Positions 1 through 64,000 of a DNA stretch of 64,000 nucleotides are shown here, piece by piece; position 1 is the first letter of the stretch; every line of letters starts with the position of its first letter. A program made the position numbers and the translations under genes. Source of the DNA: an uncultured Pelagibacteraceae bacterium (lineage in GTDB: Bacteria; Pseudomonadota; Alphaproteobacteria; Pelagibacterales; Pelagibacteraceae). The DNA lies in the NCBI GenBank assembly GCA_902573755.1, contig CACGLD010000001.1:1-64000 (forward strand), read 5' to 3'. The notes under the pieces were generated by a model. That model did not search any database. It saw only the letters and a list, made by a program, of their open reading frames with translations, and had not been told where the DNA came from.

Positions 1-744
1 TGGTTTTCCTTCATCTCCAGTTTTACCCACTTCAGGATTAATTGGAATTTCACCTAAAAATTCTTTTTGAAATTCTTTCGCAGTTTTCTTAACCCCACCT
101 TCTCCAAAAATATTGTATTTTTTCCCATCATCCCCAATGAAAAAACTCATGTTATCAACTAATCCTAAAATTTTAACTCCAAGTTTATCAAACATTTTAA
201 TTCCCCTCTTAACATCTAAAAGAGCTACTTCTTGAGGTGTACTAACGATTATTGCACCATCCATTTTTATTTCTTGTGAAAAAGTAAGTTGAGTGTCTCC
301 AGTTCCTGGGGGCATATCAACTATAATAAAATCTAAATCTTTCCAATTTACTTTCTGAGTAAAAGTTTTAATTGCACTTGTTACCATAGGACCACGCCAT
401 ATCATTGGAGTTTGTTGATCAGCTAAAAAACCAATCGACATACACTGAATTTCATATTTTGTAATTGGATCTAGTTTTTGACCATCACTTTTTGGTTTTT
501 CATTAATATCAAACATTTTAGGAATTGATGGACCATAAATATCTGCATCTAAAAGACCAACTTTGCATCCAACTTTTTTTAAAGCTAAAGCAAGATTCGT
601 TGCAAATGTAGATTTTCCAACACCACCTTTTGCACTAGAGATTGCAATCGTGAACTTAGTTCCAAGAATAGGATTTTTATTGAATTTTTTAGGCTCCAGC
701 TTACTTTTCATTGCGGCACTAAGTTCAGGTTTTTTATCAGTCAT
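1..744 (-). CDS. mrp: Mrp/NBP35-family iron-sulfur carrier P-loop ATPase, truncated by window edge
   Basis: Read on the minus strand; the C-terminus lies beyond base 1. A deviant Walker A (SAKGGVGKST, about residues 37-46) is followed by LLDADIYGPSIPKM and DMPPGTGD, which identify the Mrp/ApbC family of Fe-S cluster carrier ATPases. The Cys-x-x-Cys normally found after NMS is absent (NMSFFIGDDG), which I believe is usual in alphaproteobacterial members. There is no N-terminal DUF59 domain. I chose the ATG at 744; an in-frame ATG at 795 would add 17 residues but would begin back to back with hflK. Family certain, start uncertain. Confidence 0.85.
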   Translation of the reverse strand, partial: MTDKKPELSAAMKSKLEPKKFNKNPILGTKFTIAISSAKGGVGKSTFATNLALALKKVGCKVGLLDADIYGPSIPKMFDINEKPKSDGQKLDPITKYEIQCMSIGFLADQQTPMIWRGPMVTSAIKTFTQKVNWKDLDFIIVDMPPGTGDTQLTFSQEIKMDGAIIVSTPQEVALLDVKRGIKMFDKLGVKILGLVDNMSFFIGDDGKKYNIFGEGGVKKTAKEFQKEFLGEIPINPEVGKTGDEGKP

Positions 745-758
745 AAAAGCATCATTAC

Positions 759-788
759 TTGTTTTTTGTAATAAAGACACTATATACT
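759..788 (+). promoter_or_regulatory. Possible promoter for hflK
   Basis: TTGTTT (759-764) and TATACT (783-788) are separated by 18 bases. The predicted transcription start falls at about 795-796, on the hflK ATG itself, so the mRNA could be leaderless. No Shine-Dalgarno sequence precedes the ATG. Called by eye in an AT-rich spacer, so weak. Confidence 0.35.
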
Positions 789-795
789 TTGGCAT

Positions 796-1896
796 ATGTC
801 AGATGATTTTAAGGGTCAAAGTCCTTGGGGAGCACCTCCTGGTGGAGGTGGTAGTGGTAATGGATCAGGTAGAGGTCCGACACCACCAAACGTCGACGAA
901 TTAATAAGAGATCTTCAAGATAAAATTAAAAGATTTTTACCTGGTGGAAAAACTTCAGGAGGAAAATCAATAAGTCTAATTTTATTAGTTTTAGTTTTTG
1001 TATGGTTAGCAAGTGGGCTTTATAGAGTATTACCCGATGAACAAGGTGTTGTATTAAGATTTGGTAAGTTTGTAAAAACTACACAACCAGGTTTGAACTA
1101 TCATATACCTTTCCCTGTTGAAACTGTTCAAACACCAAAAGTTACTAAAGTTAATCGAATGGATATAGGATTTAGATCTGAAAGAGACAGTGGTTTCTCT
1201 ACAGGTGGTGGTGTTGCAGATGTTCCACAGGAAAGCTTAATGTTAACTGGAGATGAAAATATTGTTAACATTGACTTCTCAGTATTTTGGGTAATTAAAG
1301 ACGCTGGTAATTTTTTATTCAAAATTCAAGATCCAGAAGGAACTGTTAAAGCGGCTGCCGAAACTGCGATGAGGGAGGTAATTGCAAAAAGTGATATTCA
1401 ACCAATTTTAACAGAAGGTAGATCTAAAATTGAGGTTGAGACGCAAAATATAATACAAAGTATTTTAGATGATTACGAAAGTGGAATTCAAATTACACAA
1501 GTTCAAACACAAAAGGCTGACCCACCTGATCAAGTAATTGACGCATTTAGAGATGTACAGGCTGCAAGAGCAGACATGGAAAGATCTAAAAATGAGGCCG
1601 AAGCTTATGCTAACGATGTTATTCCAAGAGCACGAGGGGAAGCGCAAAAAATTTTACAAGCTGCTGAAGCATATAAAAAAGAAGTAGTTGCAAAAGCTGA
1701 AGGTGAAGCAAGTAGATTCATAGCAATCTATAACGAGTATAAAAATGCTAAAGTAGTTACTCAAGAAAGAATGTATTTAGAAACCATGGAAAAAGTTTTA
1801 GCAGATATTGATAAAGTAATTATTGAAAAAAATGCAGGTTCTGGTGTAGTTCCATATTTACCTTTGCCTGAGTTAAAAAAGAAAGCGACAAATTAA
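796..1896 (+). CDS. hflK: HflK, SPFH-domain regulator of FtsH protease
   Basis: A 366-residue membrane-anchored SPFH/stomatin protein that, with HflC, forms the large complex surrounding the membrane protease FtsH. The N-terminus is Gly/Pro/Ser-rich (residues 1-30), typical of HflK. A single membrane segment at about 58-80 is followed by the SPFH domain (LPDEQGVVLRFGKF) and a long Ala/Glu-rich helix at about 250-310. hflC begins one base after the stop, so the two are translated together. No Shine-Dalgarno site is visible. Length is normal for the family. Confidence 0.95.
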   Translation: MSDDFKGQSPWGAPPGGGGSGNGSGRGPTPPNVDELIRDLQDKIKRFLPGGKTSGGKSISLILLVLVFVWLASGLYRVLPDEQGVVLRFGKFVKTTQPGLNYHIPFPVETVQTPKVTKVNRMDIGFRSERDSGFSTGGGVADVPQESLMLTGDENIVNIDFSVFWVIKDAGNFLFKIQDPEGTVKAAAETAMREVIAKSDIQPILTEGRSKIEVETQNIIQSILDDYESGIQITQVQTQKADPPDQVIDAFRDVQAARADMERSKNEAEAYANDVIPRARGEAQKILQAAEAYKKEVVAKAEGEASRFIAIYNEYKNAKVVTQERMYLETMEKVLADIDKVIIEKNAGSGVVPYLPLPELKKKATN

Positions 1897-1897
1897 A

Positions 1898-2770
1898 ATG
1901 AAAGCTGGAAAAATTTTAGCAGGAGTACTAGTTGCAATAGGTATTGTAGCCTTTTTATCAGTAATTATAGTAAAGGAAGTTAACCAAGCAATTATTCTTC
2001 AATTTGGTGATCCAAAAAGAATTATAATGAAGCCAGGATTAAATTTTAAAATTCCTTTCATTCAAAATGTTGTTTATTTAGATAAAAGAATTTTAAACTT
2101 AGATGCTCCACCAGAAGAGGTTATTGCATCAGATCAAAAACGATTAATTGTTGATGCATTTGCAAGATTTAAGATAGTTGATCCACTTAAGTTTTATATT
2201 TCAGTGGGGAACGAAAGAGTTGCAAGATCAAGATTATCTACAATTATAAATTCAAGAATTAGAAATGTACTAGGTCAAGAAGAATTACAAACATTATTAT
2301 CTAAAGATAGATCTAAGCAAATGGCTTTAATTAAAGAGGGTGTTAATAACGAAGCACAAAACTTTGGAATTAATATTGTTGATGTCAGAATTAAAAGAGC
2401 AGATCTACCTCAAGCTAACAGTGATGCAATTTATAGAAGAATGCAAACTGAAAGGGAGAGAGAAGCAAAAGAATTTAGAGCAAAAGGAGCAGAGATGGCA
2501 GTTACGATTACATCAACTGCGGACAAAGAAGTTACTGTAATCTTAGCAGATGCTCAAAAACAATCTGAGATTATGAAAGGGGAAGGTGATGGAGAAAGAA
2601 ATAAAATATTTGCTGACGCCTTTGGTCAAGATCCAGAATTTTTTGCTTTCTACAGAGCTATGCAAGCATATGAAAAAGCTCTTATAGGTGGTGAAACTTC
2701 TTTAATTTTATCACCTGATAGTGAATTTTTTAAATTTTTTGGAAATATAAAACCTGAAATCCAACAATAA
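1898..2770 (+). CDS. hflC: HflC, SPFH-domain partner of HflK
   Basis: A 290-residue partner of HflK in the FtsH-regulating complex. It has an N-terminal membrane segment (about residues 5-25), the SPFH signature NQAIILQFGDPKRIIMKPGL and a charged coiled-coil tail with RMQTEREREAKEFRAKG, which is strongly conserved in HflC. The gene follows hflK by one base and precedes the DUF2065 gene by seven, an arrangement widespread in Proteobacteria. Nothing unusual is seen. Confidence 0.95.
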   Translation: MKAGKILAGVLVAIGIVAFLSVIIVKEVNQAIILQFGDPKRIIMKPGLNFKIPFIQNVVYLDKRILNLDAPPEEVIASDQKRLIVDAFARFKIVDPLKFYISVGNERVARSRLSTIINSRIRNVLGQEELQTLLSKDRSKQMALIKEGVNNEAQNFGINIVDVRIKRADLPQANSDAIYRRMQTEREREAKEFRAKGAEMAVTITSTADKEVTVILADAQKQSEIMKGEGDGERNKIFADAFGQDPEFFAFYRAMQAYEKALIGGETSLILSPDSEFFKFFGNIKPEIQQ

Positions 2771-2777
2771 TTCTTAA

Positions 2778-2963
2778 ATGCGTGAGCTAGTTATAGCTTT
2801 TGGTCTTTTCTTATTTATTGAAGGAATTTTGTACGCCTTATTTCCAGCAAAAATGAAAAGTATGTTGAAAAAATTAGAACTTGTTAAAGATAGCCAACTT
2901 AGATCGGGTGGACTTATTTTTGCAGTTATAGGTTTTGTAATTATTTATTATATTAAGAGCTAA
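2778..2963 (+). CDS. DUF2065 small membrane protein (YjeT-like)
   Basis: A 61-residue protein with two predicted membrane helices (about 2-19 and 43-59) joined by a basic loop containing LFPAKMKSMLKKL. This pattern and its position between hflC and a DegP-type protease fit DUF2065 (YjeT of E. coli, also next to hflC). Molecular function is unknown; the conserved neighbourhood suggests a role in envelope quality control, which is inference. Confidence 0.8.
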   Translation: MRELVIAFGLFLFIEGILYALFPAKMKSMLKKLELVKDSQLRSGGLIFAVIGFVIIYYIKS

Positions 2964-2964
2964 T

Positions 2965-4380
2965 ATGAGAAAAATTAAAATTATATTTTTAACATTAGTT
3001 TTATCATTCACTTTTTCATTAAATGTAAACTCTAAACCAGTTCCTGCTTCCTTTGCAGACCTTGCAGAAAAATTAATGCCATCTGTGGTTAATATTTCCA
3101 CTACAACAACAGTAGTAACCAACACTAATCCTTTTCCATTTCAATTTCCTCCAGGATCTCCCTTTGAAGATATGTTCAAAGAATTTGGAACACCTCAAGA
3201 AAGACAATCAGCAGCGTTAGGTTCAGGATTTATAATTGATGAAAAAGGAATTGTTGTTACGAATAACCATGTTATCCAAAATGCTGACGACATTATTGTT
3301 AGAGTAAATGGTGATCAAGAATTTAAAGCTAAGGTTTTAGGTGCTGACCCATTAATGGATATTGCTGTTTTACAATTAGAAACAGACGAAAAGTTTATCC
3401 CAGTTGCATTTGGTGACTCTGATAAAGCAAGAATTGGAGATTGGGTTTTAGCAATTGGAAATCCATTTGGTTTAGGTGGAACTGTTACTGCTGGAATTAT
3501 TTCAGCAAGAAATCGATCAATTGGTTTATCAAGATATGAAGATTTTATACAAACTGATGCTTCTATTAACTCAGGAAATTCAGGTGGACCTCTATTTGAT
3601 ATGGAAGGAAATGTAATTGGAATTAATACAGCAATTCTTGGACGTAATGGTTCTATTGGAATCGGATTCTCTATCCCATCAAACAGTGCTCAAATTGTAA
3701 TTAAACAATTAATTGAATTTGGCGAAACAAAAAGAGGTTGGCTGGGTGTTAGAATTCAAGATGTTACAAAAGAAATTGCTGAAGTTGAAAAATTAGATAA
3801 AGCTAGAGGAGCACTTGTTGCAAGCGTTGCTGAAAACAGCCCTTCAGAAAAAGCAGGAATACAAGCTGGTGATATAATTTTAGAATTTAATGGTGAAAAA
3901 ATTAACCAAATGAAAGAACTTCCAGCTATTGTAGCAAGAACAGAAGTTGGAAAAAAAGTTGAAGTTAAAGTTTGGAGAGATAAAAAAGAGATTATCAAAA
4001 ATGTTATTTTAGGAAGATTAGAAACTTCAGATGATTTTAAAATAAGTAAAAATCAAGAAACTCAAAAACAAAATAATGAAGAAATAATTGAAAGCCTAAG
4101 AATTGCAGTAAGACCATTAACTAAAGAAGATATTAAAAATAGAAATTTACCAAATCAGACAACAGGACTTGTGATAACAAAAATTGCAAACAACAGCCCT
4201 GTAGCAAATTCAATAGAGCTCAATAGTATTATTGTTGAAGCTCAGAAGAAAAAAATCAGATCAGCTGAAGACTTAAGAAATATTACTAAAGAAGTTCTTA
4301 ATTCAAATCAAAAGACAGTTTTACTTGCAATCTATAATAATCAAAATCAAAGACGATACATTGGTGTTAAGCTAGACTAA
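2965..4380 (+). CDS. Periplasmic serine protease/chaperone, DegP/DegQ (HtrA) family
   Basis: A 471-residue secreted protease. Residues 1-23 form a signal peptide, followed by a trypsin-like domain with the triad His102 (TNNHVI), Asp132 (MDIAVLQ) and Ser206 (GNSGGPL). Two PDZ domains follow at about 255-345 and 370-465; the second is divergent and Lys/Asn-rich. It probably degrades or refolds damaged periplasmic proteins. One base separates it from DUF2065 and two from miaA, so it is likely cotranscribed with hflKC. DegP and DegQ cannot be separated from sequence alone, so no symbol is given. Confidence 0.93.
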   Translation: MRKIKIIFLTLVLSFTFSLNVNSKPVPASFADLAEKLMPSVVNISTTTTVVTNTNPFPFQFPPGSPFEDMFKEFGTPQERQSAALGSGFIIDEKGIVVTNNHVIQNADDIIVRVNGDQEFKAKVLGADPLMDIAVLQLETDEKFIPVAFGDSDKARIGDWVLAIGNPFGLGGTVTAGIISARNRSIGLSRYEDFIQTDASINSGNSGGPLFDMEGNVIGINTAILGRNGSIGIGFSIPSNSAQIVIKQLIEFGETKRGWLGVRIQDVTKEIAEVEKLDKARGALVASVAENSPSEKAGIQAGDIILEFNGEKINQMKELPAIVARTEVGKKVEVKVWRDKKEIIKNVILGRLETSDDFKISKNQETQKQNNEEIIESLRIAVRPLTKEDIKNRNLPNQTTGLVITKIANNSPVANSIELNSIIVEAQKKKIRSAEDLRNITKEVLNSNQKTVLLAIYNNQNQRRYIGVKLD

Positions 4381-4382
4381 TA

Positions 4383-5291
4383 ATGGATTTAAAATCCAAG
4401 ATTATATTAATATCTGGTCCTACAGCTTCAGGAAAATCAAGTTTTGCAATTAAGTTTGCAAAAAAAGTTAATGGAGAAATTATTAATGCAGACAGTATGC
4501 AAGTATACAAACAGCTTAAAATTTTATCGGCTAGACCAGATCCAAAAAAATACCAGAAAATAAAACATCACTTGTATGGTTTTCATAATGTTACAAAAGA
4601 CTTTTCAACAGGTGATTGGCTTAAGCTTGTAATTAAAAAAATTAGAGAGGTTCAAAAAAGAAAAAAAATTCCAATTCTTGTTGGAGGCACAGGTTTATAC
4701 TTTAAAGCTTTAACTGATGGTTTGGTTAAAATACCAAATATTTCATTAAAATTAAGAACTCAAATTAGAGATTTACAAAAAAAACTTGGACAAAAGAAGT
4801 TTTATGAAAGACTATTAAAATTAGATCCATCCTCAATAGGAAAGATAAATCCTACAGATACTCAAAGATCCATCAGAGCTTATGAAGTAAAAAAGTTTAC
4901 AAAAAAATCTCTAACTGAATGGTTTAAAAACACAAAATCACAGTTCGTGGAAGATGATTTTTTTAAAGTTTATATTGATTTTCCTAGACAAGAATTGATT
5001 GAGCGTATCAATTTAAGAACAAGAGAGATGATGGAAAATGGAGCGATAAAAGAAGTAAAAGATTTCATAAAGTTAAGAGTTAGAAAAGATAAAAGTGCCA
5101 ACAAGGCCATCGGAGTTAATGAAATTAGAGAATATTTAAAAAAACAAAAAGATTTGCATGATACTACAGATAAAATAGCCATAAAAACTAGACAATACGC
5201 CAAAAGACAAAGTACTTGGGCTAGAGGTAATATGATCAGATGGATGAAATTGAAGCCACAAGACTTGAATAATTTTTTGAAAAAAATTTAA
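4383..5291 (+). CDS. miaA: tRNA dimethylallyltransferase MiaA
   Basis: Transfers a dimethylallyl group to A37 of tRNAs that read codons starting with U. The P-loop GPTASGKSS lies at residues 12-20, followed by the family motifs NADSMQVYK and VGGTGLYFKAL. At 302 residues it is normal length. The C-terminus carries the RQYAKRQSTWARG motif typical of MiaA. It closes the hflK-to-miaA run; the order differs from the E. coli miaA-hfq-hflX-hflKC operon but involves the same players. Confidence 0.96.
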   Translation: MDLKSKIILISGPTASGKSSFAIKFAKKVNGEIINADSMQVYKQLKILSARPDPKKYQKIKHHLYGFHNVTKDFSTGDWLKLVIKKIREVQKRKKIPILVGGTGLYFKALTDGLVKIPNISLKLRTQIRDLQKKLGQKKFYERLLKLDPSSIGKINPTDTQRSIRAYEVKKFTKKSLTEWFKNTKSQFVEDDFFKVYIDFPRQELIERINLRTREMMENGAIKEVKDFIKLRVRKDKSANKAIGVNEIREYLKKQKDLHDTTDKIAIKTRQYAKRQSTWARGNMIRWMKLKPQDLNNFLKKI

Positions 5292-5308
5292 AATTTTCAT
5301 TCTTAAAC

Positions 5309-5338
5309 TTGACCAATGAGCACAACTTCAGCTAGATT
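5309..5338 (+). promoter_or_regulatory. Possible promoter for ilvI
   Basis: TTGACC (5309-5314) and TAGATT (5333-5338) are separated by 18 bases. The expected start site (about 5344) coincides with the A of the ilvI ATG, which would give a leaderless mRNA, and no Shine-Dalgarno site is present. No leader peptide rich in Leu, Ile or Val, and no attenuator hairpin, is visible in the 52-base spacer. Confidence 0.4.
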
Positions 5339-5343
5339 GCCTA

Positions 5344-7110
5344 ATGTCAAAATTATTAACTGGAGCAGAAATTGTATTTAAATGTCTTGAAGACCAAAAG
5401 GTAGAACATATCTTTGGTTATCCAGGTGGTGCAGTGTTACCGATTTATGATGAATTAAAAAATCATCCTTCTATAAAACATATTTTAGTTAGACACGAAC
5501 AAGGTGCTGGTCACGCAGCTGAAGGCTATGCTAGGTCATCAGGAAAACCAGGTGTAGTTTTAGTTACATCAGGTCCTGGAGCAACCAATGTTGTTACAGC
5601 CTTAACAGATGCTTATATGGACTCTGTACCATTAGTTTGTATTTCTGGTCAAGTTCCAACACATTTAATTGGAACAGATGCATTTCAAGAATGTGATACT
5701 ACAGGAATTACAAGACCATGCACGAAACATAATTGGTTAGTTAAAGATATAAATGATCTTTCAAAAGTTATGCATGAAGCTTTTAGAGTTGCAACAACTG
5801 GAAGACCTGGACCGGTTTTGATTGATATTCCAAAAGATATTCAGTTTGCAAAAGCAAAATATAAAAAACTAAATAAAGAAAAAAAATTAAACGGAAAATC
5901 CCATAATAAATTTTCTCAAGATCAAATTGATGGATTAGTAAAATTATTAAGCAAAGCTAAAAAACCAATAATTTATAGTGGTGGAGGAGTAATTAACTCA
6001 GGGCCAAAAGCAAGTCAGGCTCTGAGAGAATTTGTAGAGTTAACTGGTTTTCCTATAACTTCTACACTTCAGGGATTAGGTGCGTACCCTGGAGATGATA
6101 ATCAATTTTTAGGAATGCTTGGAATGCATGGCACGTATGAAGCAAATAATGCTATGCATGATTGTGATCTATTAATTAACATTGGGGCAAGATTTGACGA
6201 TCGTATTACTGGAAAAATTGATGAGTTTTCACCAAATTCAAAAAAGGTTCATATAGATATAGATCCATCTTCAATTAATAAAATTATTAAGGTTGATCTT
6301 GCAATTGTTGGAGACGTTACGAGTGTCATCAGTAAAATTAATAAGACAATTGCTAAAAGAAAAAACGGTCATAGCAAGTCAAATAAATCAAATATAGCTA
6401 AGTGGTGGGAGCAAATCGAAAAATGGAGAGAAAAAGACTCTCTTAATTTTGTAAATAGTGATGAAAGTATAAAACCTCAACATGCTGTTCAACGACTTTA
6501 TGAATTAACTAAAAATAAAGACACTTATGTTACTACCGAGGTTGGACAACATCAAATGTGGGCTGCTCAGCATTATAAATTTAATAAACCAAATAGATGG
6601 ATGACATCTGGCGGCTTAGGAACTATGGGGTATGGTTTGCCTGCAGCAGTTGGTGTTCAAATTGCTCATCCTGAAAAATTAGTAATTGATATTGCTGGAG
6701 AAGCCTCAGTTTTAATGACTATGCAAGAAATGTCTACTGCAGTTCAATATAATCTTCCTATAAAAATATTTATTTTAAATAATCAATATATGGGAATGGT
6801 TAGACAATGGCAGGAATTACTGCATGAAAAAAATTATTCTGAAAGTTATTCTGAAGCATTACCTGATTTTATGAAAATGGCAGAAGCTTATGGATGCAAA
6901 GGAATTAAAGCAGACAGTCCAGCTGAGCTTGATGATAAAATTCAAGAGATGATTGATTATGATGGACCAGTTATATTTGATTGTCATGTAGATCCTAACG
7001 AGAATTGCTTCCCAATGATACCATCTGGAAAACCTCATAATCAAATGATCTTGGGTCCAAAAGATCAAGAGGAAAATAAAATTAAAGGAAAAGGCAAAGC
7101 CTTAGTATAA
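5344..7110 (+). CDS. ilvI: Acetolactate synthase, large (catalytic) subunit
   Basis: Thiamine-diphosphate enzyme that condenses pyruvate with pyruvate or 2-oxobutyrate in the first shared step of valine, leucine and isoleucine synthesis. The activating Glu52 lies in RHEQGAGHAAEGYA, and the FAD/ThDP-domain regions are intact over 588 residues. The ThDP/Mg motif reads AGEAS (451-455) instead of the usual GDG or GDA, with the expected Asn pair at 479-480 downstream. It is followed after five bases by its regulatory subunit. ilvB and ilvI naming is interchangeable here. Confidence 0.95.
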   Translation: MSKLLTGAEIVFKCLEDQKVEHIFGYPGGAVLPIYDELKNHPSIKHILVRHEQGAGHAAEGYARSSGKPGVVLVTSGPGATNVVTALTDAYMDSVPLVCISGQVPTHLIGTDAFQECDTTGITRPCTKHNWLVKDINDLSKVMHEAFRVATTGRPGPVLIDIPKDIQFAKAKYKKLNKEKKLNGKSHNKFSQDQIDGLVKLLSKAKKPIIYSGGGVINSGPKASQALREFVELTGFPITSTLQGLGAYPGDDNQFLGMLGMHGTYEANNAMHDCDLLINIGARFDDRITGKIDEFSPNSKKVHIDIDPSSINKIIKVDLAIVGDVTSVISKINKTIAKRKNGHSKSNKSNIAKWWEQIEKWREKDSLNFVNSDESIKPQHAVQRLYELTKNKDTYVTTEVGQHQMWAAQHYKFNKPNRWMTSGGLGTMGYGLPAAVGVQIAHPEKLVIDIAGEASVLMTMQEMSTAVQYNLPIKIFILNNQYMGMVRQWQELLHEKNYSESYSEALPDFMKMAEAYGCKGIKADSPAELDDKIQEMIDYDGPVIFDCHVDPNENCFPMIPSGKPHNQMILGPKDQEENKIKGKGKALV

Positions 7111-7115
7111 TCATA

Positions 7116-8704
<1,589 letters not shown>

Positions 8705-8728
8705 ATTTTATCAGTAAATTATTGCTAC

Positions 8729-8734
8729 TATAAT
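8729..8734 (+). promoter_or_regulatory. Perfect -10 box upstream of the peptide-binding protein gene
   Basis: TATAAT lies 52 bases before the ATG at 8787 in an 82-base spacer. The region 17 bases upstream (TTTTAT) is a poor -35. The start codon itself has a good ribosome-binding site (CGAGGGGAATA). It probably drives the high-level binding-protein transcript. Confidence 0.35.
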
Positions 8735-8786
8735 TCAATTATTTCACCTATACTTTTTTAAATAAATTTAAAAAACGAGGGGAATA

Positions 8787-10349
8787 ATGAAGACTAAAAA
8801 TATAGTAAGAATACTATTGTCATTAGTTCTAGTATTTGGATTTTCTTCAGCATGGGCAAAAACTATTAAATGGTCTATGCAAGGAGACAGTTTAACACTA
8901 GATCCACATGCACAAAATGAGGGTCCAACTACACAAGTATCTAGACAAGTTTACGAAGCTCTAGTTCAAAGGGGTTTGGACATGAAAATAGGACCTGCTT
9001 TAGCAACAAAATGGAAAGCTACTGATCCAAATACTTGGATTTTTACTTTAAGAGAAGATGCTAAGTTTTCAGATGGTTCTGGAATGACATCTGCGGATGT
9101 TGTTTTTAGTATATTAAGAGCTAAGCAAAGAACATCTGACTTTAAAGAATACATTAGCACTGTTGCTAATGTTGAAGCGGTTGGAGATTACTCTGTTAAA
9201 ATAACTACAAGTAAACCTAACCCTATTCTTTTAAACCAATTGTCTAACATTTTTATAATGTCTAAAGCTTGGTCAGAGAAAAACTTTGCAATGTCTCCAC
9301 AAAATTGGGATGCGGGACAAGAAACTTTCTCTGCTACTAATGCTATGGGAACTGGTCCTTTTAAAATAACTTTAAGAGAACCAAATACTAAAACAGTGTT
9401 TAAAAGAAATAAACATTGGTGGGGTGAGATGAAGGACAAAAAAGTAACTCAAATTGAATTAATGCCTATAAAAAATGCAGCTACAAGAGTTGCAGCTTTA
9501 TTATCAGGTGAAATTGATATAGTTACTGATGCTCCAGTTCAAGATTTAAAAAGAATTGGATCTTCTTCAGGTCATAAAGTTGAAAGTACAGCTCAAATGA
9601 GAACAATTTTCTTAGGTATGGATCAAGCAGCTGACAAATTAAGAACTGGAAATACAGGTGATAATCCATTCAAGAAAAAAGAAGTAAGACAAGCTCTTTA
9701 TCAAGCAATTGATATAGAAGCGATCAAGAAAAAAGTTATGAGAGGTTTAAGTGAACCAGCAGGTATTATAACTTTCCCAGGTGTAAATGGATATACAGCT
9801 GATCTTGATAAAAGATTACCTTACGATGTTAATGCTGCAAAAAAACTTTTAGCTGATGCGGGTTATCCTAATGGTTTTGACGTTGAACTTAGATGTCCTA
9901 ATGACAGATATGTAAACGATGAGGCAATATGTACAGCTGTTGTTGGAATGTTGGGTAAAATTGGAGTTAACGTAAACTTATTTGCTCAAACTAAAAGTAA
10001 ACACTTCAAAGAGCTTAAAGATGATCAAGGTGATTTCTATATGCTAGGATGGGGTGTTCCAACTTTAGATAGTCACTATGTTTTCCATTACTTATATGAG
10101 TCTGGTGCTAGCTGGAACAAAGTTAACTTTAGTAATGCAGATGTTGATGCTGCAATTAGAGTTATGGAAGGTGAAGTTGATTTAGATAAGAGAAATGCTG
10201 CAATTGCAAAAGCTTGGAAAATAGTAAAAGATGATATTTCTTATCTTCCTTTACATCACCAAGTAATTTCTTGGGCATCTAAAAGCAATGTTAATGTTCC
10301 TATCAGACCGAATAACGAACCGTTATTCAGGACTGCTAGTTTTAACTAA
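8787..10349 (+). CDS. Periplasmic binding protein of a peptide-type ABC importer (SBP family 5)
   Basis: A 520-residue secreted protein with a signal peptide (1-24, ending SAWA). The family 5 pattern is visible: LDPHAQNEGPTTQVSRQVYE near the N-terminus, then a lobe with TWIFTLREDAKFSDG and MGTGPFKIT. Family members bind oligopeptides, dipeptides, nickel, opines or other solutes; the ligand cannot be told from sequence. It heads an operon with two permeases and a double ATPase, and a hairpin follows the stop codon. Confidence 0.92.
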   Translation: MKTKNIVRILLSLVLVFGFSSAWAKTIKWSMQGDSLTLDPHAQNEGPTTQVSRQVYEALVQRGLDMKIGPALATKWKATDPNTWIFTLREDAKFSDGSGMTSADVVFSILRAKQRTSDFKEYISTVANVEAVGDYSVKITTSKPNPILLNQLSNIFIMSKAWSEKNFAMSPQNWDAGQETFSATNAMGTGPFKITLREPNTKTVFKRNKHWWGEMKDKKVTQIELMPIKNAATRVAALLSGEIDIVTDAPVQDLKRIGSSSGHKVESTAQMRTIFLGMDQAADKLRTGNTGDNPFKKKEVRQALYQAIDIEAIKKKVMRGLSEPAGIITFPGVNGYTADLDKRLPYDVNAAKKLLADAGYPNGFDVELRCPNDRYVNDEAICTAVVGMLGKIGVNVNLFAQTKSKHFKELKDDQGDFYMLGWGVPTLDSHYVFHYLYESGASWNKVNFSNADVDAAIRVMEGEVDLDKRNAAIAKAWKIVKDDISYLPLHHQVISWASKSNVNVPIRPNNEPLFRTASFN

Positions 10350-10360
10350 TTAAAAATTAT

Positions 10361-10392
10361 TACAAGCCCTTTAAATTTTTAAAGGGCTTGTA
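10361..10392 (+). terminator. Intra-operonic hairpin after the binding-protein gene
   Basis: A 14-bp stem (10361-10374 pairing with 10379-10392) with a 4-base loop and a GC-rich centre (GCCC/GGGC). There is no good T-run on the plus strand, so it may stabilise the upstream mRNA end or terminate partially rather than stop transcription. It lies 12 bases after the binding-protein stop and 18 bases before the permease start. Confidence 0.75.
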
Positions 10393-10410
10393 AGTTTAAA
10401 CTTTCACAAA

Positions 10411-11394
10411 TTGATAAAATATTTTTTTAAAAGGCTGTTTCAATCTGCTTTGGTGATGCTGGTTGTCGCTTTTGTTTCTTTCTCTTTATTTAATTTTGTT
10501 GGAGATCCAATTAATAACATGGTTGGAGAAGAGACTTCTGATGAGGAAAGAGCAGAATTAAGAGAAACATTAGGTTTAATGGATCCAATTCATGTACAGT
10601 TTTCAAGATTTATAGTTAATGCTTCTAAAGGTGAGTTTGGAATTTCATATCAATTAAGAAGACCTGTTTCAGAATTAATAGTGGAAAGATTACCTGCAAC
10701 TATTGAACTTGTAGTTATTTCAGCACTAATTGCACTAATAACAGGTACATTGTTAGGTGTTTATACAGGCATAAATCGAAAAGGTTTTTTAAGTGATTTT
10801 GTCTTAGCCATCTCCTTGCTGGGAGTTTCACTCCCCACATTTGTAATTGGTATATTATTTATATATTTATTTGCAGTAATCTTAGGAATATTACCCTCTT
10901 TTGGAAGAGGAGAAGTTGTTGATTTAGGTTTTTGGACTACAGGTTTTTTAACAGTTTCAGGGCTAAAAGCAATTATACTTCCTTCAGTAACATTAAGCCT
11001 TTTTCAAATGACTTATATCATCAGACTTGTGCGAGCAGAGATGATGGAAATATTACAAACAGATTATATTAAATTTGCACGCGCTCGAGGTATCAGCGAA
11101 AATAGTATTAAATATAAACATGCATTAAAAAATGGATTGATACCTGTAATAACTATAGCAGGAATAAATATTGGAACTTTAATTGCGTTTTCAATTATTA
11201 CCGAAACTGTTTTTCAATGGCCTGGAATGGGCTTCTTATTTATTCAAGCAGTTCAATTTGTAGATATACCAATCATGTCAGCTTATTTAGTATTTATAGC
11301 TTTTGTTTTTGTAATGATAAATTTTATAGTTGATATTCTTTATTATCTAATTGATCCAAGAATAAGAGTTAAAGGAGATACAGCAAGTGGATAA
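10411..11394 (+). CDS. Peptide-type ABC importer permease (DppB/OppB family)
   Basis: A 327-residue inner-membrane permease with six predicted membrane helices and the BPD_transp_1 coupling loop near DYIKFARARGISENSI. The start is a TTG, chosen because MIKYFFKRL matches the usual DppB opening (a basic residue pair just before helix 1) and no suitable ATG lies nearby. The C-terminus overlaps the next permease start by eight bases. It works with the neighbouring permease and ATPase; substrate unknown. Confidence 0.92.
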   Translation: MIKYFFKRLFQSALVMLVVAFVSFSLFNFVGDPINNMVGEETSDEERAELRETLGLMDPIHVQFSRFIVNASKGEFGISYQLRRPVSELIVERLPATIELVVISALIALITGTLLGVYTGINRKGFLSDFVLAISLLGVSLPTFVIGILFIYLFAVILGILPSFGRGEVVDLGFWTTGFLTVSGLKAIILPSVTLSLFQMTYIIRLVRAEMMEILQTDYIKFARARGISENSIKYKHALKNGLIPVITIAGINIGTLIAFSIITETVFQWPGMGFLFIQAVQFVDIPIMSAYLVFIAFVFVMINFIVDILYYLIDPRIRVKGDTASG

Positions 11395-12316
11395 CAAATC
11401 TTTAAGTACTTGGGAAAGAGTAAAAGATAGTGATATTTATCATAGCTTTATTAAATCTCCTACTGCAATTGTATCATCTACTATTTTATTTATAATTTTT
11501 TTCTGCTCTTTCTTTGTTGAGTTCATAACACCTTACAATCCCTTTGACCCGTCCTCTCTATCACTGATGGATGCATTCACACCACCATCATGGACAGAAG
11601 ATGGTCTGGCTAAATTTATTTTAGGCACTGATGGACAAGGAAGAGATATGTTATCGACAATTTTGTATGGATGTAGAATTTCTTTAATTGTAGGTTTTTC
11701 CGCGATAATTTTTAGTTTAATCCTTGGAGTTGGATTGGGATTAACGGCTGGATTTTTTGGAGGAAAATACGAAATGATAGTAATGAGGTTAACCGATGTT
11801 CAGTTAACAGTACCAAGTATTTTGATGGCTTTATTAGTTGATGGAATAGCAAGAGGATTAATTTCTAGAGAAATGCATGATGAAATGGCAATTTATGTTT
11901 TAATATTTGCAATTGGGATTTCAGAATGGCCACAATTTGCAAGAGTTTCAAGAGCTGCAACTTTGGTGGAAAAAAATAAAGATTATGTTTCAGCATCAAC
12001 AATAATCGGGGTTTCAAATATAATTATTATGTTTAAACATATTTTACCAAATATTTTAAGACCAGTATTAGTAATTGGAACTATTGGTTTAGCTCTTGCT
12101 ATTTTAGCTGAGTCTACTTTAAGTTTTTTAGGAGTTGGTGTGCCTCCTACTACACCTTCTTTAGGGACATTGATAAGACTTGGTAATGATTTTTTATTTT
12201 CAGGAGAATGGTGGATAACTTTTTTTCCAGCGATTTTCTTAGTTATTTTAGCATTTTCAATAAATTTATTAGGGGATTGGATGAGAGATACTTTAAATCC
12301 AAAATTAAAAAAATGA
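11387..12316 (+). CDS. Peptide-type ABC importer permease (DppC/OppC family)
   Basis: A 309-residue second permease with the family 5 N-terminal cytoplasmic stretch, six membrane helices, LGTDGQGRDMLS (a DppC/OppC signature) and the coupling motif NKDYVSASTIIGVS. It starts at GTG, eight bases inside the preceding gene, with a good ribosome-binding site (AAAGGAGA). The stop codon overlaps the ATG of the ATPase gene in an ATGA arrangement. Confidence 0.93.
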   Translation: MDNKSLSTWERVKDSDIYHSFIKSPTAIVSSTILFIIFFCSFFVEFITPYNPFDPSSLSLMDAFTPPSWTEDGLAKFILGTDGQGRDMLSTILYGCRISLIVGFSAIIFSLILGVGLGLTAGFFGGKYEMIVMRLTDVQLTVPSILMALLVDGIARGLISREMHDEMAIYVLIFAIGISEWPQFARVSRAATLVEKNKDYVSASTIIGVSNIIIMFKHILPNILRPVLVIGTIGLALAILAESTLSFLGVGVPPTTPSLGTLIRLGNDFLFSGEWWITFFPAIFLVILAFSINLLGDWMRDTLNPKLKK

Positions 12317-13995
12317 CATTTTTAAAAATAAATAATCTTAGTGTTGATTATCAAATGAGAAAAGAAACAGTTTATGCTGCTAAGAACGTAAATATTGAGG
12401 TTAACAAAGGAGAAATTTTAGGATTAGTTGGAGAATCTGGATCGGGAAAAAGTACTGTAGGGAATGCTATAATAAATTTAATTGATGAACCAGGTAAGGT
12501 TTCTAGTGGCTCAGTTATTTTAGGTGATCTTAATATTCATGAAAATTCTGAAAGTATTGTTAAATATAGGGGAAATAAAATTGGATTAATATTTCAAGAT
12601 CCTCAAACTTCGCTTAACCCAATTCTTACAGTGGGTGAACAGTTAATTGAAACAATTCAAACTCATCTTAAATTAAGCAAAGAAGAAGCAAAAAATAAAT
12701 CTATAAATTTATTAAAAGAGGTTGGTATAAAAGATGCAGAGGTAAGATTTGATAATTATCCTCACCAATTTTCAGGCGGAATGAGACAGCGAGTAGTAAT
12801 TTCTCTAGCTCTATGTTGTGAACCAGAGTTGTTAATTGCAGATGAGCCAACAACAGCATTAGATGTATCAATTCAGTCTCAGATTTTAGAACTAATTAAA
12901 AAATTAACAAAAGAAAGAAATCTTGCAGTTATCTTAATTACTCATGACATGGGAGTTATAGCTGAAACAGCAGATCGTGTAGCAGTTATGAAAAGTGGTA
13001 ATTTAGTTGAAATCGGTGAAACTAAAAAAATATTAACTAAACCACAAGAAAATTATACCAAAAGTTTAGTAAGTTCAGTTCCACCAACTAACAAAAAAAT
13101 TTCACGATTTGTAATAGTTGAAAAAGAAAATAGTGACAAAAAAGAAAATAATATCAAAATATTAAATAGATGGACAAAAAAAGGGATAATAGATCAAGAT
13201 TTAGTAAAGATAAAAAATTTGAGTAAAAGTTTTGATGATAATTTTTTTACAGAAAGTTCTAAGAATTCAGTGATGGCTGTTAATAATGTTTCTTTTGAAA
13301 TAAAAGAAGGCGAATCTTTTGGCTTAGTGGGAGAAAGTGGAAGTGGAAAATCCACAATTGCAAAAATGATTGTAAATTTATTTAAACCTACTTCTGGAAA
13401 TATCTTTTTTGATAAAGTTTGTATTACAAAAATAAAACAAAGATCCGAATTAATGAAATTTAGAAAACAAATTCAAATGATATTTCAAGATCCTTATTCT
13501 TCACTAAATGGAAGATTAAAAGTAAAAGACATAATTGCAGAACCAATTACACTTCACAATCCATCTATATCTACTTTAGACTTAAATAATTATATTTATG
13601 ATTTACTGGAGTCTGTGGAATTAACTCAAAAATCTGCTTATCGATATCCACATGAATTTTCAGGAGGACAGAGACAGAGAATATCAATTGCAAGAGCACT
13701 TGCCACACAACCAAGACTTTTAGTTTGTGACGAACCTACCTCTGCTTTGGATGTAAGTATCCAAGCTCAAATATTAAATTTACTTAAAGATCTACAAGAA
13801 CAATTAAATTTAACAATTTTATTTATTAGCCATGACCTGCCGGTTGTTAGACAAATGTGCGATAGAATTGGAGTCTTAAAAGATGGCAAATTATGTGAAG
13901 TTTCAAACACTGAGGACTTATTTTTAAAACCCGTCCATGAATACACAAGAGAACTTTTACGGTTAATGCCTAAAATTGAGTCTATTTATAATTAA
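12313..13995 (+). CDS. Fused double ATPase of the peptide-type ABC importer (DppD-DppF-like)
   Basis: A 560-residue protein with two complete ABC ATPase domains. Walker A motifs (GESGSGKST) lie at residues 40-48 and 340-348; each domain has its own signature ([18 protein letters not shown]) and Walker B ([20 protein letters not shown]). The first domain ends with the oligopeptide/dipeptide C-terminal region. The start is the ATG overlapping the upstream stop (ATGA); a longer frame opening at 12208 runs inside the permease gene and its first 35 residues are not family-like. Fused DppDF-type ATPases are known in Proteobacteria. Confidence 0.94.
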
Positions 13996-14048
13996 TTTTT
14001 CGTAAGCCTAAAATGGTCTATTAAAAATGATAATTTTACTAATTATTT

Positions 14049-14078
14049 TGCAATCTCTCTCATAGATTGTATTATAGA
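14049..14078 (+). promoter_or_regulatory. Possible promoter and small hairpin upstream of leuA
   Basis: TTGCAA (14049-14054) and TATAGA (14073-14078) are 18 bases apart. A short inverted repeat, CAATCT (14051-14056) with AGATTG (14064-14069), overlaps this region and could be an operator. No leucine-rich leader peptide is visible in the 102-base spacer 13996-14097. Confidence 0.3.
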
Positions 14079-14097
14079 TTTTCTAAAAATTTTAGTT

Positions 14098-16703
<2,606 letters not shown>

Positions 16704-16708
16704 AAAAA

Positions 16709-17557
16709 ATGGCTACTGGCAGAGATGATTTTGTAATTGCCATTAGGTCAGCTTTCTTAAAAAAAAAAGATAAACAAAAATTTTCTTTACTTACTTTAAT
16801 TATTTTATCAATTTTTGTAATTGTTTTAAGTAATTTTGATTTTAAAGCAATACAATTTATTAAATTAGGAATTAATGAAGTAATTTATAGATCATCTCAT
16901 ATTGCATCAATCCCAGAAAATAAATTAAAAGAAATAACTTCAAAATTCAAATCACATATGGATTTGTATGAAAGTCATCAGAAAGAATTAATTAAAATAG
17001 AAAATTCTGACCAACTTAAATTACAAAATAAGTTTTTAACTGCAGAAAACGAAAAGCTTAGAGAGTTACTTGATGAAAGTATAAATTCACAAGAAATATT
17101 TGCCAGAGTTTTAATTGATAAAGACAGTCCATATTTAAAATCAGTAGTATTAAATAAAGGCACAAAAGATAAAGTAAAAATTGGAATGGCTGTTATTGAT
17201 GATGTTTATCTAGTTGGCCAAATAATTGAAGTAAATTATACAAATTCAAGGGCATTACTATTGTCTGACCTTAATAGCAAAATACCATCTGTTCTAGAGC
17301 CAGATGATATACAAGCTGTAATTTCTGGTACAGGAAGTGATTTTGGAAAAATTGAACATACTCAAGAAGAATTTAGAGAAGATTTTAAAAATAAAGAAAT
17401 TTTTGCTTACACCTCAGGTCTTGGTGGTTTATTCAAACCTGGTATACCAATTGGAAAAATTAACAACATATCAGAAGGAAAAATTAATTTTTTTTCTGAT
17501 TTTACACAACTCAACTATGTAAAAATAGTTTCTTATAAAATAGGTAGAGAAGAATAA
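16709..17557 (+). CDS. mreC: Rod-shape-determining protein MreC
   Basis: A 282-residue bitopic membrane protein of the elongasome. One membrane helix (about 24-44) is followed by a coiled coil (about 65-120, rich in Lys, Glu and Leu) and the beta-domain with LNKGTKDKVKIGMAV and SDLNSKIPSV, which are characteristic of MreC. It shares its stop-start junction with mreD (overlap of one base). Confidence 0.93.
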   Translation: MATGRDDFVIAIRSAFLKKKDKQKFSLLTLIILSIFVIVLSNFDFKAIQFIKLGINEVIYRSSHIASIPENKLKEITSKFKSHMDLYESHQKELIKIENSDQLKLQNKFLTAENEKLRELLDESINSQEIFARVLIDKDSPYLKSVVLNKGTKDKVKIGMAVIDDVYLVGQIIEVNYTNSRALLLSDLNSKIPSVLEPDDIQAVISGTGSDFGKIEHTQEEFREDFKNKEIFAYTSGLGGLFKPGIPIGKINNISEGKINFFSDFTQLNYVKIVSYKIGREE

Positions 17558-18075
17558 TGTCATCACTTAACAAAAGTTCTTTTTTAAAAATATTCTTATC
17601 CTACGTACCATTTATAATGTTATTTTTTTCTGTATTTAATGAATTTGATTTTAATTACTTAAAACTTGATTATTTTGCTTTTAATTTTGTTCATCTATTA
17701 ATTTTCTTTTGGACTTTAAGAAATCCTGATCAATTAGGCTATCTAGCAATTTTCTTTGCAGGAATAATTAATGATGTTGTAATAGGTATACCTATAGGAA
17801 TTAGTAGTTTTTGTTACCTTATTCTTTGCTCAGTAACAGCTTATATAAGAAACATTACTTTATCTCCAAACTTTATGAAGGACTGGATATCCTTATTATT
17901 CACAATTTTATTAATAAATTCAATTCAAGTAATTATTTTGGATTTAGTCTTTTTAACCAAAGTTGATTACACTAATTATTTGATTAACTCAGGTTTTACT
18001 TTCTTATTTTATCCAATATTTTTTTTATTTTTTAATTTTTTAAACGAGAGAATTTCATATCAAACAAATGATTAG
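17557..18075 (+). CDS. mreD: Rod-shape-determining membrane protein MreD
   Basis: A 172-residue, Phe- and Ile-rich polytopic membrane protein with about five helices. Sequence conservation in this family is weak; the call depends on size, hydrophobicity, the motif IINDVVIGIPIGISSF and the position between mreC and the PBP2 gene, where mreD always lies. It overlaps the next gene by eight bases. Confidence 0.88.
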   Translation: MSSLNKSSFLKIFLSYVPFIMLFFSVFNEFDFNYLKLDYFAFNFVHLLIFFWTLRNPDQLGYLAIFFAGIINDVVIGIPIGISSFCYLILCSVTAYIRNITLSPNFMKDWISLLFTILLINSIQVIILDLVFLTKVDYTNYLINSGFTFLFYPIFFLFFNFLNERISYQTND

Positions 18076-19990
18076 ATCTAATTCAGGAATAAGAAAAACA
18101 GATGTAATTAATAGAAGGATGTTCATAATCGGAGCAGCAAAAGTAGTAGTTTTTGTTGGTATCGTTGCTCGTTTATTTTCTCTTCAAATAAACGAAAATA
18201 AAAAATATTTAACACTTTCGGATAAAAATAGAATTAGAGAATGGAAGCTCCCACCTACTAGGGGAAATATTGTTGATTATTTTGGAAATATAATTGCGGG
18301 GAATTTAAAAGTATATCAATTACATATAATTCCAGAGCAAGTTGAGAATTTTAATTATTTACTAGTTAGATTGAGAAACCTTTTAAATCTAAGTGATAAA
18401 AGAATTGCAAGAATAAATAAATTAAAAGCAGAGCTAAAACCATGGGATAGTATTATTGTTTCTGAAAACCTAAGCTGGAGTCAATTTGTAAAAATTAATA
18501 ATTATTTATACGATCTTGTTGGAGTTAAACCAGTAATGACAATCTCCAGAAACTATCCATTTAATGATGTGTACACACATGTGCTTGGATATGTGAGTCA
18601 ACCAAATGAAGAAGAAATTTTAGAAAATGAAATTATCCAAGAAAGATTTGTACCAGGAATGAAAATTGGAAAACTGGGCTTAGAGAAAAGACTTGAAAAT
18701 CATTTAATTGGAACAAATGCTATTCAAAGATATGAAGTAAATGCTTACGGTAAAAGGATTAATCAACTTGAGCATCAAAAAGGTGAGCAAGGATCAAAAA
18801 TACGTTTAACTGTAGATACAGAAATACAAAAAGCTTGTGGGAAATTGTTAAATGAAAAAGCAGGATCTATAAGTGTAATGGATATTTATACTGGAGATAT
18901 AATAGCAATGTATTCATCTCCATCTTATAATCCAAATTTATTTTTATTTGGAATAAGTCAAGATGAGTGGCAATTAATTAGAAATAATCCATTAAAACCA
19001 CTAATAAACAAAACTCTTTCGGGTCTATACTCACCAGGCTCAACAATAAAACCTATCGTTGCGCTTTCAGCTTTAGAAAACAAAGTAATAGATACAAAGT
19101 TTAAAGTTAAATGCACAGGAAAAATGGAGTTATATGGACAAACGTTTCACTGTTGGAAGGAAAAGGGACATGGTTGGGTTAGTCTGAAAAATGCAATGAA
19201 ACAATCTTGTGATACATATTTTTATGAGGTTGCTAGATTATTAGGTGTTGATAGATTAAACATTACAGCTGAAAAGTTTGGCTTAGGTAAAAAAGTTCTC
19301 GGTGATTATTTCGATAATGAAAAAAAAGGATTATTTCCAAATACTAAATGGAAAAAAAATAATCTTGGTAAAGGCTGGGTATTAGGAGAGACCTTAATAA
19401 CAGGTATTGGACAAGGCTATATACAATCAACTCCTTTACAACTTTGTATGATGACCGCACAAATTGCAAATGGAGGCTTTGCTTTAAAACCGAAAATAAT
19501 TGTCGATAGTAATCCAATTTCTTATGAGGATGCAAAACAATCAATGGAAAGTGGATTATTATTTGATACCGACTCTGAGGAATTGTTAGACAAAAAGTTA
19601 TTTAAAAACCAAAGAAATATTAAGATTGTTCAAGAAGCAATGTTTGCTTCAACCAATGAAAGATTTGGAACTTCTTATAAATCAAGAATTGATGACCCTA
19701 AATATCAATTTGCAGGAAAAACTGGAACAGCCCAGGTCAAGAGAATTAGTAAAAGAGAGAGGGAATTGGATTTAGAATTAGAGCAAATACCATACAAAGA
19801 TAGAGATCATGCTTTGTATGTTGCTTATGGACCATATGTTAACCCGCGATATGCGCTTAGTATAATTGTTGAGCATGGTGGTTCAGGAAGTAAGGCGGCA
19901 GCACCAATTGCAAAAAAATTATTTAAATTAATCATCGACAGACATGATTTAAGAAATAAACAATCAAATTTTGAGAGGATTACTGTTTAA
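18068..19990 (+). CDS. mrdA: Penicillin-binding protein 2, elongation transpeptidase
   Basis: A class B penicillin-binding protein of 640 residues that cross-links peptidoglycan during cell elongation. One N-terminal membrane helix lies at about 20-40, then the PBP dimer domain with PPTRGNIVDYFGN, and the transpeptidase domain with the active-site SxxK at Ser325-Lys328 (SPGSTIKP), SCD in QSCDTYFYE as the second motif and KTGTAQV as the third. It ends immediately before rodA. The symbol mrdA (pbpA) follows from the MreBCD-RodA context. Confidence 0.95.
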   Translation: MIRSNSGIRKTDVINRRMFIIGAAKVVVFVGIVARLFSLQINENKKYLTLSDKNRIREWKLPPTRGNIVDYFGNIIAGNLKVYQLHIIPEQVENFNYLLVRLRNLLNLSDKRIARINKLKAELKPWDSIIVSENLSWSQFVKINNYLYDLVGVKPVMTISRNYPFNDVYTHVLGYVSQPNEEEILENEIIQERFVPGMKIGKLGLEKRLENHLIGTNAIQRYEVNAYGKRINQLEHQKGEQGSKIRLTVDTEIQKACGKLLNEKAGSISVMDIYTGDIIAMYSSPSYNPNLFLFGISQDEWQLIRNNPLKPLINKTLSGLYSPGSTIKPIVALSALENKVIDTKFKVKCTGKMELYGQTFHCWKEKGHGWVSLKNAMKQSCDTYFYEVARLLGVDRLNITAEKFGLGKKVLGDYFDNEKKGLFPNTKWKKNNLGKGWVLGETLITGIGQGYIQSTPLQLCMMTAQIANGGFALKPKIIVDSNPISYEDAKQSMESGLLFDTDSEELLDKKLFKNQRNIKIVQEAMFASTNERFGTSYKSRIDDPKYQFAGKTGTAQVKRISKRERELDLELEQIPYKDRDHALYVAYGPYVNPRYALSIIVEHGGSGSKAAAPIAKKLFKLIIDRHDLRNKQSNFERITV

Positions 19991-21115
19991 ATGTTTCAGC
20001 ACGATAGATTGAGTAATGAGATTACATTATTTCAAAAAATAAAAAACTTAGACTACATACTATTGATTTCCGTCATCCTTCTTTCTGTATTAAGTGTTTT
20101 TGTTATGTATTCTACAGATGGTGGTGAAATACTTTTTCATACAAAAAATCATTTTGTAAAACTCGCAGTTTTTTTCCCTCTTATGATTTTTGTGGCTTTC
20201 TTTAACATCAAATTTTGGCATAACTTCTCTTATATAATCTACCTTATAGTAATACTTTTATTAATTTATGTTTCGTTTTTCGGAATAAAGTCCTCTGGTT
20301 CACAAAGATGGATGGATCTTTATTTATTTGTTCTGCAACCTTCAGAACTTATGAAAGTAGCAATTATAATGTGTCTTGCAAAATATTTTCATAGAATAAA
20401 AATAGAAAATGTTAATTCATTTACCAGCATAACTATTGTGTTATCGATTATAATAATTCCAATAATTTTTGTAATTTCTCAACCTGATCTTGGTACATCT
20501 ATATTAATTGCTTTAAGTGGATTAATAATTTTGTGGTTAGCTGGCATGAAAATTAAATATTTTATATACTCGTTTATTACTTTCTTAATTTCGCTTCCAT
20601 TTATAATCTCATTTCTTAAACCATATCAAAAACTGAGAATATTAACTTTTTTAGATCCAGATAGAGATCCATTGGGTGCTGGATATCAAATTATACAGTC
20701 AAAAATAGCTATCGGCTCAGGCGGCCTTAATGGAAAAGGTTTTTTAAAAGGAACTCAGAGCTACTTAGATTTTTTACCTGAAAAACATACAGATTTTATA
20801 TTTACTTTATTTTCAGAAGAGTTTGGTTTTATAGGCTCAGTTGGTCTATTAATATTATACTCAATAATAATTTTTAGAATTATAAGAATAGGATCTATTT
20901 CAAGAAGTAATTTTGCTAGACTTTTTTGTTTTGGTTATGCTTTTGCAATTTTTATTTATATTGTAGTAAATTTATCTATGGTTTTAGGTCTGCTACCTAT
21001 AGTTGGTTCTCCATTACCTATCATGTCGTATGGAGGTTCTTCAATGTTAGCCACTATGATTGGTTTTGGCATAGTATTGAGTGCAAAAATTAATCATAAA
21101 CAAATGATTGCATAA
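19991..21115 (+). CDS. rodA: Rod-shape SEDS glycosyltransferase RodA
   Basis: A 374-residue SEDS-family protein with about ten membrane helices that polymerises glycan strands together with PBP2. Signature stretches include PSELMKVAIIM, QPDLGTSILIALSG, GGLNGKGFLKGTQS and LPEKHTDFIFTLFSEEFG. It is the last gene of the shape operon; no clear terminator follows in the 43-base spacer before the next gene. Confidence 0.96.
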   Translation: MFQHDRLSNEITLFQKIKNLDYILLISVILLSVLSVFVMYSTDGGEILFHTKNHFVKLAVFFPLMIFVAFFNIKFWHNFSYIIYLIVILLLIYVSFFGIKSSGSQRWMDLYLFVLQPSELMKVAIIMCLAKYFHRIKIENVNSFTSITIVLSIIIIPIIFVISQPDLGTSILIALSGLIILWLAGMKIKYFIYSFITFLISLPFIISFLKPYQKLRILTFLDPDRDPLGAGYQIIQSKIAIGSGGLNGKGFLKGTQSYLDFLPEKHTDFIFTLFSEEFGFIGSVGLLILYSIIIFRIIRIGSISRSNFARLFCFGYAFAIFIYIVVNLSMVLGLLPIVGSPLPIMSYGGSSMLATMIGFGIVLSAKINHKQMIA

Positions 21116-21158
21116 TTTGTCACCCTGATAATTTAATATTTACTTGTATAACAATTTT

Positions 21159-22400
21159 ATGAATAAAAATCTTAAAGTAGGAATAGTTGGAGCAGGAATT
21201 CAAGGTGTATCTAACGCATTGTTTCTTCAAAAAAAAGGTTTCAATGTAACTATTTTTGACAGAGATAACCCAGGTAGCCAAGCCGCCTCTTATGGCAATG
21301 CAGGTCACTTTTCACCTTATGCATCTCTTTCTTTAAACAGAACTGATGTTTTGGCAGATGTCCCAGCTATGTTACTCAGTTCCACAGGTCCCCTTGCCTT
21401 AAAATGGAACTACGTTCCTAAAATGATTCCATGGTTTTTAAAGTTTATAATGAATACTTCCAAAACCAAGATGATGCATACTGCTAAAAATATGCACCAA
21501 ATTTTAGATTTAGCTTTACCTGCATATGATGAACTATTTGAAGAGATAGACTTAGAAGGTTTAGTTGAAAACAAAGGAATTCTTTATATTTGGAATGATA
21601 AAGATTTAAAAAGTAGAGAATTAGAAATCAGAGTAAGGGAAGAATTAGGAGTTGAACAACAATTAGTAAATAAAGCTGAGATTCATGATCTTGAACCTCA
21701 TATAAAACCATTTTACCATGCAGGCGTTTATTATCCTTATGCAAGACACGCAAGAAATCCAAAAAGAATTCTTTTAAAATTATTTGATTTATTTTTGAAA
21801 AAAGGTGGAAAATTTAACAAAGTAAATATTAAAAATATTAATTTTGATGAAGAAAAACCGGTTTTTAAAACTGAAACTCAAAGTTATGTTTTTGATAAAG
21901 CAGTAATAGCTTGTGGAGCTTTTTCAAAAAAATTAACAGATAATCTAGGAGAAAAAATACCCTTAGATACAGAGCGTGGATATCATGTTCATTTCAAAAA
22001 TTGTGATCATTTATTAAGTCGACCTGTGATATTTTCTAACCGCGGATTTGGAATTACACCGATGGAACAAGGTTTAAGAGTTGTTGGAACTGTAGAATTC
22101 GGTGGATTAGATAATCCATTATCTAAATCAAGAGTTAAAAATTTGATAAATAATGCAAAATATATGCTTGGTGATTTACCAGAACATGAGGATGAGTGGC
22201 TAGGATTTAGACCCACTTTACCAGATTTTTTACCTGTTATGGGGCCATCAAAAAATTACAAAAATATTTACTATTGTTTTGGGCATCATCATTTAGGATG
22301 GACTTTAGGTCCGATTTCTGGAAAGATTGTTTCAGGGATGATAGCGAACGAAAATACAAATTTAGATTTAAAACCTTATAGTTCGCTTAGATTTAGTTAA
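21159..22400 (+). CDS. FAD-dependent amino acid/amine oxidoreductase (DadA-like)
   Basis: A 413-residue flavoprotein of the DAO/DadA family. The dinucleotide-binding motif GIVGAGIQGVSNALFLQKKG starts at residue 8 and the C-terminal FAD contact GHHHLGWTLGPISGKIVSGM is present. The family oxidises D-amino acids or secondary amines; exact substrate unknown. I start at the ATG at 21159, directly before the Rossmann strand; a TTG five codons upstream is less likely. An EamA exporter gene starts immediately after the stop, which may point to an amino acid-related role. Confidence 0.88.
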   Translation: MNKNLKVGIVGAGIQGVSNALFLQKKGFNVTIFDRDNPGSQAASYGNAGHFSPYASLSLNRTDVLADVPAMLLSSTGPLALKWNYVPKMIPWFLKFIMNTSKTKMMHTAKNMHQILDLALPAYDELFEEIDLEGLVENKGILYIWNDKDLKSRELEIRVREELGVEQQLVNKAEIHDLEPHIKPFYHAGVYYPYARHARNPKRILLKLFDLFLKKGGKFNKVNIKNINFDEEKPVFKTETQSYVFDKAVIACGAFSKKLTDNLGEKIPLDTERGYHVHFKNCDHLLSRPVIFSNRGFGITPMEQGLRVVGTVEFGGLDNPLSKSRVKNLINNAKYMLGDLPEHEDEWLGFRPTLPDFLPVMGPSKNYKNIYYCFGHHHLGWTLGPISGKIVSGMIANENTNLDLKPYSSLRFS

Positions 22401-23303
22401 GTGACTAAAGATAATAATTTTTTAGCTTATTTATATCTATTTTTAACAGTAACTTTCTGGGCAGGAAATTTTGTAGTAGGTAAACTTGCAAGCTTTTACG
22501 AAGTTCCACCTTTTTCACTAAATTTTTATAGATGGTTTTTTGCATGGTTAATTTTAGCACCTTTTACAATTCCTGAATTATTAGAGAAAAGAAATTATAT
22601 AATTAAAAACTATAAGCTTTTCATTATTTTGGGTGTTACTAGCATAACCATATTTAATTCCATAGTTTATTATTCATTAAATTTTACTCAAGTTATTAGC
22701 GGTGTGTTAATGATTTCAACTATACCAGTAATGATTATGTTATTCTCTTCAATTTTAAAAATTGAAAAAACAAATATTTTTCAAATTATAGGAGTAATTC
22801 TTTCTTTTGCTGGTGTAATTGTGATTATTACAAAAGCAAATTTGGAGATATTAAAAAATTTAGATTTCAATAAAGGTGATATTACAATGGTGATAGCAAT
22901 GTTTTCATGGGCATTATATTCAACATTATTAAAGGGAAAACAATATGAGTTAACTCAAATATCATTACTTCAAGTAGTAATTACTTTTGGTTTAATATTT
23001 TTGATTCCAGTTTATTTTATTGAATATCAAATTGGCTTTAGGATTAATTTAGAATTACCTTTTATTTTAATTTTATCTTATGTTGTTTTGTTTCCAGGTT
23101 TGGCATCTTTTATTTTATGGATAAAAGGAATATCTATGATTGGTGCTAATCGTTCTGGTGTTTTTTTACACCTAATGCCAATTTTGAGCGCAATAATGGC
23201 GATGTTTTTTTTTAGTGAAAAATTTATGTTTTATCATATTTTAGGCGCTTGTTTCATTATTACAGGAATATTGTTATCAAATAAGAAAGTTAAAAATGCT
23301 TAA
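22401..23303 (+). CDS. EamA/DMT-family transporter
   Basis: A 300-residue membrane protein with ten predicted helices arranged as two EamA repeats (FWAGNFVVGKLASFYEVPPF in the first, AMFSWALYSTLLKG in the second). Family members export amino acids or other metabolites; direction and substrate are unknown. The gene starts with GTG directly after the preceding stop codon and overlaps the following dehydrogenase by eight bases. Confidence 0.85.
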   Translation: MTKDNNFLAYLYLFLTVTFWAGNFVVGKLASFYEVPPFSLNFYRWFFAWLILAPFTIPELLEKRNYIIKNYKLFIILGVTSITIFNSIVYYSLNFTQVISGVLMISTIPVMIMLFSSILKIEKTNIFQIIGVILSFAGVIVIITKANLEILKNLDFNKGDITMVIAMFSWALYSTLLKGKQYELTQISLLQVVITFGLIFLIPVYFIEYQIGFRINLELPFILILSYVVLFPGLASFILWIKGISMIGANRSGVFLHLMPILSAIMAMFFFSEKFMFYHILGACFIITGILLSNKKVKNA

Positions 23304-24246
23304 AGTTGCTATATTAGATGATTACCAGAACGTTGCCCAACAGTTTGTAGATTTAGAAAAACTATCTGGGAAATATGAGTTTAAAATTTTTAGCGAACCT
23401 TTTTTAGATGAAGCAGATGCAATTGATCAATTAGCTGATTTTGAAGCTTTACTAATAATGAGAGAAAGAACTCCAATTACAAAAAATTTAATTGATAATT
23501 TAAATGATTTAAAATTTGTAATCACAAGTGGATTACGAAATAGATCTATTGATTTAGAAGCTGCAAAGAAAAGAAAAATTATAGTTTGCGGAACAGATAT
23601 AAATATTAACCCAACGCCTGAATTAACTTGGGCACTAATTCTTGGCTTGGCTAGAAATTTTAAAGAAGAGTTCGATAATATGTATCAAGGATATTGGCAA
23701 ACTACTATTGGTGTAGAACTAAAAGGGAAAATTTTAGGTTTAATAGGATTAGGCAGGGTAGGTAGTGAAGTTGCTAAAATCGGAAAAGCTTTTGGTATGC
23801 AAGTAATGGCCTGGAGTGAAAATCTTAACTTAGATAAGTGTAAAGAATTAGACGTACTACCTTGCAGTAAAGAAGATTTAATTACAAATTCTGATGTTCT
23901 TTCAATTCATGTTCAAGGAGGTGAAAGATACAAAGACTGCATTAGTTTAAAAGAATTAGATAAAATGAAAAAAACAGCTTTTTTGATAAATACATCTCGT
24001 GGACCTATTGTAAATGAGGATGATTTGATTATTGCTTTATCAACCAATGTAATTGCTGGTGCAGGAATTGATGTATATGAAAAAGAGCCTTTACCTGAAA
24101 ATAATAAGCTTAGATTTTTACCAAATGCATTGCTCACACCACACATTGGTTATGTTACAGCTGAAAATTATAGTATTTTTTATAATCAAATGATCCAAGG
24201 ATTAGAGGCTTGTGTAAATGGAAAGCCAATTAGAGAAATAAAGTGA
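23296..24246 (+). CDS. D-2-hydroxyacid dehydrogenase (SerA-like)
   Basis: A 316-residue NAD-dependent dehydrogenase. The nucleotide-binding motif GLIGLGRVGSEVAKIGKAFG lies in the middle, and the catalytic Arg-Glu-His set is visible in NTSRGPIV, DVYEKEPLP and TPHIGYVT. It is related to phosphoglycerate dehydrogenase but lacks the ACT domain of regulated SerA forms; members with this compact form reduce or oxidise various 2-oxo/2-hydroxy acids. Substrate not predictable. Confidence 0.87.
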   Translation: MLKVAILDDYQNVAQQFVDLEKLSGKYEFKIFSEPFLDEADAIDQLADFEALLIMRERTPITKNLIDNLNDLKFVITSGLRNRSIDLEAAKKRKIIVCGTDININPTPELTWALILGLARNFKEEFDNMYQGYWQTTIGVELKGKILGLIGLGRVGSEVAKIGKAFGMQVMAWSENLNLDKCKELDVLPCSKEDLITNSDVLSIHVQGGERYKDCISLKELDKMKKTAFLINTSRGPIVNEDDLIIALSTNVIAGAGIDVYEKEPLPENNKLRFLPNALLTPHIGYVTAENYSIFYNQMIQGLEACVNGKPIREIK

Positions 24247-24983
24247 GAGCAAGAAGCCTTAGTTTTTTACTCAAGTATAATATTAAAATATTTAGAAATA
24301 TTTACTTCTTATACAATATATATTTTAGAAACTTCAAATATCTATCCAAAAGTTCACAATTTGGCGAAGATTTATTTTTAAAAAATTTTTTTAAAAAACA
24401 AAATAAAGGTAATTATTTAGATCTAGGATGTTTTCATCCAATTAGGGATAATAACACTTATCAATTATACAAAAAGGGCTGGAAGGGAATAAATATAGAT
24501 TTAAATTCATTATCTATAGAACTATTTAATTTTTTTAGACCTAATGATATAAATTTAAATATAGGTTTAGCTAAAAATAAAGGCTTTAAAAAACTTTATT
24601 TTTCAGGAGATTTTTCACCACTTAATTCCTTTGATAAAAATCATTTAAAATTTTTAAGTAAAAATTTTAACTTAGAAATAGCAAAAATAAATCATAGAAA
24701 AATTAGAACACAAAATATAAATAATATTTTAAAAAAATATAAATTTGCAAAAGTTGATTTTTTGACTATTGATTTAGAAGGTTATGAGTATGAGATCATA
24801 AAAACACTTAATTTTAAAAAAATTAAAATAAATTTAATGTGCATTGAAATTCTATCCCACAATTTGAAATCAAAAAAAAATTATCAAAATATATTGAAAA
24901 TTTTAAAAAAGAATAATTTCAAATTCATTTATAAAACGGGTGTAAATTACTTTTTTAAAAACTTAAAATGGAACTTCCAGTAG
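24243..24983 (+). CDS. FkbM-family methyltransferase
   Basis: A 246-residue SAM-dependent methyltransferase of the FkbM type. NYLDLGCFHPIRDNNTYQLY, GWKGINIDLN and KVDFLTIDLEGYEYEIIK are the motifs usually seen in this family. It is extremely Lys-, Asn- and Phe-rich, more AT-skewed than its neighbours. It starts with GTG overlapping the upstream stop (GTGA) and overlaps the next gene by 16 bases. FkbM enzymes commonly methylate sugars in surface glycans; the target here is unknown. Confidence 0.8.
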   Translation: MRARSLSFLLKYNIKIFRNIYFLYNIYFRNFKYLSKSSQFGEDLFLKNFFKKQNKGNYLDLGCFHPIRDNNTYQLYKKGWKGINIDLNSLSIELFNFFRPNDINLNIGLAKNKGFKKLYFSGDFSPLNSFDKNHLKFLSKNFNLEIAKINHRKIRTQNINNILKKYKFAKVDFLTIDLEGYEYEIIKTLNFKKIKINLMCIEILSHNLKSKKNYQNILKILKKNNFKFIYKTGVNYFFKNLKWNFQ

Positions 24984-25867
24984 TTAATCATAAAGATTAT
25001 ACCGCAAAAATAGGGGATGATCACAAATTTCCAATTAATAAATTTGGAGAACTAGCAAACTACTTAATCCAAAATAAAATAGTAAAAAAATTTCACAAAC
25101 CATCGCCTTGCTCATTTGAAACATTAAGTTATGCACATTCAAAAAATTATATTTTAGATATTCAAAACAAAACTTTAAGTAAAGAGGGAGTAAAAAAAAT
25201 TGGATTTCCACTTGTTGATAGTGTTGTGCAAAGATCTTTAGTTGCTACTGGTGGAACTGTGCTAGCATCTAAACTTGCAATCAATTATGGCATCTCATGT
25301 AATACTGCAGGTGGGAGTCACCACGCAAGTTATGATGGAGGTGCAGGTTATTGTGTATTTAATGATGTTGCAGTTGCGTCACATTACTTACTTAATAGAG
25401 GTCTAGCTAATAAAATTTTAATTGTTGATTTAGATGTTCATCAAGGAAATGGTAATTCAGAAATTTTTAAAGATAATAGAAGTGTTTTTACGTTTAGCAT
25501 GCATTCAAAAACCAATTATCCAGCAAAAAAATCAAATAGCAATTTAGATGTAGAACTTGAGGATAACTTAGAGGATGATGAGTACATAAAGACTCTCAAA
25601 CAATATTTAAAAGAGCTTAATCAAGAAAATTTTGATTTTGTTTTTTATATAGCTGGTGTTGATATTCATTTTAATGACCGATTAGGAAAATTAAAAATCT
25701 CTGACGAGGGCATTCAATTAAGAGATGAACTTGTGGTAGAAAACTTTTTTTCTAGACGAATACCATTTTGTGGGGTTTTGGGTGGTGGTTATAATAAAGA
25801 TTTTAATAAACTTGTTGAATTACATTCAATGTTACATCAATCTTGTGCTAAATATATGAGTTCATGA
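24968..25867 (+). CDS. Histone deacetylase-family metal-dependent amidohydrolase
   Basis: A 299-residue member of the HDAC/acetylpolyamine amidohydrolase superfamily. The zinc-site regions are recognisable: GGSHHASYDGGAGYCVFND (the tandem His pair), DLDVHQGNGNSEIF (the Asp-Val-His metal ligands) and GVDIHFNDRLGKL plus GGGYNKD near the end. Bacterial members deacetylate acylated polyamines, other amides or acetoin-related substrates; which one applies is unknown. The gene overlaps msrB by four bases. Confidence 0.88.
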   Translation: MELPVVNHKDYTAKIGDDHKFPINKFGELANYLIQNKIVKKFHKPSPCSFETLSYAHSKNYILDIQNKTLSKEGVKKIGFPLVDSVVQRSLVATGGTVLASKLAINYGISCNTAGGSHHASYDGGAGYCVFNDVAVASHYLLNRGLANKILIVDLDVHQGNGNSEIFKDNRSVFTFSMHSKTNYPAKKSNSNLDVELEDNLEDDEYIKTLKQYLKELNQENFDFVFYIAGVDIHFNDRLGKLKISDEGIQLRDELVVENFFSRRIPFCGVLGGGYNKDFNKLVELHSMLHQSCAKYMSS

Positions 25868-26238
25868 CGAAAAAAATAAATCCAAATTTAACTGCTGAGC
25901 AAAAATTAATTTTATTTGAGGAAGGTACTGAACGTGCTGGGTCAAGTGAACTTAATCACGAAAAAAGGGAGGGAAGTTTTCATTGTGCAAACTGTGGTGA
26001 AAAATTATTTGATTCAAAAACAAAATATGAGAGTGGATCAGGCTGGCCTTCCTTTTATGAATCTTTGCCTGACGTATTTGAAACTAAAACAGATCATCAC
26101 ATAGGTTATGCAAGAACTGAATATCATTGTAAAAGATGTGGAGGTCATCACGGACATATATTTGATGATGGACCTGAACCTACAGGAAAACGATTTTGTA
26201 ACAATGGGGTATGTTTAGTTTTTAAACCTAAGAGCTAA
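25864..26238 (+). CDS. msrB: Peptide-methionine (R)-S-oxide reductase MsrB
   Basis: Repairs R-methionine sulfoxide in proteins. The 124-residue protein has the structural zinc site Cys41, Cys44, Cys89 and Cys92, the motif GSGWPSFY, and the catalytic Cys112 in GKRFCNNG. An additional Cys117 lies five residues after the catalytic one, at a position usually occupied by a small residue in this family, and could act in resolving the oxidised enzyme (inference). Its start overlaps the deacetylase stop. Confidence 0.95.
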   Translation: MTKKINPNLTAEQKLILFEEGTERAGSSELNHEKREGSFHCANCGEKLFDSKTKYESGSGWPSFYESLPDVFETKTDHHIGYARTEYHCKRCGGHHGHIFDDGPEPTGKRFCNNGVCLVFKPKS

Positions 26239-26243
26239 ATATA

Positions 26244-27476
26244 ATGTTTGAAAATATCGATATTGAGAAAGTTAAAGAAGAGCTCAGAAATCACTCAAAA
26301 AATTATAAAGAAAATTTCGCCAAAATTGAAAAGTTCATAGAAACTGAAATTCAAGAAATATTAAATCTCAAAAAAAACAATAAATCTATAATTCCAGAAA
26401 TTAGTATTAATGAGATAGATCAAAAAAAAACAAAGATCATAGAAGATATAAAAAAAAGAGGCTGTGTAATAATCCGAGATGTTTTTGACGACAAATTTAT
26501 TGAAAATTTAAACTTTCAACTAGAGAAGTATATTGATGAAAATAATTATTATGAAGATCAAAAAAAGAAAGCTGATCTAGATAAATATTTTAGTGATCTT
26601 AAATCAGGCAAACCTCAAATATATGGTCTTTATTGGTCTAAAGCACAAATAGAAATAAGACATTCAGAGCAAATGGCTAAAGTAAAAAAATGGCTTAATA
26701 ATCTTTGGTTATTTGAAAACCCTGAATATAAAGTTTTTGATCCAAATAAAGAATTGTCTTATGCAGATAGAGTAAGAAGAAGAGAGCCGGGTGATGATAC
26801 TTTGGGACTTTCTCCTCATTGCGATGCTGGTTCTATTGAAAGATGGACTGACAATCATTATCAAAAAATTTATAGAGATATATTTTCTGACAACTTTGAA
26901 AAATATAATCCATTTGAAGCAAAGTATAGAGATAGAACCATAGAGTTTGAGTCTCCTGCGGTTGCACATGTTTTTAGAACTTTTCAAGGTTGGACAGCTT
27001 TAACCGAGCAAGGTCCTAACGACGGAACTTTGCAATTAATACCAATTGCTAAAGCAATGACATATGTTTTAACAAGAGCATTACAAGACGATGTTCCCAA
27101 AAAAGAGTTATGTGGATCGAAACTTGGAAGAGCGTTATCTGTTAACAAAGATTATCATTCATTGCTTTTAAAAGGACTAATTTCTATTCCAAAAATGAAA
27201 CCGGGAGACACAATTTGGTGGCATCCGGATGTTATTCATGCTGTAGAAAATAAACATTCAGGAAAAAATTATTCAAACGTTATTTATGTTGGTGCAACAC
27301 CTTATTGTAAAAAAAACCTTGATTATACAATAAAACAATCAAAAAAATTTTTAGAAGGAAAGAGTCCACCAGATTTTGCAGCTGAAGATTATGAAATTAA
27401 TTATAAAGATAGAGTTAAAGTAAAAGACTTAAGCTCTTTAGCTAAGAAACAATTAGCTTTAGAAGAATGGAATTAA
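26244..27476 (+). CDS. DUF1479 protein, YbiU-like putative 2-oxoglutarate/Fe(II) oxygenase
   Basis: A 410-residue protein of the DUF1479/YbiU family with an N-terminal helical region (1-65). A jelly-roll type metal site can be proposed: His192 and Asp194 in SPHCDAGSIERW, and His332 in WWHPDVIHAVENKH. No substrate is known to me. It follows msrB by five bases and ends tail to tail with grxC, the two genes sharing the palindromic TTAA as their stop codons. Confidence 0.8.
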   Translation: MFENIDIEKVKEELRNHSKNYKENFAKIEKFIETEIQEILNLKKNNKSIIPEISINEIDQKKTKIIEDIKKRGCVIIRDVFDDKFIENLNFQLEKYIDENNYYEDQKKKADLDKYFSDLKSGKPQIYGLYWSKAQIEIRHSEQMAKVKKWLNNLWLFENPEYKVFDPNKELSYADRVRRREPGDDTLGLSPHCDAGSIERWTDNHYQKIYRDIFSDNFEKYNPFEAKYRDRTIEFESPAVAHVFRTFQGWTALTEQGPNDGTLQLIPIAKAMTYVLTRALQDDVPKKELCGSKLGRALSVNKDYHSLLLKGLISIPKMKPGDTIWWHPDVIHAVENKHSGKNYSNVIYVGATPYCKKNLDYTIKQSKKFLEGKSPPDFAAEDYEINYKDRVKVKDLSSLAKKQLALEEWN

Positions 27477-27730
27477 TTATTTAAAAGATCTTGAAGTTTA
27501 TTTTCTTTTTCTAATGCTCTTACTTCATCATAACCACCTATATGCTGGTCATCAAAAAAAATTTGTGGAATAGTTCTTTTTCCATTAGCTTTTTTAATCA
27601 TTTCATCCATTGCTCCATCAACTTTTGAAATATCAATTTCATTATAAGGTGCATTATTTCTAGTTAATAATCTTTTTGCAGCCTCACAATAATTACATAG
27701 CGGACCTGTATACATGGTAATTTTTTTCAT
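27473..27730 (-). CDS. grxC: Glutaredoxin 3
   Basis: An 85-residue dithiol glutaredoxin with the active site Cys12-Asn-Tyr-Cys15 (usually CPYC, so the Pro is replaced by Asn) and the glutathione-binding motifs RTIPQIFFDDQHIGGYDE. It reduces protein disulfides and glutathione mixed disulfides in the cytoplasm. It lies four bases after the TIGR03643 gene on the minus strand and overlaps the end of the DUF1479 gene by four bases. Confidence 0.95.
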   Translation of the reverse strand: MKKITMYTGPLCNYCEAAKRLLTRNNAPYNEIDISKVDGAMDEMIKKANGKRTIPQIFFDDQHIGGYDEVRALEKENKLQDLLNN

Positions 27731-27733
27731 AAA

Positions 27734-28030
27734 CTATAGATAGTCACCTTTTTTAATTTTACTAGCTATTTCTTTTCTAGAATATTCAAATTTTTTTCGA
27801 TGTTTTATACTTTTTTGATTTACTCTTTTTCTCCATAACCTGAAAGATGATGGTTTTAGAGATCTTCGCATAATCTTAATTACATCAGATTCTTTCTTTC
27901 CTGTTTTTTTTTCAATTTCCTCGAAAGTGATCCTATCTGCCCACGCTGCCCAAATGATCCAATCCGGATCGTCCATTTTGGGCTCTGGGTTTTTGACTCT
28001 AGTAACTGGTCTGTGACCTTTTTTTTTCAT
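27734..28030 (-). CDS. TIGR03643-family (DUF2805) small basic protein
   Basis: A 98-residue protein with the pattern DPDWIIWAAWADRITFEEIE and KKESDVIKIMRRSLKPSSFRLWRKRV, which I recognise as the TIGR03643/DUF2805 family. It looks like a short helix-turn-helix-like module with a strongly basic N- and C-terminus; function unknown. Ribosome-binding site AAAGGA lies five bases upstream of the ATG. Probably cotranscribed with grxC. Confidence 0.8.
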   Translation of the reverse strand: MKKKGHRPVTRVKNPEPKMDDPDWIIWAAWADRITFEEIEKKTGKKESDVIKIMRRSLKPSSFRLWRKRVNQKSIKHRKKFEYSRKEIASKIKKGDYL

Positions 28031-28081
28031 AAATCCTTTATATTTGAAAAAAAAATTTAATGCATTTTTTTTAGCCTCTGA

Positions 28082-28147
28082 TATTATGTCTTAGATAGTC
28101 CTTCTTAGCCATCTTTAGCTCCCGGTTTTTAAGGACTATCTTTTTTT
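28082..28147 (+). promoter_or_regulatory. Candidate compact RNA element: -10-like box, hairpin and T-tract before the LysE-type gene
   Basis: A -10-like TATTAT (28082-28087) is followed seven bases later by GATAGTCCTT (28094-28103), which pairs perfectly with AAGGACTATC (28131-28140). A run of seven T (28141-28147) then leads straight into the ATG at 28148. If transcription starts near 28094, the RNA would be a 54-nt hairpin with a 27-nt loop ending in a U-tract: a terminator-like leader, riboswitch or small RNA. I do not recognise a known riboswitch consensus. Confidence 0.5.
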
Positions 28148-28762
28148 ATGCTCCCCTTAGATTTCATACTTTACTTACAGATAATAATTTTTTTATTCAT
28201 TACACCTGGAACTCCTAGAGTTGTGATTATTTCTTATTCAATGAATTATGGAGTTGGAAAATGTGTTTGGTCGGCATTAGGGGATGTAACAGCAAATTTT
28301 ATTCAAGCAACATTAGTAATATTTGTAATAGGATCTTTTTTTTCTGAGAACTCAACAATATTAAATATATTTAAATGGATAGGAGTAATTTATATTTTAT
28401 ATCTTGCTTACGATATTTATAAATCACGTCCAAAAACTATTTCAAGTGAAGGAGATATAAAAAAAAGTAACTTATCTTTCTTTAGAGATGGTTTCTTAGT
28501 GGCTGGAACAAGTCCAAAAGCCTGGATGTTTTTTCCTTTTATATTTCCCCAATTTATTGACTTTAATTCAAATTTATTGGCACAATTTGTAATTTTAATT
28601 ACAACTTACATTGTTTTAGATTTTTTATCTCTGATTGGTTATGCGATGCTTGCACAGAAACTAATTAATTGGATAACTGCTAATCCAAAAACAATTAATA
28701 CAATTTCTGCGAGTGTTTTAGTAATTATTGCTGTAATAATTGTTATAACACAGCAATATTAA
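28148..28762 (+). CDS. LysE-family amino acid exporter
   Basis: A 204-residue membrane protein with about six helices. The N-terminal FLFITPGTPRVVIIS corresponds to the LysE/RhtB TPGP motif with Thr-Pro-Arg replacing the usual Pro-Asn residues, and GTSPKAWMFFPFIFPQF is the typical second conserved stretch. It probably exports an amino acid or related compound; the substrate is unknown. There is no Shine-Dalgarno site; a hairpin with a T-tract ends immediately before the start codon. Confidence 0.88.
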   Translation: MLPLDFILYLQIIIFLFITPGTPRVVIISYSMNYGVGKCVWSALGDVTANFIQATLVIFVIGSFFSENSTILNIFKWIGVIYILYLAYDIYKSRPKTISSEGDIKKSNLSFFRDGFLVAGTSPKAWMFFPFIFPQFIDFNSNLLAQFVILITTYIVLDFLSLIGYAMLAQKLINWITANPKTINTISASVLVIIAVIIVITQQY

Positions 28763-28769
28763 ACTGTTT

Positions 28770-28797
28770 TTGGTCTTTATTGCCACTTGCATAAAAT
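28770..28797 (+). promoter_or_regulatory. Possible promoter for the first Liv-type binding protein
   Basis: TTGGTC (28770-28775) and TAAAAT (28792-28797) are 16 bases apart, in an 87-base spacer. A ribosome-binding site AAAGAGGAAAT precedes the ATG at 28850. Confidence 0.35.
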
Positions 28798-28849
28798 AAA
28801 ATTTCTTTATTTAATCATCACATAATTAATTAATTAAAGAGGAAATAAA

Positions 28850-30088
28850 ATGAGATTAAATAAAATAATTTTAAGTTTTGTTTCTGCATTAGTAATTTTA
28901 TTTTCAACTTCTGTTGCATCTTTTGCAAAAGTAGTTGGTGACAAAATTATTTTAGGTGCTGCGATTTCCTTAACTGGTAAATACTCATCTAATGGTGTTC
29001 ATACTCAAAATGGTTACAACATGGCCGTTGACAGAATTAACAGCATGGGTGGTGTTAAAGTTGGTGGAAAGACTTATAAGTTTGACATTATTTATTACGA
29101 TGATGAGTCAAACCCTAAGAGAGCTGCACAGCTTGCAGAAAGATTAATTTCACAAGATGGTGTTGAGTTTATGCTTGGCCCTTACAGTTCTGGTTTGACT
29201 AAAGCGATTGCTCCAGTGACTGAAAAATATGGTGTTCCAATGGTTGAAGCAAATGGTGCATCTAGATCTTTGTTTACAAAAGGTTACAAATATCTATTTG
29301 CTGTATTAGCTCCAGCTAACTTATATCTTGATGTTGCTATTGAAACAGCGGTTGAGCTAAATGGTGGAAAACCAGTAAAAATTGCACAAGCGTTTGAACA
29401 AGATGCATTCTCACAGGACGTTAGATTAGGTATTTTAGATGCTGCAGAAAGAACTGGTTCTAAAATCATAATTGACGATAAATTGCCTAAAGAGCTAAAT
29501 GATATGGCTGCTACTTTGGTTAAAGTTAAACAAATGAAACCAGATGTACTTGTTGTATCAGGTCACACAAAAGGTGCGTTAACTGCGATCAGACAAATTG
29601 CTGAAATGAAAGTTGATGTTCCAATGTTAGCCATGACTCACTGTGATGCTGCAAAATTATCTAAACAGCATGGTAAGAACTCTCAGTACGCTCTTTGTGC
29701 TTCTCAATGGCACAAGTCACTAACTTATAAAGATGATTTCTTTAAAGATGGGATGACTTATGCTGCAGACTTTGAGAAAGAGTTTGGATATGATCCACCT
29801 TACCAATCTGCTGAATCTTCAGCTGCTTTATTGGTATTCAAAGATGCATTTGAAAGAGCAAATTCTTTCGATCAAAAGAAAGTAAGAGATGCTCTTGCAG
29901 CTACGAATATGCAAACATTCTATGGAAATATTAAATTTGCACCTGGTGGTCAGAACGTTGACAAACCAATGGTACTTTTCCAAGTAATGTGTGATGCTTC
30001 AGGAAGTTGTGAAAACAAAGTTGTTGCTCCATTAAAGTGGGCATCAGCTAAGTTGATACATCCAATTCCTAAGTGGTCAGATAGATAA
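28850..30088 (+). CDS. Branched-chain amino acid-type ABC importer binding protein 1 (LivK-like)
   Basis: A 412-residue periplasmic binding protein (Peripla_BP_6) with a signal peptide of 26 residues ending SFA. The opening GAAISLTGKYSSNG and IIYYDDESNPKRAAQLAERL are typical of LivK/UrtA/AmiC-like sensors. Relatives bind branched-chain amino acids, urea, amides or aromatic compounds; the ligand is not assignable here. It leads a full permease/ATPase operon from which it is separated by a strong hairpin terminator. Confidence 0.92.
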   Translation: MRLNKIILSFVSALVILFSTSVASFAKVVGDKIILGAAISLTGKYSSNGVHTQNGYNMAVDRINSMGGVKVGGKTYKFDIIYYDDESNPKRAAQLAERLISQDGVEFMLGPYSSGLTKAIAPVTEKYGVPMVEANGASRSLFTKGYKYLFAVLAPANLYLDVAIETAVELNGGKPVKIAQAFEQDAFSQDVRLGILDAAERTGSKIIIDDKLPKELNDMAATLVKVKQMKPDVLVVSGHTKGALTAIRQIAEMKVDVPMLAMTHCDAAKLSKQHGKNSQYALCASQWHKSLTYKDDFFKDGMTYAADFEKEFGYDPPYQSAESSAALLVFKDAFERANSFDQKKVRDALAATNMQTFYGNIKFAPGGQNVDKPMVLFQVMCDASGSCENKVVAPLKWASAKLIHPIPKWSDR

Positions 30089-30100
30089 AATAAAATACTA

Positions 30101-30130
30101 AAGCCCCCTAGTCATAGGGGGCTTTTTTTT
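30101..30130 (+). terminator. Strong hairpin terminator between binding protein and permease genes
   Basis: A 10-bp stem (30101-30110 with 30115-30124) with five consecutive C:G pairs and a GTCA tetraloop, followed by eight T in total (30123-30130). This is a textbook intrinsic terminator 12 bases after the stop, so most transcripts should end here with some reading through to the permeases. Confidence 0.92.
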
Positions 30131-30152
30131 ATATAACCCAAAAATACTTTTT

Positions 30153-31046
30153 ATGGATTTTCTTGTATTTCAATACCCAATGATAACTGTTCAAGCTTGC
30201 TTGGATGGAATTCTTCTTGGAGTTTTGTTTGCATTAATTGCATATGGAATGGCACTTCAATGGGGAGTGATGAACATAATTAACATTGCACAAGGAGATC
30301 TTGTTATTTTAGGAGGATACATAGCATATTTTATGTACCTCTACGGTATACATCCAGCATGGGGAGTAATTGTTGCACCTGTAATAATGTACTTTGTTGG
30401 TATAGCGATTTACAAACTAGTAATTAATAAAGTAGTAGATAGGGATTTATTTATCTCTATTTTGGCGACTTTTGGAATAAGTATTCTTTTCATGCAATTA
30501 ATGAATTTTGCATTTGGTGCAGATGTTGTACTTGCAAACTCTGGTTACGGAACAACTATGTTGTTTGATAACAATGTTGTGTTACCTAATTCAAAAATAT
30601 TTTCAGCATTTATAAGCATTTTGTTTGCAGTTTGTTTAGTAATTTACATGAAAAAATCTAAGCTTGGCCGAGCTATTAGAGCTACAGCTCAAAATGCAAG
30701 AGCCGCAAAGATTTTAGGTGTTGATACAGAAAAAGTTTATGCAGCAACATTTGGAATAAATGCTGCTCTATGTGGTGTTGCTGGAGCATTAATTTCAATA
30801 ACATTTACTATCCATCCCTATATGGGTCTACCTTATACAATCAGATCTTTTATGATTGTAATTGTTGCAGGATTAGGAAATTTACCAGGTGTTGCAATGT
30901 CAGGTATGGGACTAGGAGTTTTTGAGGAATTTGCAGATTATATTTTGGGTACAGAATTTAGAATTGGTTCAGTGTTTTTATTATTAGTTTTAATATTAGT
31001 TTATAGAAGATTTAAACTTTCTAGAAAAAGAGAGTATCTAAAATGA
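30153..31046 (+). CDS. Liv-type ABC importer permease 1 (LivH-like)
   Basis: A 297-residue permease with about eight helices of the LivH/UrtB type: ALQWGVMNIINIAQGDLVILGG near the N-terminus and RAIRATAQNARAAKILGVD as the coupling region, then AGALISITFTIHPYMGLPYT. It starts 22 bases after a terminator. The stop overlaps the next gene start (ATGA). Confidence 0.93.
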   Translation: MDFLVFQYPMITVQACLDGILLGVLFALIAYGMALQWGVMNIINIAQGDLVILGGYIAYFMYLYGIHPAWGVIVAPVIMYFVGIAIYKLVINKVVDRDLFISILATFGISILFMQLMNFAFGADVVLANSGYGTTMLFDNNVVLPNSKIFSAFISILFAVCLVIYMKKSKLGRAIRATAQNARAAKILGVDTEKVYAATFGINAALCGVAGALISITFTIHPYMGLPYTIRSFMIVIVAGLGNLPGVAMSGMGLGVFEEFADYILGTEFRIGSVFLLLVLILVYRRFKLSRKREYLK

Positions 31047-31225
31047 GAAAAGTTAAAATTAATGATAACCAAGGGAAATCTATTGAAGTTGACATAGATC
31101 AATTTAAAAAACATTTAGATGAATATCACTCCACAGGATCAAGTGTTCATGATGAAGATGGTCATTACTTTACAGTAAATCAGAATTTTAGAGATAAAAT
31201 CAAGAGTTTATATGAACAAGAATAA
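31043..31225 (+). CDS. Small hypothetical protein inside a Liv-type operon
   Basis: A 60-residue, soluble and acidic-to-basic mixed protein (KINDNQGKSIEVDIDQFKKH near the N-terminus; ends KIKSLYEQE). It overlaps the permease stop upstream by four bases and the next permease start by 14 bases, so it is translated as part of the operon. I do not recognise the family. The tight overlaps on both sides argue for a real gene rather than chance. It could be a regulatory or assembly factor of the importer (inference). Confidence 0.7.
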   Translation: MRKVKINDNQGKSIEVDIDQFKKHLDEYHSTGSSVHDEDGHYFTVNQNFRDKIKSLYEQE

Positions 31226-32264
31226 TTTAATACTATACATTGGTATATTAATTTTTGGACTAGCGGCTCCTTATATATTCCCTGCATTTAAAGTGCAATT
31301 ATCAATTCTATGTATATTGATTGTCCTTGCAATCACCTGGAATATTCAAGGAGGTGAAATGGGCTATAACACATTTGGAAATATTTTATTTTATGGATTG
31401 GGAATGTACTTGTGTGCCTCGGTCCAGGTTGGAATGTTTTTTCCATTAGCTGAATGGACTGAAAGTGGTGGTGAAAAAACTTTTGTTCATACACCAGCTC
31501 AATTTTTTCAAGGAATGGCAGCTGGACTTGTAGTTGCTGCAATTGTACCAACAATAGTTGCTGGTTTAATTGGATATGCAATTTTAGGTTTAAGGGGTCA
31601 TTATTTTGCTATCTGTACACTTGGATTAGGTGTAGCAGCCGGAGAAATTTCTGGAGGAATTGAAATCATTGGTGCGGGACAAGGTTTTACTACTCCACCT
31701 TTTCCTAATGTAGGAAGTTTAGAGGCGAGAGGTGAATTCTTTTATTTTTTAAGTTTCTTAGTTTTGGTACTAACATTCATTGCAGTCAAAGCAATTTATA
31801 CCACTAGATTTAAATTAATCTTAAATGCAATTAGAGATAATGAAGATAAAGCAGAAGCCATGGGAATAGAGACCATGAAATATAAAATAATTGGTTGGAT
31901 GATATCTGCCTTCTTCTGTGGTTTAGCCGGAGGAATTATGGGTGGCTTAGTTGGATACATAGACTCCACTGATGTAGCATTTGATGGAAGAGAAATGGGT
32001 GTGTTTATGGTTTTAATGGCAATATTAGGTGGTAAAGGAACTTTATGGGGACCAGTTATTGGCGCAACAGTATTTCATATATTTAAAGAAGGTTTTTGGA
32101 CTTTTTTCTTGGGATGGCAGTATGTGGCTCTTGGAGTTTTAATTGTAGTAATTGTTATTTATTTCCCAGAAGGAATTATGGGATGGTTAAGAGAAAAATA
32201 TCCTGAGAGATTTGGTGAAGTTGTAGATGAAGCAGACCGAAAGGCGCAGGTAGAGATAAAATGA
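31212..32264 (+). CDS. Liv-type ABC importer permease 2 (LivM-like)
   Basis: A 350-residue permease with about ten helices. LAITWNIQGGEMGYNTFGNILFYG is cut here to the core GGEMGYNTFGN, matching the LivM N-terminal motif; LRGHYFAICTLGLGVAAGEI and LNAIRDNEDKAEAMGIET mark the coupling region. It overlaps both neighbours and is followed by two ATPases. Confidence 0.93.
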   Translation: MNKNNLILYIGILIFGLAAPYIFPAFKVQLSILCILIVLAITWNIQGGEMGYNTFGNILFYGLGMYLCASVQVGMFFPLAEWTESGGEKTFVHTPAQFFQGMAAGLVVAAIVPTIVAGLIGYAILGLRGHYFAICTLGLGVAAGEISGGIEIIGAGQGFTTPPFPNVGSLEARGEFFYFLSFLVLVLTFIAVKAIYTTRFKLILNAIRDNEDKAEAMGIETMKYKIIGWMISAFFCGLAGGIMGGLVGYIDSTDVAFDGREMGVFMVLMAILGGKGTLWGPVIGATVFHIFKEGFWTFFLGWQYVALGVLIVVIVIYFPEGIMGWLREKYPERFGEVVDEADRKAQVEIK

Positions 32265-33001
32265 GTATTCTTGAAGTAAATAATGTCAGCAAATCTTTTG
32301 GGGGAGTAAAAGCTAATGTTGATATTTCAATGAATGTTGAAAAAGGTAAGATAGTTGGATTAATTGGTCCAAATGGTTCTGGAAAAACAACATTATTCAA
32401 TTCAATTGTTGGAACTTATCCAATCGACCAAGGCTCAATTAAGTTTAATGGAAAAGAAGTTTCTGAATTGCCAGTTCCGGTTATTGCAAAATTAGGTTTA
32501 TTAAGAACGTTTCAACAGACAAGAATTTACGGAAAATTAAATTGCATAGATAACATGCTTATCAGTCACAAAGGAAGTGATGAAAGTATGTTTAAATTAT
32601 TTTCAAAAATACCACAGGAATTAACAGAAAAAGCAGAAAATTTATTGAATTTTGTTGGATTATATCAAAAGAGAAAACTTAGAGCAGGAGATTTATCTTT
32701 TGGTCAGCAAAAACTACTAGAGCTTGCTATGGCTCTAATGAATGAGCCGGAAATGCTTTTGTTAGATGAGCCAACCGCAGGAATTAATCCAACCTTAATT
32801 AATGGAATTATAGATAGATTAATTAAAGTGAACCAAGATTTTGGAATTACTCTTTTAGTCATAGAACATAATATGAGAGTAATAATGCAATTAGCGGAAA
32901 ATATTTTTTGTCTAGCTCATGGTAAGATGTTGGCAAACGGATCGCCAGATGAAATTAAAAACGATAAGCGAGTTGTCGACGCATATTTAGGAGCGCAATA
33001 A
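32261..33001 (+). CDS. Liv-type ABC importer ATPase 1 (LivG-like)
   Basis: A 246-residue ATPase: Walker A GPNGSGKTT at about 35-43, the Q-loop region FQQTRIYGKL, signature LSFGQQKLLELA and Walker B LLLDEPTAGINP. The signature reads SFGQQ rather than SGGQ, a variation common in LivG-type proteins. It overlaps the upstream permease by four bases and shares one base with the next ATPase gene. Confidence 0.94.
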   Translation: MSILEVNNVSKSFGGVKANVDISMNVEKGKIVGLIGPNGSGKTTLFNSIVGTYPIDQGSIKFNGKEVSELPVPVIAKLGLLRTFQQTRIYGKLNCIDNMLISHKGSDESMFKLFSKIPQELTEKAENLLNFVGLYQKRKLRAGDLSFGQQKLLELAMALMNEPEMLLLDEPTAGINPTLINGIIDRLIKVNQDFGITLLVIEHNMRVIMQLAENIFCLAHGKMLANGSPDEIKNDKRVVDAYLGAQ

Positions 33002-33786
33002 TGTCAAATCAATATGAAGTTTTAGGTAAAGCGCCAACACCGGAAGATTTAAAAAAACTATCTCCAGATGAAATACATTTAACAATTAAAAATTTAAATG
33101 CTGGATATGGAAAAATGGAAATTCTGCATAATTTTGACTTGTTTGTAAATAAGGCTCAATCATTATGTTTGATTGGACCGAATGGAGCAGGTAAATCTAC
33201 AATACTCCATTCGATATATGGGTTTACAAATATTTTTTCAGGTCAAATAGAAATAGATGGTAAAGAAATTACAAATCTAACACCAGCTGAAAAATTAAAG
33301 TCAGTTGGAATTGCATATATTTTACAAGACAACTCTGTCTTTCCAGATATGACGGTAGAGGAAAATTTACTGATGGGTGGCTACATAAAAGATAAAACAG
33401 AGGAATCTTTTGAAGAAGCAGAGAGAATATTAGAAAAATATGAAAGGCTTAGAAACAGAAGAAGCCAACCCGCAAAAGTATTATCTGGTGGAGAAAGAAG
33501 ATTATTGGAAATATCAAGAGCTTTAGTGATGAAACCGTCTGTATTACTTGTTGACGAACCTTCAATTGGTTTGGAACCAAGATATATTGATATGGTTTTT
33601 GAAATTTTAGGAGATCTTCAACAAAATGAAAAAAAAACAATCATTCTAGTTGAGCAAAATGCCAAAAAAGGATTGGAGTTTGCAGATATAGGATACGTTT
33701 TAGTATCTGGGCAAACTGCAATAGCAGGTAAAGGAGACGATTTACTTCAAAACCCTGATGTTGGTAGATTGTTCCTAGGTGGATAA
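33001..33786 (+). CDS. Liv-type ABC importer ATPase 2 (LivF-like)
   Basis: A 261-residue ATPase with Walker A GPNGAGKST, signature LSGGERRLLEISRAL and Walker B LLVDEPSIGLEP. Unlike most LivF proteins it carries about 27 extra N-terminal residues (APTPEDLKKLSPDEIH region) before the ATPase fold. It completes the first importer and shares its stop with the azlC start. Confidence 0.94.
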   Translation: MSNQYEVLGKAPTPEDLKKLSPDEIHLTIKNLNAGYGKMEILHNFDLFVNKAQSLCLIGPNGAGKSTILHSIYGFTNIFSGQIEIDGKEITNLTPAEKLKSVGIAYILQDNSVFPDMTVEENLLMGGYIKDKTEESFEEAERILEKYERLRNRRSQPAKVLSGGERRLLEISRALVMKPSVLLVDEPSIGLEPRYIDMVFEILGDLQQNEKKTIILVEQNAKKGLEFADIGYVLVSGQTAIAGKGDDLLQNPDVGRLFLGG

Positions 33787-34490
33787 TGATTAATAAAAAT
33801 TTTTTCTTCAAAGGATATAGATCTATATTTACTCACGACAGTCCTGCAATTGCTCTCACTTGTTGTTTTATAGCTATTGGAGCTCTATTTAAAAATTTAG
33901 GTTTTAATATTCAGGAAAGTATTTTTTCAACTGTTTTAACTTATGCTTTACCGGGTTCACTAGTAATGGCTGAGTCTATGTTAATTGGAGCATCTCTGTT
34001 AAATATTTTTTTGGCGGTTTGGTTTGTTAACGCAAGACTTTACCCTATGGCTGTATCCTTATTCCCGTTGATGATGCACAAAAGTCAACCTAAATGGAAG
34101 TATTACTTTTCTTGTCATTTCATTGCTGTTTCCGCTTGGCTAATCATGAAAAGTAATTATAAAAAAATTCCAAAAGAATACAGAATTGATTATTGGATTG
34201 GTATTGGAAGTGCAACTGTAAGTGTATCGGTTATTGGAACATTTATAGGTTTCTCTTTTTCAGAGTATTTGAATAAAGATATGATGATGGGATTAGCAAT
34301 TCTTAATCCGGTTTATTTTTTATGCATGATGGTTGGGGCATCTAAGACTATACCGGTAGCTCTATCAGTTTTGCTTGGAACTATATTGGGACCAATTATT
34401 TATTTATTCTCACCAGAGTGGTCAATTTTGTTAGCAGGTGTAATTGGTGGAACCATCGCTTATCTAGTAGGAGAGCACAATGTCAGCTAA
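33786..34490 (+). CDS. azlC: AzlC-family branched-chain amino acid exporter, large subunit
   Basis: A 234-residue membrane protein with about six helices. PAIALTCCFIAIGALFKN and TYALPGSLVMAESML resemble the AzlC/YgaZ family, which forms a two-component exporter of branched-chain amino acids with AzlD/YgaH. It is tied to the preceding importer operon by a one-base overlap and to azlD by an 11-base overlap. Import and export genes in one operon suggest control of intracellular amino acid levels (inference). Confidence 0.87.
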   Translation: MINKNFFFKGYRSIFTHDSPAIALTCCFIAIGALFKNLGFNIQESIFSTVLTYALPGSLVMAESMLIGASLLNIFLAVWFVNARLYPMAVSLFPLMMHKSQPKWKYYFSCHFIAVSAWLIMKSNYKKIPKEYRIDYWIGIGSATVSVSVIGTFIGFSFSEYLNKDMMMGLAILNPVYFLCMMVGASKTIPVALSVLLGTILGPIIYLFSPEWSILLAGVIGGTIAYLVGEHNVS

Positions 34491-34803
34491 TATCGTTTAC
34501 GCAATCCTTGTTACGTCCCTAGCAACATTTTTGTCTAGATTTTTGGGAGCTCTTACATCTGAAGGTATAAAAGAAACCTCTAAACTTTTTAAGTGGTTTA
34601 ATTGTTTAGCTTATGCGACATTAGCAGCACTAATAGCTAGAACTATAATTTTTCCAGCTGGTGTTTTGGTAGATGCTAGTTATTCAAGTAGATTTCTTGT
34701 TGTGCTGTTATCTTTAGTTGTTTTTTTTATTTCAAAGAAAAACTTTGTTTATCCTACAATTTTCTCAGCTATTTGTATGGCAATACTTAATAATTATATC
34801 TGA
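34480..34803 (+). CDS. azlD: AzlD-family branched-chain amino acid exporter, small subunit
   Basis: A 107-residue membrane protein with three to four helices and the conserved SRFLGALTSEGIKETSKLFK region, partner of AzlC. It starts 11 bases before the azlC stop, an arrangement usual for azlCD. Confidence 0.85.
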   Translation: MSANIVYAILVTSLATFLSRFLGALTSEGIKETSKLFKWFNCLAYATLAALIARTIIFPAGVLVDASYSSRFLVVLLSLVVFFISKKNFVYPTIFSAICMAILNNYI

Positions 34804-34842
34804 TTAGATTGATTTATAAAATAAGGTAAAATAAAATTTAGA

Positions 34843-35754
34843 ATGCAAAAAATTACAGGCATAGACATTCAAAAACATGATAAATCAAATAGGATTATAA
34901 AAATTAGTTTAGATAATGATATTATAGATAAATTAATTTTCCCATTTAATAAATTTGATTTAACAGCGTTGGAGTTAAAACCATTTACAAGATTTACTTT
35001 AGCAAAAAGTTTAGATGATTTAACAGATAATAAATTAAGTAAATTAATGAACTCAATTATTAGAGATAGATCTACAGGTTGCTTTATTATTGGACCAAAA
35101 AATATAACTGCAAAAATTAATGATACATTTTTAGTTAAGTTATCAACTGCAATAGCTCATTTAATTGGTGTACCAAATCATGATGCAATGGCAGGAAAAT
35201 ACTATGCTCGTTTTCATGTAAAACATGAAGATACTAGCGACTCTTACTTAAGAAAAGCTTATAGAAATATGGATCTTCATACAGATGGGACATATGTTAA
35301 AGATGTAACAGATTGGTTAATCATGACAAAAATTGATGAGCAAAATGTTGAAGGTGGAGAAACAGCTATGCTACACCTTGATGACTGGGAGCATTGTGAT
35401 GATTTATATAATGATCCAGTAGGGAGACAAAATTTTGTTTGGGGGTCACCAAAAAGTAAAAATATTGATTACAAGGTAGAGCACCCAGTCTTTTCGCCTG
35501 ATAAAGAGGGAAGACCAACAATATCCTACATAGATCAATTTCCAGAGCCACAAAATATGGACCAAGGAAATTTTTTACAAAGATTATCTGATGGATTAGA
35601 GGAAAGTAAAAATAAAATAATTACAAAGTTACCCGTTGGATTCTCTGTGATTGCAAATAATTATTTCTGGCTTCATGGAAGAAAACCCTTCAAAGAAAAC
35701 AAGGAATTAAGCAGAGAATTACTAAGAATTAGAGGTTCTTTTTTTGTTAATTAA
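34843..35754 (+). CDS. glaH: Glutarate 2-hydroxylase, GlaH/CsiD family
   Basis: Fe(II)/2-oxoglutarate oxygenase that hydroxylates glutarate to L-2-hydroxyglutarate in the lysine/cadaverine breakdown route known from E. coli and Pseudomonas. The 303-residue protein has the metal triad His146 and Asp148 (MDLHTDGTY) and His278 (FWLHGRKPF), and C-terminal arginines (RELLRIRG) for 2-oxoglutarate. Several stretches resemble CsiD closely: TAIAHLIGVPNHDAMAGKYY, KIDEQN, LHLDDWEH and RPTISYIDQF. No lhgO or gabDT gene follows, unlike in E. coli. The family call is strong; the substrate is inferred. Confidence 0.88.
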   Translation: MQKITGIDIQKHDKSNRIIKISLDNDIIDKLIFPFNKFDLTALELKPFTRFTLAKSLDDLTDNKLSKLMNSIIRDRSTGCFIIGPKNITAKINDTFLVKLSTAIAHLIGVPNHDAMAGKYYARFHVKHEDTSDSYLRKAYRNMDLHTDGTYVKDVTDWLIMTKIDEQNVEGGETAMLHLDDWEHCDDLYNDPVGRQNFVWGSPKSKNIDYKVEHPVFSPDKEGRPTISYIDQFPEPQNMDQGNFLQRLSDGLEESKNKIITKLPVGFSVIANNYFWLHGRKPFKENKELSRELLRIRGSFFVN

Positions 35755-35786
35755 TTCAATATAATCAATATAAAGTATCCGAAATT

Positions 35787-36554
35787 ATGAATTTAGGTTT
35801 TATTGGTACGGGAAAAATTGCAGCTTCAGTGATTACTGGAATATGTAAATCAAAAATTTCTTATAAGAAAATAATTATTTCACCAAGAAATAAAAAAATA
35901 GCTCATGGGCTAAAAAGAAAGTATAAAAAAATAGTTATTGCTAAGGACAATCAGCAAATTGTAGATCAGTCTAATTGGGTATTTTTATCTGTTACACCTA
36001 CTGTCGGTGAAAAAATTATTAAAGATTTAAAATTTAAATCGACTCAAACCGTTGTTAGTTTTATTTCGACAATTACGTTATCTCAATTAAAGAAAGCAAT
36101 TAAAGTAAGAGCAAAAATTGTGAGAGCAATACCTCTGCCTCCGATTTCGTTAAAGAAAGGTCCTGTACCTATTTGTCCCCCTAATTCAAAAGTGAAAGCG
36201 TTTTTCAATAACTTGGGCACAACTGTAGAAATTAAGAATGAAAAATCGTCTATAAATTTTTGGTCAACCTCTGGCATGATGGCGCCTTTTTATGAGATGT
36301 TGAGAGTAATGACTGATTGGTTGGTAAAAAGAGGGGTAAAAAGAAATAATGCTCAAAAATATATTACTTCTTTATTTTTAGCTTTATCTGAAGATGCTGT
36401 AGTAAATTCAAAAGAAAATTTAAAGAATTTAGTAAAAGAGTCTCAAACGCCAAAAGGTTTAAATGAACAAGGTGTTAAAGAATTAACTAAAGCTGGATTT
36501 TATAAATCTCTAGAAAAAACTTTAAACAGTATTCACAAAAGACTAAATAAATAA
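35787..36554 (+). CDS. Pyrroline-5-carboxylate reductase-like protein
   Basis: A 255-residue protein with an N-terminal Rossmann motif GFIGTGKIAASVITGI and a ProC-type C-terminal helical part containing SQTPKGLNEQGVKEL (equivalent to the ProC SPGGTT region). It diverges from housekeeping ProC and is rich in Lys, so it may reduce a different cyclic imine. It precedes a second Liv-type operon by five bases and is probably cotranscribed with it. Confidence 0.72.
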   Translation: MNLGFIGTGKIAASVITGICKSKISYKKIIISPRNKKIAHGLKRKYKKIVIAKDNQQIVDQSNWVFLSVTPTVGEKIIKDLKFKSTQTVVSFISTITLSQLKKAIKVRAKIVRAIPLPPISLKKGPVPICPPNSKVKAFFNNLGTTVEIKNEKSSINFWSTSGMMAPFYEMLRVMTDWLVKRGVKRNNAQKYITSLFLALSEDAVVNSKENLKNLVKESQTPKGLNEQGVKELTKAGFYKSLEKTLNSIHKRLNK

Positions 36555-36559
36555 ATCAA

Positions 36560-37348
36560 ATGTCTGAAAATATTTTAGAGATTAATAATTTAAGTAAATA
36601 TTTTGGTGGATTAGCTGCAGTTTCAGATTGTTCAATAAAAGTTAAAAGAGGAACTATCACTGGTATCATCGGGCCAAATGGATCTGGTAAAACCACTTTA
36701 TTCAATTTAATTGCTGGAAATTTAAAATCCTCTGGCGGTAATGTTTTTTTTGATGATGAAAATATTACTGATGTTCCATCTTATGAATTATTTTCTAAAG
36801 GGTTGTTAAGAACATTTCAAATTGCACATGAGTTTTCAAATTTATCTGTTTTAGAAAATTTAATGATGGTTCCAGGAAATCAATCTGGAGAAAAAATAAT
36901 GACAGCATTATTTAAACCAGGTTTAGTTGCCCAAGAAGAGGCTGTGGTTAAAGAGAAAGCGAAAGAAGTTGTTGAATTTTTAAATTTAGGACATTTATCA
37001 AATGAGCTTGCTGGAAACCTTTCAGGTGGACAAAAGAAATTACTAGAACTTGGAAGAACCATGATGGTTGATGCAAAATTAGTATTATTAGATGAAGTAG
37101 GGGCTGGAGTTAACAGAACTTTGTTAAAAGATCTTGGAACTGCAATAGAAAAGTTAAATAAAGAAAAAGGTTATACTTTTTGTATGATTGAACATGATAT
37201 GGATTTTATTGGAAGATTATGTGATCCAGTGATTGTAATGGCTGAGGGGTCAGTATTATTTGAAGGAAGTGTTGAAGAAGCAAAAAAAGATGAGAAAGTT
37301 ATCGAAAGCTATCTTGGAAGAGGATCAAAATTAAAGGATACAAATTAA
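36560..37348 (+). CDS. Second Liv-type ABC importer ATPase (LivG-like)
   Basis: A 262-residue ATPase with Walker A GPNGSGKTT, Q-loop FQIAHEFSNL, signature LSGGQKKLLELG and Walker B LLDEVGAGVN; the usual Pro after the Walker B Glu is Val here. The C-terminus adds about a dozen residues. It starts the second importer operon, with ATPases encoded before permeases, the reverse of the first operon. Confidence 0.93.
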   Translation: MSENILEINNLSKYFGGLAAVSDCSIKVKRGTITGIIGPNGSGKTTLFNLIAGNLKSSGGNVFFDDENITDVPSYELFSKGLLRTFQIAHEFSNLSVLENLMMVPGNQSGEKIMTALFKPGLVAQEEAVVKEKAKEVVEFLNLGHLSNELAGNLSGGQKKLLELGRTMMVDAKLVLLDEVGAGVNRTLLKDLGTAIEKLNKEKGYTFCMIEHDMDFIGRLCDPVIVMAEGSVLFEGSVEEAKKDEKVIESYLGRGSKLKDTN

Positions 37349-38055
37349 TGGCATATTTTGAAGGAATAGAAATGACAGGTGGTTATGGTAATGGTCCTGA
37401 CATTATTAGTTCGTGTTCTGTAAATGTTAATAAAGGTGAAATAGTTTCTATTTTAGGTCCTAATGGAGCTGGTAAATCAACTGCCATGAAAGCAATGTTA
37501 GGCTTGCTGAATTTAAAATCTGGATTAGTAAAGATTGATGGTAAGGATATTTCAAAATTATCTCCTCAAGATCGAGTTAAACAAGGTATTTCTTTTGTCC
37601 CTCAGACTAAAAATGTTTTTGCAGGTATGACTGTTGAAGAAAATTTAGAAATGGGGGCATTTCTTGTTGAGGATGAAATTAAAAATATAATCGAGGAAAT
37701 TTACGAATTGTTCCCAATTTTAAGAGAGAAAAGAAATCAGATGGTTGGTGAACTTTCTGGAGGTCAAAGACAACAAGTGGCTCTAGGTAGAGCTTTAATG
37801 ATTAAGCCTACTGTTTTAATGTTAGATGAGCCAACTGCCGGTGTATCACCAATTGTGATGGACGAATTATTTGATCATATTGTAAAAGTAAAAAGAACAA
37901 ACGTTGCTATCTTAATGGTAGAACAAAATGCAAAACAAGCATTAAGCATTTCAGATAGGGGCTACGTTCTGGTTACTGGAGAAAATCGTTATTCAGGAAC
38001 TGGAAAAGAATTATTAGACGATCCAAGAGTAAGAAGCTCTTTTTTAGGAGGGTAA
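37348..38055 (+). CDS. Second Liv-type ABC importer ATPase (LivF-like)
   Basis: A 235-residue ATPase with Walker A GPNGAGKST, signature LSGGQRQQVALGRAL and Walker B MLDEPTAGVSP, of normal LivF length. It shares one base with the upstream ATPase gene and lies one base before the permease gene. Confidence 0.94.
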   Translation: MAYFEGIEMTGGYGNGPDIISSCSVNVNKGEIVSILGPNGAGKSTAMKAMLGLLNLKSGLVKIDGKDISKLSPQDRVKQGISFVPQTKNVFAGMTVEENLEMGAFLVEDEIKNIIEEIYELFPILREKRNQMVGELSGGQRQQVALGRALMIKPTVLMLDEPTAGVSPIVMDELFDHIVKVKRTNVAILMVEQNAKQALSISDRGYVLVTGENRYSGTGKELLDDPRVRSSFLGG

Positions 38056-38056
38056 T

Positions 38057-39067
38057 ATGGATTTTGTAAATGCAATAATTCTTTTATTAAATTATATTTT
38101 TATTCCTGCATTAACTTATGGTTCTCAATTAGCCCTTGGTGCAATATTTGTAACACTTATCTATGGAATTTTAAGATTTGCTAATTTTGCAACTGGTGAC
38201 ATGATGTCTTTTGGAACCATGGCTACGATTTTATTCACATGGTATTTTCAATCTTTAGGTGTCTCTTTAGGTGTTTTACCCACTGCTCTGTTAGCTATCC
38301 CATTTGGAATTATTTTCATGATTCTTTACATGCTTATAATAGATAAATTTGTCTTCAAATATTATAGACATCAGAAAAGCCCTCCAGTTCAGTTTGCAAT
38401 GGTAAGTATTGGTGTAATGTTTGTAACTCAAGCAGTGGTAAGAATTATAATTGGACCTGGCGATAGAAGATTTTTTGATGGAGAAAAATTTATTATTAAA
38501 GCACGTGAATTTAAGGAGATGACAGGTTTAAATGAAGGTCTTGCATTGAAATCAACTCAAGTCTTAACAATATTTGTTACAATAGTTTTAGTATCTTTAT
38601 TGTTTTGGTTTTTAAATAGAACCAAAACCGGAAAAAGTATGAAAGCTTATTCTGATAATGAAGATCTTGCTTTGTTGTCAGGTATTGATCCAAAAAAAAT
38701 AGTTTTAGTTACCTGGGTTATTGCTGGAATTTTAGCCACAATAGGTGGTGCTTTATATGGTTTAGATAAAAGTTTTAAACCATTTACTTATTTTAATAAT
38801 ATGCTTCCTATTTTTGCTGCAGCAATTGTTGGAGGAATTGGAAATCCATTTGGAGCTTTTTTAGGTGGATATGTAATTGCTTTTTCAGAAATTTTATTAA
38901 CTTATGCTTATAAGAAATTTTTTATGTATGTTTTACCAGAAAGTATGGAGCCAAATAGTTTAGTTCAGTTACTGTCTACAGATTACAAGTTCGCAGTCTC
39001 CTTCTCTATATTGGTAATAGTTTTAATTTATCGACCTTCGGGAATATTTAAGGGGAAAGTATTGTGA
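38057..39067 (+). CDS. Second Liv-type ABC importer permease (LivH-like)
   Basis: A 336-residue permease with about eight helices: LIYGILRFANFATGDMMSFG is the LivH opening motif and KAYSDNEDLALLSGIDPKKI the coupling loop. It is about 40 residues longer than the permease of the first importer, mostly in loops around residues 115-150. The stop overlaps the GTG start of the next gene (GTGA). Confidence 0.92.
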   Translation: MDFVNAIILLLNYIFIPALTYGSQLALGAIFVTLIYGILRFANFATGDMMSFGTMATILFTWYFQSLGVSLGVLPTALLAIPFGIIFMILYMLIIDKFVFKYYRHQKSPPVQFAMVSIGVMFVTQAVVRIIIGPGDRRFFDGEKFIIKAREFKEMTGLNEGLALKSTQVLTIFVTIVLVSLLFWFLNRTKTGKSMKAYSDNEDLALLSGIDPKKIVLVTWVIAGILATIGGALYGLDKSFKPFTYFNNMLPIFAAAIVGGIGNPFGAFLGGYVIAFSEILLTYAYKKFFMYVLPESMEPNSLVQLLSTDYKFAVSFSILVIVLIYRPSGIFKGKVL

Positions 39068-40434
39068 GAAAAAACCTAAATGTAATTGCAGCTTACAGTA
39101 TCATGATGGTGCTCATTCTGATGGTTGGGATATTTCAGTCTTGGAACATAGCATTATCAATATTTAATCTTTGTTTGATTTCTGCAGTTATGACAATGGG
39201 TGCAAATATTCAATGGGGATATGCTGGCTTAATTAATTTTGGAATTATGGGTTACACAGCTTTAGGTGGTTTAGCTGCAGTATTGATATCTGTCGATCCT
39301 GTTCAAGAAGCATGGAGGGCAGGAGGTTTCGACATTTTAATGTCATTATGGCTCATAGTAGTAATGGTATTAGTTATAAGGTTTATTTTAAAAAGATTTG
39401 AAAAATCAAAAATCAGAACATACAGCATAGCTGCAATAATAATTTCAGGTATTTTGCTTATTAGATTTTCTGCAGAGCCAGGCATAGAAGCAATTGAAGC
39501 AGTAGATCCAGCTAAAACTGGTTTCTTAGGAGGATTTGGATTACCAATTATATTTTCTTGGATAGTTGGAGCTCTTTTTGCGGGGGGTTTAGCTTTTATA
39601 GTTGGAAAAGTTGCGCTTGGTCTTAGAGCAGATTATTTAGCAATTGCCACTCTACTTATTTCTGAAATTGTTATTGCAATTATTAAACATGAAGATTGGC
39701 TCACAAGAGGGGTCAAAAATGTTATTGGATTAAAAAGACCTGCACCTTATGAAGTAGATCTGCAAACTACTGATTGGTTTATTAAATTAGTTGAAAAGTT
39801 TAATGCAGGAAAATTAAGTGTAATTGAGAATTTAGCTGATAGACAAGCTGCTTTAAACCAACTTGTTATTGAAGGTTCATCAGTATTTGTAAAACTGTGT
39901 TATTCAGGATTATTTTTAGTAGTAGTAATTATTCTTTTAATTTTAACTCAAAAGGCTCTTTATTCTCCATGGGGAAGAATGATGAGGGCAATTAGAGATA
40001 ATGAGGAAGCTGCAAATGCAATGGGTAAAAATGTTGTTAAGCAACATTTATTAATTTTTATTTTAGGTTCAGCTATAGTTGGAGTTGCTGGTGCAATGTT
40101 GGTTACACAAGATGGTCTATTTACTCCAGGAAGCTATAGACCCATGAGATATACGTTCTTAATTTGGGTGATGGTAATTGTTGGAGGAAGTGGAAATAAT
40201 TTTGGGGCAATTTTAGGAGGATTTGTTGTTTGGTTCTTATGGATTGAAGCTGCACCAATATCATTATTCTTAATAAACTTTTTCACTGCGGGAATTCCTG
40301 AAACAAATGCACTTAAAGCTCATTTAATTGAAAGTGTTCCTTATTTCAGATTTTTACTGATGGGATTAGGATTGTTGTTTATTATGAGATATCGACCTAA
40401 AGGTATACTTCCAGAAAAAATAGAAATAAAGTAA
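39064..40434 (+). CDS. Second Liv-type ABC importer permease (LivM-like), enlarged
   Basis: A 456-residue LivM-type permease, about 100 residues longer than the one at 31212. Motifs GANIQWGYAGLINFGIMGYT and LRADYLAIATLLISEIV are present, and MRAIRDNEEAANAMGKNV is the coupling region. The additions lie at about 78-155 (two extra hydrophobic stretches) and in a soluble insertion at about 225-275. GTG start. Such enlarged LivM proteins occur in some amide/urea-type systems; the substrate is unknown. Confidence 0.9.
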   Translation: MRKNLNVIAAYSIMMVLILMVGIFQSWNIALSIFNLCLISAVMTMGANIQWGYAGLINFGIMGYTALGGLAAVLISVDPVQEAWRAGGFDILMSLWLIVVMVLVIRFILKRFEKSKIRTYSIAAIIISGILLIRFSAEPGIEAIEAVDPAKTGFLGGFGLPIIFSWIVGALFAGGLAFIVGKVALGLRADYLAIATLLISEIVIAIIKHEDWLTRGVKNVIGLKRPAPYEVDLQTTDWFIKLVEKFNAGKLSVIENLADRQAALNQLVIEGSSVFVKLCYSGLFLVVVIILLILTQKALYSPWGRMMRAIRDNEEAANAMGKNVVKQHLLIFILGSAIVGVAGAMLVTQDGLFTPGSYRPMRYTFLIWVMVIVGGSGNNFGAILGGFVVWFLWIEAAPISLFLINFFTAGIPETNALKAHLIESVPYFRFLLMGLGLLFIMRYRPKGILPEKIEIK

Positions 40435-40439
40435 ACATA

Positions 40440-40511
40440 ATGAAATATATTATATTAGGTGCTGCCGCCGCTTGGGCTTTGTATATGGCTGACAAGTATT
40501 TATTCTTTTAA
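40440..40511 (+). CDS. Tiny hydrophobic peptide (23 residues) between transporter genes
   Basis: An open frame of 24 codons that starts six bases after the LivM stop and ends in a TAA whose final A is the first base of the next ATG (TAATG). It encodes one hydrophobic helix (LGAAAAWALYM) followed by ADKYLFF. The spacing and the stop-start coupling on the downstream side suggest that it is translated. It is too short for routine gene calling. Function unknown; a small single-pass membrane protein is plausible. Confidence 0.55.
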   Translation: MKYIILGAAAAWALYMADKYLFF

Positions 40512-41680
40512 TGAATAAAAATCTTTCGTTACTCATTTTAAGCCAAATCTTTGCTTTTACAGCTGCTCCAGTCACCGTTTTTTTAAGTGGTATAATTGGT
40601 TCGAAATTTAGTCCAATAAAATCTTTAGCAACTCTTCCAATGGCTTTGTCAGTTGTTGGAATTGCGTTATTTGCTTTTTTTGCTGCAAAGTTAATGAGTA
40701 TAATTGGACGAAAATTAGGATTTATTTATGCATCAATAGGTACATGCTTTGCATCTCTTTTAACTGCATATTCTATAATTATAGAAAGTTTTGTCTTATA
40801 TAATTTAGGATGTTTTTTAATTGGTGGAGGAATAGCTTTTAGCCATCAATATCGTTTTGCAGCAGTGGAGGTTGTGGATAAGGATTATGCACCAAAAGCA
40901 ATTTCTATCATTTTGTTAGCAGGAATAGGTTCGGCGTTTATTGGTCCAAACATTGCAAACATTACGAAAGGATTTATTTTAGATCATATGTATGCAGGTT
41001 CTTATCTTGCACTTGCCATTTTATCTATCTCATCAACAATATTTTTAATTTTTTATCAGGAACCAAAAACAATATCTAGTAATCAATATAAAACTGGAAG
41101 AAGTTTTTTTGAGCTTATCTCTCAACCTAGATTTCTACAGGCGCTCGTAGCTTCAGCTTTTGCCTATGCTGTAATGACTTTTTTAATGACAGCAACTCCT
41201 ATAAGTATGCATCTGATGGAGAAAATAAGTCTAAGCAAGACTGGATTTGTTATTCAGCTTCATATAGCAGCCATGTTTTTACCTTCACTAGTTACAGGAA
41301 ATTTAATTAAAAGGTATGGTCATAGTAAAATAATGCACATGGGAGTTTTATTGTTTTTAGTCACAATTATTACCAGTTTATTTGAACAGAATTATATTAA
41401 CTATATGGTTGCACTTATTTTTCTGGGGCTAGGGTGGAATTTTTTATTCATTTCAGGAACAAGCTTACTTGTTTTGTGTTACAGAGAAGAGGAAAAATTT
41501 AGAGCTCAAGGGTATAATGATTTAATTGTTTATTCTATACAAGCATTAGCCAGTTTGTCTGCTGGAGTATTTCTTAGCTTAACTAGCTGGAAAACTATGA
41601 ATTTAATATGTTTGATTTTTCTAATTATCATAGCTCTTTCTACGATAAGAGCTGATTTAAAAAAAAACCCCAGTAATTAA
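40511..41680 (+). CDS. MFS transporter
   Basis: A 389-residue major facilitator with 12 predicted helices, containing KLMSIIGRKLGFIYASIG as the loop 2-3 motif and a central cytoplasmic loop around residue 195. Closest in appearance to YfkF-like drug/metabolite permeases; substrate unknown. Its last codons and stop lie inside a hairpin terminator shared with the convergent binding-protein gene. Confidence 0.88.
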   Translation: MNKNLSLLILSQIFAFTAAPVTVFLSGIIGSKFSPIKSLATLPMALSVVGIALFAFFAAKLMSIIGRKLGFIYASIGTCFASLLTAYSIIIESFVLYNLGCFLIGGGIAFSHQYRFAAVEVVDKDYAPKAISIILLAGIGSAFIGPNIANITKGFILDHMYAGSYLALAILSISSTIFLIFYQEPKTISSNQYKTGRSFFELISQPRFLQALVASAFAYAVMTFLMTATPISMHLMEKISLSKTGFVIQLHIAAMFLPSLVTGNLIKRYGHSKIMHMGVLLFLVTIITSLFEQNYINYMVALIFLGLGWNFLFISGTSLLVLCYREEEKFRAQGYNDLIVYSIQALASLSAGVFLSLTSWKTMNLICLIFLIIIALSTIRADLKKNPSN

Positions 41681-41695
41681 ATTACTGGGGTTTTT
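41663..41695. terminator. Bidirectional terminator between convergent transporter genes
   Basis: A 10-bp stem (41668-41677 with 41681-41690) with a three-base loop, flanked by A-run (41661-41667) and T-run (41691-41695), so it can work in both directions. The loop TAA (41678-41680) is the MFS stop codon, so the hairpin overlaps coding sequence. On the minus strand it lies just after the binding-protein stop. Confidence 0.9.
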
Positions 41696-41711
41696 CGAAT
41701 TAAGATAAAAA

Positions 41712-42902
41712 TTATCTTTGTTTTTTAGTTTTGAATTTTCCGCCTTTAATTTCTTGTTCTAAGAAAGAACCTTCAGCTTCACCAACTTCAGTAAAAGTTA
41801 CTCCAGTAGCACCTTCGTAATTAATCTTTTTACCTTTTGCTAGTAAATCTAAACCTTTCTTAAGTTCACCTGGATAAATTTTAGTTCCAGGAGCATTAGC
41901 AACATCCATTACATTTTTTGCAATTGATGCTCTGTCAGCAGAGTTACCTGCTTGCATTGCAAGAACTATTAAAGCGGCTGCATCGTAAGATTCACCTGTG
42001 TAAGGACCAGAAGCTTCTACACCTCCAGCTTTTGCAACTTCAGCAAATATACCCGCACCTTTACCAGTAGAACCTGGTAATGATCCAAATGATTTACTTA
42101 AATCTTTTCCGAATGCATCAACTAAAGATTGACCAATCATACCATCTGATAAAATAAATCTATCAAACGCACCAGAGTCTAAAGAAGCTTGAATAATTCC
42201 TTTTCCTCCTTGGTCAAGATAACCAATAACTGCTACAGCATCACCACCAGCAGAAGCAAGAGTTGCTACTTCAGATGAGTAATCTGCTTTTCCATCTTCG
42301 TGAGCAGTTACAGTTGTAACTGTAATACCATGAGCTTCAACTGCTGCTTTGTAAACATCAGCTAAACCTTTACCATAGTCATTGTTAGTATAAGTGATTG
42401 CAACACTTTTTACTTTTCTGTCTTTAGTTATATCAGCTAAAATTTGACCACCTCTAGCATCTGATGGAGCAGTTCTAAAGAAATACCCTTTGTCATCTAG
42501 AGTTGTTAATCCTGGAGAAGTAGCTGAAGGTGAAATCATTACTACACCATTTGGTACAGCAACGTTAGTTGCAATAGCACCAGTTACACCTGAACAGTCT
42601 GCTCCCATAATTGCAGCTACACCACCTGAAATTAACCCTTCAGCTGCAGCTGTTGCTGCTGCTGAGTCAACACAAGTTGAGTCTGCTCTTACTGGCTCAA
42701 TTTTTTTTCCGCCTAATAGTGAACCTGAATCAGAAGCTTCTTTAAATGCGAGCTCTGCAGATGCAGCCATAGCTGGAGTTAGAGATTCAATAGGACCAGT
42801 GAATCCTAAGATGATCCCCATTTTAATCGAATGTCCGTCTGCCATTACATTTGAACCAAAACTTGATACAAACATAAATACAGCGATAAATAGTTTTCTC
42901 AT
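41712..42902 (-). CDS. Branched-chain amino acid-type ABC importer binding protein 2 (LivK-like)
   Basis: A 396-residue Peripla_BP_6 protein with a signal peptide of about 21 residues ending NVMA. The opening GIILGFTGPIESLTPAMAAS and ADSTCVDSAAATAAAEGLI are LivK-like. I start at the ATG at 42902, which has a ribosome-binding site AGAGGAAG four to five bases upstream; a TTG eight codons earlier has none. Its position convergent to the second Liv operon, which lacks its own binding protein, suggests they work together. Codon choice looks optimised, as expected for an abundant protein. Confidence 0.92.
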   Translation of the reverse strand: MRKLFIAVFMFVSSFGSNVMADGHSIKMGIILGFTGPIESLTPAMAASAELAFKEASDSGSLLGGKKIEPVRADSTCVDSAAATAAAEGLISGGVAAIMGADCSGVTGAIATNVAVPNGVVMISPSATSPGLTTLDDKGYFFRTAPSDARGGQILADITKDRKVKSVAITYTNNDYGKGLADVYKAAVEAHGITVTTVTAHEDGKADYSSEVATLASAGGDAVAVIGYLDQGGKGIIQASLDSGAFDRFILSDGMIGQSLVDAFGKDLSKSFGSLPGSTGKGAGIFAEVAKAGGVEASGPYTGESYDAAALIVLAMQAGNSADRASIAKNVMDVANAPGTKIYPGELKKGLDLLAKGKKINYEGATGVTFTEVGEAEGSFLEQEIKGGKFKTKKQR

Positions 42903-42915
42903 TATCTTCCTCTTT

Positions 42916-42927
42916 ATTGTTAACAAT
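42916..42927. promoter_or_regulatory. Perfect 12-bp palindrome upstream of binding protein 2
   Basis: ATTGTTAACAAT lies three to fifteen bases upstream of the ribosome-binding site of the minus-strand binding-protein gene, downstream of the likely transcription start. It could be an operator, but short palindromes of this composition also arise by chance in AT-rich DNA. Confidence 0.4.
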
Positions 42928-42944
42928 TTATAAAATCCAATTTA

Positions 42945-42974
42945 AGTATGAATACAATCAATATTCAATGACAA
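42945..42974 (-). promoter_or_regulatory. Possible promoter for binding protein 2
   Basis: On the minus strand, TTGTCA (42974-42969) and CATACT (42950-42945) are separated by 18 bases. This puts the transcription start about 35-38 bases before the ATG at 42902, with the 12-bp palindrome inside the leader. Confidence 0.35.
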
Positions 42975-43009
42975 AATTATCCTATTTTAGATGGGTAATT
43001 TGGTACAGA

Positions 43010-44491
43010 TTATCTTATTGAGAAGGGGTCTAGGGAGGGTTCGTCTGATGTGTAGAACCAAGTTGTTTTTACTCTTGTGTAGTCTTTAATTGAGTCAATT
43101 CCTGCTTCTTTTCCATATCCACTATCCTTGATACCCCCAAATGGAGCTGAAGGTGAAATTAATCTATAAGTATTTACAAATGTTATTCCTGCTCGGATAG
43201 CATTAGATACCCTCATGCCTCTTGCAAGATCACTAGTATAAACACCTGAAGAAAGACCATATTGATTGTCGTTCATTAATTCTATTACCTCTTTTTCAGT
43301 ATCAAATTTCATCACTGATAATACAGGACCGAAAAGTTCATTCTCAGCAGCCGGTAAATTATGATTTTCACACTCAATAATTGTTGGAGGAAAATAATAA
43401 CCTTCATTTGAAAAAGGATGTCTTTTACCACCACATTTAATTTTTCCACCTTGTTCAACAGTTAATTTAATATTTTTTTCTATTACTTCTAATTGTTTGA
43501 AGTTACTTAGTGGACCCATTTCAGTATCAGAGTCCATAGGAGCACCTATTTTAATTTTTTCTGCTCTTGATGCTAACTTATCTAAAAATTCGTTATAAAT
43601 TCCTTTTTGTAAGTATAACCTTGAACCTGCTATACAACTTTGACCACTTGCTCCAAATATTCCAGCAGTTATTCCATTAATTGCATTTTCTTGTTTGGCA
43701 TCATCAAAAACAGCTACAGGACTTTTTCCACCTAATTCTAAACTTACTTCAGATAAATTTTCTGCAGAGTTTCTAATTATATGCCTTGCAGTTTCAGGAC
43801 CTCCTGTAAAAGCTACTTTCTCAACTAAATTGTGAGTAGTTAAAGCTTTACCACATGGATCTCCAAACCCAGAAACTACATTTACAACACCTTTTGGTAT
43901 TCCAGTTTCTTCAACTAACTTTGCAAATTCAAACATAGTTGCTGGTGCTAGTTCAGAACATTTAATTACTACTGTATTACCCATAGCTAAAGCAGGAGCG
44001 ACTTTTGTTGCAGTTAAAAACATTTGAGAATTCCAAGGAATGATAGCTGCAATAACACCTATTGGAATTCTTGTTGTGATCGCTTGAATATTTGGTTTAT
44101 CTATTGGAAGAACTGTTCCTTCAACTTTGTCAGCTAAACCTGCATAGTAATCATAATATTCTGCAATATATTTTGCTTGTTGATAGGTTTCTCTGTACAG
44201 TTTTCCTGTATCAATTGTTTCAATCTTTCCTAATAATTCAGAATTTTCTCTAAGTTTATTTCCGATTGCTCTTAAATATTTTGCTCTATCTCTTGCAATC
44301 ATCTTTGGCCATTCACCTTCAAAAGCTTTTTGTGCAGCTTTTACAGCTCTATCTACATCATTTGCGCTAGCTTCAGGAACTGTAGCCCAAGGCTTATTAT
44401 TTTCTGGATTTAAAGTTTCAAAAGTTTTTTTTGTATCAGAGTCTACCCACTGACCATCTATAAACATTTGATATTTTTTTAATTCAGGCAT
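43010..44491 (-). CDS. NAD(P)-dependent aldehyde dehydrogenase
   Basis: A 493-residue aldehyde dehydrogenase with the catalytic Cys in GQSCIAGSR, the general-base Glu in LELGGKSP, and the cofactor-binding IPWNSQMFLTATKVAPALA region. Relatives oxidise betaine aldehyde, gamma-aminobutyraldehyde and other small aldehydes. It is the last gene of a four-gene minus-strand operon and overlaps the hydrolase gene by eight bases. It likely oxidises an aldehyde product of the operon (inference). Confidence 0.93.
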   Translation of the reverse strand: MPELKKYQMFIDGQWVDSDTKKTFETLNPENNKPWATVPEASANDVDRAVKAAQKAFEGEWPKMIARDRAKYLRAIGNKLRENSELLGKIETIDTGKLYRETYQQAKYIAEYYDYYAGLADKVEGTVLPIDKPNIQAITTRIPIGVIAAIIPWNSQMFLTATKVAPALAMGNTVVIKCSELAPATMFEFAKLVEETGIPKGVVNVVSGFGDPCGKALTTHNLVEKVAFTGGPETARHIIRNSAENLSEVSLELGGKSPVAVFDDAKQENAINGITAGIFGASGQSCIAGSRLYLQKGIYNEFLDKLASRAEKIKIGAPMDSDTEMGPLSNFKQLEVIEKNIKLTVEQGGKIKCGGKRHPFSNEGYYFPPTIIECENHNLPAAENELFGPVLSVMKFDTEKEVIELMNDNQYGLSSGVYTSDLARGMRVSNAIRAGITFVNTYRLISPSAPFGGIKDSGYGKEAGIDSIKDYTRVKTTWFYTSDEPSLDPFSIR

Positions 44492-45269
44492 TATTTATAT
44501 GTTTCATTATTGCATTATTTACTTCGTCTGCATATTCAATAGTGCATAGATGTTTTCCATTTTTGATTTCAACATAGGTTGAATTTTCTATATCTTTATT
44601 TAAATTTTTAGACATATCAGGTGTAGATCCTGGGTCATCCGATCCTGTTATTATTAAAGTATTTGTTTTTATATTTTTTATATTTTCAAGATTGTCCTGA
44701 TAGTTTGCAAACACCTCATAAGATTTAATAAAATTTTCTTGATCAATTCCTTTCTTGTTAAGAATTTTCATAAACTCATCATATAACTCAGGATTTTGTT
44801 CAAGGTATTTATCTGAAAACCATCTCTTCATTGCCATTTGAGATATTGGCATATTTTTTTTTGCCAAATTCACTCTATCAATTACATTTTGTCTTTCCTC
44901 TGCTGTCCTTTGATATGTAGTGGATATTAGAGTTAAAGAATTTAAATAATTTTCATATTTTGAAGCAAATTCAATTGCAATCAAAGATCCGATAGAAAAA
45001 CCAATTAAATTAAATTTCTCTATCTTTAGGTTTTTTACTAAATTTGATAATTGATCAATAAAATTTTCCATTGATAAATTTGCCTTTTTAAAAGGTGTTT
45101 TTCCATGTCCCAAAAGATCATAAGTTATAAAGGAATTTTTCTTAAAAAATTCAATTTGTGGTTTCCACATTTGTTGATTTAAACCAACACCATGAATAAA
45201 GATTATTGGTAAAGAATTTTTGTTGTTAAAATAATAATGATTTTGATCGTTATCAAAATTGTAAGACAT
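44484..45269 (-). CDS. Alpha/beta-fold hydrolase
   Basis: A 261-residue hydrolase with the oxyanion region FIHGVGLNQQMW, the nucleophile elbow GFSIGS (Ser92), an acid candidate in TGSDDPGSTPD and a likely catalytic His in NGKHLCTIEY. The start is the ATG at 45269; one TTG codon before it is also in frame but directly follows the upstream stop. Resembles 3-oxoadipate enol-lactonase and RutD-like enzymes. In context it may hydrolyse the product of the flavin oxygenase in the same operon. Confidence 0.9.
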   Translation of the reverse strand: MSYNFDNDQNHYYFNNKNSLPIIFIHGVGLNQQMWKPQIEFFKKNSFITYDLLGHGKTPFKKANLSMENFIDQLSNLVKNLKIEKFNLIGFSIGSLIAIEFASKYENYLNSLTLISTTYQRTAEERQNVIDRVNLAKKNMPISQMAMKRWFSDKYLEQNPELYDEFMKILNKKGIDQENFIKSYEVFANYQDNLENIKNIKTNTLIITGSDDPGSTPDMSKNLNKDIENSTYVEIKNGKHLCTIEYADEVNNAIMKHINNA

Positions 45270-45272
45270 CAA

Positions 45273-45857
45273 TTAGTTATCGATGCCCATCTCTTTCATA
45301 TCTTGATATCTATCACCCGTTCTTGCATGAGCTCGTCCAGTTGGAGCGCCTCCAATTGCAACAACTATTTCATCTTCATTAGGTGCATCATGAATTGTAA
45401 ATTCATGCGTTAGATAAAAAGGTCTTAATCCAGCATCAGTTTTATGCATCATTGGAATTGAAATTTTTGCACCCGCAGGACCTCTAGTATTTGTAAAACT
45501 TAAATAGGAAGTTCCACCAACGGCATCTCTAAATTTATTTCCAAATCTTAAAGTATGAATAAATGCAGATGCATGTTCTATCTCACCATTTAATCCAACC
45601 ATAGCAGCTTTTCCATAAGCTAAAATTTTTTCACCTGATCCAATTTCTTTTGTTAACTCTGGCACTAAAAGATCTCCTAATTGAGGTGCAAGATCTAGTA
45701 TTTCTGGTTTTAAATCTTCTATAAAACCTTTTCCAGCCCAAGGGTTTTCTATAACAGCCGCAACCGAGACTAATAGAACAGGTTCTTTTGCTTTTTTTCC
45801 ACCTTCAATAAAAGTTTTATCTACAAATTTTGCAAATTTTCTAAGTTTTAAATCCAT
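45273..45857 (-). CDS. DUF1185 protein (so-called amino acid synthesis family)
   Basis: A 194-residue protein which I recognise as DUF1185: PVLLVSVAAVIENPWAGKGF, GKAAMVGLNGEIEHASA and IGGAPTGRAHARTGDRYQDM are typical. Its biochemical role is not established as far as I know. It lies three bases after the LLM oxidoreductase gene and three bases before the hydrolase gene, so it is probably an enzyme or accessory factor of the same pathway. Confidence 0.85.
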   Translation of the reverse strand: MDLKLRKFAKFVDKTFIEGGKKAKEPVLLVSVAAVIENPWAGKGFIEDLKPEILDLAPQLGDLLVPELTKEIGSGEKILAYGKAAMVGLNGEIEHASAFIHTLRFGNKFRDAVGGTSYLSFTNTRGPAGAKISIPMMHKTDAGLRPFYLTHEFTIHDAPNEDEIVVAIGGAPTGRAHARTGDRYQDMKEMGIDN

Positions 45858-45860
45858 CTA

Positions 45861-47027
45861 CTAGCTAGCTCTTTGTATGTTTGTATCTATTGGTTTTATA
45901 TTTGGAATAACTTCTTCTGTAAATAACTTGATACTTCTCATACAGTCTTCATGTTTGATACCTGGAAAGTTAGACCAGACTTGTAAATTTTGAAGATTTA
46001 ATTCTTGTTGAAGTTCTTTTATTTTTTCTATTACAAACTCAGGCGTTCCAAATAAAAGATTTCTTTTATGAAGAAATTCATAATTTAATAAATCTAGTTT
46101 ATTTTTTGTCTCTGGTAATTTTTCATCTGGATCCATATGATTTCCCAATCCTCTCCAATGGCAAACCCATCTCATATAATTAACTATATGTTCTCCAGCC
46201 ATTTTTTCAGCCTCCTCCATAGTTTCTGCAACAAACATATCTCTAACCAAACTTATACCTTCACCCAGTGGTACATCTCTATTTTCAGCTTTAGATTTTG
46301 CCTCTTTATAAATTTCAAATCTTTTTTTCAAAGCTTTTACAGTTGGGATCCACATAATTGTATTAAGTCCATTTTCTGCTGCCCACTGAATTGATCTTTC
46401 TCCATCAACAACTTGAGAAATTGGTGGAAAGGGTTTTTGATAAGGTTTTGGTAAAACAGATATTTGTTTTAATTCATTTGTTTTTAAATCTACTACATTT
46501 TCTCTAGGAGGACTCATATCGTGCTGCCAAATAAAATTTGGTGAGGGATAAGTATAGAATTCACCTTGGTGAGAAAAGAAGTCCTCAGACCAAGCTTTTT
46601 TCATTATGTCCAATGTTTCAGAAAATAGTCTAAAATTTTTTGCTTGATCTTTTAAGTCAGCTTCTTTGTTCATGTTAATGGCTTCTCTTCCGTAAACTCC
46701 TCTTCCAATACCAACTTCCACTCTTCCTTTTGACATTTGGTCAAGGGTAGCAATATCTTCTGCAAGTCTTATAGGATTATGAAATGTTATTACGTTGCAA
46801 GCTTGTCCTAAACGAATATTTTTAGTTCTTGCAGCAGCATCAGTACACATCATTAGTGGATTGGTGCAAGACTCCATTCCCTCATGATTAAAATGATGTT
46901 CGGTATACCAAATAGAATTCCAATTATTTTGATCACAATATTCAGTGATTTCTCTAGCTTCGTCTAGAAGTTGGGTATAAGGTTTTTTATCCCAATTAGT
47001 AGTATTGCAAAAATATCCAAAGTTCAT
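45861..47027 (-). CDS. LLM-class (luciferase-like) flavin-dependent oxidoreductase
   Basis: A 388-residue bacterial luciferase-fold enzyme. It has WYTEHHFNHEGMESCTNPL and GRVEVGIGRGVYGREAIN, which are typical of FMNH2-dependent monooxygenases. I start at the ATG at 47027 because it has a perfect ribosome-binding site (AAGGAGG) five bases upstream; an in-frame upstream codon at 47069 would add 14 residues without homology signs. First gene of a four-gene operon. A flavin reductase partner is not visible in the window. Confidence 0.92.
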   Translation of the reverse strand: MNFGYFCNTTNWDKKPYTQLLDEAREITEYCDQNNWNSIWYTEHHFNHEGMESCTNPLMMCTDAAARTKNIRLGQACNVITFHNPIRLAEDIATLDQMSKGRVEVGIGRGVYGREAINMNKEADLKDQAKNFRLFSETLDIMKKAWSEDFFSHQGEFYTYPSPNFIWQHDMSPPRENVVDLKTNELKQISVLPKPYQKPFPPISQVVDGERSIQWAAENGLNTIMWIPTVKALKKRFEIYKEAKSKAENRDVPLGEGISLVRDMFVAETMEEAEKMAGEHIVNYMRWVCHWRGLGNHMDPDEKLPETKNKLDLLNYEFLHKRNLLFGTPEFVIEKIKELQQELNLQNLQVWSNFPGIKHEDCMRSIKLFTEEVIPNIKPIDTNIQRAS

Positions 47028-47132
47028 AAAGCCTCCTTTAAAAATTAATTTAAAGACGACCGATCCCACTTTCGTAAATTTTTGAATTTAACGACGAGTT
47101 ATGTATCGCTTTATAGTTAAACTTTATTATTA

Positions 47133-48101
47133 CTAGCGTTGATATTCAATAAATTTCTTTAAGGATTTGTTAAGAAATTTCTCATAAATTGGACCATTAT
47201 TTTTGAATTTGCTTCCATTTAAAAATGATTGGTTCATTTTGAAATCATAGGAAGGTTCAAAGAAAAAAGGAACAGAGAGTCTCTTACTTTTATTCCATAA
47301 AACTCTGTGATTAGTTGCTTTAAATTTTCCTTTGCTTAGAAACTCCAAAGCTCTACCAGTGTTTACTACTAAAGCTTTTTTGTTAAATGGTACATCATAC
47401 CATTTTTTATTTTTTCTATTTTGTACCTGTAATCCACCTTTTCTATCTTGATAGAGAATTGTGAATATACCACTATCAACATGTGTTTCACATCCAAGAG
47501 CAACCCCATCTTGTTTAGATATTTCTACCGGTTTTACCTGATTAGGGTAATAATTAAATCTTAATGTGCTTAATGTTTTTAATCTTGAAAAAGCTACACT
47601 AGAAATATCAGGATTTTTTTTATTAAGTTTTATTACACTTTTAAATAAAGTTTCACTCAATCTATAAATATTATCGAAATATTTGTTTAAAATATTTATT
47701 GAACTTTTTTTAAAACACTCATCTAGATTAAGAAATTCTATGTATTGATTATTTAGATTTAAAGAATATTTTTTAGTTACTTTTAAATCACCTATATCTA
47801 AACCTTCTTTTCCGTTCACATCATTAGGAAAATATCCTCTGTAAAGATTTTTATTTTTTTTATTCCATTTTTTAGGTGATAATTTTCTTTTCTTACTGTC
47901 TGGTAAATTAAAAAATTTATTCCCAACTTCGCATGTTTTTTTAATTTGTTTTAGATTAATTCCATGACCGGTAATTTGAAAAAAACCTACATTGATACAA
48001 GCTTTTTCAATTTCTTTAATTGTTTTAAACGCATTTTGAGTTTCAAAATTATTTTTAATTAGTGAAGATATATTGATTGTAGGTATATAGCTTTTACTCA
48101 T
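47133..48101 (-). CDS. 2-oxoglutarate/Fe(II) oxygenase, isopenicillin N synthase-like
   Basis: A 322-residue oxygenase with N-terminal DIOX_N-like region (GFFQITGHGINLKQI) and the metal triad His207, Asp209 (CETHVDSG) and His265 (TNHRVLW), plus Arg274-x-Ser276 for 2-oxoglutarate. It is Lys- and Asn-rich. It is encoded with a DMT transporter (ATGA overlap). The substrate cannot be predicted. Confidence 0.87.
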   Translation of the reverse strand: MSKSYIPTINISSLIKNNFETQNAFKTIKEIEKACINVGFFQITGHGINLKQIKKTCEVGNKFFNLPDSKKRKLSPKKWNKKNKNLYRGYFPNDVNGKEGLDIGDLKVTKKYSLNLNNQYIEFLNLDECFKKSSINILNKYFDNIYRLSETLFKSVIKLNKKNPDISSVAFSRLKTLSTLRFNYYPNQVKPVEISKQDGVALGCETHVDSGIFTILYQDRKGGLQVQNRKNKKWYDVPFNKKALVVNTGRALEFLSKGKFKATNHRVLWNKSKRLSVPFFFEPSYDFKMNQSFLNGSKFKNNGPIYEKFLNKSLKKFIEYQR

Positions 48102-49051
48102 CTTCTTACAGGAGTTTCAGTTGCAATATATTGATCTCTAACTCGCTCTCTCATATAAATATAAATTCCAGCTGCTATTATGCAAGCAACTCCAATGAAG
48201 GTTCTAGCTGAAGGTATTTCGTTAAATAGAAAATAACCAGGAATCATAGACATTATAATTAAAGAATATTCGAACAATGAAACAACAGATGGTGAAGCAA
48301 CTATATACGCTGAAAAAATACATACAAAAGCAATCGATGCAGCAAAACCAAAAAATAAAATAAACTTCCATGTATATTCAAAGTTTGAAAACCATTCTCT
48401 AAATATAAATTGAGTAGTGGGGTCAAAATTAGGATCATTAAGTTGACCATTACCCATAAAAACAAAGATAATAGCACAAAGTATTAGTGCTATTAGGTAG
48501 AAATAAAAAAGTTGAGTATTAACGTCATCTTTATCAGATGTATATTTTGTTATTGTCATTGAAGCTGCATAAAAAAATGCGCACAAAACTGGTAGTAGAC
48601 TTTTATACTCAAAATCATCAAAGTTTGGATTTAAAACAATAAATACACCAATAAAACCAAACACAATTGCAGACCATCTTCTAATACCAATAAATTCTTT
48701 CAAAAAAAATTTTGCAAAAATTGAGACGAAAAATGGACATGAGAAAAATAAAGCATTTGCTGTAGCTAACGGCATATAGGTTAAAGAAATAAAGAATGCA
48801 GAAAAGGCTAAAAAATGAAGAATTACTCTAACAAACGTTAAAAAAGGATAATAGGTTTTTAAAGAAACTTTTTGACCTCTAAATTTGATGTAACAAAACA
48901 GCAAAATTGCAGCAACAAAATACCTTCCAAAGAAGATTTCATAAAGTGCCGCTTTTTCAAAAATAAATTTAATTAAAGAGTCTTGCATTGCAAACAAAGT
49001 CATTGCAGCAATAATTAAAAGAATTCCTTTTGAGTTATTGTCAGTGCTCAT
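48098..49051 (-). CDS. DMT/EamA-family transporter
   Basis: A 317-residue membrane protein with ten predicted helices in two EamA halves (GILLIIAAMTLFAMQDSLIK opening; FGFIGVFIVLNPNF end of the first repeat). The longer loop at about 195-225 between helices is unusual in length. Cotranscribed with the oxygenase that follows. Substrate unknown. Confidence 0.85.
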   Translation of the reverse strand: MSTDNNSKGILLIIAAMTLFAMQDSLIKFIFEKAALYEIFFGRYFVAAILLFCYIKFRGQKVSLKTYYPFLTFVRVILHFLAFSAFFISLTYMPLATANALFFSCPFFVSIFAKFFLKEFIGIRRWSAIVFGFIGVFIVLNPNFDDFEYKSLLPVLCAFFYAASMTITKYTSDKDDVNTQLFYFYLIALILCAIIFVFMGNGQLNDPNFDPTTQFIFREWFSNFEYTWKFILFFGFAASIAFVCIFSAYIVASPSVVSLFEYSLIIMSMIPGYFLFNEIPSARTFIGVACIIAAGIYIYMRERVRDQYIATETPVRR

Positions 49052-49091
49052 TATGCACCTATATCAAAAAAAAAATCTTTCGAATATTTAA

Positions 49092-49553
49092 TTATTTCTT
49101 CAATTTTGAAGTGAATAGAAGACCTTCAGTTAAAAATTTTGATTTGTTTTGTTCAATAAAGTCTTTCATTATTTTTACTTTTTCTTCCTCAAATTTTGTG
49201 ACTTTCCTTTTGCTTAAATCTATATACAGCGATATCCATTCCATAGATGCAGAAAGTTTGTTAGTTTTTTGAGAAATCATCTCCATTTTTAAATGCAATC
49301 TTTTTTTATCATGATCAAAATAAGTGAGATTAACATTAACCATTTCACCCTCTTTAACTTCATTTAAATATTTAGTATTTGTTTCAACAACCATAGTACT
49401 TCTATTAAGATCTTTTGCTGCAGTTCCTCCCATTTTAAATTTTTCAAGCGCAACTTCCCATGCTTGATCAAAAACAAGCACATAATAAGCCATGTTCATG
49501 TGATTATTGTAATCAACCCATTCTTTTTTGACTTCGAAAGTTTTTAATAACAC
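49092..49553 (-). CDS. Hot-dog fold acyl-CoA thioesterase
   Basis: A 153-residue thioesterase-like protein with KKEWVDYNNHMNMAYYVLVF, the typical Asp-x-x-x-His-x-N opening of 4-hydroxybenzoyl-CoA type thioesterases. It resembles the betainyl-CoA thioesterase (CdhB) and the thioesterase half of L-carnitine dehydrogenase fusions. It begins one base after the ProV gene, so it may act on a quaternary-amine acyl-CoA (inference). A generic housekeeping thioesterase is the alternative. Confidence 0.75.
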   Translation of the reverse strand: MLLKTFEVKKEWVDYNNHMNMAYYVLVFDQAWEVALEKFKMGGTAAKDLNRSTMVVETNTKYLNEVKEGEMVNVNLTYFDHDKKRLHLKMEMISQKTNKLSASMEWISLYIDLSKRKVTKFEEEKVKIMKDFIEQNKSKFLTEGLLFTSKLKK

Positions 49554-49554
49554 T

Positions 49555-50580
49555 TTATGATCTTGTTAATGAAGACTGTAATTCTTGATTTGAAATGTAT
49601 CCCTTTACATTTCCACTTTTATCAACCACTTCACAATTTGAATCAGAACATACAATTTTTGGCAAAAAATCTTCTATAAATTCATCTTCATTTACTTTTA
49701 TTAAGTTTGATTTATCTATGTCATTAGCTTGATCAGCAGTTTTCATAATAATTTTTGCCTTGATAACTTTTGCTCTGTTCACATCTTTTACAAAAGCTTT
49801 TACATAATCATCAGCAGGGTTCATAATAATTTCCTCGGGAGTTCCTACTTGAACTAATTTTCCAGAGTTTAGTATCCCGATATGATCACCTAATCTTAAT
49901 GATTCATCTAGATCGTGAGTAATAAATACAATTGTTTTTTTTAGTTCTGCTTGAAGATCAATTAATTGTTTCTGCATATCACTTCTAATCAGAGGATCTA
50001 GAGCGCTGAAAGCTTCATCCATTAACATAATATCTGTATCAGTAGCTAACGCTCTTGCTAGACCAACACGTTGCTGCATTCCTCCTGATAATTGAGCAGG
50101 GTATTGATTTTCAAAACCAGTTAGACCAACTGCATCAATTTTTTCCATTGAGATTTTATTTCTTTCATCTTCACCTTTCCCTTGCATTTCTAATCCGTAA
50201 CCAACATTTTGAATTACTGTTTTATGCGGGAACAAACCAAATCTTTGAAATACCATGCTCATTTTATGTCTTCTAAATTCAATGAGCTTATCTTTATCAA
50301 GTGACATTACATTCGTGCCCTCAACTAAAATTTCGCCATCAGTTGGATCGATTAGTCTATTTAGATGTCTTATTAGCGTTGATTTACCTGATCCTGATAA
50401 ACCCATACAAACAAAGGTTTCTCCTTCTTCAATTTTTAGCGAAACATTATCTAATCCAACGGTATGACCTGTTTGCTCTAAAATTTCATCTTTTGTTGCA
50501 CCATCTTTTACCATTGGCAGTACAGAAGAAGGGTTATTACCAAAAATTTTGTAAACGTTGTTGATCTCAATTTTTGACAT
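49555..50580 (-). CDS. Glycine betaine/proline-type ABC importer ATPase (ProV-like), orphan
   Basis: A 341-residue ATPase with the ProV-type N-terminal region that includes SVLPMVKDGATKDEILEQTG, Walker A GLSGSGKST, FQRFGLFPHKTV, signature LSGGMQQRVGLARAL and Walker B LMDEAFSALDPLIR. A divergent CBS-like domain follows at about 280-341. No ProW or ProX gene lies in the window, so it must pair with subunits elsewhere. It is divergent from the aldolase-dioxygenase pair. Confidence 0.88.
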   Translation of the reverse strand: MSKIEINNVYKIFGNNPSSVLPMVKDGATKDEILEQTGHTVGLDNVSLKIEEGETFVCMGLSGSGKSTLIRHLNRLIDPTDGEILVEGTNVMSLDKDKLIEFRRHKMSMVFQRFGLFPHKTVIQNVGYGLEMQGKGEDERNKISMEKIDAVGLTGFENQYPAQLSGGMQQRVGLARALATDTDIMLMDEAFSALDPLIRSDMQKQLIDLQAELKKTIVFITHDLDESLRLGDHIGILNSGKLVQVGTPEEIIMNPADDYVKAFVKDVNRAKVIKAKIIMKTADQANDIDKSNLIKVNEDEFIEDFLPKIVCSDSNCEVVDKSGNVKGYISNQELQSSLTRS

Positions 50581-50592
50581 GATGTAATGTTC

Positions 50593-50665
50593 TAACAGTT
50601 ACAATCATCATATGTAAAACAAATATTATACAACTTATAATTGTTTTAATAAATAACAGTTGTAT
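50593..50665. promoter_or_regulatory. Divergent control region with repeated and inverted motifs
   Basis: The 125-base spacer between the ProV gene (minus) and the aldolase gene (plus) contains a direct repeat TAACAGTT at 50593-50600 and 50654-50661 and an inverted repeat ATACAACT (50628-50635) / AGTTGTAT (50658-50665). Such an arrangement fits binding of one regulator controlling both directions. No regulator gene is next to it. Confidence 0.4.
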
Positions 50666-50705
50666 TTATTTGCTTTTACTTATTTTTTAAATAAGAATTT
50701 TATAT

Positions 50706-51437
50706 ATGGCGCAAACAGATAAAGATGTGCGATTAGAGTTGTCTGCTCTATATAGAATTTTACATATGTACGGCATGACCGATCTTGCTAACCAATGTGC
50801 AGGGGCAAGATCTGCTGAAGATAAGAATTGTTCTTTCGTTCATCCATATGGAATGTTTTATGAAGAAATTACTGCTTCATCTTTAGTTAAAATTGATCAA
50901 AACGGAAAAAAATTAGATTCAGACGGACCTTGGTTAAACGATGGATGTATTAATCTTGCTCAATGGATTTTTAACAAAAGAAATGATGTAAACTTTTATG
51001 TTCACGGACATGCCAACGATGTGATGGCAGTTGGTGGCACTAAAGAGGGTTTAATGTATCTCTCACAGGCTGCAGTATATTTAAATCATCTTGTTGGATA
51101 TATTGATTATGAATTTGTTGAGGACAAAGAATTTGGAAGCAAATTTGAAAACCTAATTAGCAAACACGACATTTTGATTACTAGAAATCATGGATATTAC
51201 ACAGTAGGAAAAACTGCAGCAGAAGCATTTTTCAGAGCTTATTATCTAGAGCAAGCATGTTCAGTTCAGGTGAAAAATCTTGCTATGGGTTTAAATAAAC
51301 ATGAAATAGATAAACAAAAAGCTGCATATTTCTGGGAAAACATGAGTGACTCTGATGATTATAATTATGATGGAAAAACAGAGTGGGCTGCTTTATTAAG
51401 AAAATTAGAGAGAGAACATTCAAATTATAAAAATTAA
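50706..51437 (+). CDS. Class II aldolase/adducin-family protein
   Basis: A 243-residue metal-dependent aldolase-fold protein. Metal-binding histidines can be seen in YVHGHANDVMAVG and TRNHGYYTVGKT, and the early NQCAGARSAEDKNCSFVHP is like the substrate loop of this family. Members cleave sugar phosphates or other hydroxy-carbonyl compounds; others decarboxylate. It shares one base with the next gene, a gamma-butyrobetaine hydroxylase-like dioxygenase, so the two probably act in sequence. Confidence 0.85.
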   Translation: MAQTDKDVRLELSALYRILHMYGMTDLANQCAGARSAEDKNCSFVHPYGMFYEEITASSLVKIDQNGKKLDSDGPWLNDGCINLAQWIFNKRNDVNFYVHGHANDVMAVGGTKEGLMYLSQAAVYLNHLVGYIDYEFVEDKEFGSKFENLISKHDILITRNHGYYTVGKTAAEAFFRAYYLEQACSVQVKNLAMGLNKHEIDKQKAAYFWENMSDSDDYNYDGKTEWAALLRKLEREHSNYKN

Positions 51438-52588
51438 TGGAACAAAATTTTACAATTAAAAATATAACTAAAAATTCTACAAATTTAGAAGTTGACTGGA
51501 GCGATGGAAAAAAAAGTAAATTTAATTATTTATGGCTAAGAGACAATTGTCCAACTGCACACGATAAAGACTCACGTCATAGAATGTTTAATATTTTAAA
51601 AGTATCAAACAAAATTAATCCAAAAAAATTTGCAGTAAATAATGAAGGCAAGCTTGAAATTGAATGGAGTGAAGGAGACCACGTAAGTTATTATGATCAA
51701 AATTGGTTAAGAGAAAACTGCTATACAATAAAAAATAATTTAGAATATAAATCACCATATCAACTTTGGGACAATTCTTTACAAAATGACCTGAATTCAA
51801 TTGAGATTGAACATGATGAAATTATGAGTTCAGATGAAGGGCTTGTCAGATGGTTAGAACTTTTACATCATACTGGAATTGCTATAGTAAAAAATGCTCC
51901 AACTAAAAATAATTCTGGCTTTAAAATTTTAAATAGAATTAGCCATACTAGGGAAACTTTTTTTAAAACACCTTTTGAAGTAATTAACATTCCTAAACCA
52001 AATAATTCTGCTTACACAGCACATGCTTTAAGAAATCATATGGATTTACCTTGGTTTGAAACACCACCTGGTTATCAATTTCTTCATTGTTTAGTTAATT
52101 CTGCAACAGGAGGAGACTCGTCCGCTGTAGATGGCTTTGCAGTTGCAGATTATTTAAGAAAAAATGAGAAAGAAATATTTGATACGCTAGTAAACGTTCA
52201 TTTAAAATTTAGAGACATGGATTATACACAAGAGTCTGTTAGAAGTTATTACGCACCCGCGATATCTCTAACAAAAGATAATGATTACCATGATATTCGG
52301 TTTAGCGTAGCAACCATGGATGCTTTAGACTGTCATCCTGATTTGATGGATAAAGTTTACAAAGCTCATCACCGATTTGGAAATTTGCTTCATGATGATC
52401 AATTTCAGATTAAATTTAGATTAGGACCAGGTGATATTTTTTCTTTTAACAATAGACGATTGTTACATGGTAGAACTGAATATGATCCAAACTCAGGACA
52501 TAGACATTTACAAGGTTATTACATGGATCGAGATGAAATTATTGGAAGACTAAGATATTTAAAAAATTCGGTTAACTCCAACCAGTAA
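51437..52588 (+). CDS. Gamma-butyrobetaine/trimethyllysine dioxygenase-like 2-oxoglutarate oxygenase
   Basis: A 383-residue protein with the N-terminal DUF971-like domain (KFNYLWLRDNCPTAH) and a TauD-type oxygenase domain. The iron ligands are His201 and Asp203 in RNHMDLPWFETPPGYQFLHC and His344 in RLLHGRTEY; a C-terminal Arg (GHRHLQGYY) binds 2-oxoglutarate. This layout defines the gamma-butyrobetaine hydroxylase/trimethyllysine hydroxylase family. The Cys-x-Cys-x-x-Cys zinc site of vertebrate enzymes is reduced to CPTAH. It ends 17 bases inside the convergent aldehyde dehydrogenase gene. Confidence 0.85.
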   Translation: MEQNFTIKNITKNSTNLEVDWSDGKKSKFNYLWLRDNCPTAHDKDSRHRMFNILKVSNKINPKKFAVNNEGKLEIEWSEGDHVSYYDQNWLRENCYTIKNNLEYKSPYQLWDNSLQNDLNSIEIEHDEIMSSDEGLVRWLELLHHTGIAIVKNAPTKNNSGFKILNRISHTRETFFKTPFEVINIPKPNNSAYTAHALRNHMDLPWFETPPGYQFLHCLVNSATGGDSSAVDGFAVADYLRKNEKEIFDTLVNVHLKFRDMDYTQESVRSYYAPAISLTKDNDYHDIRFSVATMDALDCHPDLMDKVYKAHHRFGNLLHDDQFQIKFRLGPGDIFSFNNRRLLHGRTEYDPNSGHRHLQGYYMDRDEIIGRLRYLKNSVNSNQ

Positions 52589-54002
52589 CATTCTTTACTT
52601 CAAGATATTCCTCAAGGCCCCAAACACCTCCTTCTCTCCCATTACCTGATTGTCTGTAACCACCAAATGGAGTTCCGGCATCTGCTCCATTTCCATTAAT
52701 GTAAACACATCCAGATCTTAATTTTTTAGCAACCCTGTGTGCTTTTTCTTTGTCTTCAGTTTGCAAATAATTTCCAAGACCGTAAGAAGTATCATTTACA
52801 ATTTTGACTGCCTCATCCTCAGTTTCAAATGGAATTATAGATAACACAGGTCCAAAAATTTCTTCTTTAGCAATTCTCATTTCATTAGTTACATCTGTAA
52901 AGATAGTTGGTTTTATAAAGTATCCTTTGTTCAAACCGTTTGGTAGCTCAGGCCCACCTACTGCAAGAGTTGCACCTTCAGAAATTCCACTTTCAATAAG
53001 ATTTATAATTTTATCATATTGAACTTTAGAGATGACTGGTCCTATATGATCTCCTTTTTTTGAAGCTTGATCTACTTTAATTTTGTTTGCTTCATCTATT
53101 GCTTCTTTAACAGCTCTTTCATAAATTGATTTCTCAACCAGCATTCTTGTTGGTGCATCACAAGATTGACCAGAATTGCTCATTACATTTCGAATACCAT
53201 CTCTTACTGCATCTTTATAACTGTCAGCAAAAACAATGTTTCCACCTTTACCACCTAATTCAAGACAAACTCTTTTAATTGTTTCTGCAGCGTTTTTTGA
53301 AATTAATCTTCCTGCTCTTGTTGAACCTGTGAAAGAAATCATATCAATATCAGGGTGGCTTGAAATGTGAGTTCCCACTCCTGCACCGTCTCCATTTACC
53401 AAATTAAATACACCTTTTGGAAAACCTGCTTCATCAATCATTTCTGAAAATAGCATTCCAGAAATAGGAGCAATTTCTGATGGTTTTAAAATCATTGTAC
53501 ATCCAGTTGCGAATGCTGGAACAACCTTCAAAGCAATTTGGTTAATTGGCCAATTCCACGGTGTGATTAATCCACAAACTCCAATTGGCTCATAATAGAT
53601 ATGATTATTTGATTTATTATCAAAGTGTTCATCAAATTTAAAATTTTTTAATCTTAAAATAAAATCATCTAAATGATCTTTTCCTGAAGCTGTTTGAACA
53701 TCTGTTGCCCAATCCATTGGTGCACCCATTTCAAGAGAAATAGCCTCAGCCATTTCATTAAATCTTTTTTTATAAACTGATGATAATTTTTCAAGTAAAC
53801 TGAGCCTTTCTTCCTTGCTAGTTTCTTTCCAAGTATCAAAGGCATTTTTTGCTGATTTAACAGCTAAATCTGTATCCTCTTTTGAACCTAAAGAAATAAC
53901 AGCAAACGGGTCTTCATTGCATGGATTAATGACTTCAAAATCATTTTTTTTAATTGGATCAACCCACTGACCATTTATGTAAAATTTTTTTTTATCTAAC
54001 AT
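52572..54002 (-). CDS. NAD(P)-dependent aldehyde dehydrogenase
   Basis: A 476-residue enzyme with the catalytic Cys in GQSCDAPTR, the Glu in LELGGKGGN and the cofactor region ITPWNWPINQIALKVVPAFA. It is distinct from the enzyme at 43010. It is encoded convergently with the dioxygenase gene, with which it overlaps by 17 bases, and 20 bases after the NAD-dependent dehydrogenase gene on the same strand. A role in oxidising a trimethylammonium aldehyde is possible but unproven. Confidence 0.92.
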   Translation of the reverse strand: MLDKKKFYINGQWVDPIKKNDFEVINPCNEDPFAVISLGSKEDTDLAVKSAKNAFDTWKETSKEERLSLLEKLSSVYKKRFNEMAEAISLEMGAPMDWATDVQTASGKDHLDDFILRLKNFKFDEHFDNKSNNHIYYEPIGVCGLITPWNWPINQIALKVVPAFATGCTMILKPSEIAPISGMLFSEMIDEAGFPKGVFNLVNGDGAGVGTHISSHPDIDMISFTGSTRAGRLISKNAAETIKRVCLELGGKGGNIVFADSYKDAVRDGIRNVMSNSGQSCDAPTRMLVEKSIYERAVKEAIDEANKIKVDQASKKGDHIGPVISKVQYDKIINLIESGISEGATLAVGGPELPNGLNKGYFIKPTIFTDVTNEMRIAKEEIFGPVLSIIPFETEDEAVKIVNDTSYGLGNYLQTEDKEKAHRVAKKLRSGCVYINGNGADAGTPFGGYRQSGNGREGGVWGLEEYLEVKNVTGWS

Positions 54003-54022
54003 TTTTTATCTTAACACATAAA

Positions 54023-54964
54023 TTAAATTTCATATCCTTTTTCCTCAGGTTCATTGTCAACCAGCTCATCAGGAAAACCATTAGCTCTAAAATTAATATT
54101 ATTTAAATCTTCCATCCTTTTCACAATCATTGATGACCAAGCTCTGGAACCATATTTTTTTTGACCATCTTTAAAAATTTCAACTATTTTTGGAGAAATT
54201 TCTAAAGGAGCATTCATTTTTTTCGCAAGATTGTCAAATAGACTTGTGTCTTTTAAAACCAAATCCATTGTAAAATTTATATTATAAGATCCATTTAATA
54301 TAACCTGACTTTCAGTTTCATGCACAAATGAATTACCAGAAGAAATAGCAATTCCTTTATAAGTTTTTGCTAAATCTAAATTAGATTTTTTTGCTACAGT
54401 CCAAGCCTCACCTAATGCAACTAAATGTGCAGATGCTAGATAATTTGTAATTACTTTTAATACACTTGCTGTACCAAGCTCACCTGTGTGCAATATTTTT
54501 CTCCCCATAACAGTTAATGCAGGTAAAATTTTTTCAAATGCTTTTCTTTCCCCACCCACGAATATCGCAATATTACCTGTTGCTGCTCTATGACATCCAC
54601 CACTCACAGGTCCATCCAAAGGGATAGCTTTTTTTTCTATTACTTTTTTCCCAAGTCTTTTAACTTCATTTTCATCTGTGGTACTCATTTCTAGCCAAAT
54701 TTTGTTTTCTGATAAACCATTTAGAATTCCATCTTCACTTTCCATAACTTCTGCAGAAACCTCAGGAGAAGGAAGAGAAGTAATGATTAAATCGGATTGT
54801 TCAGTTAATTCTTTTGGAGACTTTGCAACTTTAGCACCTAAGTCTTTCAAAGAATTTGTTAAAGTTTCATCTAAATCTCTTACTGTAAGATCAAAGTTAT
54901 TTCTTAATAAACTTCCTGCAAGTTTTCCTCCAACATTACCTAAACCTATAAATCCAATTTTCAT
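54023..54964 (-). CDS. 3-hydroxyisobutyrate dehydrogenase-family NAD(P)-dependent oxidoreductase
   Basis: A 313-residue beta-hydroxyacid dehydrogenase: Rossmann motif GFIGLGNVGGKLAGSLL, substrate motif DGPVSGGCHRAATGN and catalytic Lys in KVITNYLASAHLVALGEA. The family covers 3-hydroxyisobutyrate, tartronate semialdehyde and succinic semialdehyde reductases; substrate undetermined. It overlaps the upstream DMT gene by four bases (ATGA). Confidence 0.9.
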   Translation of the reverse strand: MKIGFIGLGNVGGKLAGSLLRNNFDLTVRDLDETLTNSLKDLGAKVAKSPKELTEQSDLIITSLPSPEVSAEVMESEDGILNGLSENKIWLEMSTTDENEVKRLGKKVIEKKAIPLDGPVSGGCHRAATGNIAIFVGGERKAFEKILPALTVMGRKILHTGELGTASVLKVITNYLASAHLVALGEAWTVAKKSNLDLAKTYKGIAISSGNSFVHETESQVILNGSYNINFTMDLVLKDTSLFDNLAKKMNAPLEISPKIVEIFKDGQKKYGSRAWSSMIVKRMEDLNNINFRANGFPDELVDNEPEEKGYEI

Positions 54965-55833
54965 TTTATTTCCTCTTCTTTTTTATTTTTTGTAAATACA
55001 ATTAAAATCACACCAACTATGATTATTGCACCACCTATAAATAATTCTGGAGTTGGTTTTTCTCCCAAAAGAAAAATAGCAGCTAATAAACCTGTTGGTG
55101 GTATCCCCATAGTTACAATCGGTAGTACTTTATAAAGTGGGTTGTTTTTCAAAACATAATAGAAACAACCATAAGTAATTGGTTGCATGATGAAGCCTAT
55201 ATAAATTGCAATAATCCAATGATCAAATTTTGCATTTGTTAAATAATTAATTGTGTTTCCATCAATTATTGCAGATAGTATCACTAATATCGGTCCAGAG
55301 AATAAGGCTAACCAAGCAACTAACGCTAAAGGATTTATTTCTTTACTTAATGGTTTAACCATAACTTGTCCAAGAGCCCATACAGCTGAACCTAAAATCG
55401 TAAGTCCAATTCCAATAAATTTTCCATCTAATTTAGGAGATCCGATCAAAATATAAACACCAACAAAAGCAATAGCTATACCGATCAAAGCTCTAATAGT
55501 TGGTTTTTCTTTAAGCATGAAGTAAGCAAAAATAACTCCAAATGGAACTTCTGTTTGAACCAAAAGAACTGCTGCAGATGCATCAATTAAATCTAAACCA
55601 GAATATGTAATGCTATATTGTAAAGTATTAGCCACTAATGATGCAGCAAAAATTCTTTTTAAATATCCTTTTGGTATTGGAAACCACCAAATTAATAATG
55701 ATGCAGCAAAAGTAAATCTGATACCCATCAAAAGAATAGGAGGAAAAGATTCAAATGCTGGTTTAGCTATTACAAAACCAAAGCCTAAAAAAATAGGCAC
55801 CAAGGACGCTACGAAAGTATCTTTTATATTCAT
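54961..55833 (-). CDS. DMT/EamA-family transporter
   Basis: A 290-residue membrane protein with ten predicted helices and two EamA repeats (PIFLGFGFVIAKPAFESFPP at the start, GSAVWALGQVMVKPL in the second repeat). It is third of the drug/metabolite transporters in the window. It begins the minus-strand dehydrogenase operon and is divergent from the eutA-like gene. Confidence 0.86.
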   Translation of the reverse strand: MNIKDTFVASLVPIFLGFGFVIAKPAFESFPPILLMGIRFTFAASLLIWWFPIPKGYLKRIFAASLVANTLQYSITYSGLDLIDASAAVLLVQTEVPFGVIFAYFMLKEKPTIRALIGIAIAFVGVYILIGSPKLDGKFIGIGLTILGSAVWALGQVMVKPLSKEINPLALVAWLALFSGPILVILSAIIDGNTINYLTNAKFDHWIIAIYIGFIMQPITYGCFYYVLKNNPLYKVLPIVTMGIPPTGLLAAIFLLGEKPTPELFIGGAIIIVGVILIVFTKNKKEEEIK

Positions 55834-55891
55834 ACCTATTTTTTATATTAATGATTATTAAAGAACTTCTGATATATTCACCTTTTAAAAT

Positions 55892-56638
55892 ATGAATTCA
55901 ACAAAAATAGATCCCAAATATATTACTAAATCAAATCCAAGAATTGGACTTATTGCGCTTGCAAGTGATTTTATGATTGAAAGAGATTTTATAAACGTAA
56001 TTAAAGACAGAGAAGTTGATTTCTTTGTAAATCGTATTGAATGCTATAATCCGCTAACAAAAGAAAATTTGATCAAAATGTCAAACAAAGTGACCGAGGT
56101 CACTAAAGATATATTACCTGATCAGGATATCGATTGTGTTGTTTATGGCTGTACATCTGGAACAATAGCTGCAGGTTATGAATCTATTGAAAAGAAAGTA
56201 AAAGCTGCAAAACCTATGGCAGAAGTAACAACTCCAAGTACCGCTGCAATCAAAGCTTTAAAGAAATTAAATATAAATAAAATAAGTCTATTTACACCTT
56301 ATAGCAAAAAACTTAACGATGAAGTTATGGAATATTTTAAAAGCGAAGGATTTGAAGTTACGTCAAATTCTTATTTTGATATAGAAGCTGATTACGATAT
56401 CGGAAAAGTTGATCAGAGTTATTTGTATAATGTTCTATCTGAAATAGATTTAAATGGGGCAGAGGCACTCTTTGTTTCTTGTACTGCTTTACCAGTATTG
56501 CCAATTATTGATAAATTAGAGAAAAAATTAAATACTACAGTTTTATCTAGCAATCAGGCTTTAATTTGGGATACGCTTGTTAAAATAAATAAAAATAACT
56601 CTGTTGAGGGATTTGGTAAATTATTTAAAGAAAATTAA
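55892..56638 (+). CDS. Asp/Glu racemase-fold protein, EutA/maleate isomerase-like
   Basis: A 248-residue member of the maleate isomerase/arylmalonate decarboxylase family with both catalytic cysteines, Cys87 (VYGCTSGTIAAG) and Cys197 (FVSCTALPVLPI). The following gene encodes a DoeA/EutD-type hydrolase, which makes EutA of hydroxyectoine breakdown (proposed to act on the stereochemistry of an intermediate) the best candidate. The two genes share one base (TAATG). Maleate isomerase cannot be excluded. Confidence 0.8.
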   Translation: MNSTKIDPKYITKSNPRIGLIALASDFMIERDFINVIKDREVDFFVNRIECYNPLTKENLIKMSNKVTEVTKDILPDQDIDCVVYGCTSGTIAAGYESIEKKVKAAKPMAEVTTPSTAAIKALKKLNINKISLFTPYSKKLNDEVMEYFKSEGFEVTSNSYFDIEADYDIGKVDQSYLYNVLSEIDLNGAEALFVSCTALPVLPIIDKLEKKLNTTVLSSNQALIWDTLVKINKNNSVEGFGKLFKEN

Positions 56639-57807
56639 TGTTGTTCACAAAAGAAGAATACAAACAAAGATTAGCAAAAGTTAAAAAAATGATGCAAGAA
56701 AAAGGCATCGATCTTTTAATCTCGCATGACACTAACAACATGAATTACCTAACAGGTTATGATGCTTGGTCTTTTTATTATGCTCAATGCGCAATTGTTC
56801 ATATAGATGCAGAAGAGCCTCTATGTTTTGTTAGGGCTCAAGATGCAGGTGGCGCATATATTAAAACTTATTTAAAGGATGAGAATATTTTAGTTTATGA
56901 CGAAAATTACATTCATACATGGCCAAAACATCCTTATGATAATTTGGTAGAGATTATAAAAGAAAGAAAATGGGATAAGTTATGCATTGGCTTAGAAATG
57001 GACGCACATTACTTCACTGCGTTTTGTTATGAAAAAATAAAGCAAGGATTGCCTAATGCAAAAATTAAAGATAGCGATCGTCTAGTTAATTGGGCAAGGT
57101 TAGTAAAATCAGATGCTGAAATAGGTTTCATGAAATCTGCTGCAAAAATTTCTGAAAAAGGAATGAAAACTGCTATGGAAGTTATTAAACCAGGTGTCAG
57201 ACAGTGTGATGCGGTTGGAGAAATTCAAAAAACTTTATTTTATGGAACAGAGGAATTTGGAGGAGAATATTCTAGTATTGCAACATTACTTCCAACAGGG
57301 AAAGGTACTTCAGCTTCACATTTAACAGCAACACAAGATAAATTTGTGGAAGGTGAGGCTACAATTATTGAATTATCTGGGGTTTATAAAAGATATCATG
57401 CTCCAATGGCTAGAACAGTTCTGCTTGGAAAACCCAATCAATTAAAGATTGATACAATGAACAAAACAATTGAAGCTTTAAATGCTGGTATAAGTAAAAT
57501 TAAACCTGGGAATACAGCAGATGATGTTGCACAAGCTTTTTGGAAAATTTTAGATAAATATGGAATAGAAAAAAAATCTCGAACAGGTTATTCAATTGGA
57601 ATTGGTTATCCTCCTGATTGGGGAGAACATACTCTTAATATTTATAAGGGAGATATGACAGTTTTAGAACCTAACGTTTGTTTCCACATGATAGCGGTAA
57701 TGCAGTTTGGTGATTGGGGTGTTGAAGCATCTGAGGCTATAAGAGTTACAGAGAATGGATCAGAATTATTCTGTAATTTTCCAAAAGAGCTTCATATTAA
57801 GAGTTAA
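56638..57807 (+). CDS. doeA: M24-family ectoine hydrolase-like protein (DoeA/EutD)
   Basis: A 389-residue creatinase/prolidase-fold protein. DTNNMNYLTGYDAWSFYYAQ, SRTGYSIGIGYPPDWGEHT and VLEPNVCFHMI match the DoeA/EutD ectoine hydrolase pattern as I know it. Where metallopeptidases have a metal Asp, it reads IIELSGVYKRYHAPMART (Glu245, His254, Arg259), and full M24 metal ligands are not visible, in line with a non-peptidase. It would open the ectoine ring to N-acetyl-diaminobutyrate. The deacetylase gene (doeB/eutE) is not in the window, so the substrate remains inferred. Confidence 0.72.
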   Translation: MLFTKEEYKQRLAKVKKMMQEKGIDLLISHDTNNMNYLTGYDAWSFYYAQCAIVHIDAEEPLCFVRAQDAGGAYIKTYLKDENILVYDENYIHTWPKHPYDNLVEIIKERKWDKLCIGLEMDAHYFTAFCYEKIKQGLPNAKIKDSDRLVNWARLVKSDAEIGFMKSAAKISEKGMKTAMEVIKPGVRQCDAVGEIQKTLFYGTEEFGGEYSSIATLLPTGKGTSASHLTATQDKFVEGEATIIELSGVYKRYHAPMARTVLLGKPNQLKIDTMNKTIEALNAGISKIKPGNTADDVAQAFWKILDKYGIEKKSRTGYSIGIGYPPDWGEHTLNIYKGDMTVLEPNVCFHMIAVMQFGDWGVEASEAIRVTENGSELFCNFPKELHIKS

Positions 57808-57814
57808 TTAGCTA

Positions 57815-57844
57815 TTGAAATCTATTTACACAAATGTTTTATAT
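57815..57844 (+). promoter_or_regulatory. Possible promoter for the polyamine-type importer ATPase
   Basis: TTGAAA (57815-57820) and TTATAT (57839-57844) are 18 bases apart. The expected start lies at about 57851, just two bases before the ATG at 57853, which lacks a Shine-Dalgarno site. Confidence 0.3.
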
Positions 57845-57852
57845 GCACCTTT

Positions 57853-58938
57853 ATGTCTAAAAATCCAGAATTTGTAAAATTCGACAAGGTAGATAAAAGT
57901 TATGACGGTAAAGTTCTTGTCGTCAAAGATCTTCAATTAGATATTGCAGAAGGTGAATTCATAACAATGCTTGGTCCGTCTGGTTCAGGTAAAACAACAT
58001 GTTTGATGATGTTGGCAGGTTTTGAAACTCCAACGAATGGTGAAATTTTATTAGATGGAAATATAATTTCAAATATTCCACCTCATAAAAGAGGAATTGG
58101 AATGGTTTTTCAAAACTACGCTTTGTTTCCACACATGACAGTTTATGAAAATTTAGCTTTTCCTCTAAGAGTAAGAAAAGTTGAAAAAGATGAAATTGAT
58201 AAAAAAGTTGATAAAGCATTATCAATGGTTTCTCTAAATGGTTTTGAGTCTAGAATGCCAGCACAACTTTCTGGTGGTCAACAACAGCGTGTGGCAGTTG
58301 CAAGAGCCCTAGTATTTGACCCTGCAGTTGTTTTAATGGATGAGCCTCTTGGAGCACTAGATAAAAACTTAAGAGAGAGTATGCAATATGAAATTAAACA
58401 TATTCATGAAAGCATCGGTGTAACAGTTGTATATGTAACTCATGATCAAAGTGAGGCATTAACTATGTCAAATAGAATTGCAGTTTTCAATGATGGAAAA
58501 GTTCAACAGTTATCAGATCCAGCTGAGCTTTATGAAAAACCTGTTAATTCTTTTGTTGCTGAGTTCATAGGTGAGAACAATACCTTCAATGGTGAAGTTG
58601 TGGATATAGATAAAGATAAATGTAAAGTTAAATTATCAAACTCAGAGATACTAGCAAACCCAATATCTGTTAAGTCAAAAGGAGAAAAAACAACTGTTTC
58701 ATTAAGACCTGAAAGGGCGTTAATTAATCCAACTGACAAGATGGATAATATGTTTACTGGAAAGATTGAGGAAGTAATTTATCACGGTGATCATACTAGA
58801 GTTAGGCTTAATCTTTTAGGAAGTTCAGAATTTATTCTTAAAGTTCCTAATAGCACATCTAATTTAGAGCTTAAAGTCAGCGAAGATATAAATATTGGTT
58901 GGAATAGTGCTGATGCAAGAGCACTAGACCCAAAATAA
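57853..58938 (+). CDS. Polyamine-type ABC importer ATPase (PotA-like)
   Basis: A 361-residue ATPase with Walker A GPSGSGKTT, FQNYALFPHMTVYENLAFPL, signature LSGGQQQRVAVARAL and Walker B MDEPLGALDKNLRE, and a C-terminal TOBE domain from about 280 (SLRPERALINP). This is the PotA/spermidine-putrescine group, which also includes opine and iron importers. It heads a four-gene importer; the binding-protein gene follows after a 117-base control region with its own promoter. Confidence 0.93.
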   Translation: MSKNPEFVKFDKVDKSYDGKVLVVKDLQLDIAEGEFITMLGPSGSGKTTCLMMLAGFETPTNGEILLDGNIISNIPPHKRGIGMVFQNYALFPHMTVYENLAFPLRVRKVEKDEIDKKVDKALSMVSLNGFESRMPAQLSGGQQQRVAVARALVFDPAVVLMDEPLGALDKNLRESMQYEIKHIHESIGVTVVYVTHDQSEALTMSNRIAVFNDGKVQQLSDPAELYEKPVNSFVAEFIGENNTFNGEVVDIDKDKCKVKLSNSEILANPISVKSKGEKTTVSLRPERALINPTDKMDNMFTGKIEEVIYHGDHTRVRLNLLGSSEFILKVPNSTSNLELKVSEDINIGWNSADARALDPK

Positions 58939-58957
58939 TCTTCAATTAAAAATTACA

Positions 58958-59039
58958 TATATCAACGACAAAATCAGCTGTTGACTTCACTTTAGCTATT
59001 TGTTGTACTTTTACTTATATAAATTAATTTATATCAACG
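58958..59039 (+). promoter_or_regulatory. Promoter region of the polyamine-type binding protein
   Basis: TTGACT (58981-58986) and TGTACT (59004-59009) are exactly 17 bases apart. The decamer TATATCAACG occurs on both sides, at 58958-58967 and 59030-59039, 72 bases apart, and could be a repeated operator. The ATG at 59056 has an excellent ribosome-binding site (ACGGAGGAATA). Confidence 0.5.
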
Positions 59040-59055
59040 TTTAAACGGAGGAATA

Positions 59056-60174
59056 ATGAAAAAACTAAGTAAATTATTACTAGCTCTTTCTTTTGTTGTA
59101 TCTCTAACTTCTTCAGCCTTTGCTGTTACAGTAGCATCATGGGGTGGAGCTTATACAGAGTCTCAAAAGCTTGGGTATGGTGATCCTACTGCTAAAGCGC
59201 TTGGAATAGAAATCAACTGGGTTGACTATTCTGGTGGTTTATCAGAAATCAAAGCACAAAAAGAAGCGGGTGCTATAACTTGGGATATCATAGACTTATT
59301 TGCATTCGATACTATTAATGGATGTGATGAAGGTTTGTTTGTTAAATTTGATTTTGACAAAGACTTCCCAGCTGCACCAGATGGAACTCCTGCAAGTGAA
59401 GACTTCTTCACAGGAATGCCAAGTGAATGTGCTGTAGGTAACATTTTATATTCTTGGAACTATGCTTTTGATACAAGAGCATTTGGTGGTAAAGAGCCTA
59501 AAACAATTAAGGATTTCTTTAACACTAAAAAATTCCCTGGAAAAAGAGCAATCTACAAAAGTGCTTTAACTAATTTAGAAATCGCTTTAGCTGCTGACGG
59601 TGTTAAGTTAGGTGACGGCGGAACTAGAGTTTACAGAAAACTTTTAGAAGAAGGTGGAATTGACAGAGCTATGAATAAAATCAAAGCTCTTTGCCAAGAT
59701 CCTAATGGTGGATGTGTATTCTGGTCTGCAGGTGCTCAACCACCTGAATTATTAGTTGCTGGTGAAGTTGTAATGGCAACTGGTTGGAACGGAAGATTCT
59801 TTAACGCTGAAGTAGGTGAAAATGCTCCAATTAAACAAGTATGGGATGGTCAAGGTCTTGACTACGAATATTTCGCACTTGTTAAAGGTGGACCAGATGA
59901 AGCAAATGCTAAAAAAGCTTTAGCTATGATGACTAACACGGAGATGTTAGCTGGTAGCGCGAAGTACATTGCATATGCTCCATGGAGAAAATCTTCTCTT
60001 GATGTAATCACTGCTGGTGAGCCATGGTACAAAGATGGTAAAACTGCAATGATGCCTCAAATGCCTACTGCTCCTGCAAACACTAAAAACTATTTCTTAG
60101 TTGACCCATTCTTCTGGGCTGATTATGGAACAGAAATTGGTGAGAAGTGGGAAGCAATGAAAGCAGGACTATAA
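59056..60174 (+). CDS. Polyamine-type ABC importer binding protein (PotD-like)
   Basis: A 372-residue periplasmic protein with a signal peptide (1-23, ending SAFA) and the opening VTVASWGGAYTESQ, typical of the SBP_bac family that binds spermidine, putrescine, opines and other small cations. The middle has WDIIDLFAFDTINGCDEG. Codon use looks biased to high expression. Context (doeA- and eutA-like genes upstream) suggests it could bind ectoine or a related zwitterion rather than a polyamine (inference). Confidence 0.92.
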   Translation: MKKLSKLLLALSFVVSLTSSAFAVTVASWGGAYTESQKLGYGDPTAKALGIEINWVDYSGGLSEIKAQKEAGAITWDIIDLFAFDTINGCDEGLFVKFDFDKDFPAAPDGTPASEDFFTGMPSECAVGNILYSWNYAFDTRAFGGKEPKTIKDFFNTKKFPGKRAIYKSALTNLEIALAADGVKLGDGGTRVYRKLLEEGGIDRAMNKIKALCQDPNGGCVFWSAGAQPPELLVAGEVVMATGWNGRFFNAEVGENAPIKQVWDGQGLDYEYFALVKGGPDEANAKKALAMMTNTEMLAGSAKYIAYAPWRKSSLDVITAGEPWYKDGKTAMMPQMPTAPANTKNYFLVDPFFWADYGTEIGEKWEAMKAGL

Positions 60175-60209
60175 TTTCAGTTTTAAACACTGAATTTATA
60201 TAATATATT

Positions 60210-60242
60210 TAGGGCGGTTATTTATAGCCGCCCTATTTTTTT
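60210..60242 (+). terminator. Hairpin terminator abutting the permease start codon
   Basis: AGGGCGG (60211-60217) pairs with CCGCCCT (60228-60234); a T:A pair at 60210/60235 extends the stem, with a loop of about ten bases that can pair further. Seven T (60236-60242) follow, and the permease ATG starts at the very next base. Full termination would exclude the permease, so partial read-through is expected. Confidence 0.88.
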
Positions 60243-61505
60243 ATGAGCTCTGAAACAAAACAAATTTTAACAACTGACGGAATACCCTTAGAGGTCAGTT
60301 TAAAAAAAGCAGAAAAGAAGAATAAAATAAAAGCGTTTCTTCTTGTTGCTCCATTACTTTTATTTTTAGTTATTACTTATGTATTTCCTATAGGAGAGAT
60401 GTTTAGCAGAAGTATAGATGATAAAATGATCACAAATATGCTTCCTAAAACATTTAAAGAAATGGAAAAGTGGGACGGAAAAGAATTACCACCAGAGGAA
60501 GTTTTTGCTGGTTTTTATTACGATTATAAAGCACTCGTTGAGAAACAAGAGCACGGAAAACTTGGTCAAAGATTAAATAAAGAAAAGAATGGTTTTAATT
60601 CGACAACAAAAAGACTGTTTAGAAATATTAAAAGAAAAAAAATTGATGAATCCATAAGTATCAAAGAGCAAATGGTCAAAGTGCACCCAAATTGGAATAA
60701 GGTAGAGTACTGGCAGGCGATCAAAAGAACTGCACCACCTTACACTTTAGCCAAATATCTTAAAGGTATGGATATGTATTATGCTCCAGACGGAAGTGTT
60801 GCTCAAGTGGATGAAGATAGAAGAATTCACAGAATCTTATGGCTAAGAACTTTAGAAATAGCGTTTTTTGTAACTTTGTTCTGCTTTTTAATGGGTTATC
60901 CAATCGCACATTTGCTAGCAACATTACCAATGAAATATTCAAACCTGTTAATGATATGTGTTCTCCTTCCTTTCTGGACTTCATTACTAGTAAGAACTGC
61001 GAGTTGGATGATTTTGCTTCAGCAACAAGGAATAGTTAACGATTTTTTTGTCATGATAGGTCTAGTGGCTGACGATAGCAGGCCAGAGATGATGTATAAT
61101 AAAGTAGGGACCTATGTTGCGATGACCCAAATATTACTGCCATTTATGGTTCTTCCTCTTTATAGTGTAATGAAAACTATATCTCCAAGCCTGATGAGAG
61201 CAGGCAAATCATTGGGTGGAACACCTTTTGTTGCATTTTGGAAAGTGTATTTTCCATTAACAATCCCAGGGATAGGAGCAGGATGCTTATTGGTATTTAT
61301 TTTAGCAATTGGTTATTACATTACTCCTGCATTAGTAGGTGGAGCATCGGGAACTTTAATAAGTAATCAAATTGCATTCCATATGAAACAAACTTTAGAT
61401 TGGAGTTTTGCATCAGCTATGGGATTAATGTTGCTTAGCGGAGTTTTAGTTATTTACTGGATTTACAACAAACTAGTTGGAGTTGACAATATTAAATTAG
61501 GATAA
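60243..61505 (+). CDS. Polyamine-type ABC importer permease (PotB-like) with enlarged first loop
   Basis: A 420-residue permease, clearly longer than the usual 280-320. The first membrane helix (about 31-50) is followed by about 150 periplasmic, highly charged residues before helix 2 (about 201). The coupling loop with RAGKSLGGTPFVAFWKVYFP is intact. Enlarged PotB-like proteins of this sort are known in alphaproteobacterial polyamine-type systems. No Shine-Dalgarno site is present, as the terminator T-tract touches the ATG. Confidence 0.9.
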   Translation: MSSETKQILTTDGIPLEVSLKKAEKKNKIKAFLLVAPLLLFLVITYVFPIGEMFSRSIDDKMITNMLPKTFKEMEKWDGKELPPEEVFAGFYYDYKALVEKQEHGKLGQRLNKEKNGFNSTTKRLFRNIKRKKIDESISIKEQMVKVHPNWNKVEYWQAIKRTAPPYTLAKYLKGMDMYYAPDGSVAQVDEDRRIHRILWLRTLEIAFFVTLFCFLMGYPIAHLLATLPMKYSNLLMICVLLPFWTSLLVRTASWMILLQQQGIVNDFFVMIGLVADDSRPEMMYNKVGTYVAMTQILLPFMVLPLYSVMKTISPSLMRAGKSLGGTPFVAFWKVYFPLTIPGIGAGCLLVFILAIGYYITPALVGGASGTLISNQIAFHMKQTLDWSFASAMGLMLLSGVLVIYWIYNKLVGVDNIKLG

Positions 61506-61507
61506 TT

Positions 61508-62362
61508 ATGGCATTACCAAGTTATACAGAAACAAGATATAGAATTTGGCATTATATTTATCTTTCTATTTGTACTTTTGTATTTTTCTTTTTAATAGCG
61601 CCTTTGTTTGTAATTTTTCCACTATCATTTAATGCAGAAGAATTTTTAGTTTTTTCAGAAGGAATGAAAAATCTAGACCCAGATGCTTTTTCTTTAAGAT
61701 GGTACAAAGATATGATTTATGGAACTAAAAATCCTTGGGGATTAGCTGCAAAAAATAGTTTTATTATTGCAATATTTGCAACTATTGGTTCAATAATTTT
61801 AGGTACTTTAGCTGCTTTAGGTTTGAGTAGTAGGCATATGCCATACAAAGGAATTATAATGGCTACTTTAATTTCACCAATGATTGTTCCTTTAATTATT
61901 TCTGGGGTTGCAATTTTCTTTTTTATGGCAAAGGTTGGTTTGGCCGCAACTCATACCGGTATAGTATTAGCACATATAATTTTAGGTACTCCATTTGTTG
62001 TGATTACCGTAACAGCGACACTTTCTGGTTTTGATCATAGTGTGACAAGGGCCGCAGCAAGCTTAGGTAGTAACCCAGTAAACACATTTATGAAAATTAC
62101 TCTTCCATTAATATTACCTGGCGTTATTTCAGGAGGATTGTTTGCTTTTGTGACATCTTTTGATGAAGTTGTAGTTGTTTTGTTTTTAGCGGGTTTAGAA
62201 AACACAACTATTCCTGTTCAGATGTGGACTGGATTAAGAGAGCAATTAAGCCCAACCATTCTTGCGGTAGCTACATGTTTAATTATTTTATCAACTTTAA
62301 TACTTGTAACTGCTGAACTATTAAGAAGAAGATCTGAGCGATTAAGAGGAATAAATAGATAA
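61508..62362 (+). CDS. Polyamine-type ABC importer permease (PotC-like)
   Basis: A 284-residue permease with six helices, the PotC pattern SLRWYKDMI after helix 1 and the coupling loop RAAASLGSNPVNTFMKITLP. The normal length contrasts with its enlarged partner. It lies two bases after the first permease gene. The charged end RRRSERLRGINR is cytoplasmic. Confidence 0.93.
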   Translation: MALPSYTETRYRIWHYIYLSICTFVFFFLIAPLFVIFPLSFNAEEFLVFSEGMKNLDPDAFSLRWYKDMIYGTKNPWGLAAKNSFIIAIFATIGSIILGTLAALGLSSRHMPYKGIIMATLISPMIVPLIISGVAIFFFMAKVGLAATHTGIVLAHIILGTPFVVITVTATLSGFDHSVTRAAASLGSNPVNTFMKITLPLILPGVISGGLFAFVTSFDEVVVVLFLAGLENTTIPVQMWTGLREQLSPTILAVATCLIILSTLILVTAELLRRRSERLRGINR

Positions 62363-62398
62363 TTTACCCAAATAATTTAATCATATATAGAAGTTGGT

Positions 62399-64000
62399 AT
62401 GGAAATTAAAAAAGTTGTAGTCATTGGTTCTGGTACAATGGGTAGTGGAATAGCTGCCCACTTATGTAATGCGGGCGTACCAGTTACTCTTTTAGATTTA
62501 ACTACTGAAATCAGTGAAAAAGCTAGAGAAAGAATTCATAAATCTAGACCTCCTTTGCTAATAGATAAAAGTAAAATTAACAATATTAATGTTGGAAATA
62601 TTGAAGAAAATTTTGACACAGTAAAAGATGCAGATTGGGTGGTGGAGGCAGTAGTAGAAAGAATTGACATTAAACATAATATTTATGAGAAGATATTTAA
62701 GAACAGAAAAAAAGGTGCAATAGTTTCATCAAATACATCTTCAATTCCAATTAAAGTTCTATCTGAAAAACTAAATGACGAAGAAAAAAAAGATTTTTGT
62801 ATCACTCACTTTTTTAATCCTGTCAGATACATGGGATTGTTAGAAATTGTTAAAAGCGAAAATAACGACTTAAATAAAATTAATTCTTTAAAGAAATTTT
62901 GTGAAGTTGAGCTCGGTAAGGGTGCTATAGTTTGCAACGATACCCCAGGTTTTCTAGGTAATAGAATTGGTGTTTATGCTATGCAGGTTGCCATGACGGA
63001 AGCATTCAAAATGAAACTTTCAATTGAAGAAGCGGATGCAGTTTTTGGTAGACCAATGGGTATACCTAAAACAGGAGTATTTGGATTGTATGATCTGATT
63101 GGAATTGATTTGATGGCTGATGTATTAAAAAGCTTTATCAAAGAACTTTCAGATAAAGATGAATTTCAAATTGTTGCAAAAGAAATTCCATTAGTCAAAA
63201 AATTAATTGAGACAGGGTATACAGGGCGTAAAGGAAAAGGTGGCTTTTATAGAATGAATAAAAGTGGAGATCAAAAAATTTTAGAAGCAATTAATTTAGA
63301 AACAGGAGAATATTCAGCAACAAAAAAAATAGATTTAGGAATTGAGACTGTTGATATTAGCAATTTAATTAATCGAAAAGATAAGTTTGGTGAATATGCC
63401 TGGATTGTAATTTCAAAAATAATTAAATATGCATCTTCACTGGTTCCAGGAATTACCGATAAGTTTAATGATATTGATGAAGCTATGAGACTTGGTTTTA
63501 ATTGGGCAATGGGTCCTTTTGAAATGTTGAAATCTATAGGGATAAAGAATTTCTTTGAAAGAATAGATGACTTTGAAAATAATAAATTTTTAGAAAATTT
63601 ATCAAAATCAAAAGATGAAAATTTCTATGGAGAAAGACAAATTTATACGGACATTCAAACTTTAGGAAAAATAAGACCATCAGCAATTAAACTGGATAAA
63701 AATAATTCAGCTGAAATTCATCGATTTAAAGATTTTAATATTGTTGAATTTACAACAAAAGCTTGTGCATTAGACTATGATTCAATGGATGCACTGAAAA
63801 ATGCAACTGACAAACCTTTAATTGTAATTAATGAAAGCATGCAATTTTCAGCAGGTGTAAATTTAAGTTATACTATGAATTTTGCTGACAAAGGAGATTT
63901 TAAATCAATTGAAAAATTCATTAAGTATTTTCAAGATACATGCAAAACTTTAAAATACTCTAAGTACCCAGTTGTATCAGCTCCGTCTGGACTTACACTT
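62399..64000 (+). CDS. fadN: 3-hydroxyacyl-CoA dehydrogenase, FadN-like, truncated by window edge
   Basis: An open frame from ATG 62399 to the window end (534 codons without stop). The NAD-binding motif VVVIGSGTMGSGIAAHLCNA starts at about residue 6; the catalytic His region THFFNPVRYMGLLEIV and NDTPGFLGNRIG are intact, followed by a second C-terminal dehydrogenase domain with FNWAMGPFEML. From about 440 an enoyl-CoA hydratase-like part begins (FSAGVNLSYTM), as in long FadN/FadB-type proteins. It may take part in beta-oxidation. It lies 36 bases after the importer operon. The symbol is by architecture only. Confidence 0.85.
   Translation, partial: MEIKKVVVIGSGTMGSGIAAHLCNAGVPVTLLDLTTEISEKARERIHKSRPPLLIDKSKINNINVGNIEENFDTVKDADWVVEAVVERIDIKHNIYEKIFKNRKKGAIVSSNTSSIPIKVLSEKLNDEEKKDFCITHFFNPVRYMGLLEIVKSENNDLNKINSLKKFCEVELGKGAIVCNDTPGFLGNRIGVYAMQVAMTEAFKMKLSIEEADAVFGRPMGIPKTGVFGLYDLIGIDLMADVLKSFIKELSDKDEFQIVAKEIPLVKKLIETGYTGRKGKGGFYRMNKSGDQKILEAINLETGEYSATKKIDLGIETVDISNLINRKDKFGEYAWIVISKIIKYASSLVPGITDKFNDIDEAMRLGFNWAMGPFEMLKSIGIKNFFERIDDFENNKFLENLSKSKDENFYGERQIYTDIQTLGKIRPSAIKLDKNNSAEIHRFKDFNIVEFTTKACALDYDSMDALKNATDKPLIVINESMQFSAGVNLSYTMNFADKGDFKSIEKFIKYFQDTCKTLKYSKYPVVSAPSGLTL

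Follow-up and report, generated by a model that had tools for sequence, protein, structure and literature searches.

A conserved cassette of LLM oxygenase, DUF1185, hydrolase and aldehyde dehydrogenase genes in SAR11 bacteria as a candidate variant of the Tgn ring-opening module

The closest described system is the trigonelline (Tgn) pathway of Acinetobacter baylyi ADP1, in which an LLM-class flavin oxygenase, a DUF1185 protein (TgnF), an alpha/beta hydrolase (TgnD) and an aldehyde dehydrogenase (ALDH; TgnC) are encoded in one operon. Perchat et al. 2018 are said to have described its steps as an oxygenation, followed by aldehyde oxidation and then by hydrolysis, with a hydroxybutyrolactone among the intermediates. 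An LLM oxygenase and an alpha/beta hydrolase are also combined in the Rut pathway of pyrimidine degradation, which to our knowledge includes neither an ALDH nor a DUF1185 protein. TgnF, the DUF1185 homologue of the trigonelline pathway, stimulates the TgnE-dependent oxidation of succinate semialdehyde (PMC7913881). Another DUF1185 protein, HcdD, is encoded in a ring-degradation operon, hcdDEFG of Pseudomonas mandelii, which acts on 7-hydroxycoumarin, and a dihydrocoumarin lactone is among the intermediates linked to DUF1185 (PMC7913881); unlike the locus described here, this operon contains neither LLM nor ALDH and uses ene-reductase chemistry.

In place of the ADP1 Tgn proteins, the pSymA cluster of Sinorhizobium and an A. 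baumannii record were used for comparison. The pSymA cluster contains genes for a GntR regulator, DUF1185, hydrolase, flavin reductase, LLM, ALDH, an ABC transporter and a succinate semialdehyde dehydrogenase (SSADH), and a Sinorhizobium strain without pSymA does not grow on trigonelline (PMC4207669). All six enzyme genes are present in the Acinetobacter record, whose DUF1185, LLM and ALDH are 71-73% identical to those of pSymA, and the DUF1185-hydrolase-flavin reductase-LLM-ALDH part is found in Leisingera, Pantoea and Thioclava. These clusters are taken here as Tgn clusters.

The locus under study lies in a stretch of 64,000 nucleotides (the window) from a SAR11 (Pelagibacteraceae) genome of 0.94 Mb in 62 contigs, 68.6% complete. 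It comprises the following features:

47032..47038, minus strand: AAGGAGG ribosome-binding site of the LLM gene, 4 bases ahead of its ATG (from the sequence)
45861..47027, minus strand: LLM-class flavin oxidoreductase, 388 aa counted from the ATG (PF00296, Bac_luciferase, 159 bits)
45273..45857, minus strand: DUF1185 / AA_synth protein, TgnF-type, 194 aa (PF06684, 216 bits)
44484..45272, minus strand: alpha/beta hydrolase, PcaD-like and distantly TgnD-type, starting at TTG 45272 or ATG 45269 (PF00561, Abhydrolase_1, 80 bits)
43010..44491, minus strand: aldehyde dehydrogenase, TgnC-type (PF00171, Aldedh, 538 bits)
47133..48101, minus strand: 2OG-Fe(II) oxygenase, directly upstream of the LLM gene, an associated gene of uncertain cassette membership
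41712..42902, minus strand: LivK-type substrate-binding protein, a downstream neighbour that adjoins the ALDH gene in 52 of 80 loci

The first-pass annotation had described a four-gene operon on the minus strand with a perfect AAGGAGG site ahead of its first gene, and both points were borne out: the open reading frames and Pfam families are as proposed, the site reads at 47038-47032, and the spacers are short, with 3 nt between LLM and DUF1185, 0 nt (TTG start) or 3 nt (ATG start) between DUF1185 and hydrolase, and an overlap of 8 nt between hydrolase and ALDH. Most genes are tightly packed in streamlined genomes, so this spacing is weak operon evidence on its own. The Pfam scores of the four proteins are far over the gathering scores, and among the NCBIfam models listed no cut-off was reached by any of them.

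Linkage was followed in the 80 nearest DUF1185 loci, all from SAR11 except for one locus from a single alphaproteobacterial cell, which carries this cassette as well. In this set, picked by DUF1185, the LLM gene accompanies DUF1185 in 78 loci, the hydrolase gene in 77 and the ALDH gene in 72, with gene order kept, and several of the loci that miss a gene are truncated by a contig end; the earlier view of a conserved catabolic operon, which would have fallen had the four genes not stayed together elsewhere, thus gains support. A survey of 201 genomes of the genus, classed by DUF1185 as 97 cassette-positive and 104 negative, located the LLM in 91 of the 97 genomes with DUF1185 and in none of the others (91 vs 0; Fisher p ~1e-50). 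The cassette occurs in varied contexts, beside EamA and 2OG-oxygenase genes, divergent from ectoine/PotABCD genes (L047, L050, L074) or in unrelated genomic regions (L061, L072). Given these contexts and the co-occurrence of LLM and DUF1185, it is a real accessory module of this SAR11 genus.

The window DUF1185 is 54-60% identical to the DUF1185 proteins of Tgn-type clusters, and the window ALDH is 50-55% identical to the ALDH encoded beside the LLM in them (Sinorhizobium pSymA, Leisingera, Thioclava, Pantoea, Acinetobacter and Paraburkholderia), but only 33-34% identical to their SSADH; the ALDH tree agrees with its TgnC-type placement. The hydrolase is more distant (24-30%), although it has the nucleophile Ser, the Asp and the His, together with the RWF and STP-x-M motifs common to most cluster hydrolases. 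The first-pass annotation knew of no described pathway with DUF1185 so placed; this is contradicted by the trigonelline pathway, which includes the homologue TgnF (PMC7913881). The likeness to Rut that it had noted does not give the best analogue: the SAR11 operon lacks the further Rut genes, its hydrolase reaches 77 bits with the RutD model, whose cut-off is 238.5, and the 25 highest-scoring LLM matches listed contain no RutA model, so that membership in Rut was rejected.

One departure from Tgn is the oxygenase. The window LLM is ~25% identical to the LLMs of Tgn clusters and falls apart from them in the tree, in a separate, deeply split and well-supported lineage with proteins of the genomes G211 and G226; it is therefore not of TgnB type, and we propose that it is a ring-opening oxygenase of another lineage. 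An AlphaFold model made with ten SAR11 sequences was unusable (mean pLDDT 41.5). Gene order differs from Tgn as well, and the cassette has no linked flavin reductase, SSADH or GntR regulator. The TgnA-type flavin reductase (PF01613) was found in 2 of the 201 genus genomes and not in the host genome (68.6% complete), and no SSADH (TgnE) was found over the TIGR01780 cut-off in the 201 genomes under a strict E-value limit, where divergent ALDHs could substitute for it. A second FMN_red copy (PF03358), which may be a substitute reductase, is enriched in carriers (34/97 vs 15/104, p 0.0009), an enrichment confounded by kinship and by the size and completeness of the genomes.

The same type of LLM occurs in the alphaproteobacterium G211 (locus L124), where the order is flavin reductase-LLM-DUF1185-hydrolase-ALDH. 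Its four cassette genes follow the SAR11 order, with LLM and DUF1185 55% and 64% identical to those of SAR11, whereas it keeps a flavin reductase, adds a Rieske oxygenase (best family GbcA, glycine betaine monooxygenase, under the cut-off) and has an ALDH that the tree puts closer to TgnC than to its SAR11 counterpart. The LLM-DUF1185-hydrolase neighbourhood, which was to be searched for across Alphaproteobacteria, is thus also present outside SAR11, and because G211 joins the SAR11-type LLM to flavin reductase, DUF1185, hydrolase and ALDH, this LLM, judged by sequence, belongs with the module there too. The cassette is best read, from these comparisons, as a reduced Tgn-like module, a variant of the known pathway with a different ring-opening oxygenase.

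The SAR11 cassette exists in two forms. In the long form a ThDP enzyme, whose best matches are sulfoacetaldehyde acetyltransferase (Xsc-like) models, under their cut-off, sits between LLM and DUF1185 wherever both share one contig; it was found in 47 of the 97 carriers and in none of the 104 non-carriers. The window holds the short form, without this enzyme. We know of no ThDP enzyme in Tgn. That of G226 was considered as a counterpart and rejected, as identity is only ~20-23%.

The surroundings point to a betaine as substrate, because a BCCT transporter, carnitine-type genes, the GbcA-like Rieske oxygenase, and ectoine and butyrobetaine genes lie near such modules: genes of ectoine, butyrobetaine and betaine-transport type surround the window operon, the BCCT transporter comes after the Tgn-type cluster of Thioclava, and genes of carnitine-catabolism type flank the clusters of Aminobacter and Parasedimentitalea. 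We regard it as somewhat probable that SAR11 has here a pared-down and altered Tgn-like module that opens a heterocyclic betaine ring; its substrate, step order, source of reduced flavin and products we infer as follows. The LLM, supplied with reduced flavin by an unlinked reductase, would insert oxygen into a heterocyclic betaine from the N-methylpyridinium group, be it trigonelline, homarine or a compound close to them, and open the ring, giving an N-formyl enamide that bears an aldehyde. The TgnC-type ALDH would convert the aldehyde to a carboxylate, DUF1185 would work with the aldehyde-handling step, and the PcaD-like hydrolase would cut the formamide/enamide, yielding formate, a small dicarboxylate or semialdehyde that would enter central metabolism, and an amine, which would be methylamine where the nitrogen carries a methyl group. 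Oxygenolytic ring opening, hydrolysis and aldehyde oxidation, the enzymatic steps envisaged earlier, are still the likeliest, but their order probably changes, with aldehyde oxidation before hydrolysis by analogy with Tgn. Counting against the Tgn-like reading are the lineage of the LLM, the near-absence of PF01613, the failure to find an SSADH at the family cut-off, the low identity of the hydrolase and the ThDP insert in about half of the carriers.

Glu90, His93 and Arg176, conserved pocket residues of BB2672, correspond to E92, H95 and R179 of the window DUF1185, and an IHTL-x-FGN stretch is common to the cluster-linked members and not present in the two solved structures. In the flanks examined, DUF1185 is kept without SSADH, as in L082, L089, L091, L094 and the window. 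To see it as an assistant of SSADH may thus be too narrow, because it follows LLM, ALDH and hydrolase with no SSADH nearby. Since the dihydrocoumarin lactone and, reportedly, the Tgn hydroxybutyrolactone are linked intermediates, its function may be to open aldehydes or lactones in their cyclic form, an idea that can be put to the test.

That the cassette is specific to the degradation of homarine (N-methylpicolinate) is a doubtful proposition, although a definite route can be drawn: ring opening, aldehyde oxidation and deformylation would give N-methyl-2-iminoglutarate and, from it, 2-oxoglutarate or N-methylglutamate, and would not require the SSADH that the genus lacks at the TIGR01780 cut-off. 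Homarine is abundant in marine particles, where trigonelline is scarce (1-300 pM), and because TgnAB has been argued to be unlikely to act on homarine (PMC8269262), an LLM unlike the Tgn type would fit it, as its differently placed carboxylate might demand. A homarine pathway involving N-methylglutamate dehydrogenase has been reported (cited in PMC13390433), but the cassette holds neither this enzyme nor an imine reductase. Only tentatively do we suggest, in addition, that SAR11 degrades one of the major heterocyclic betaines of the sea, with homarine as the leading candidate, by a pathway of its own in which a second, separately recruited ring-opening LLM works with no dedicated flavin reductase; DUF1185 would then act on the ring-opened aldehyde itself, perhaps opening the hydroxylactone that is its cyclic form, and not merely as an SSADH helper. 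Homologues in Tgn clusters for DUF1185, ALDH and hydrolase would also suit the plain trigonelline pathway, run in SAR11 with another oxygenase and with flavin reduction and semialdehyde oxidation left to general enzymes, but this appears improbable in view of the LLM lineage, of the TgnA and TgnE equivalents that were not found (PF01613 in 2/201, SSADH in 0/201 at the cut-off) and of the scarcity of trigonelline in marine particles (PMC8269262). A literature search on SAR11 and trigonelline returned nothing relevant. The presence of HcdD in an operon without LLM (PMC7913881), the sharing of the module by several cluster types (R. leguminosarum, Aminobacter, Parasedimentitalea) and the extra Xsc-like ThDP enzyme of the SAR11 long form agree with a module that serves some unrelated pathway for N-heterocycles or lactones, resembling those for pyridine, pyrimidine or coumarin, and has DUF1185 as a generic partner. 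We consider this to have a low probability too, as the betaine and osmolyte context recurs.

The cassette is carried by about half of the sampled genus genomes (97/201), and SAR11 bacteria are among the most abundant cells of the surface ocean. It probably enables its carriers to degrade a nitrogen-ring osmolyte of planktonic origin. Should the Tgn-like module act on homarine, trigonelline or a related compound, it would tie a pool of nitrogen-bearing plankton metabolites to the carbon, nitrogen and C1 metabolism of SAR11, and would provide a marker gene pair for the use of these metabolites. It also makes the question of the DUF1185 role testable.

Two neighbours of the cassette differ in their distribution. 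The LivK-type binding protein was considered as a dedicated transporter component and rejected, because 63 of the 104 cassette-negative genomes carry one too; it is probably not specific to the cassette. The 2OG-Fe(II) oxygenase gene is adjacent to the cassette in 46 of the 80 loci and was found in 60 of the 97 cassette-positive genomes vs 11 of the 104 negative ones (p ~8e-15).

A gene for a ThDP enzyme, inserted between the LLM and DUF1185 genes, is found in 47 of the 97 SAR11 genomes that carry the cassette (about half) and in none of the non-carriers; the enzyme is Xsc-like by best match, with a score below the cut-off. A 2OG-Fe(II) oxygenase gene is also cassette-associated across the genus (201 genomes), being present in 60/97 carriers versus 11/104 non-carriers, a strong but not exclusive association.

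Compared locus L052, 6307-8001: ThDP enzyme in the LLM/DUF1185 interval (further examples in loci L069 and L076)
Window 47133-48101: 2OG-Fe(II) oxygenase

The LLM enzymes of the SAR11 genus should require reduced flavin, despite the near-absence from it of flavin reductases of the PF01613 family (2/201 genomes). In a SAR11 genome, locus L067 holds, at 14511-16322, another LLM (344 aa) together with a PcaD-like hydrolase, and this second LLM forms a long branch placed by the tree closer to the Tgn-type (trigonelline pathway) lineage. A single region of genome G226 (L125) contains two SAR11-type LLM genes, alongside genes for a polyamine-type ABC transporter, an ALDH, DUF1185, a hydrolase and an isochorismatase-family protein.

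The window also contains an osmolyte island (49092-62362) and a GlaH gene followed by a pyrroline-5-carboxylate reductase gene.

49092-62362: a thioesterase of carnitine type, a ProV-like ATPase and a protein resembling gamma-butyrobetaine dioxygenase
49092-62362, further genes: EutA-like and DoeA-like ectoine genes, PotABCD-type transporter
34843-35751: glutarate dioxygenase GlaH (454 bits, above the NCBIfam cut-off of 333)
35787-36554, next after GlaH: pyrroline-5-carboxylate reductase (337 versus 254 bits)
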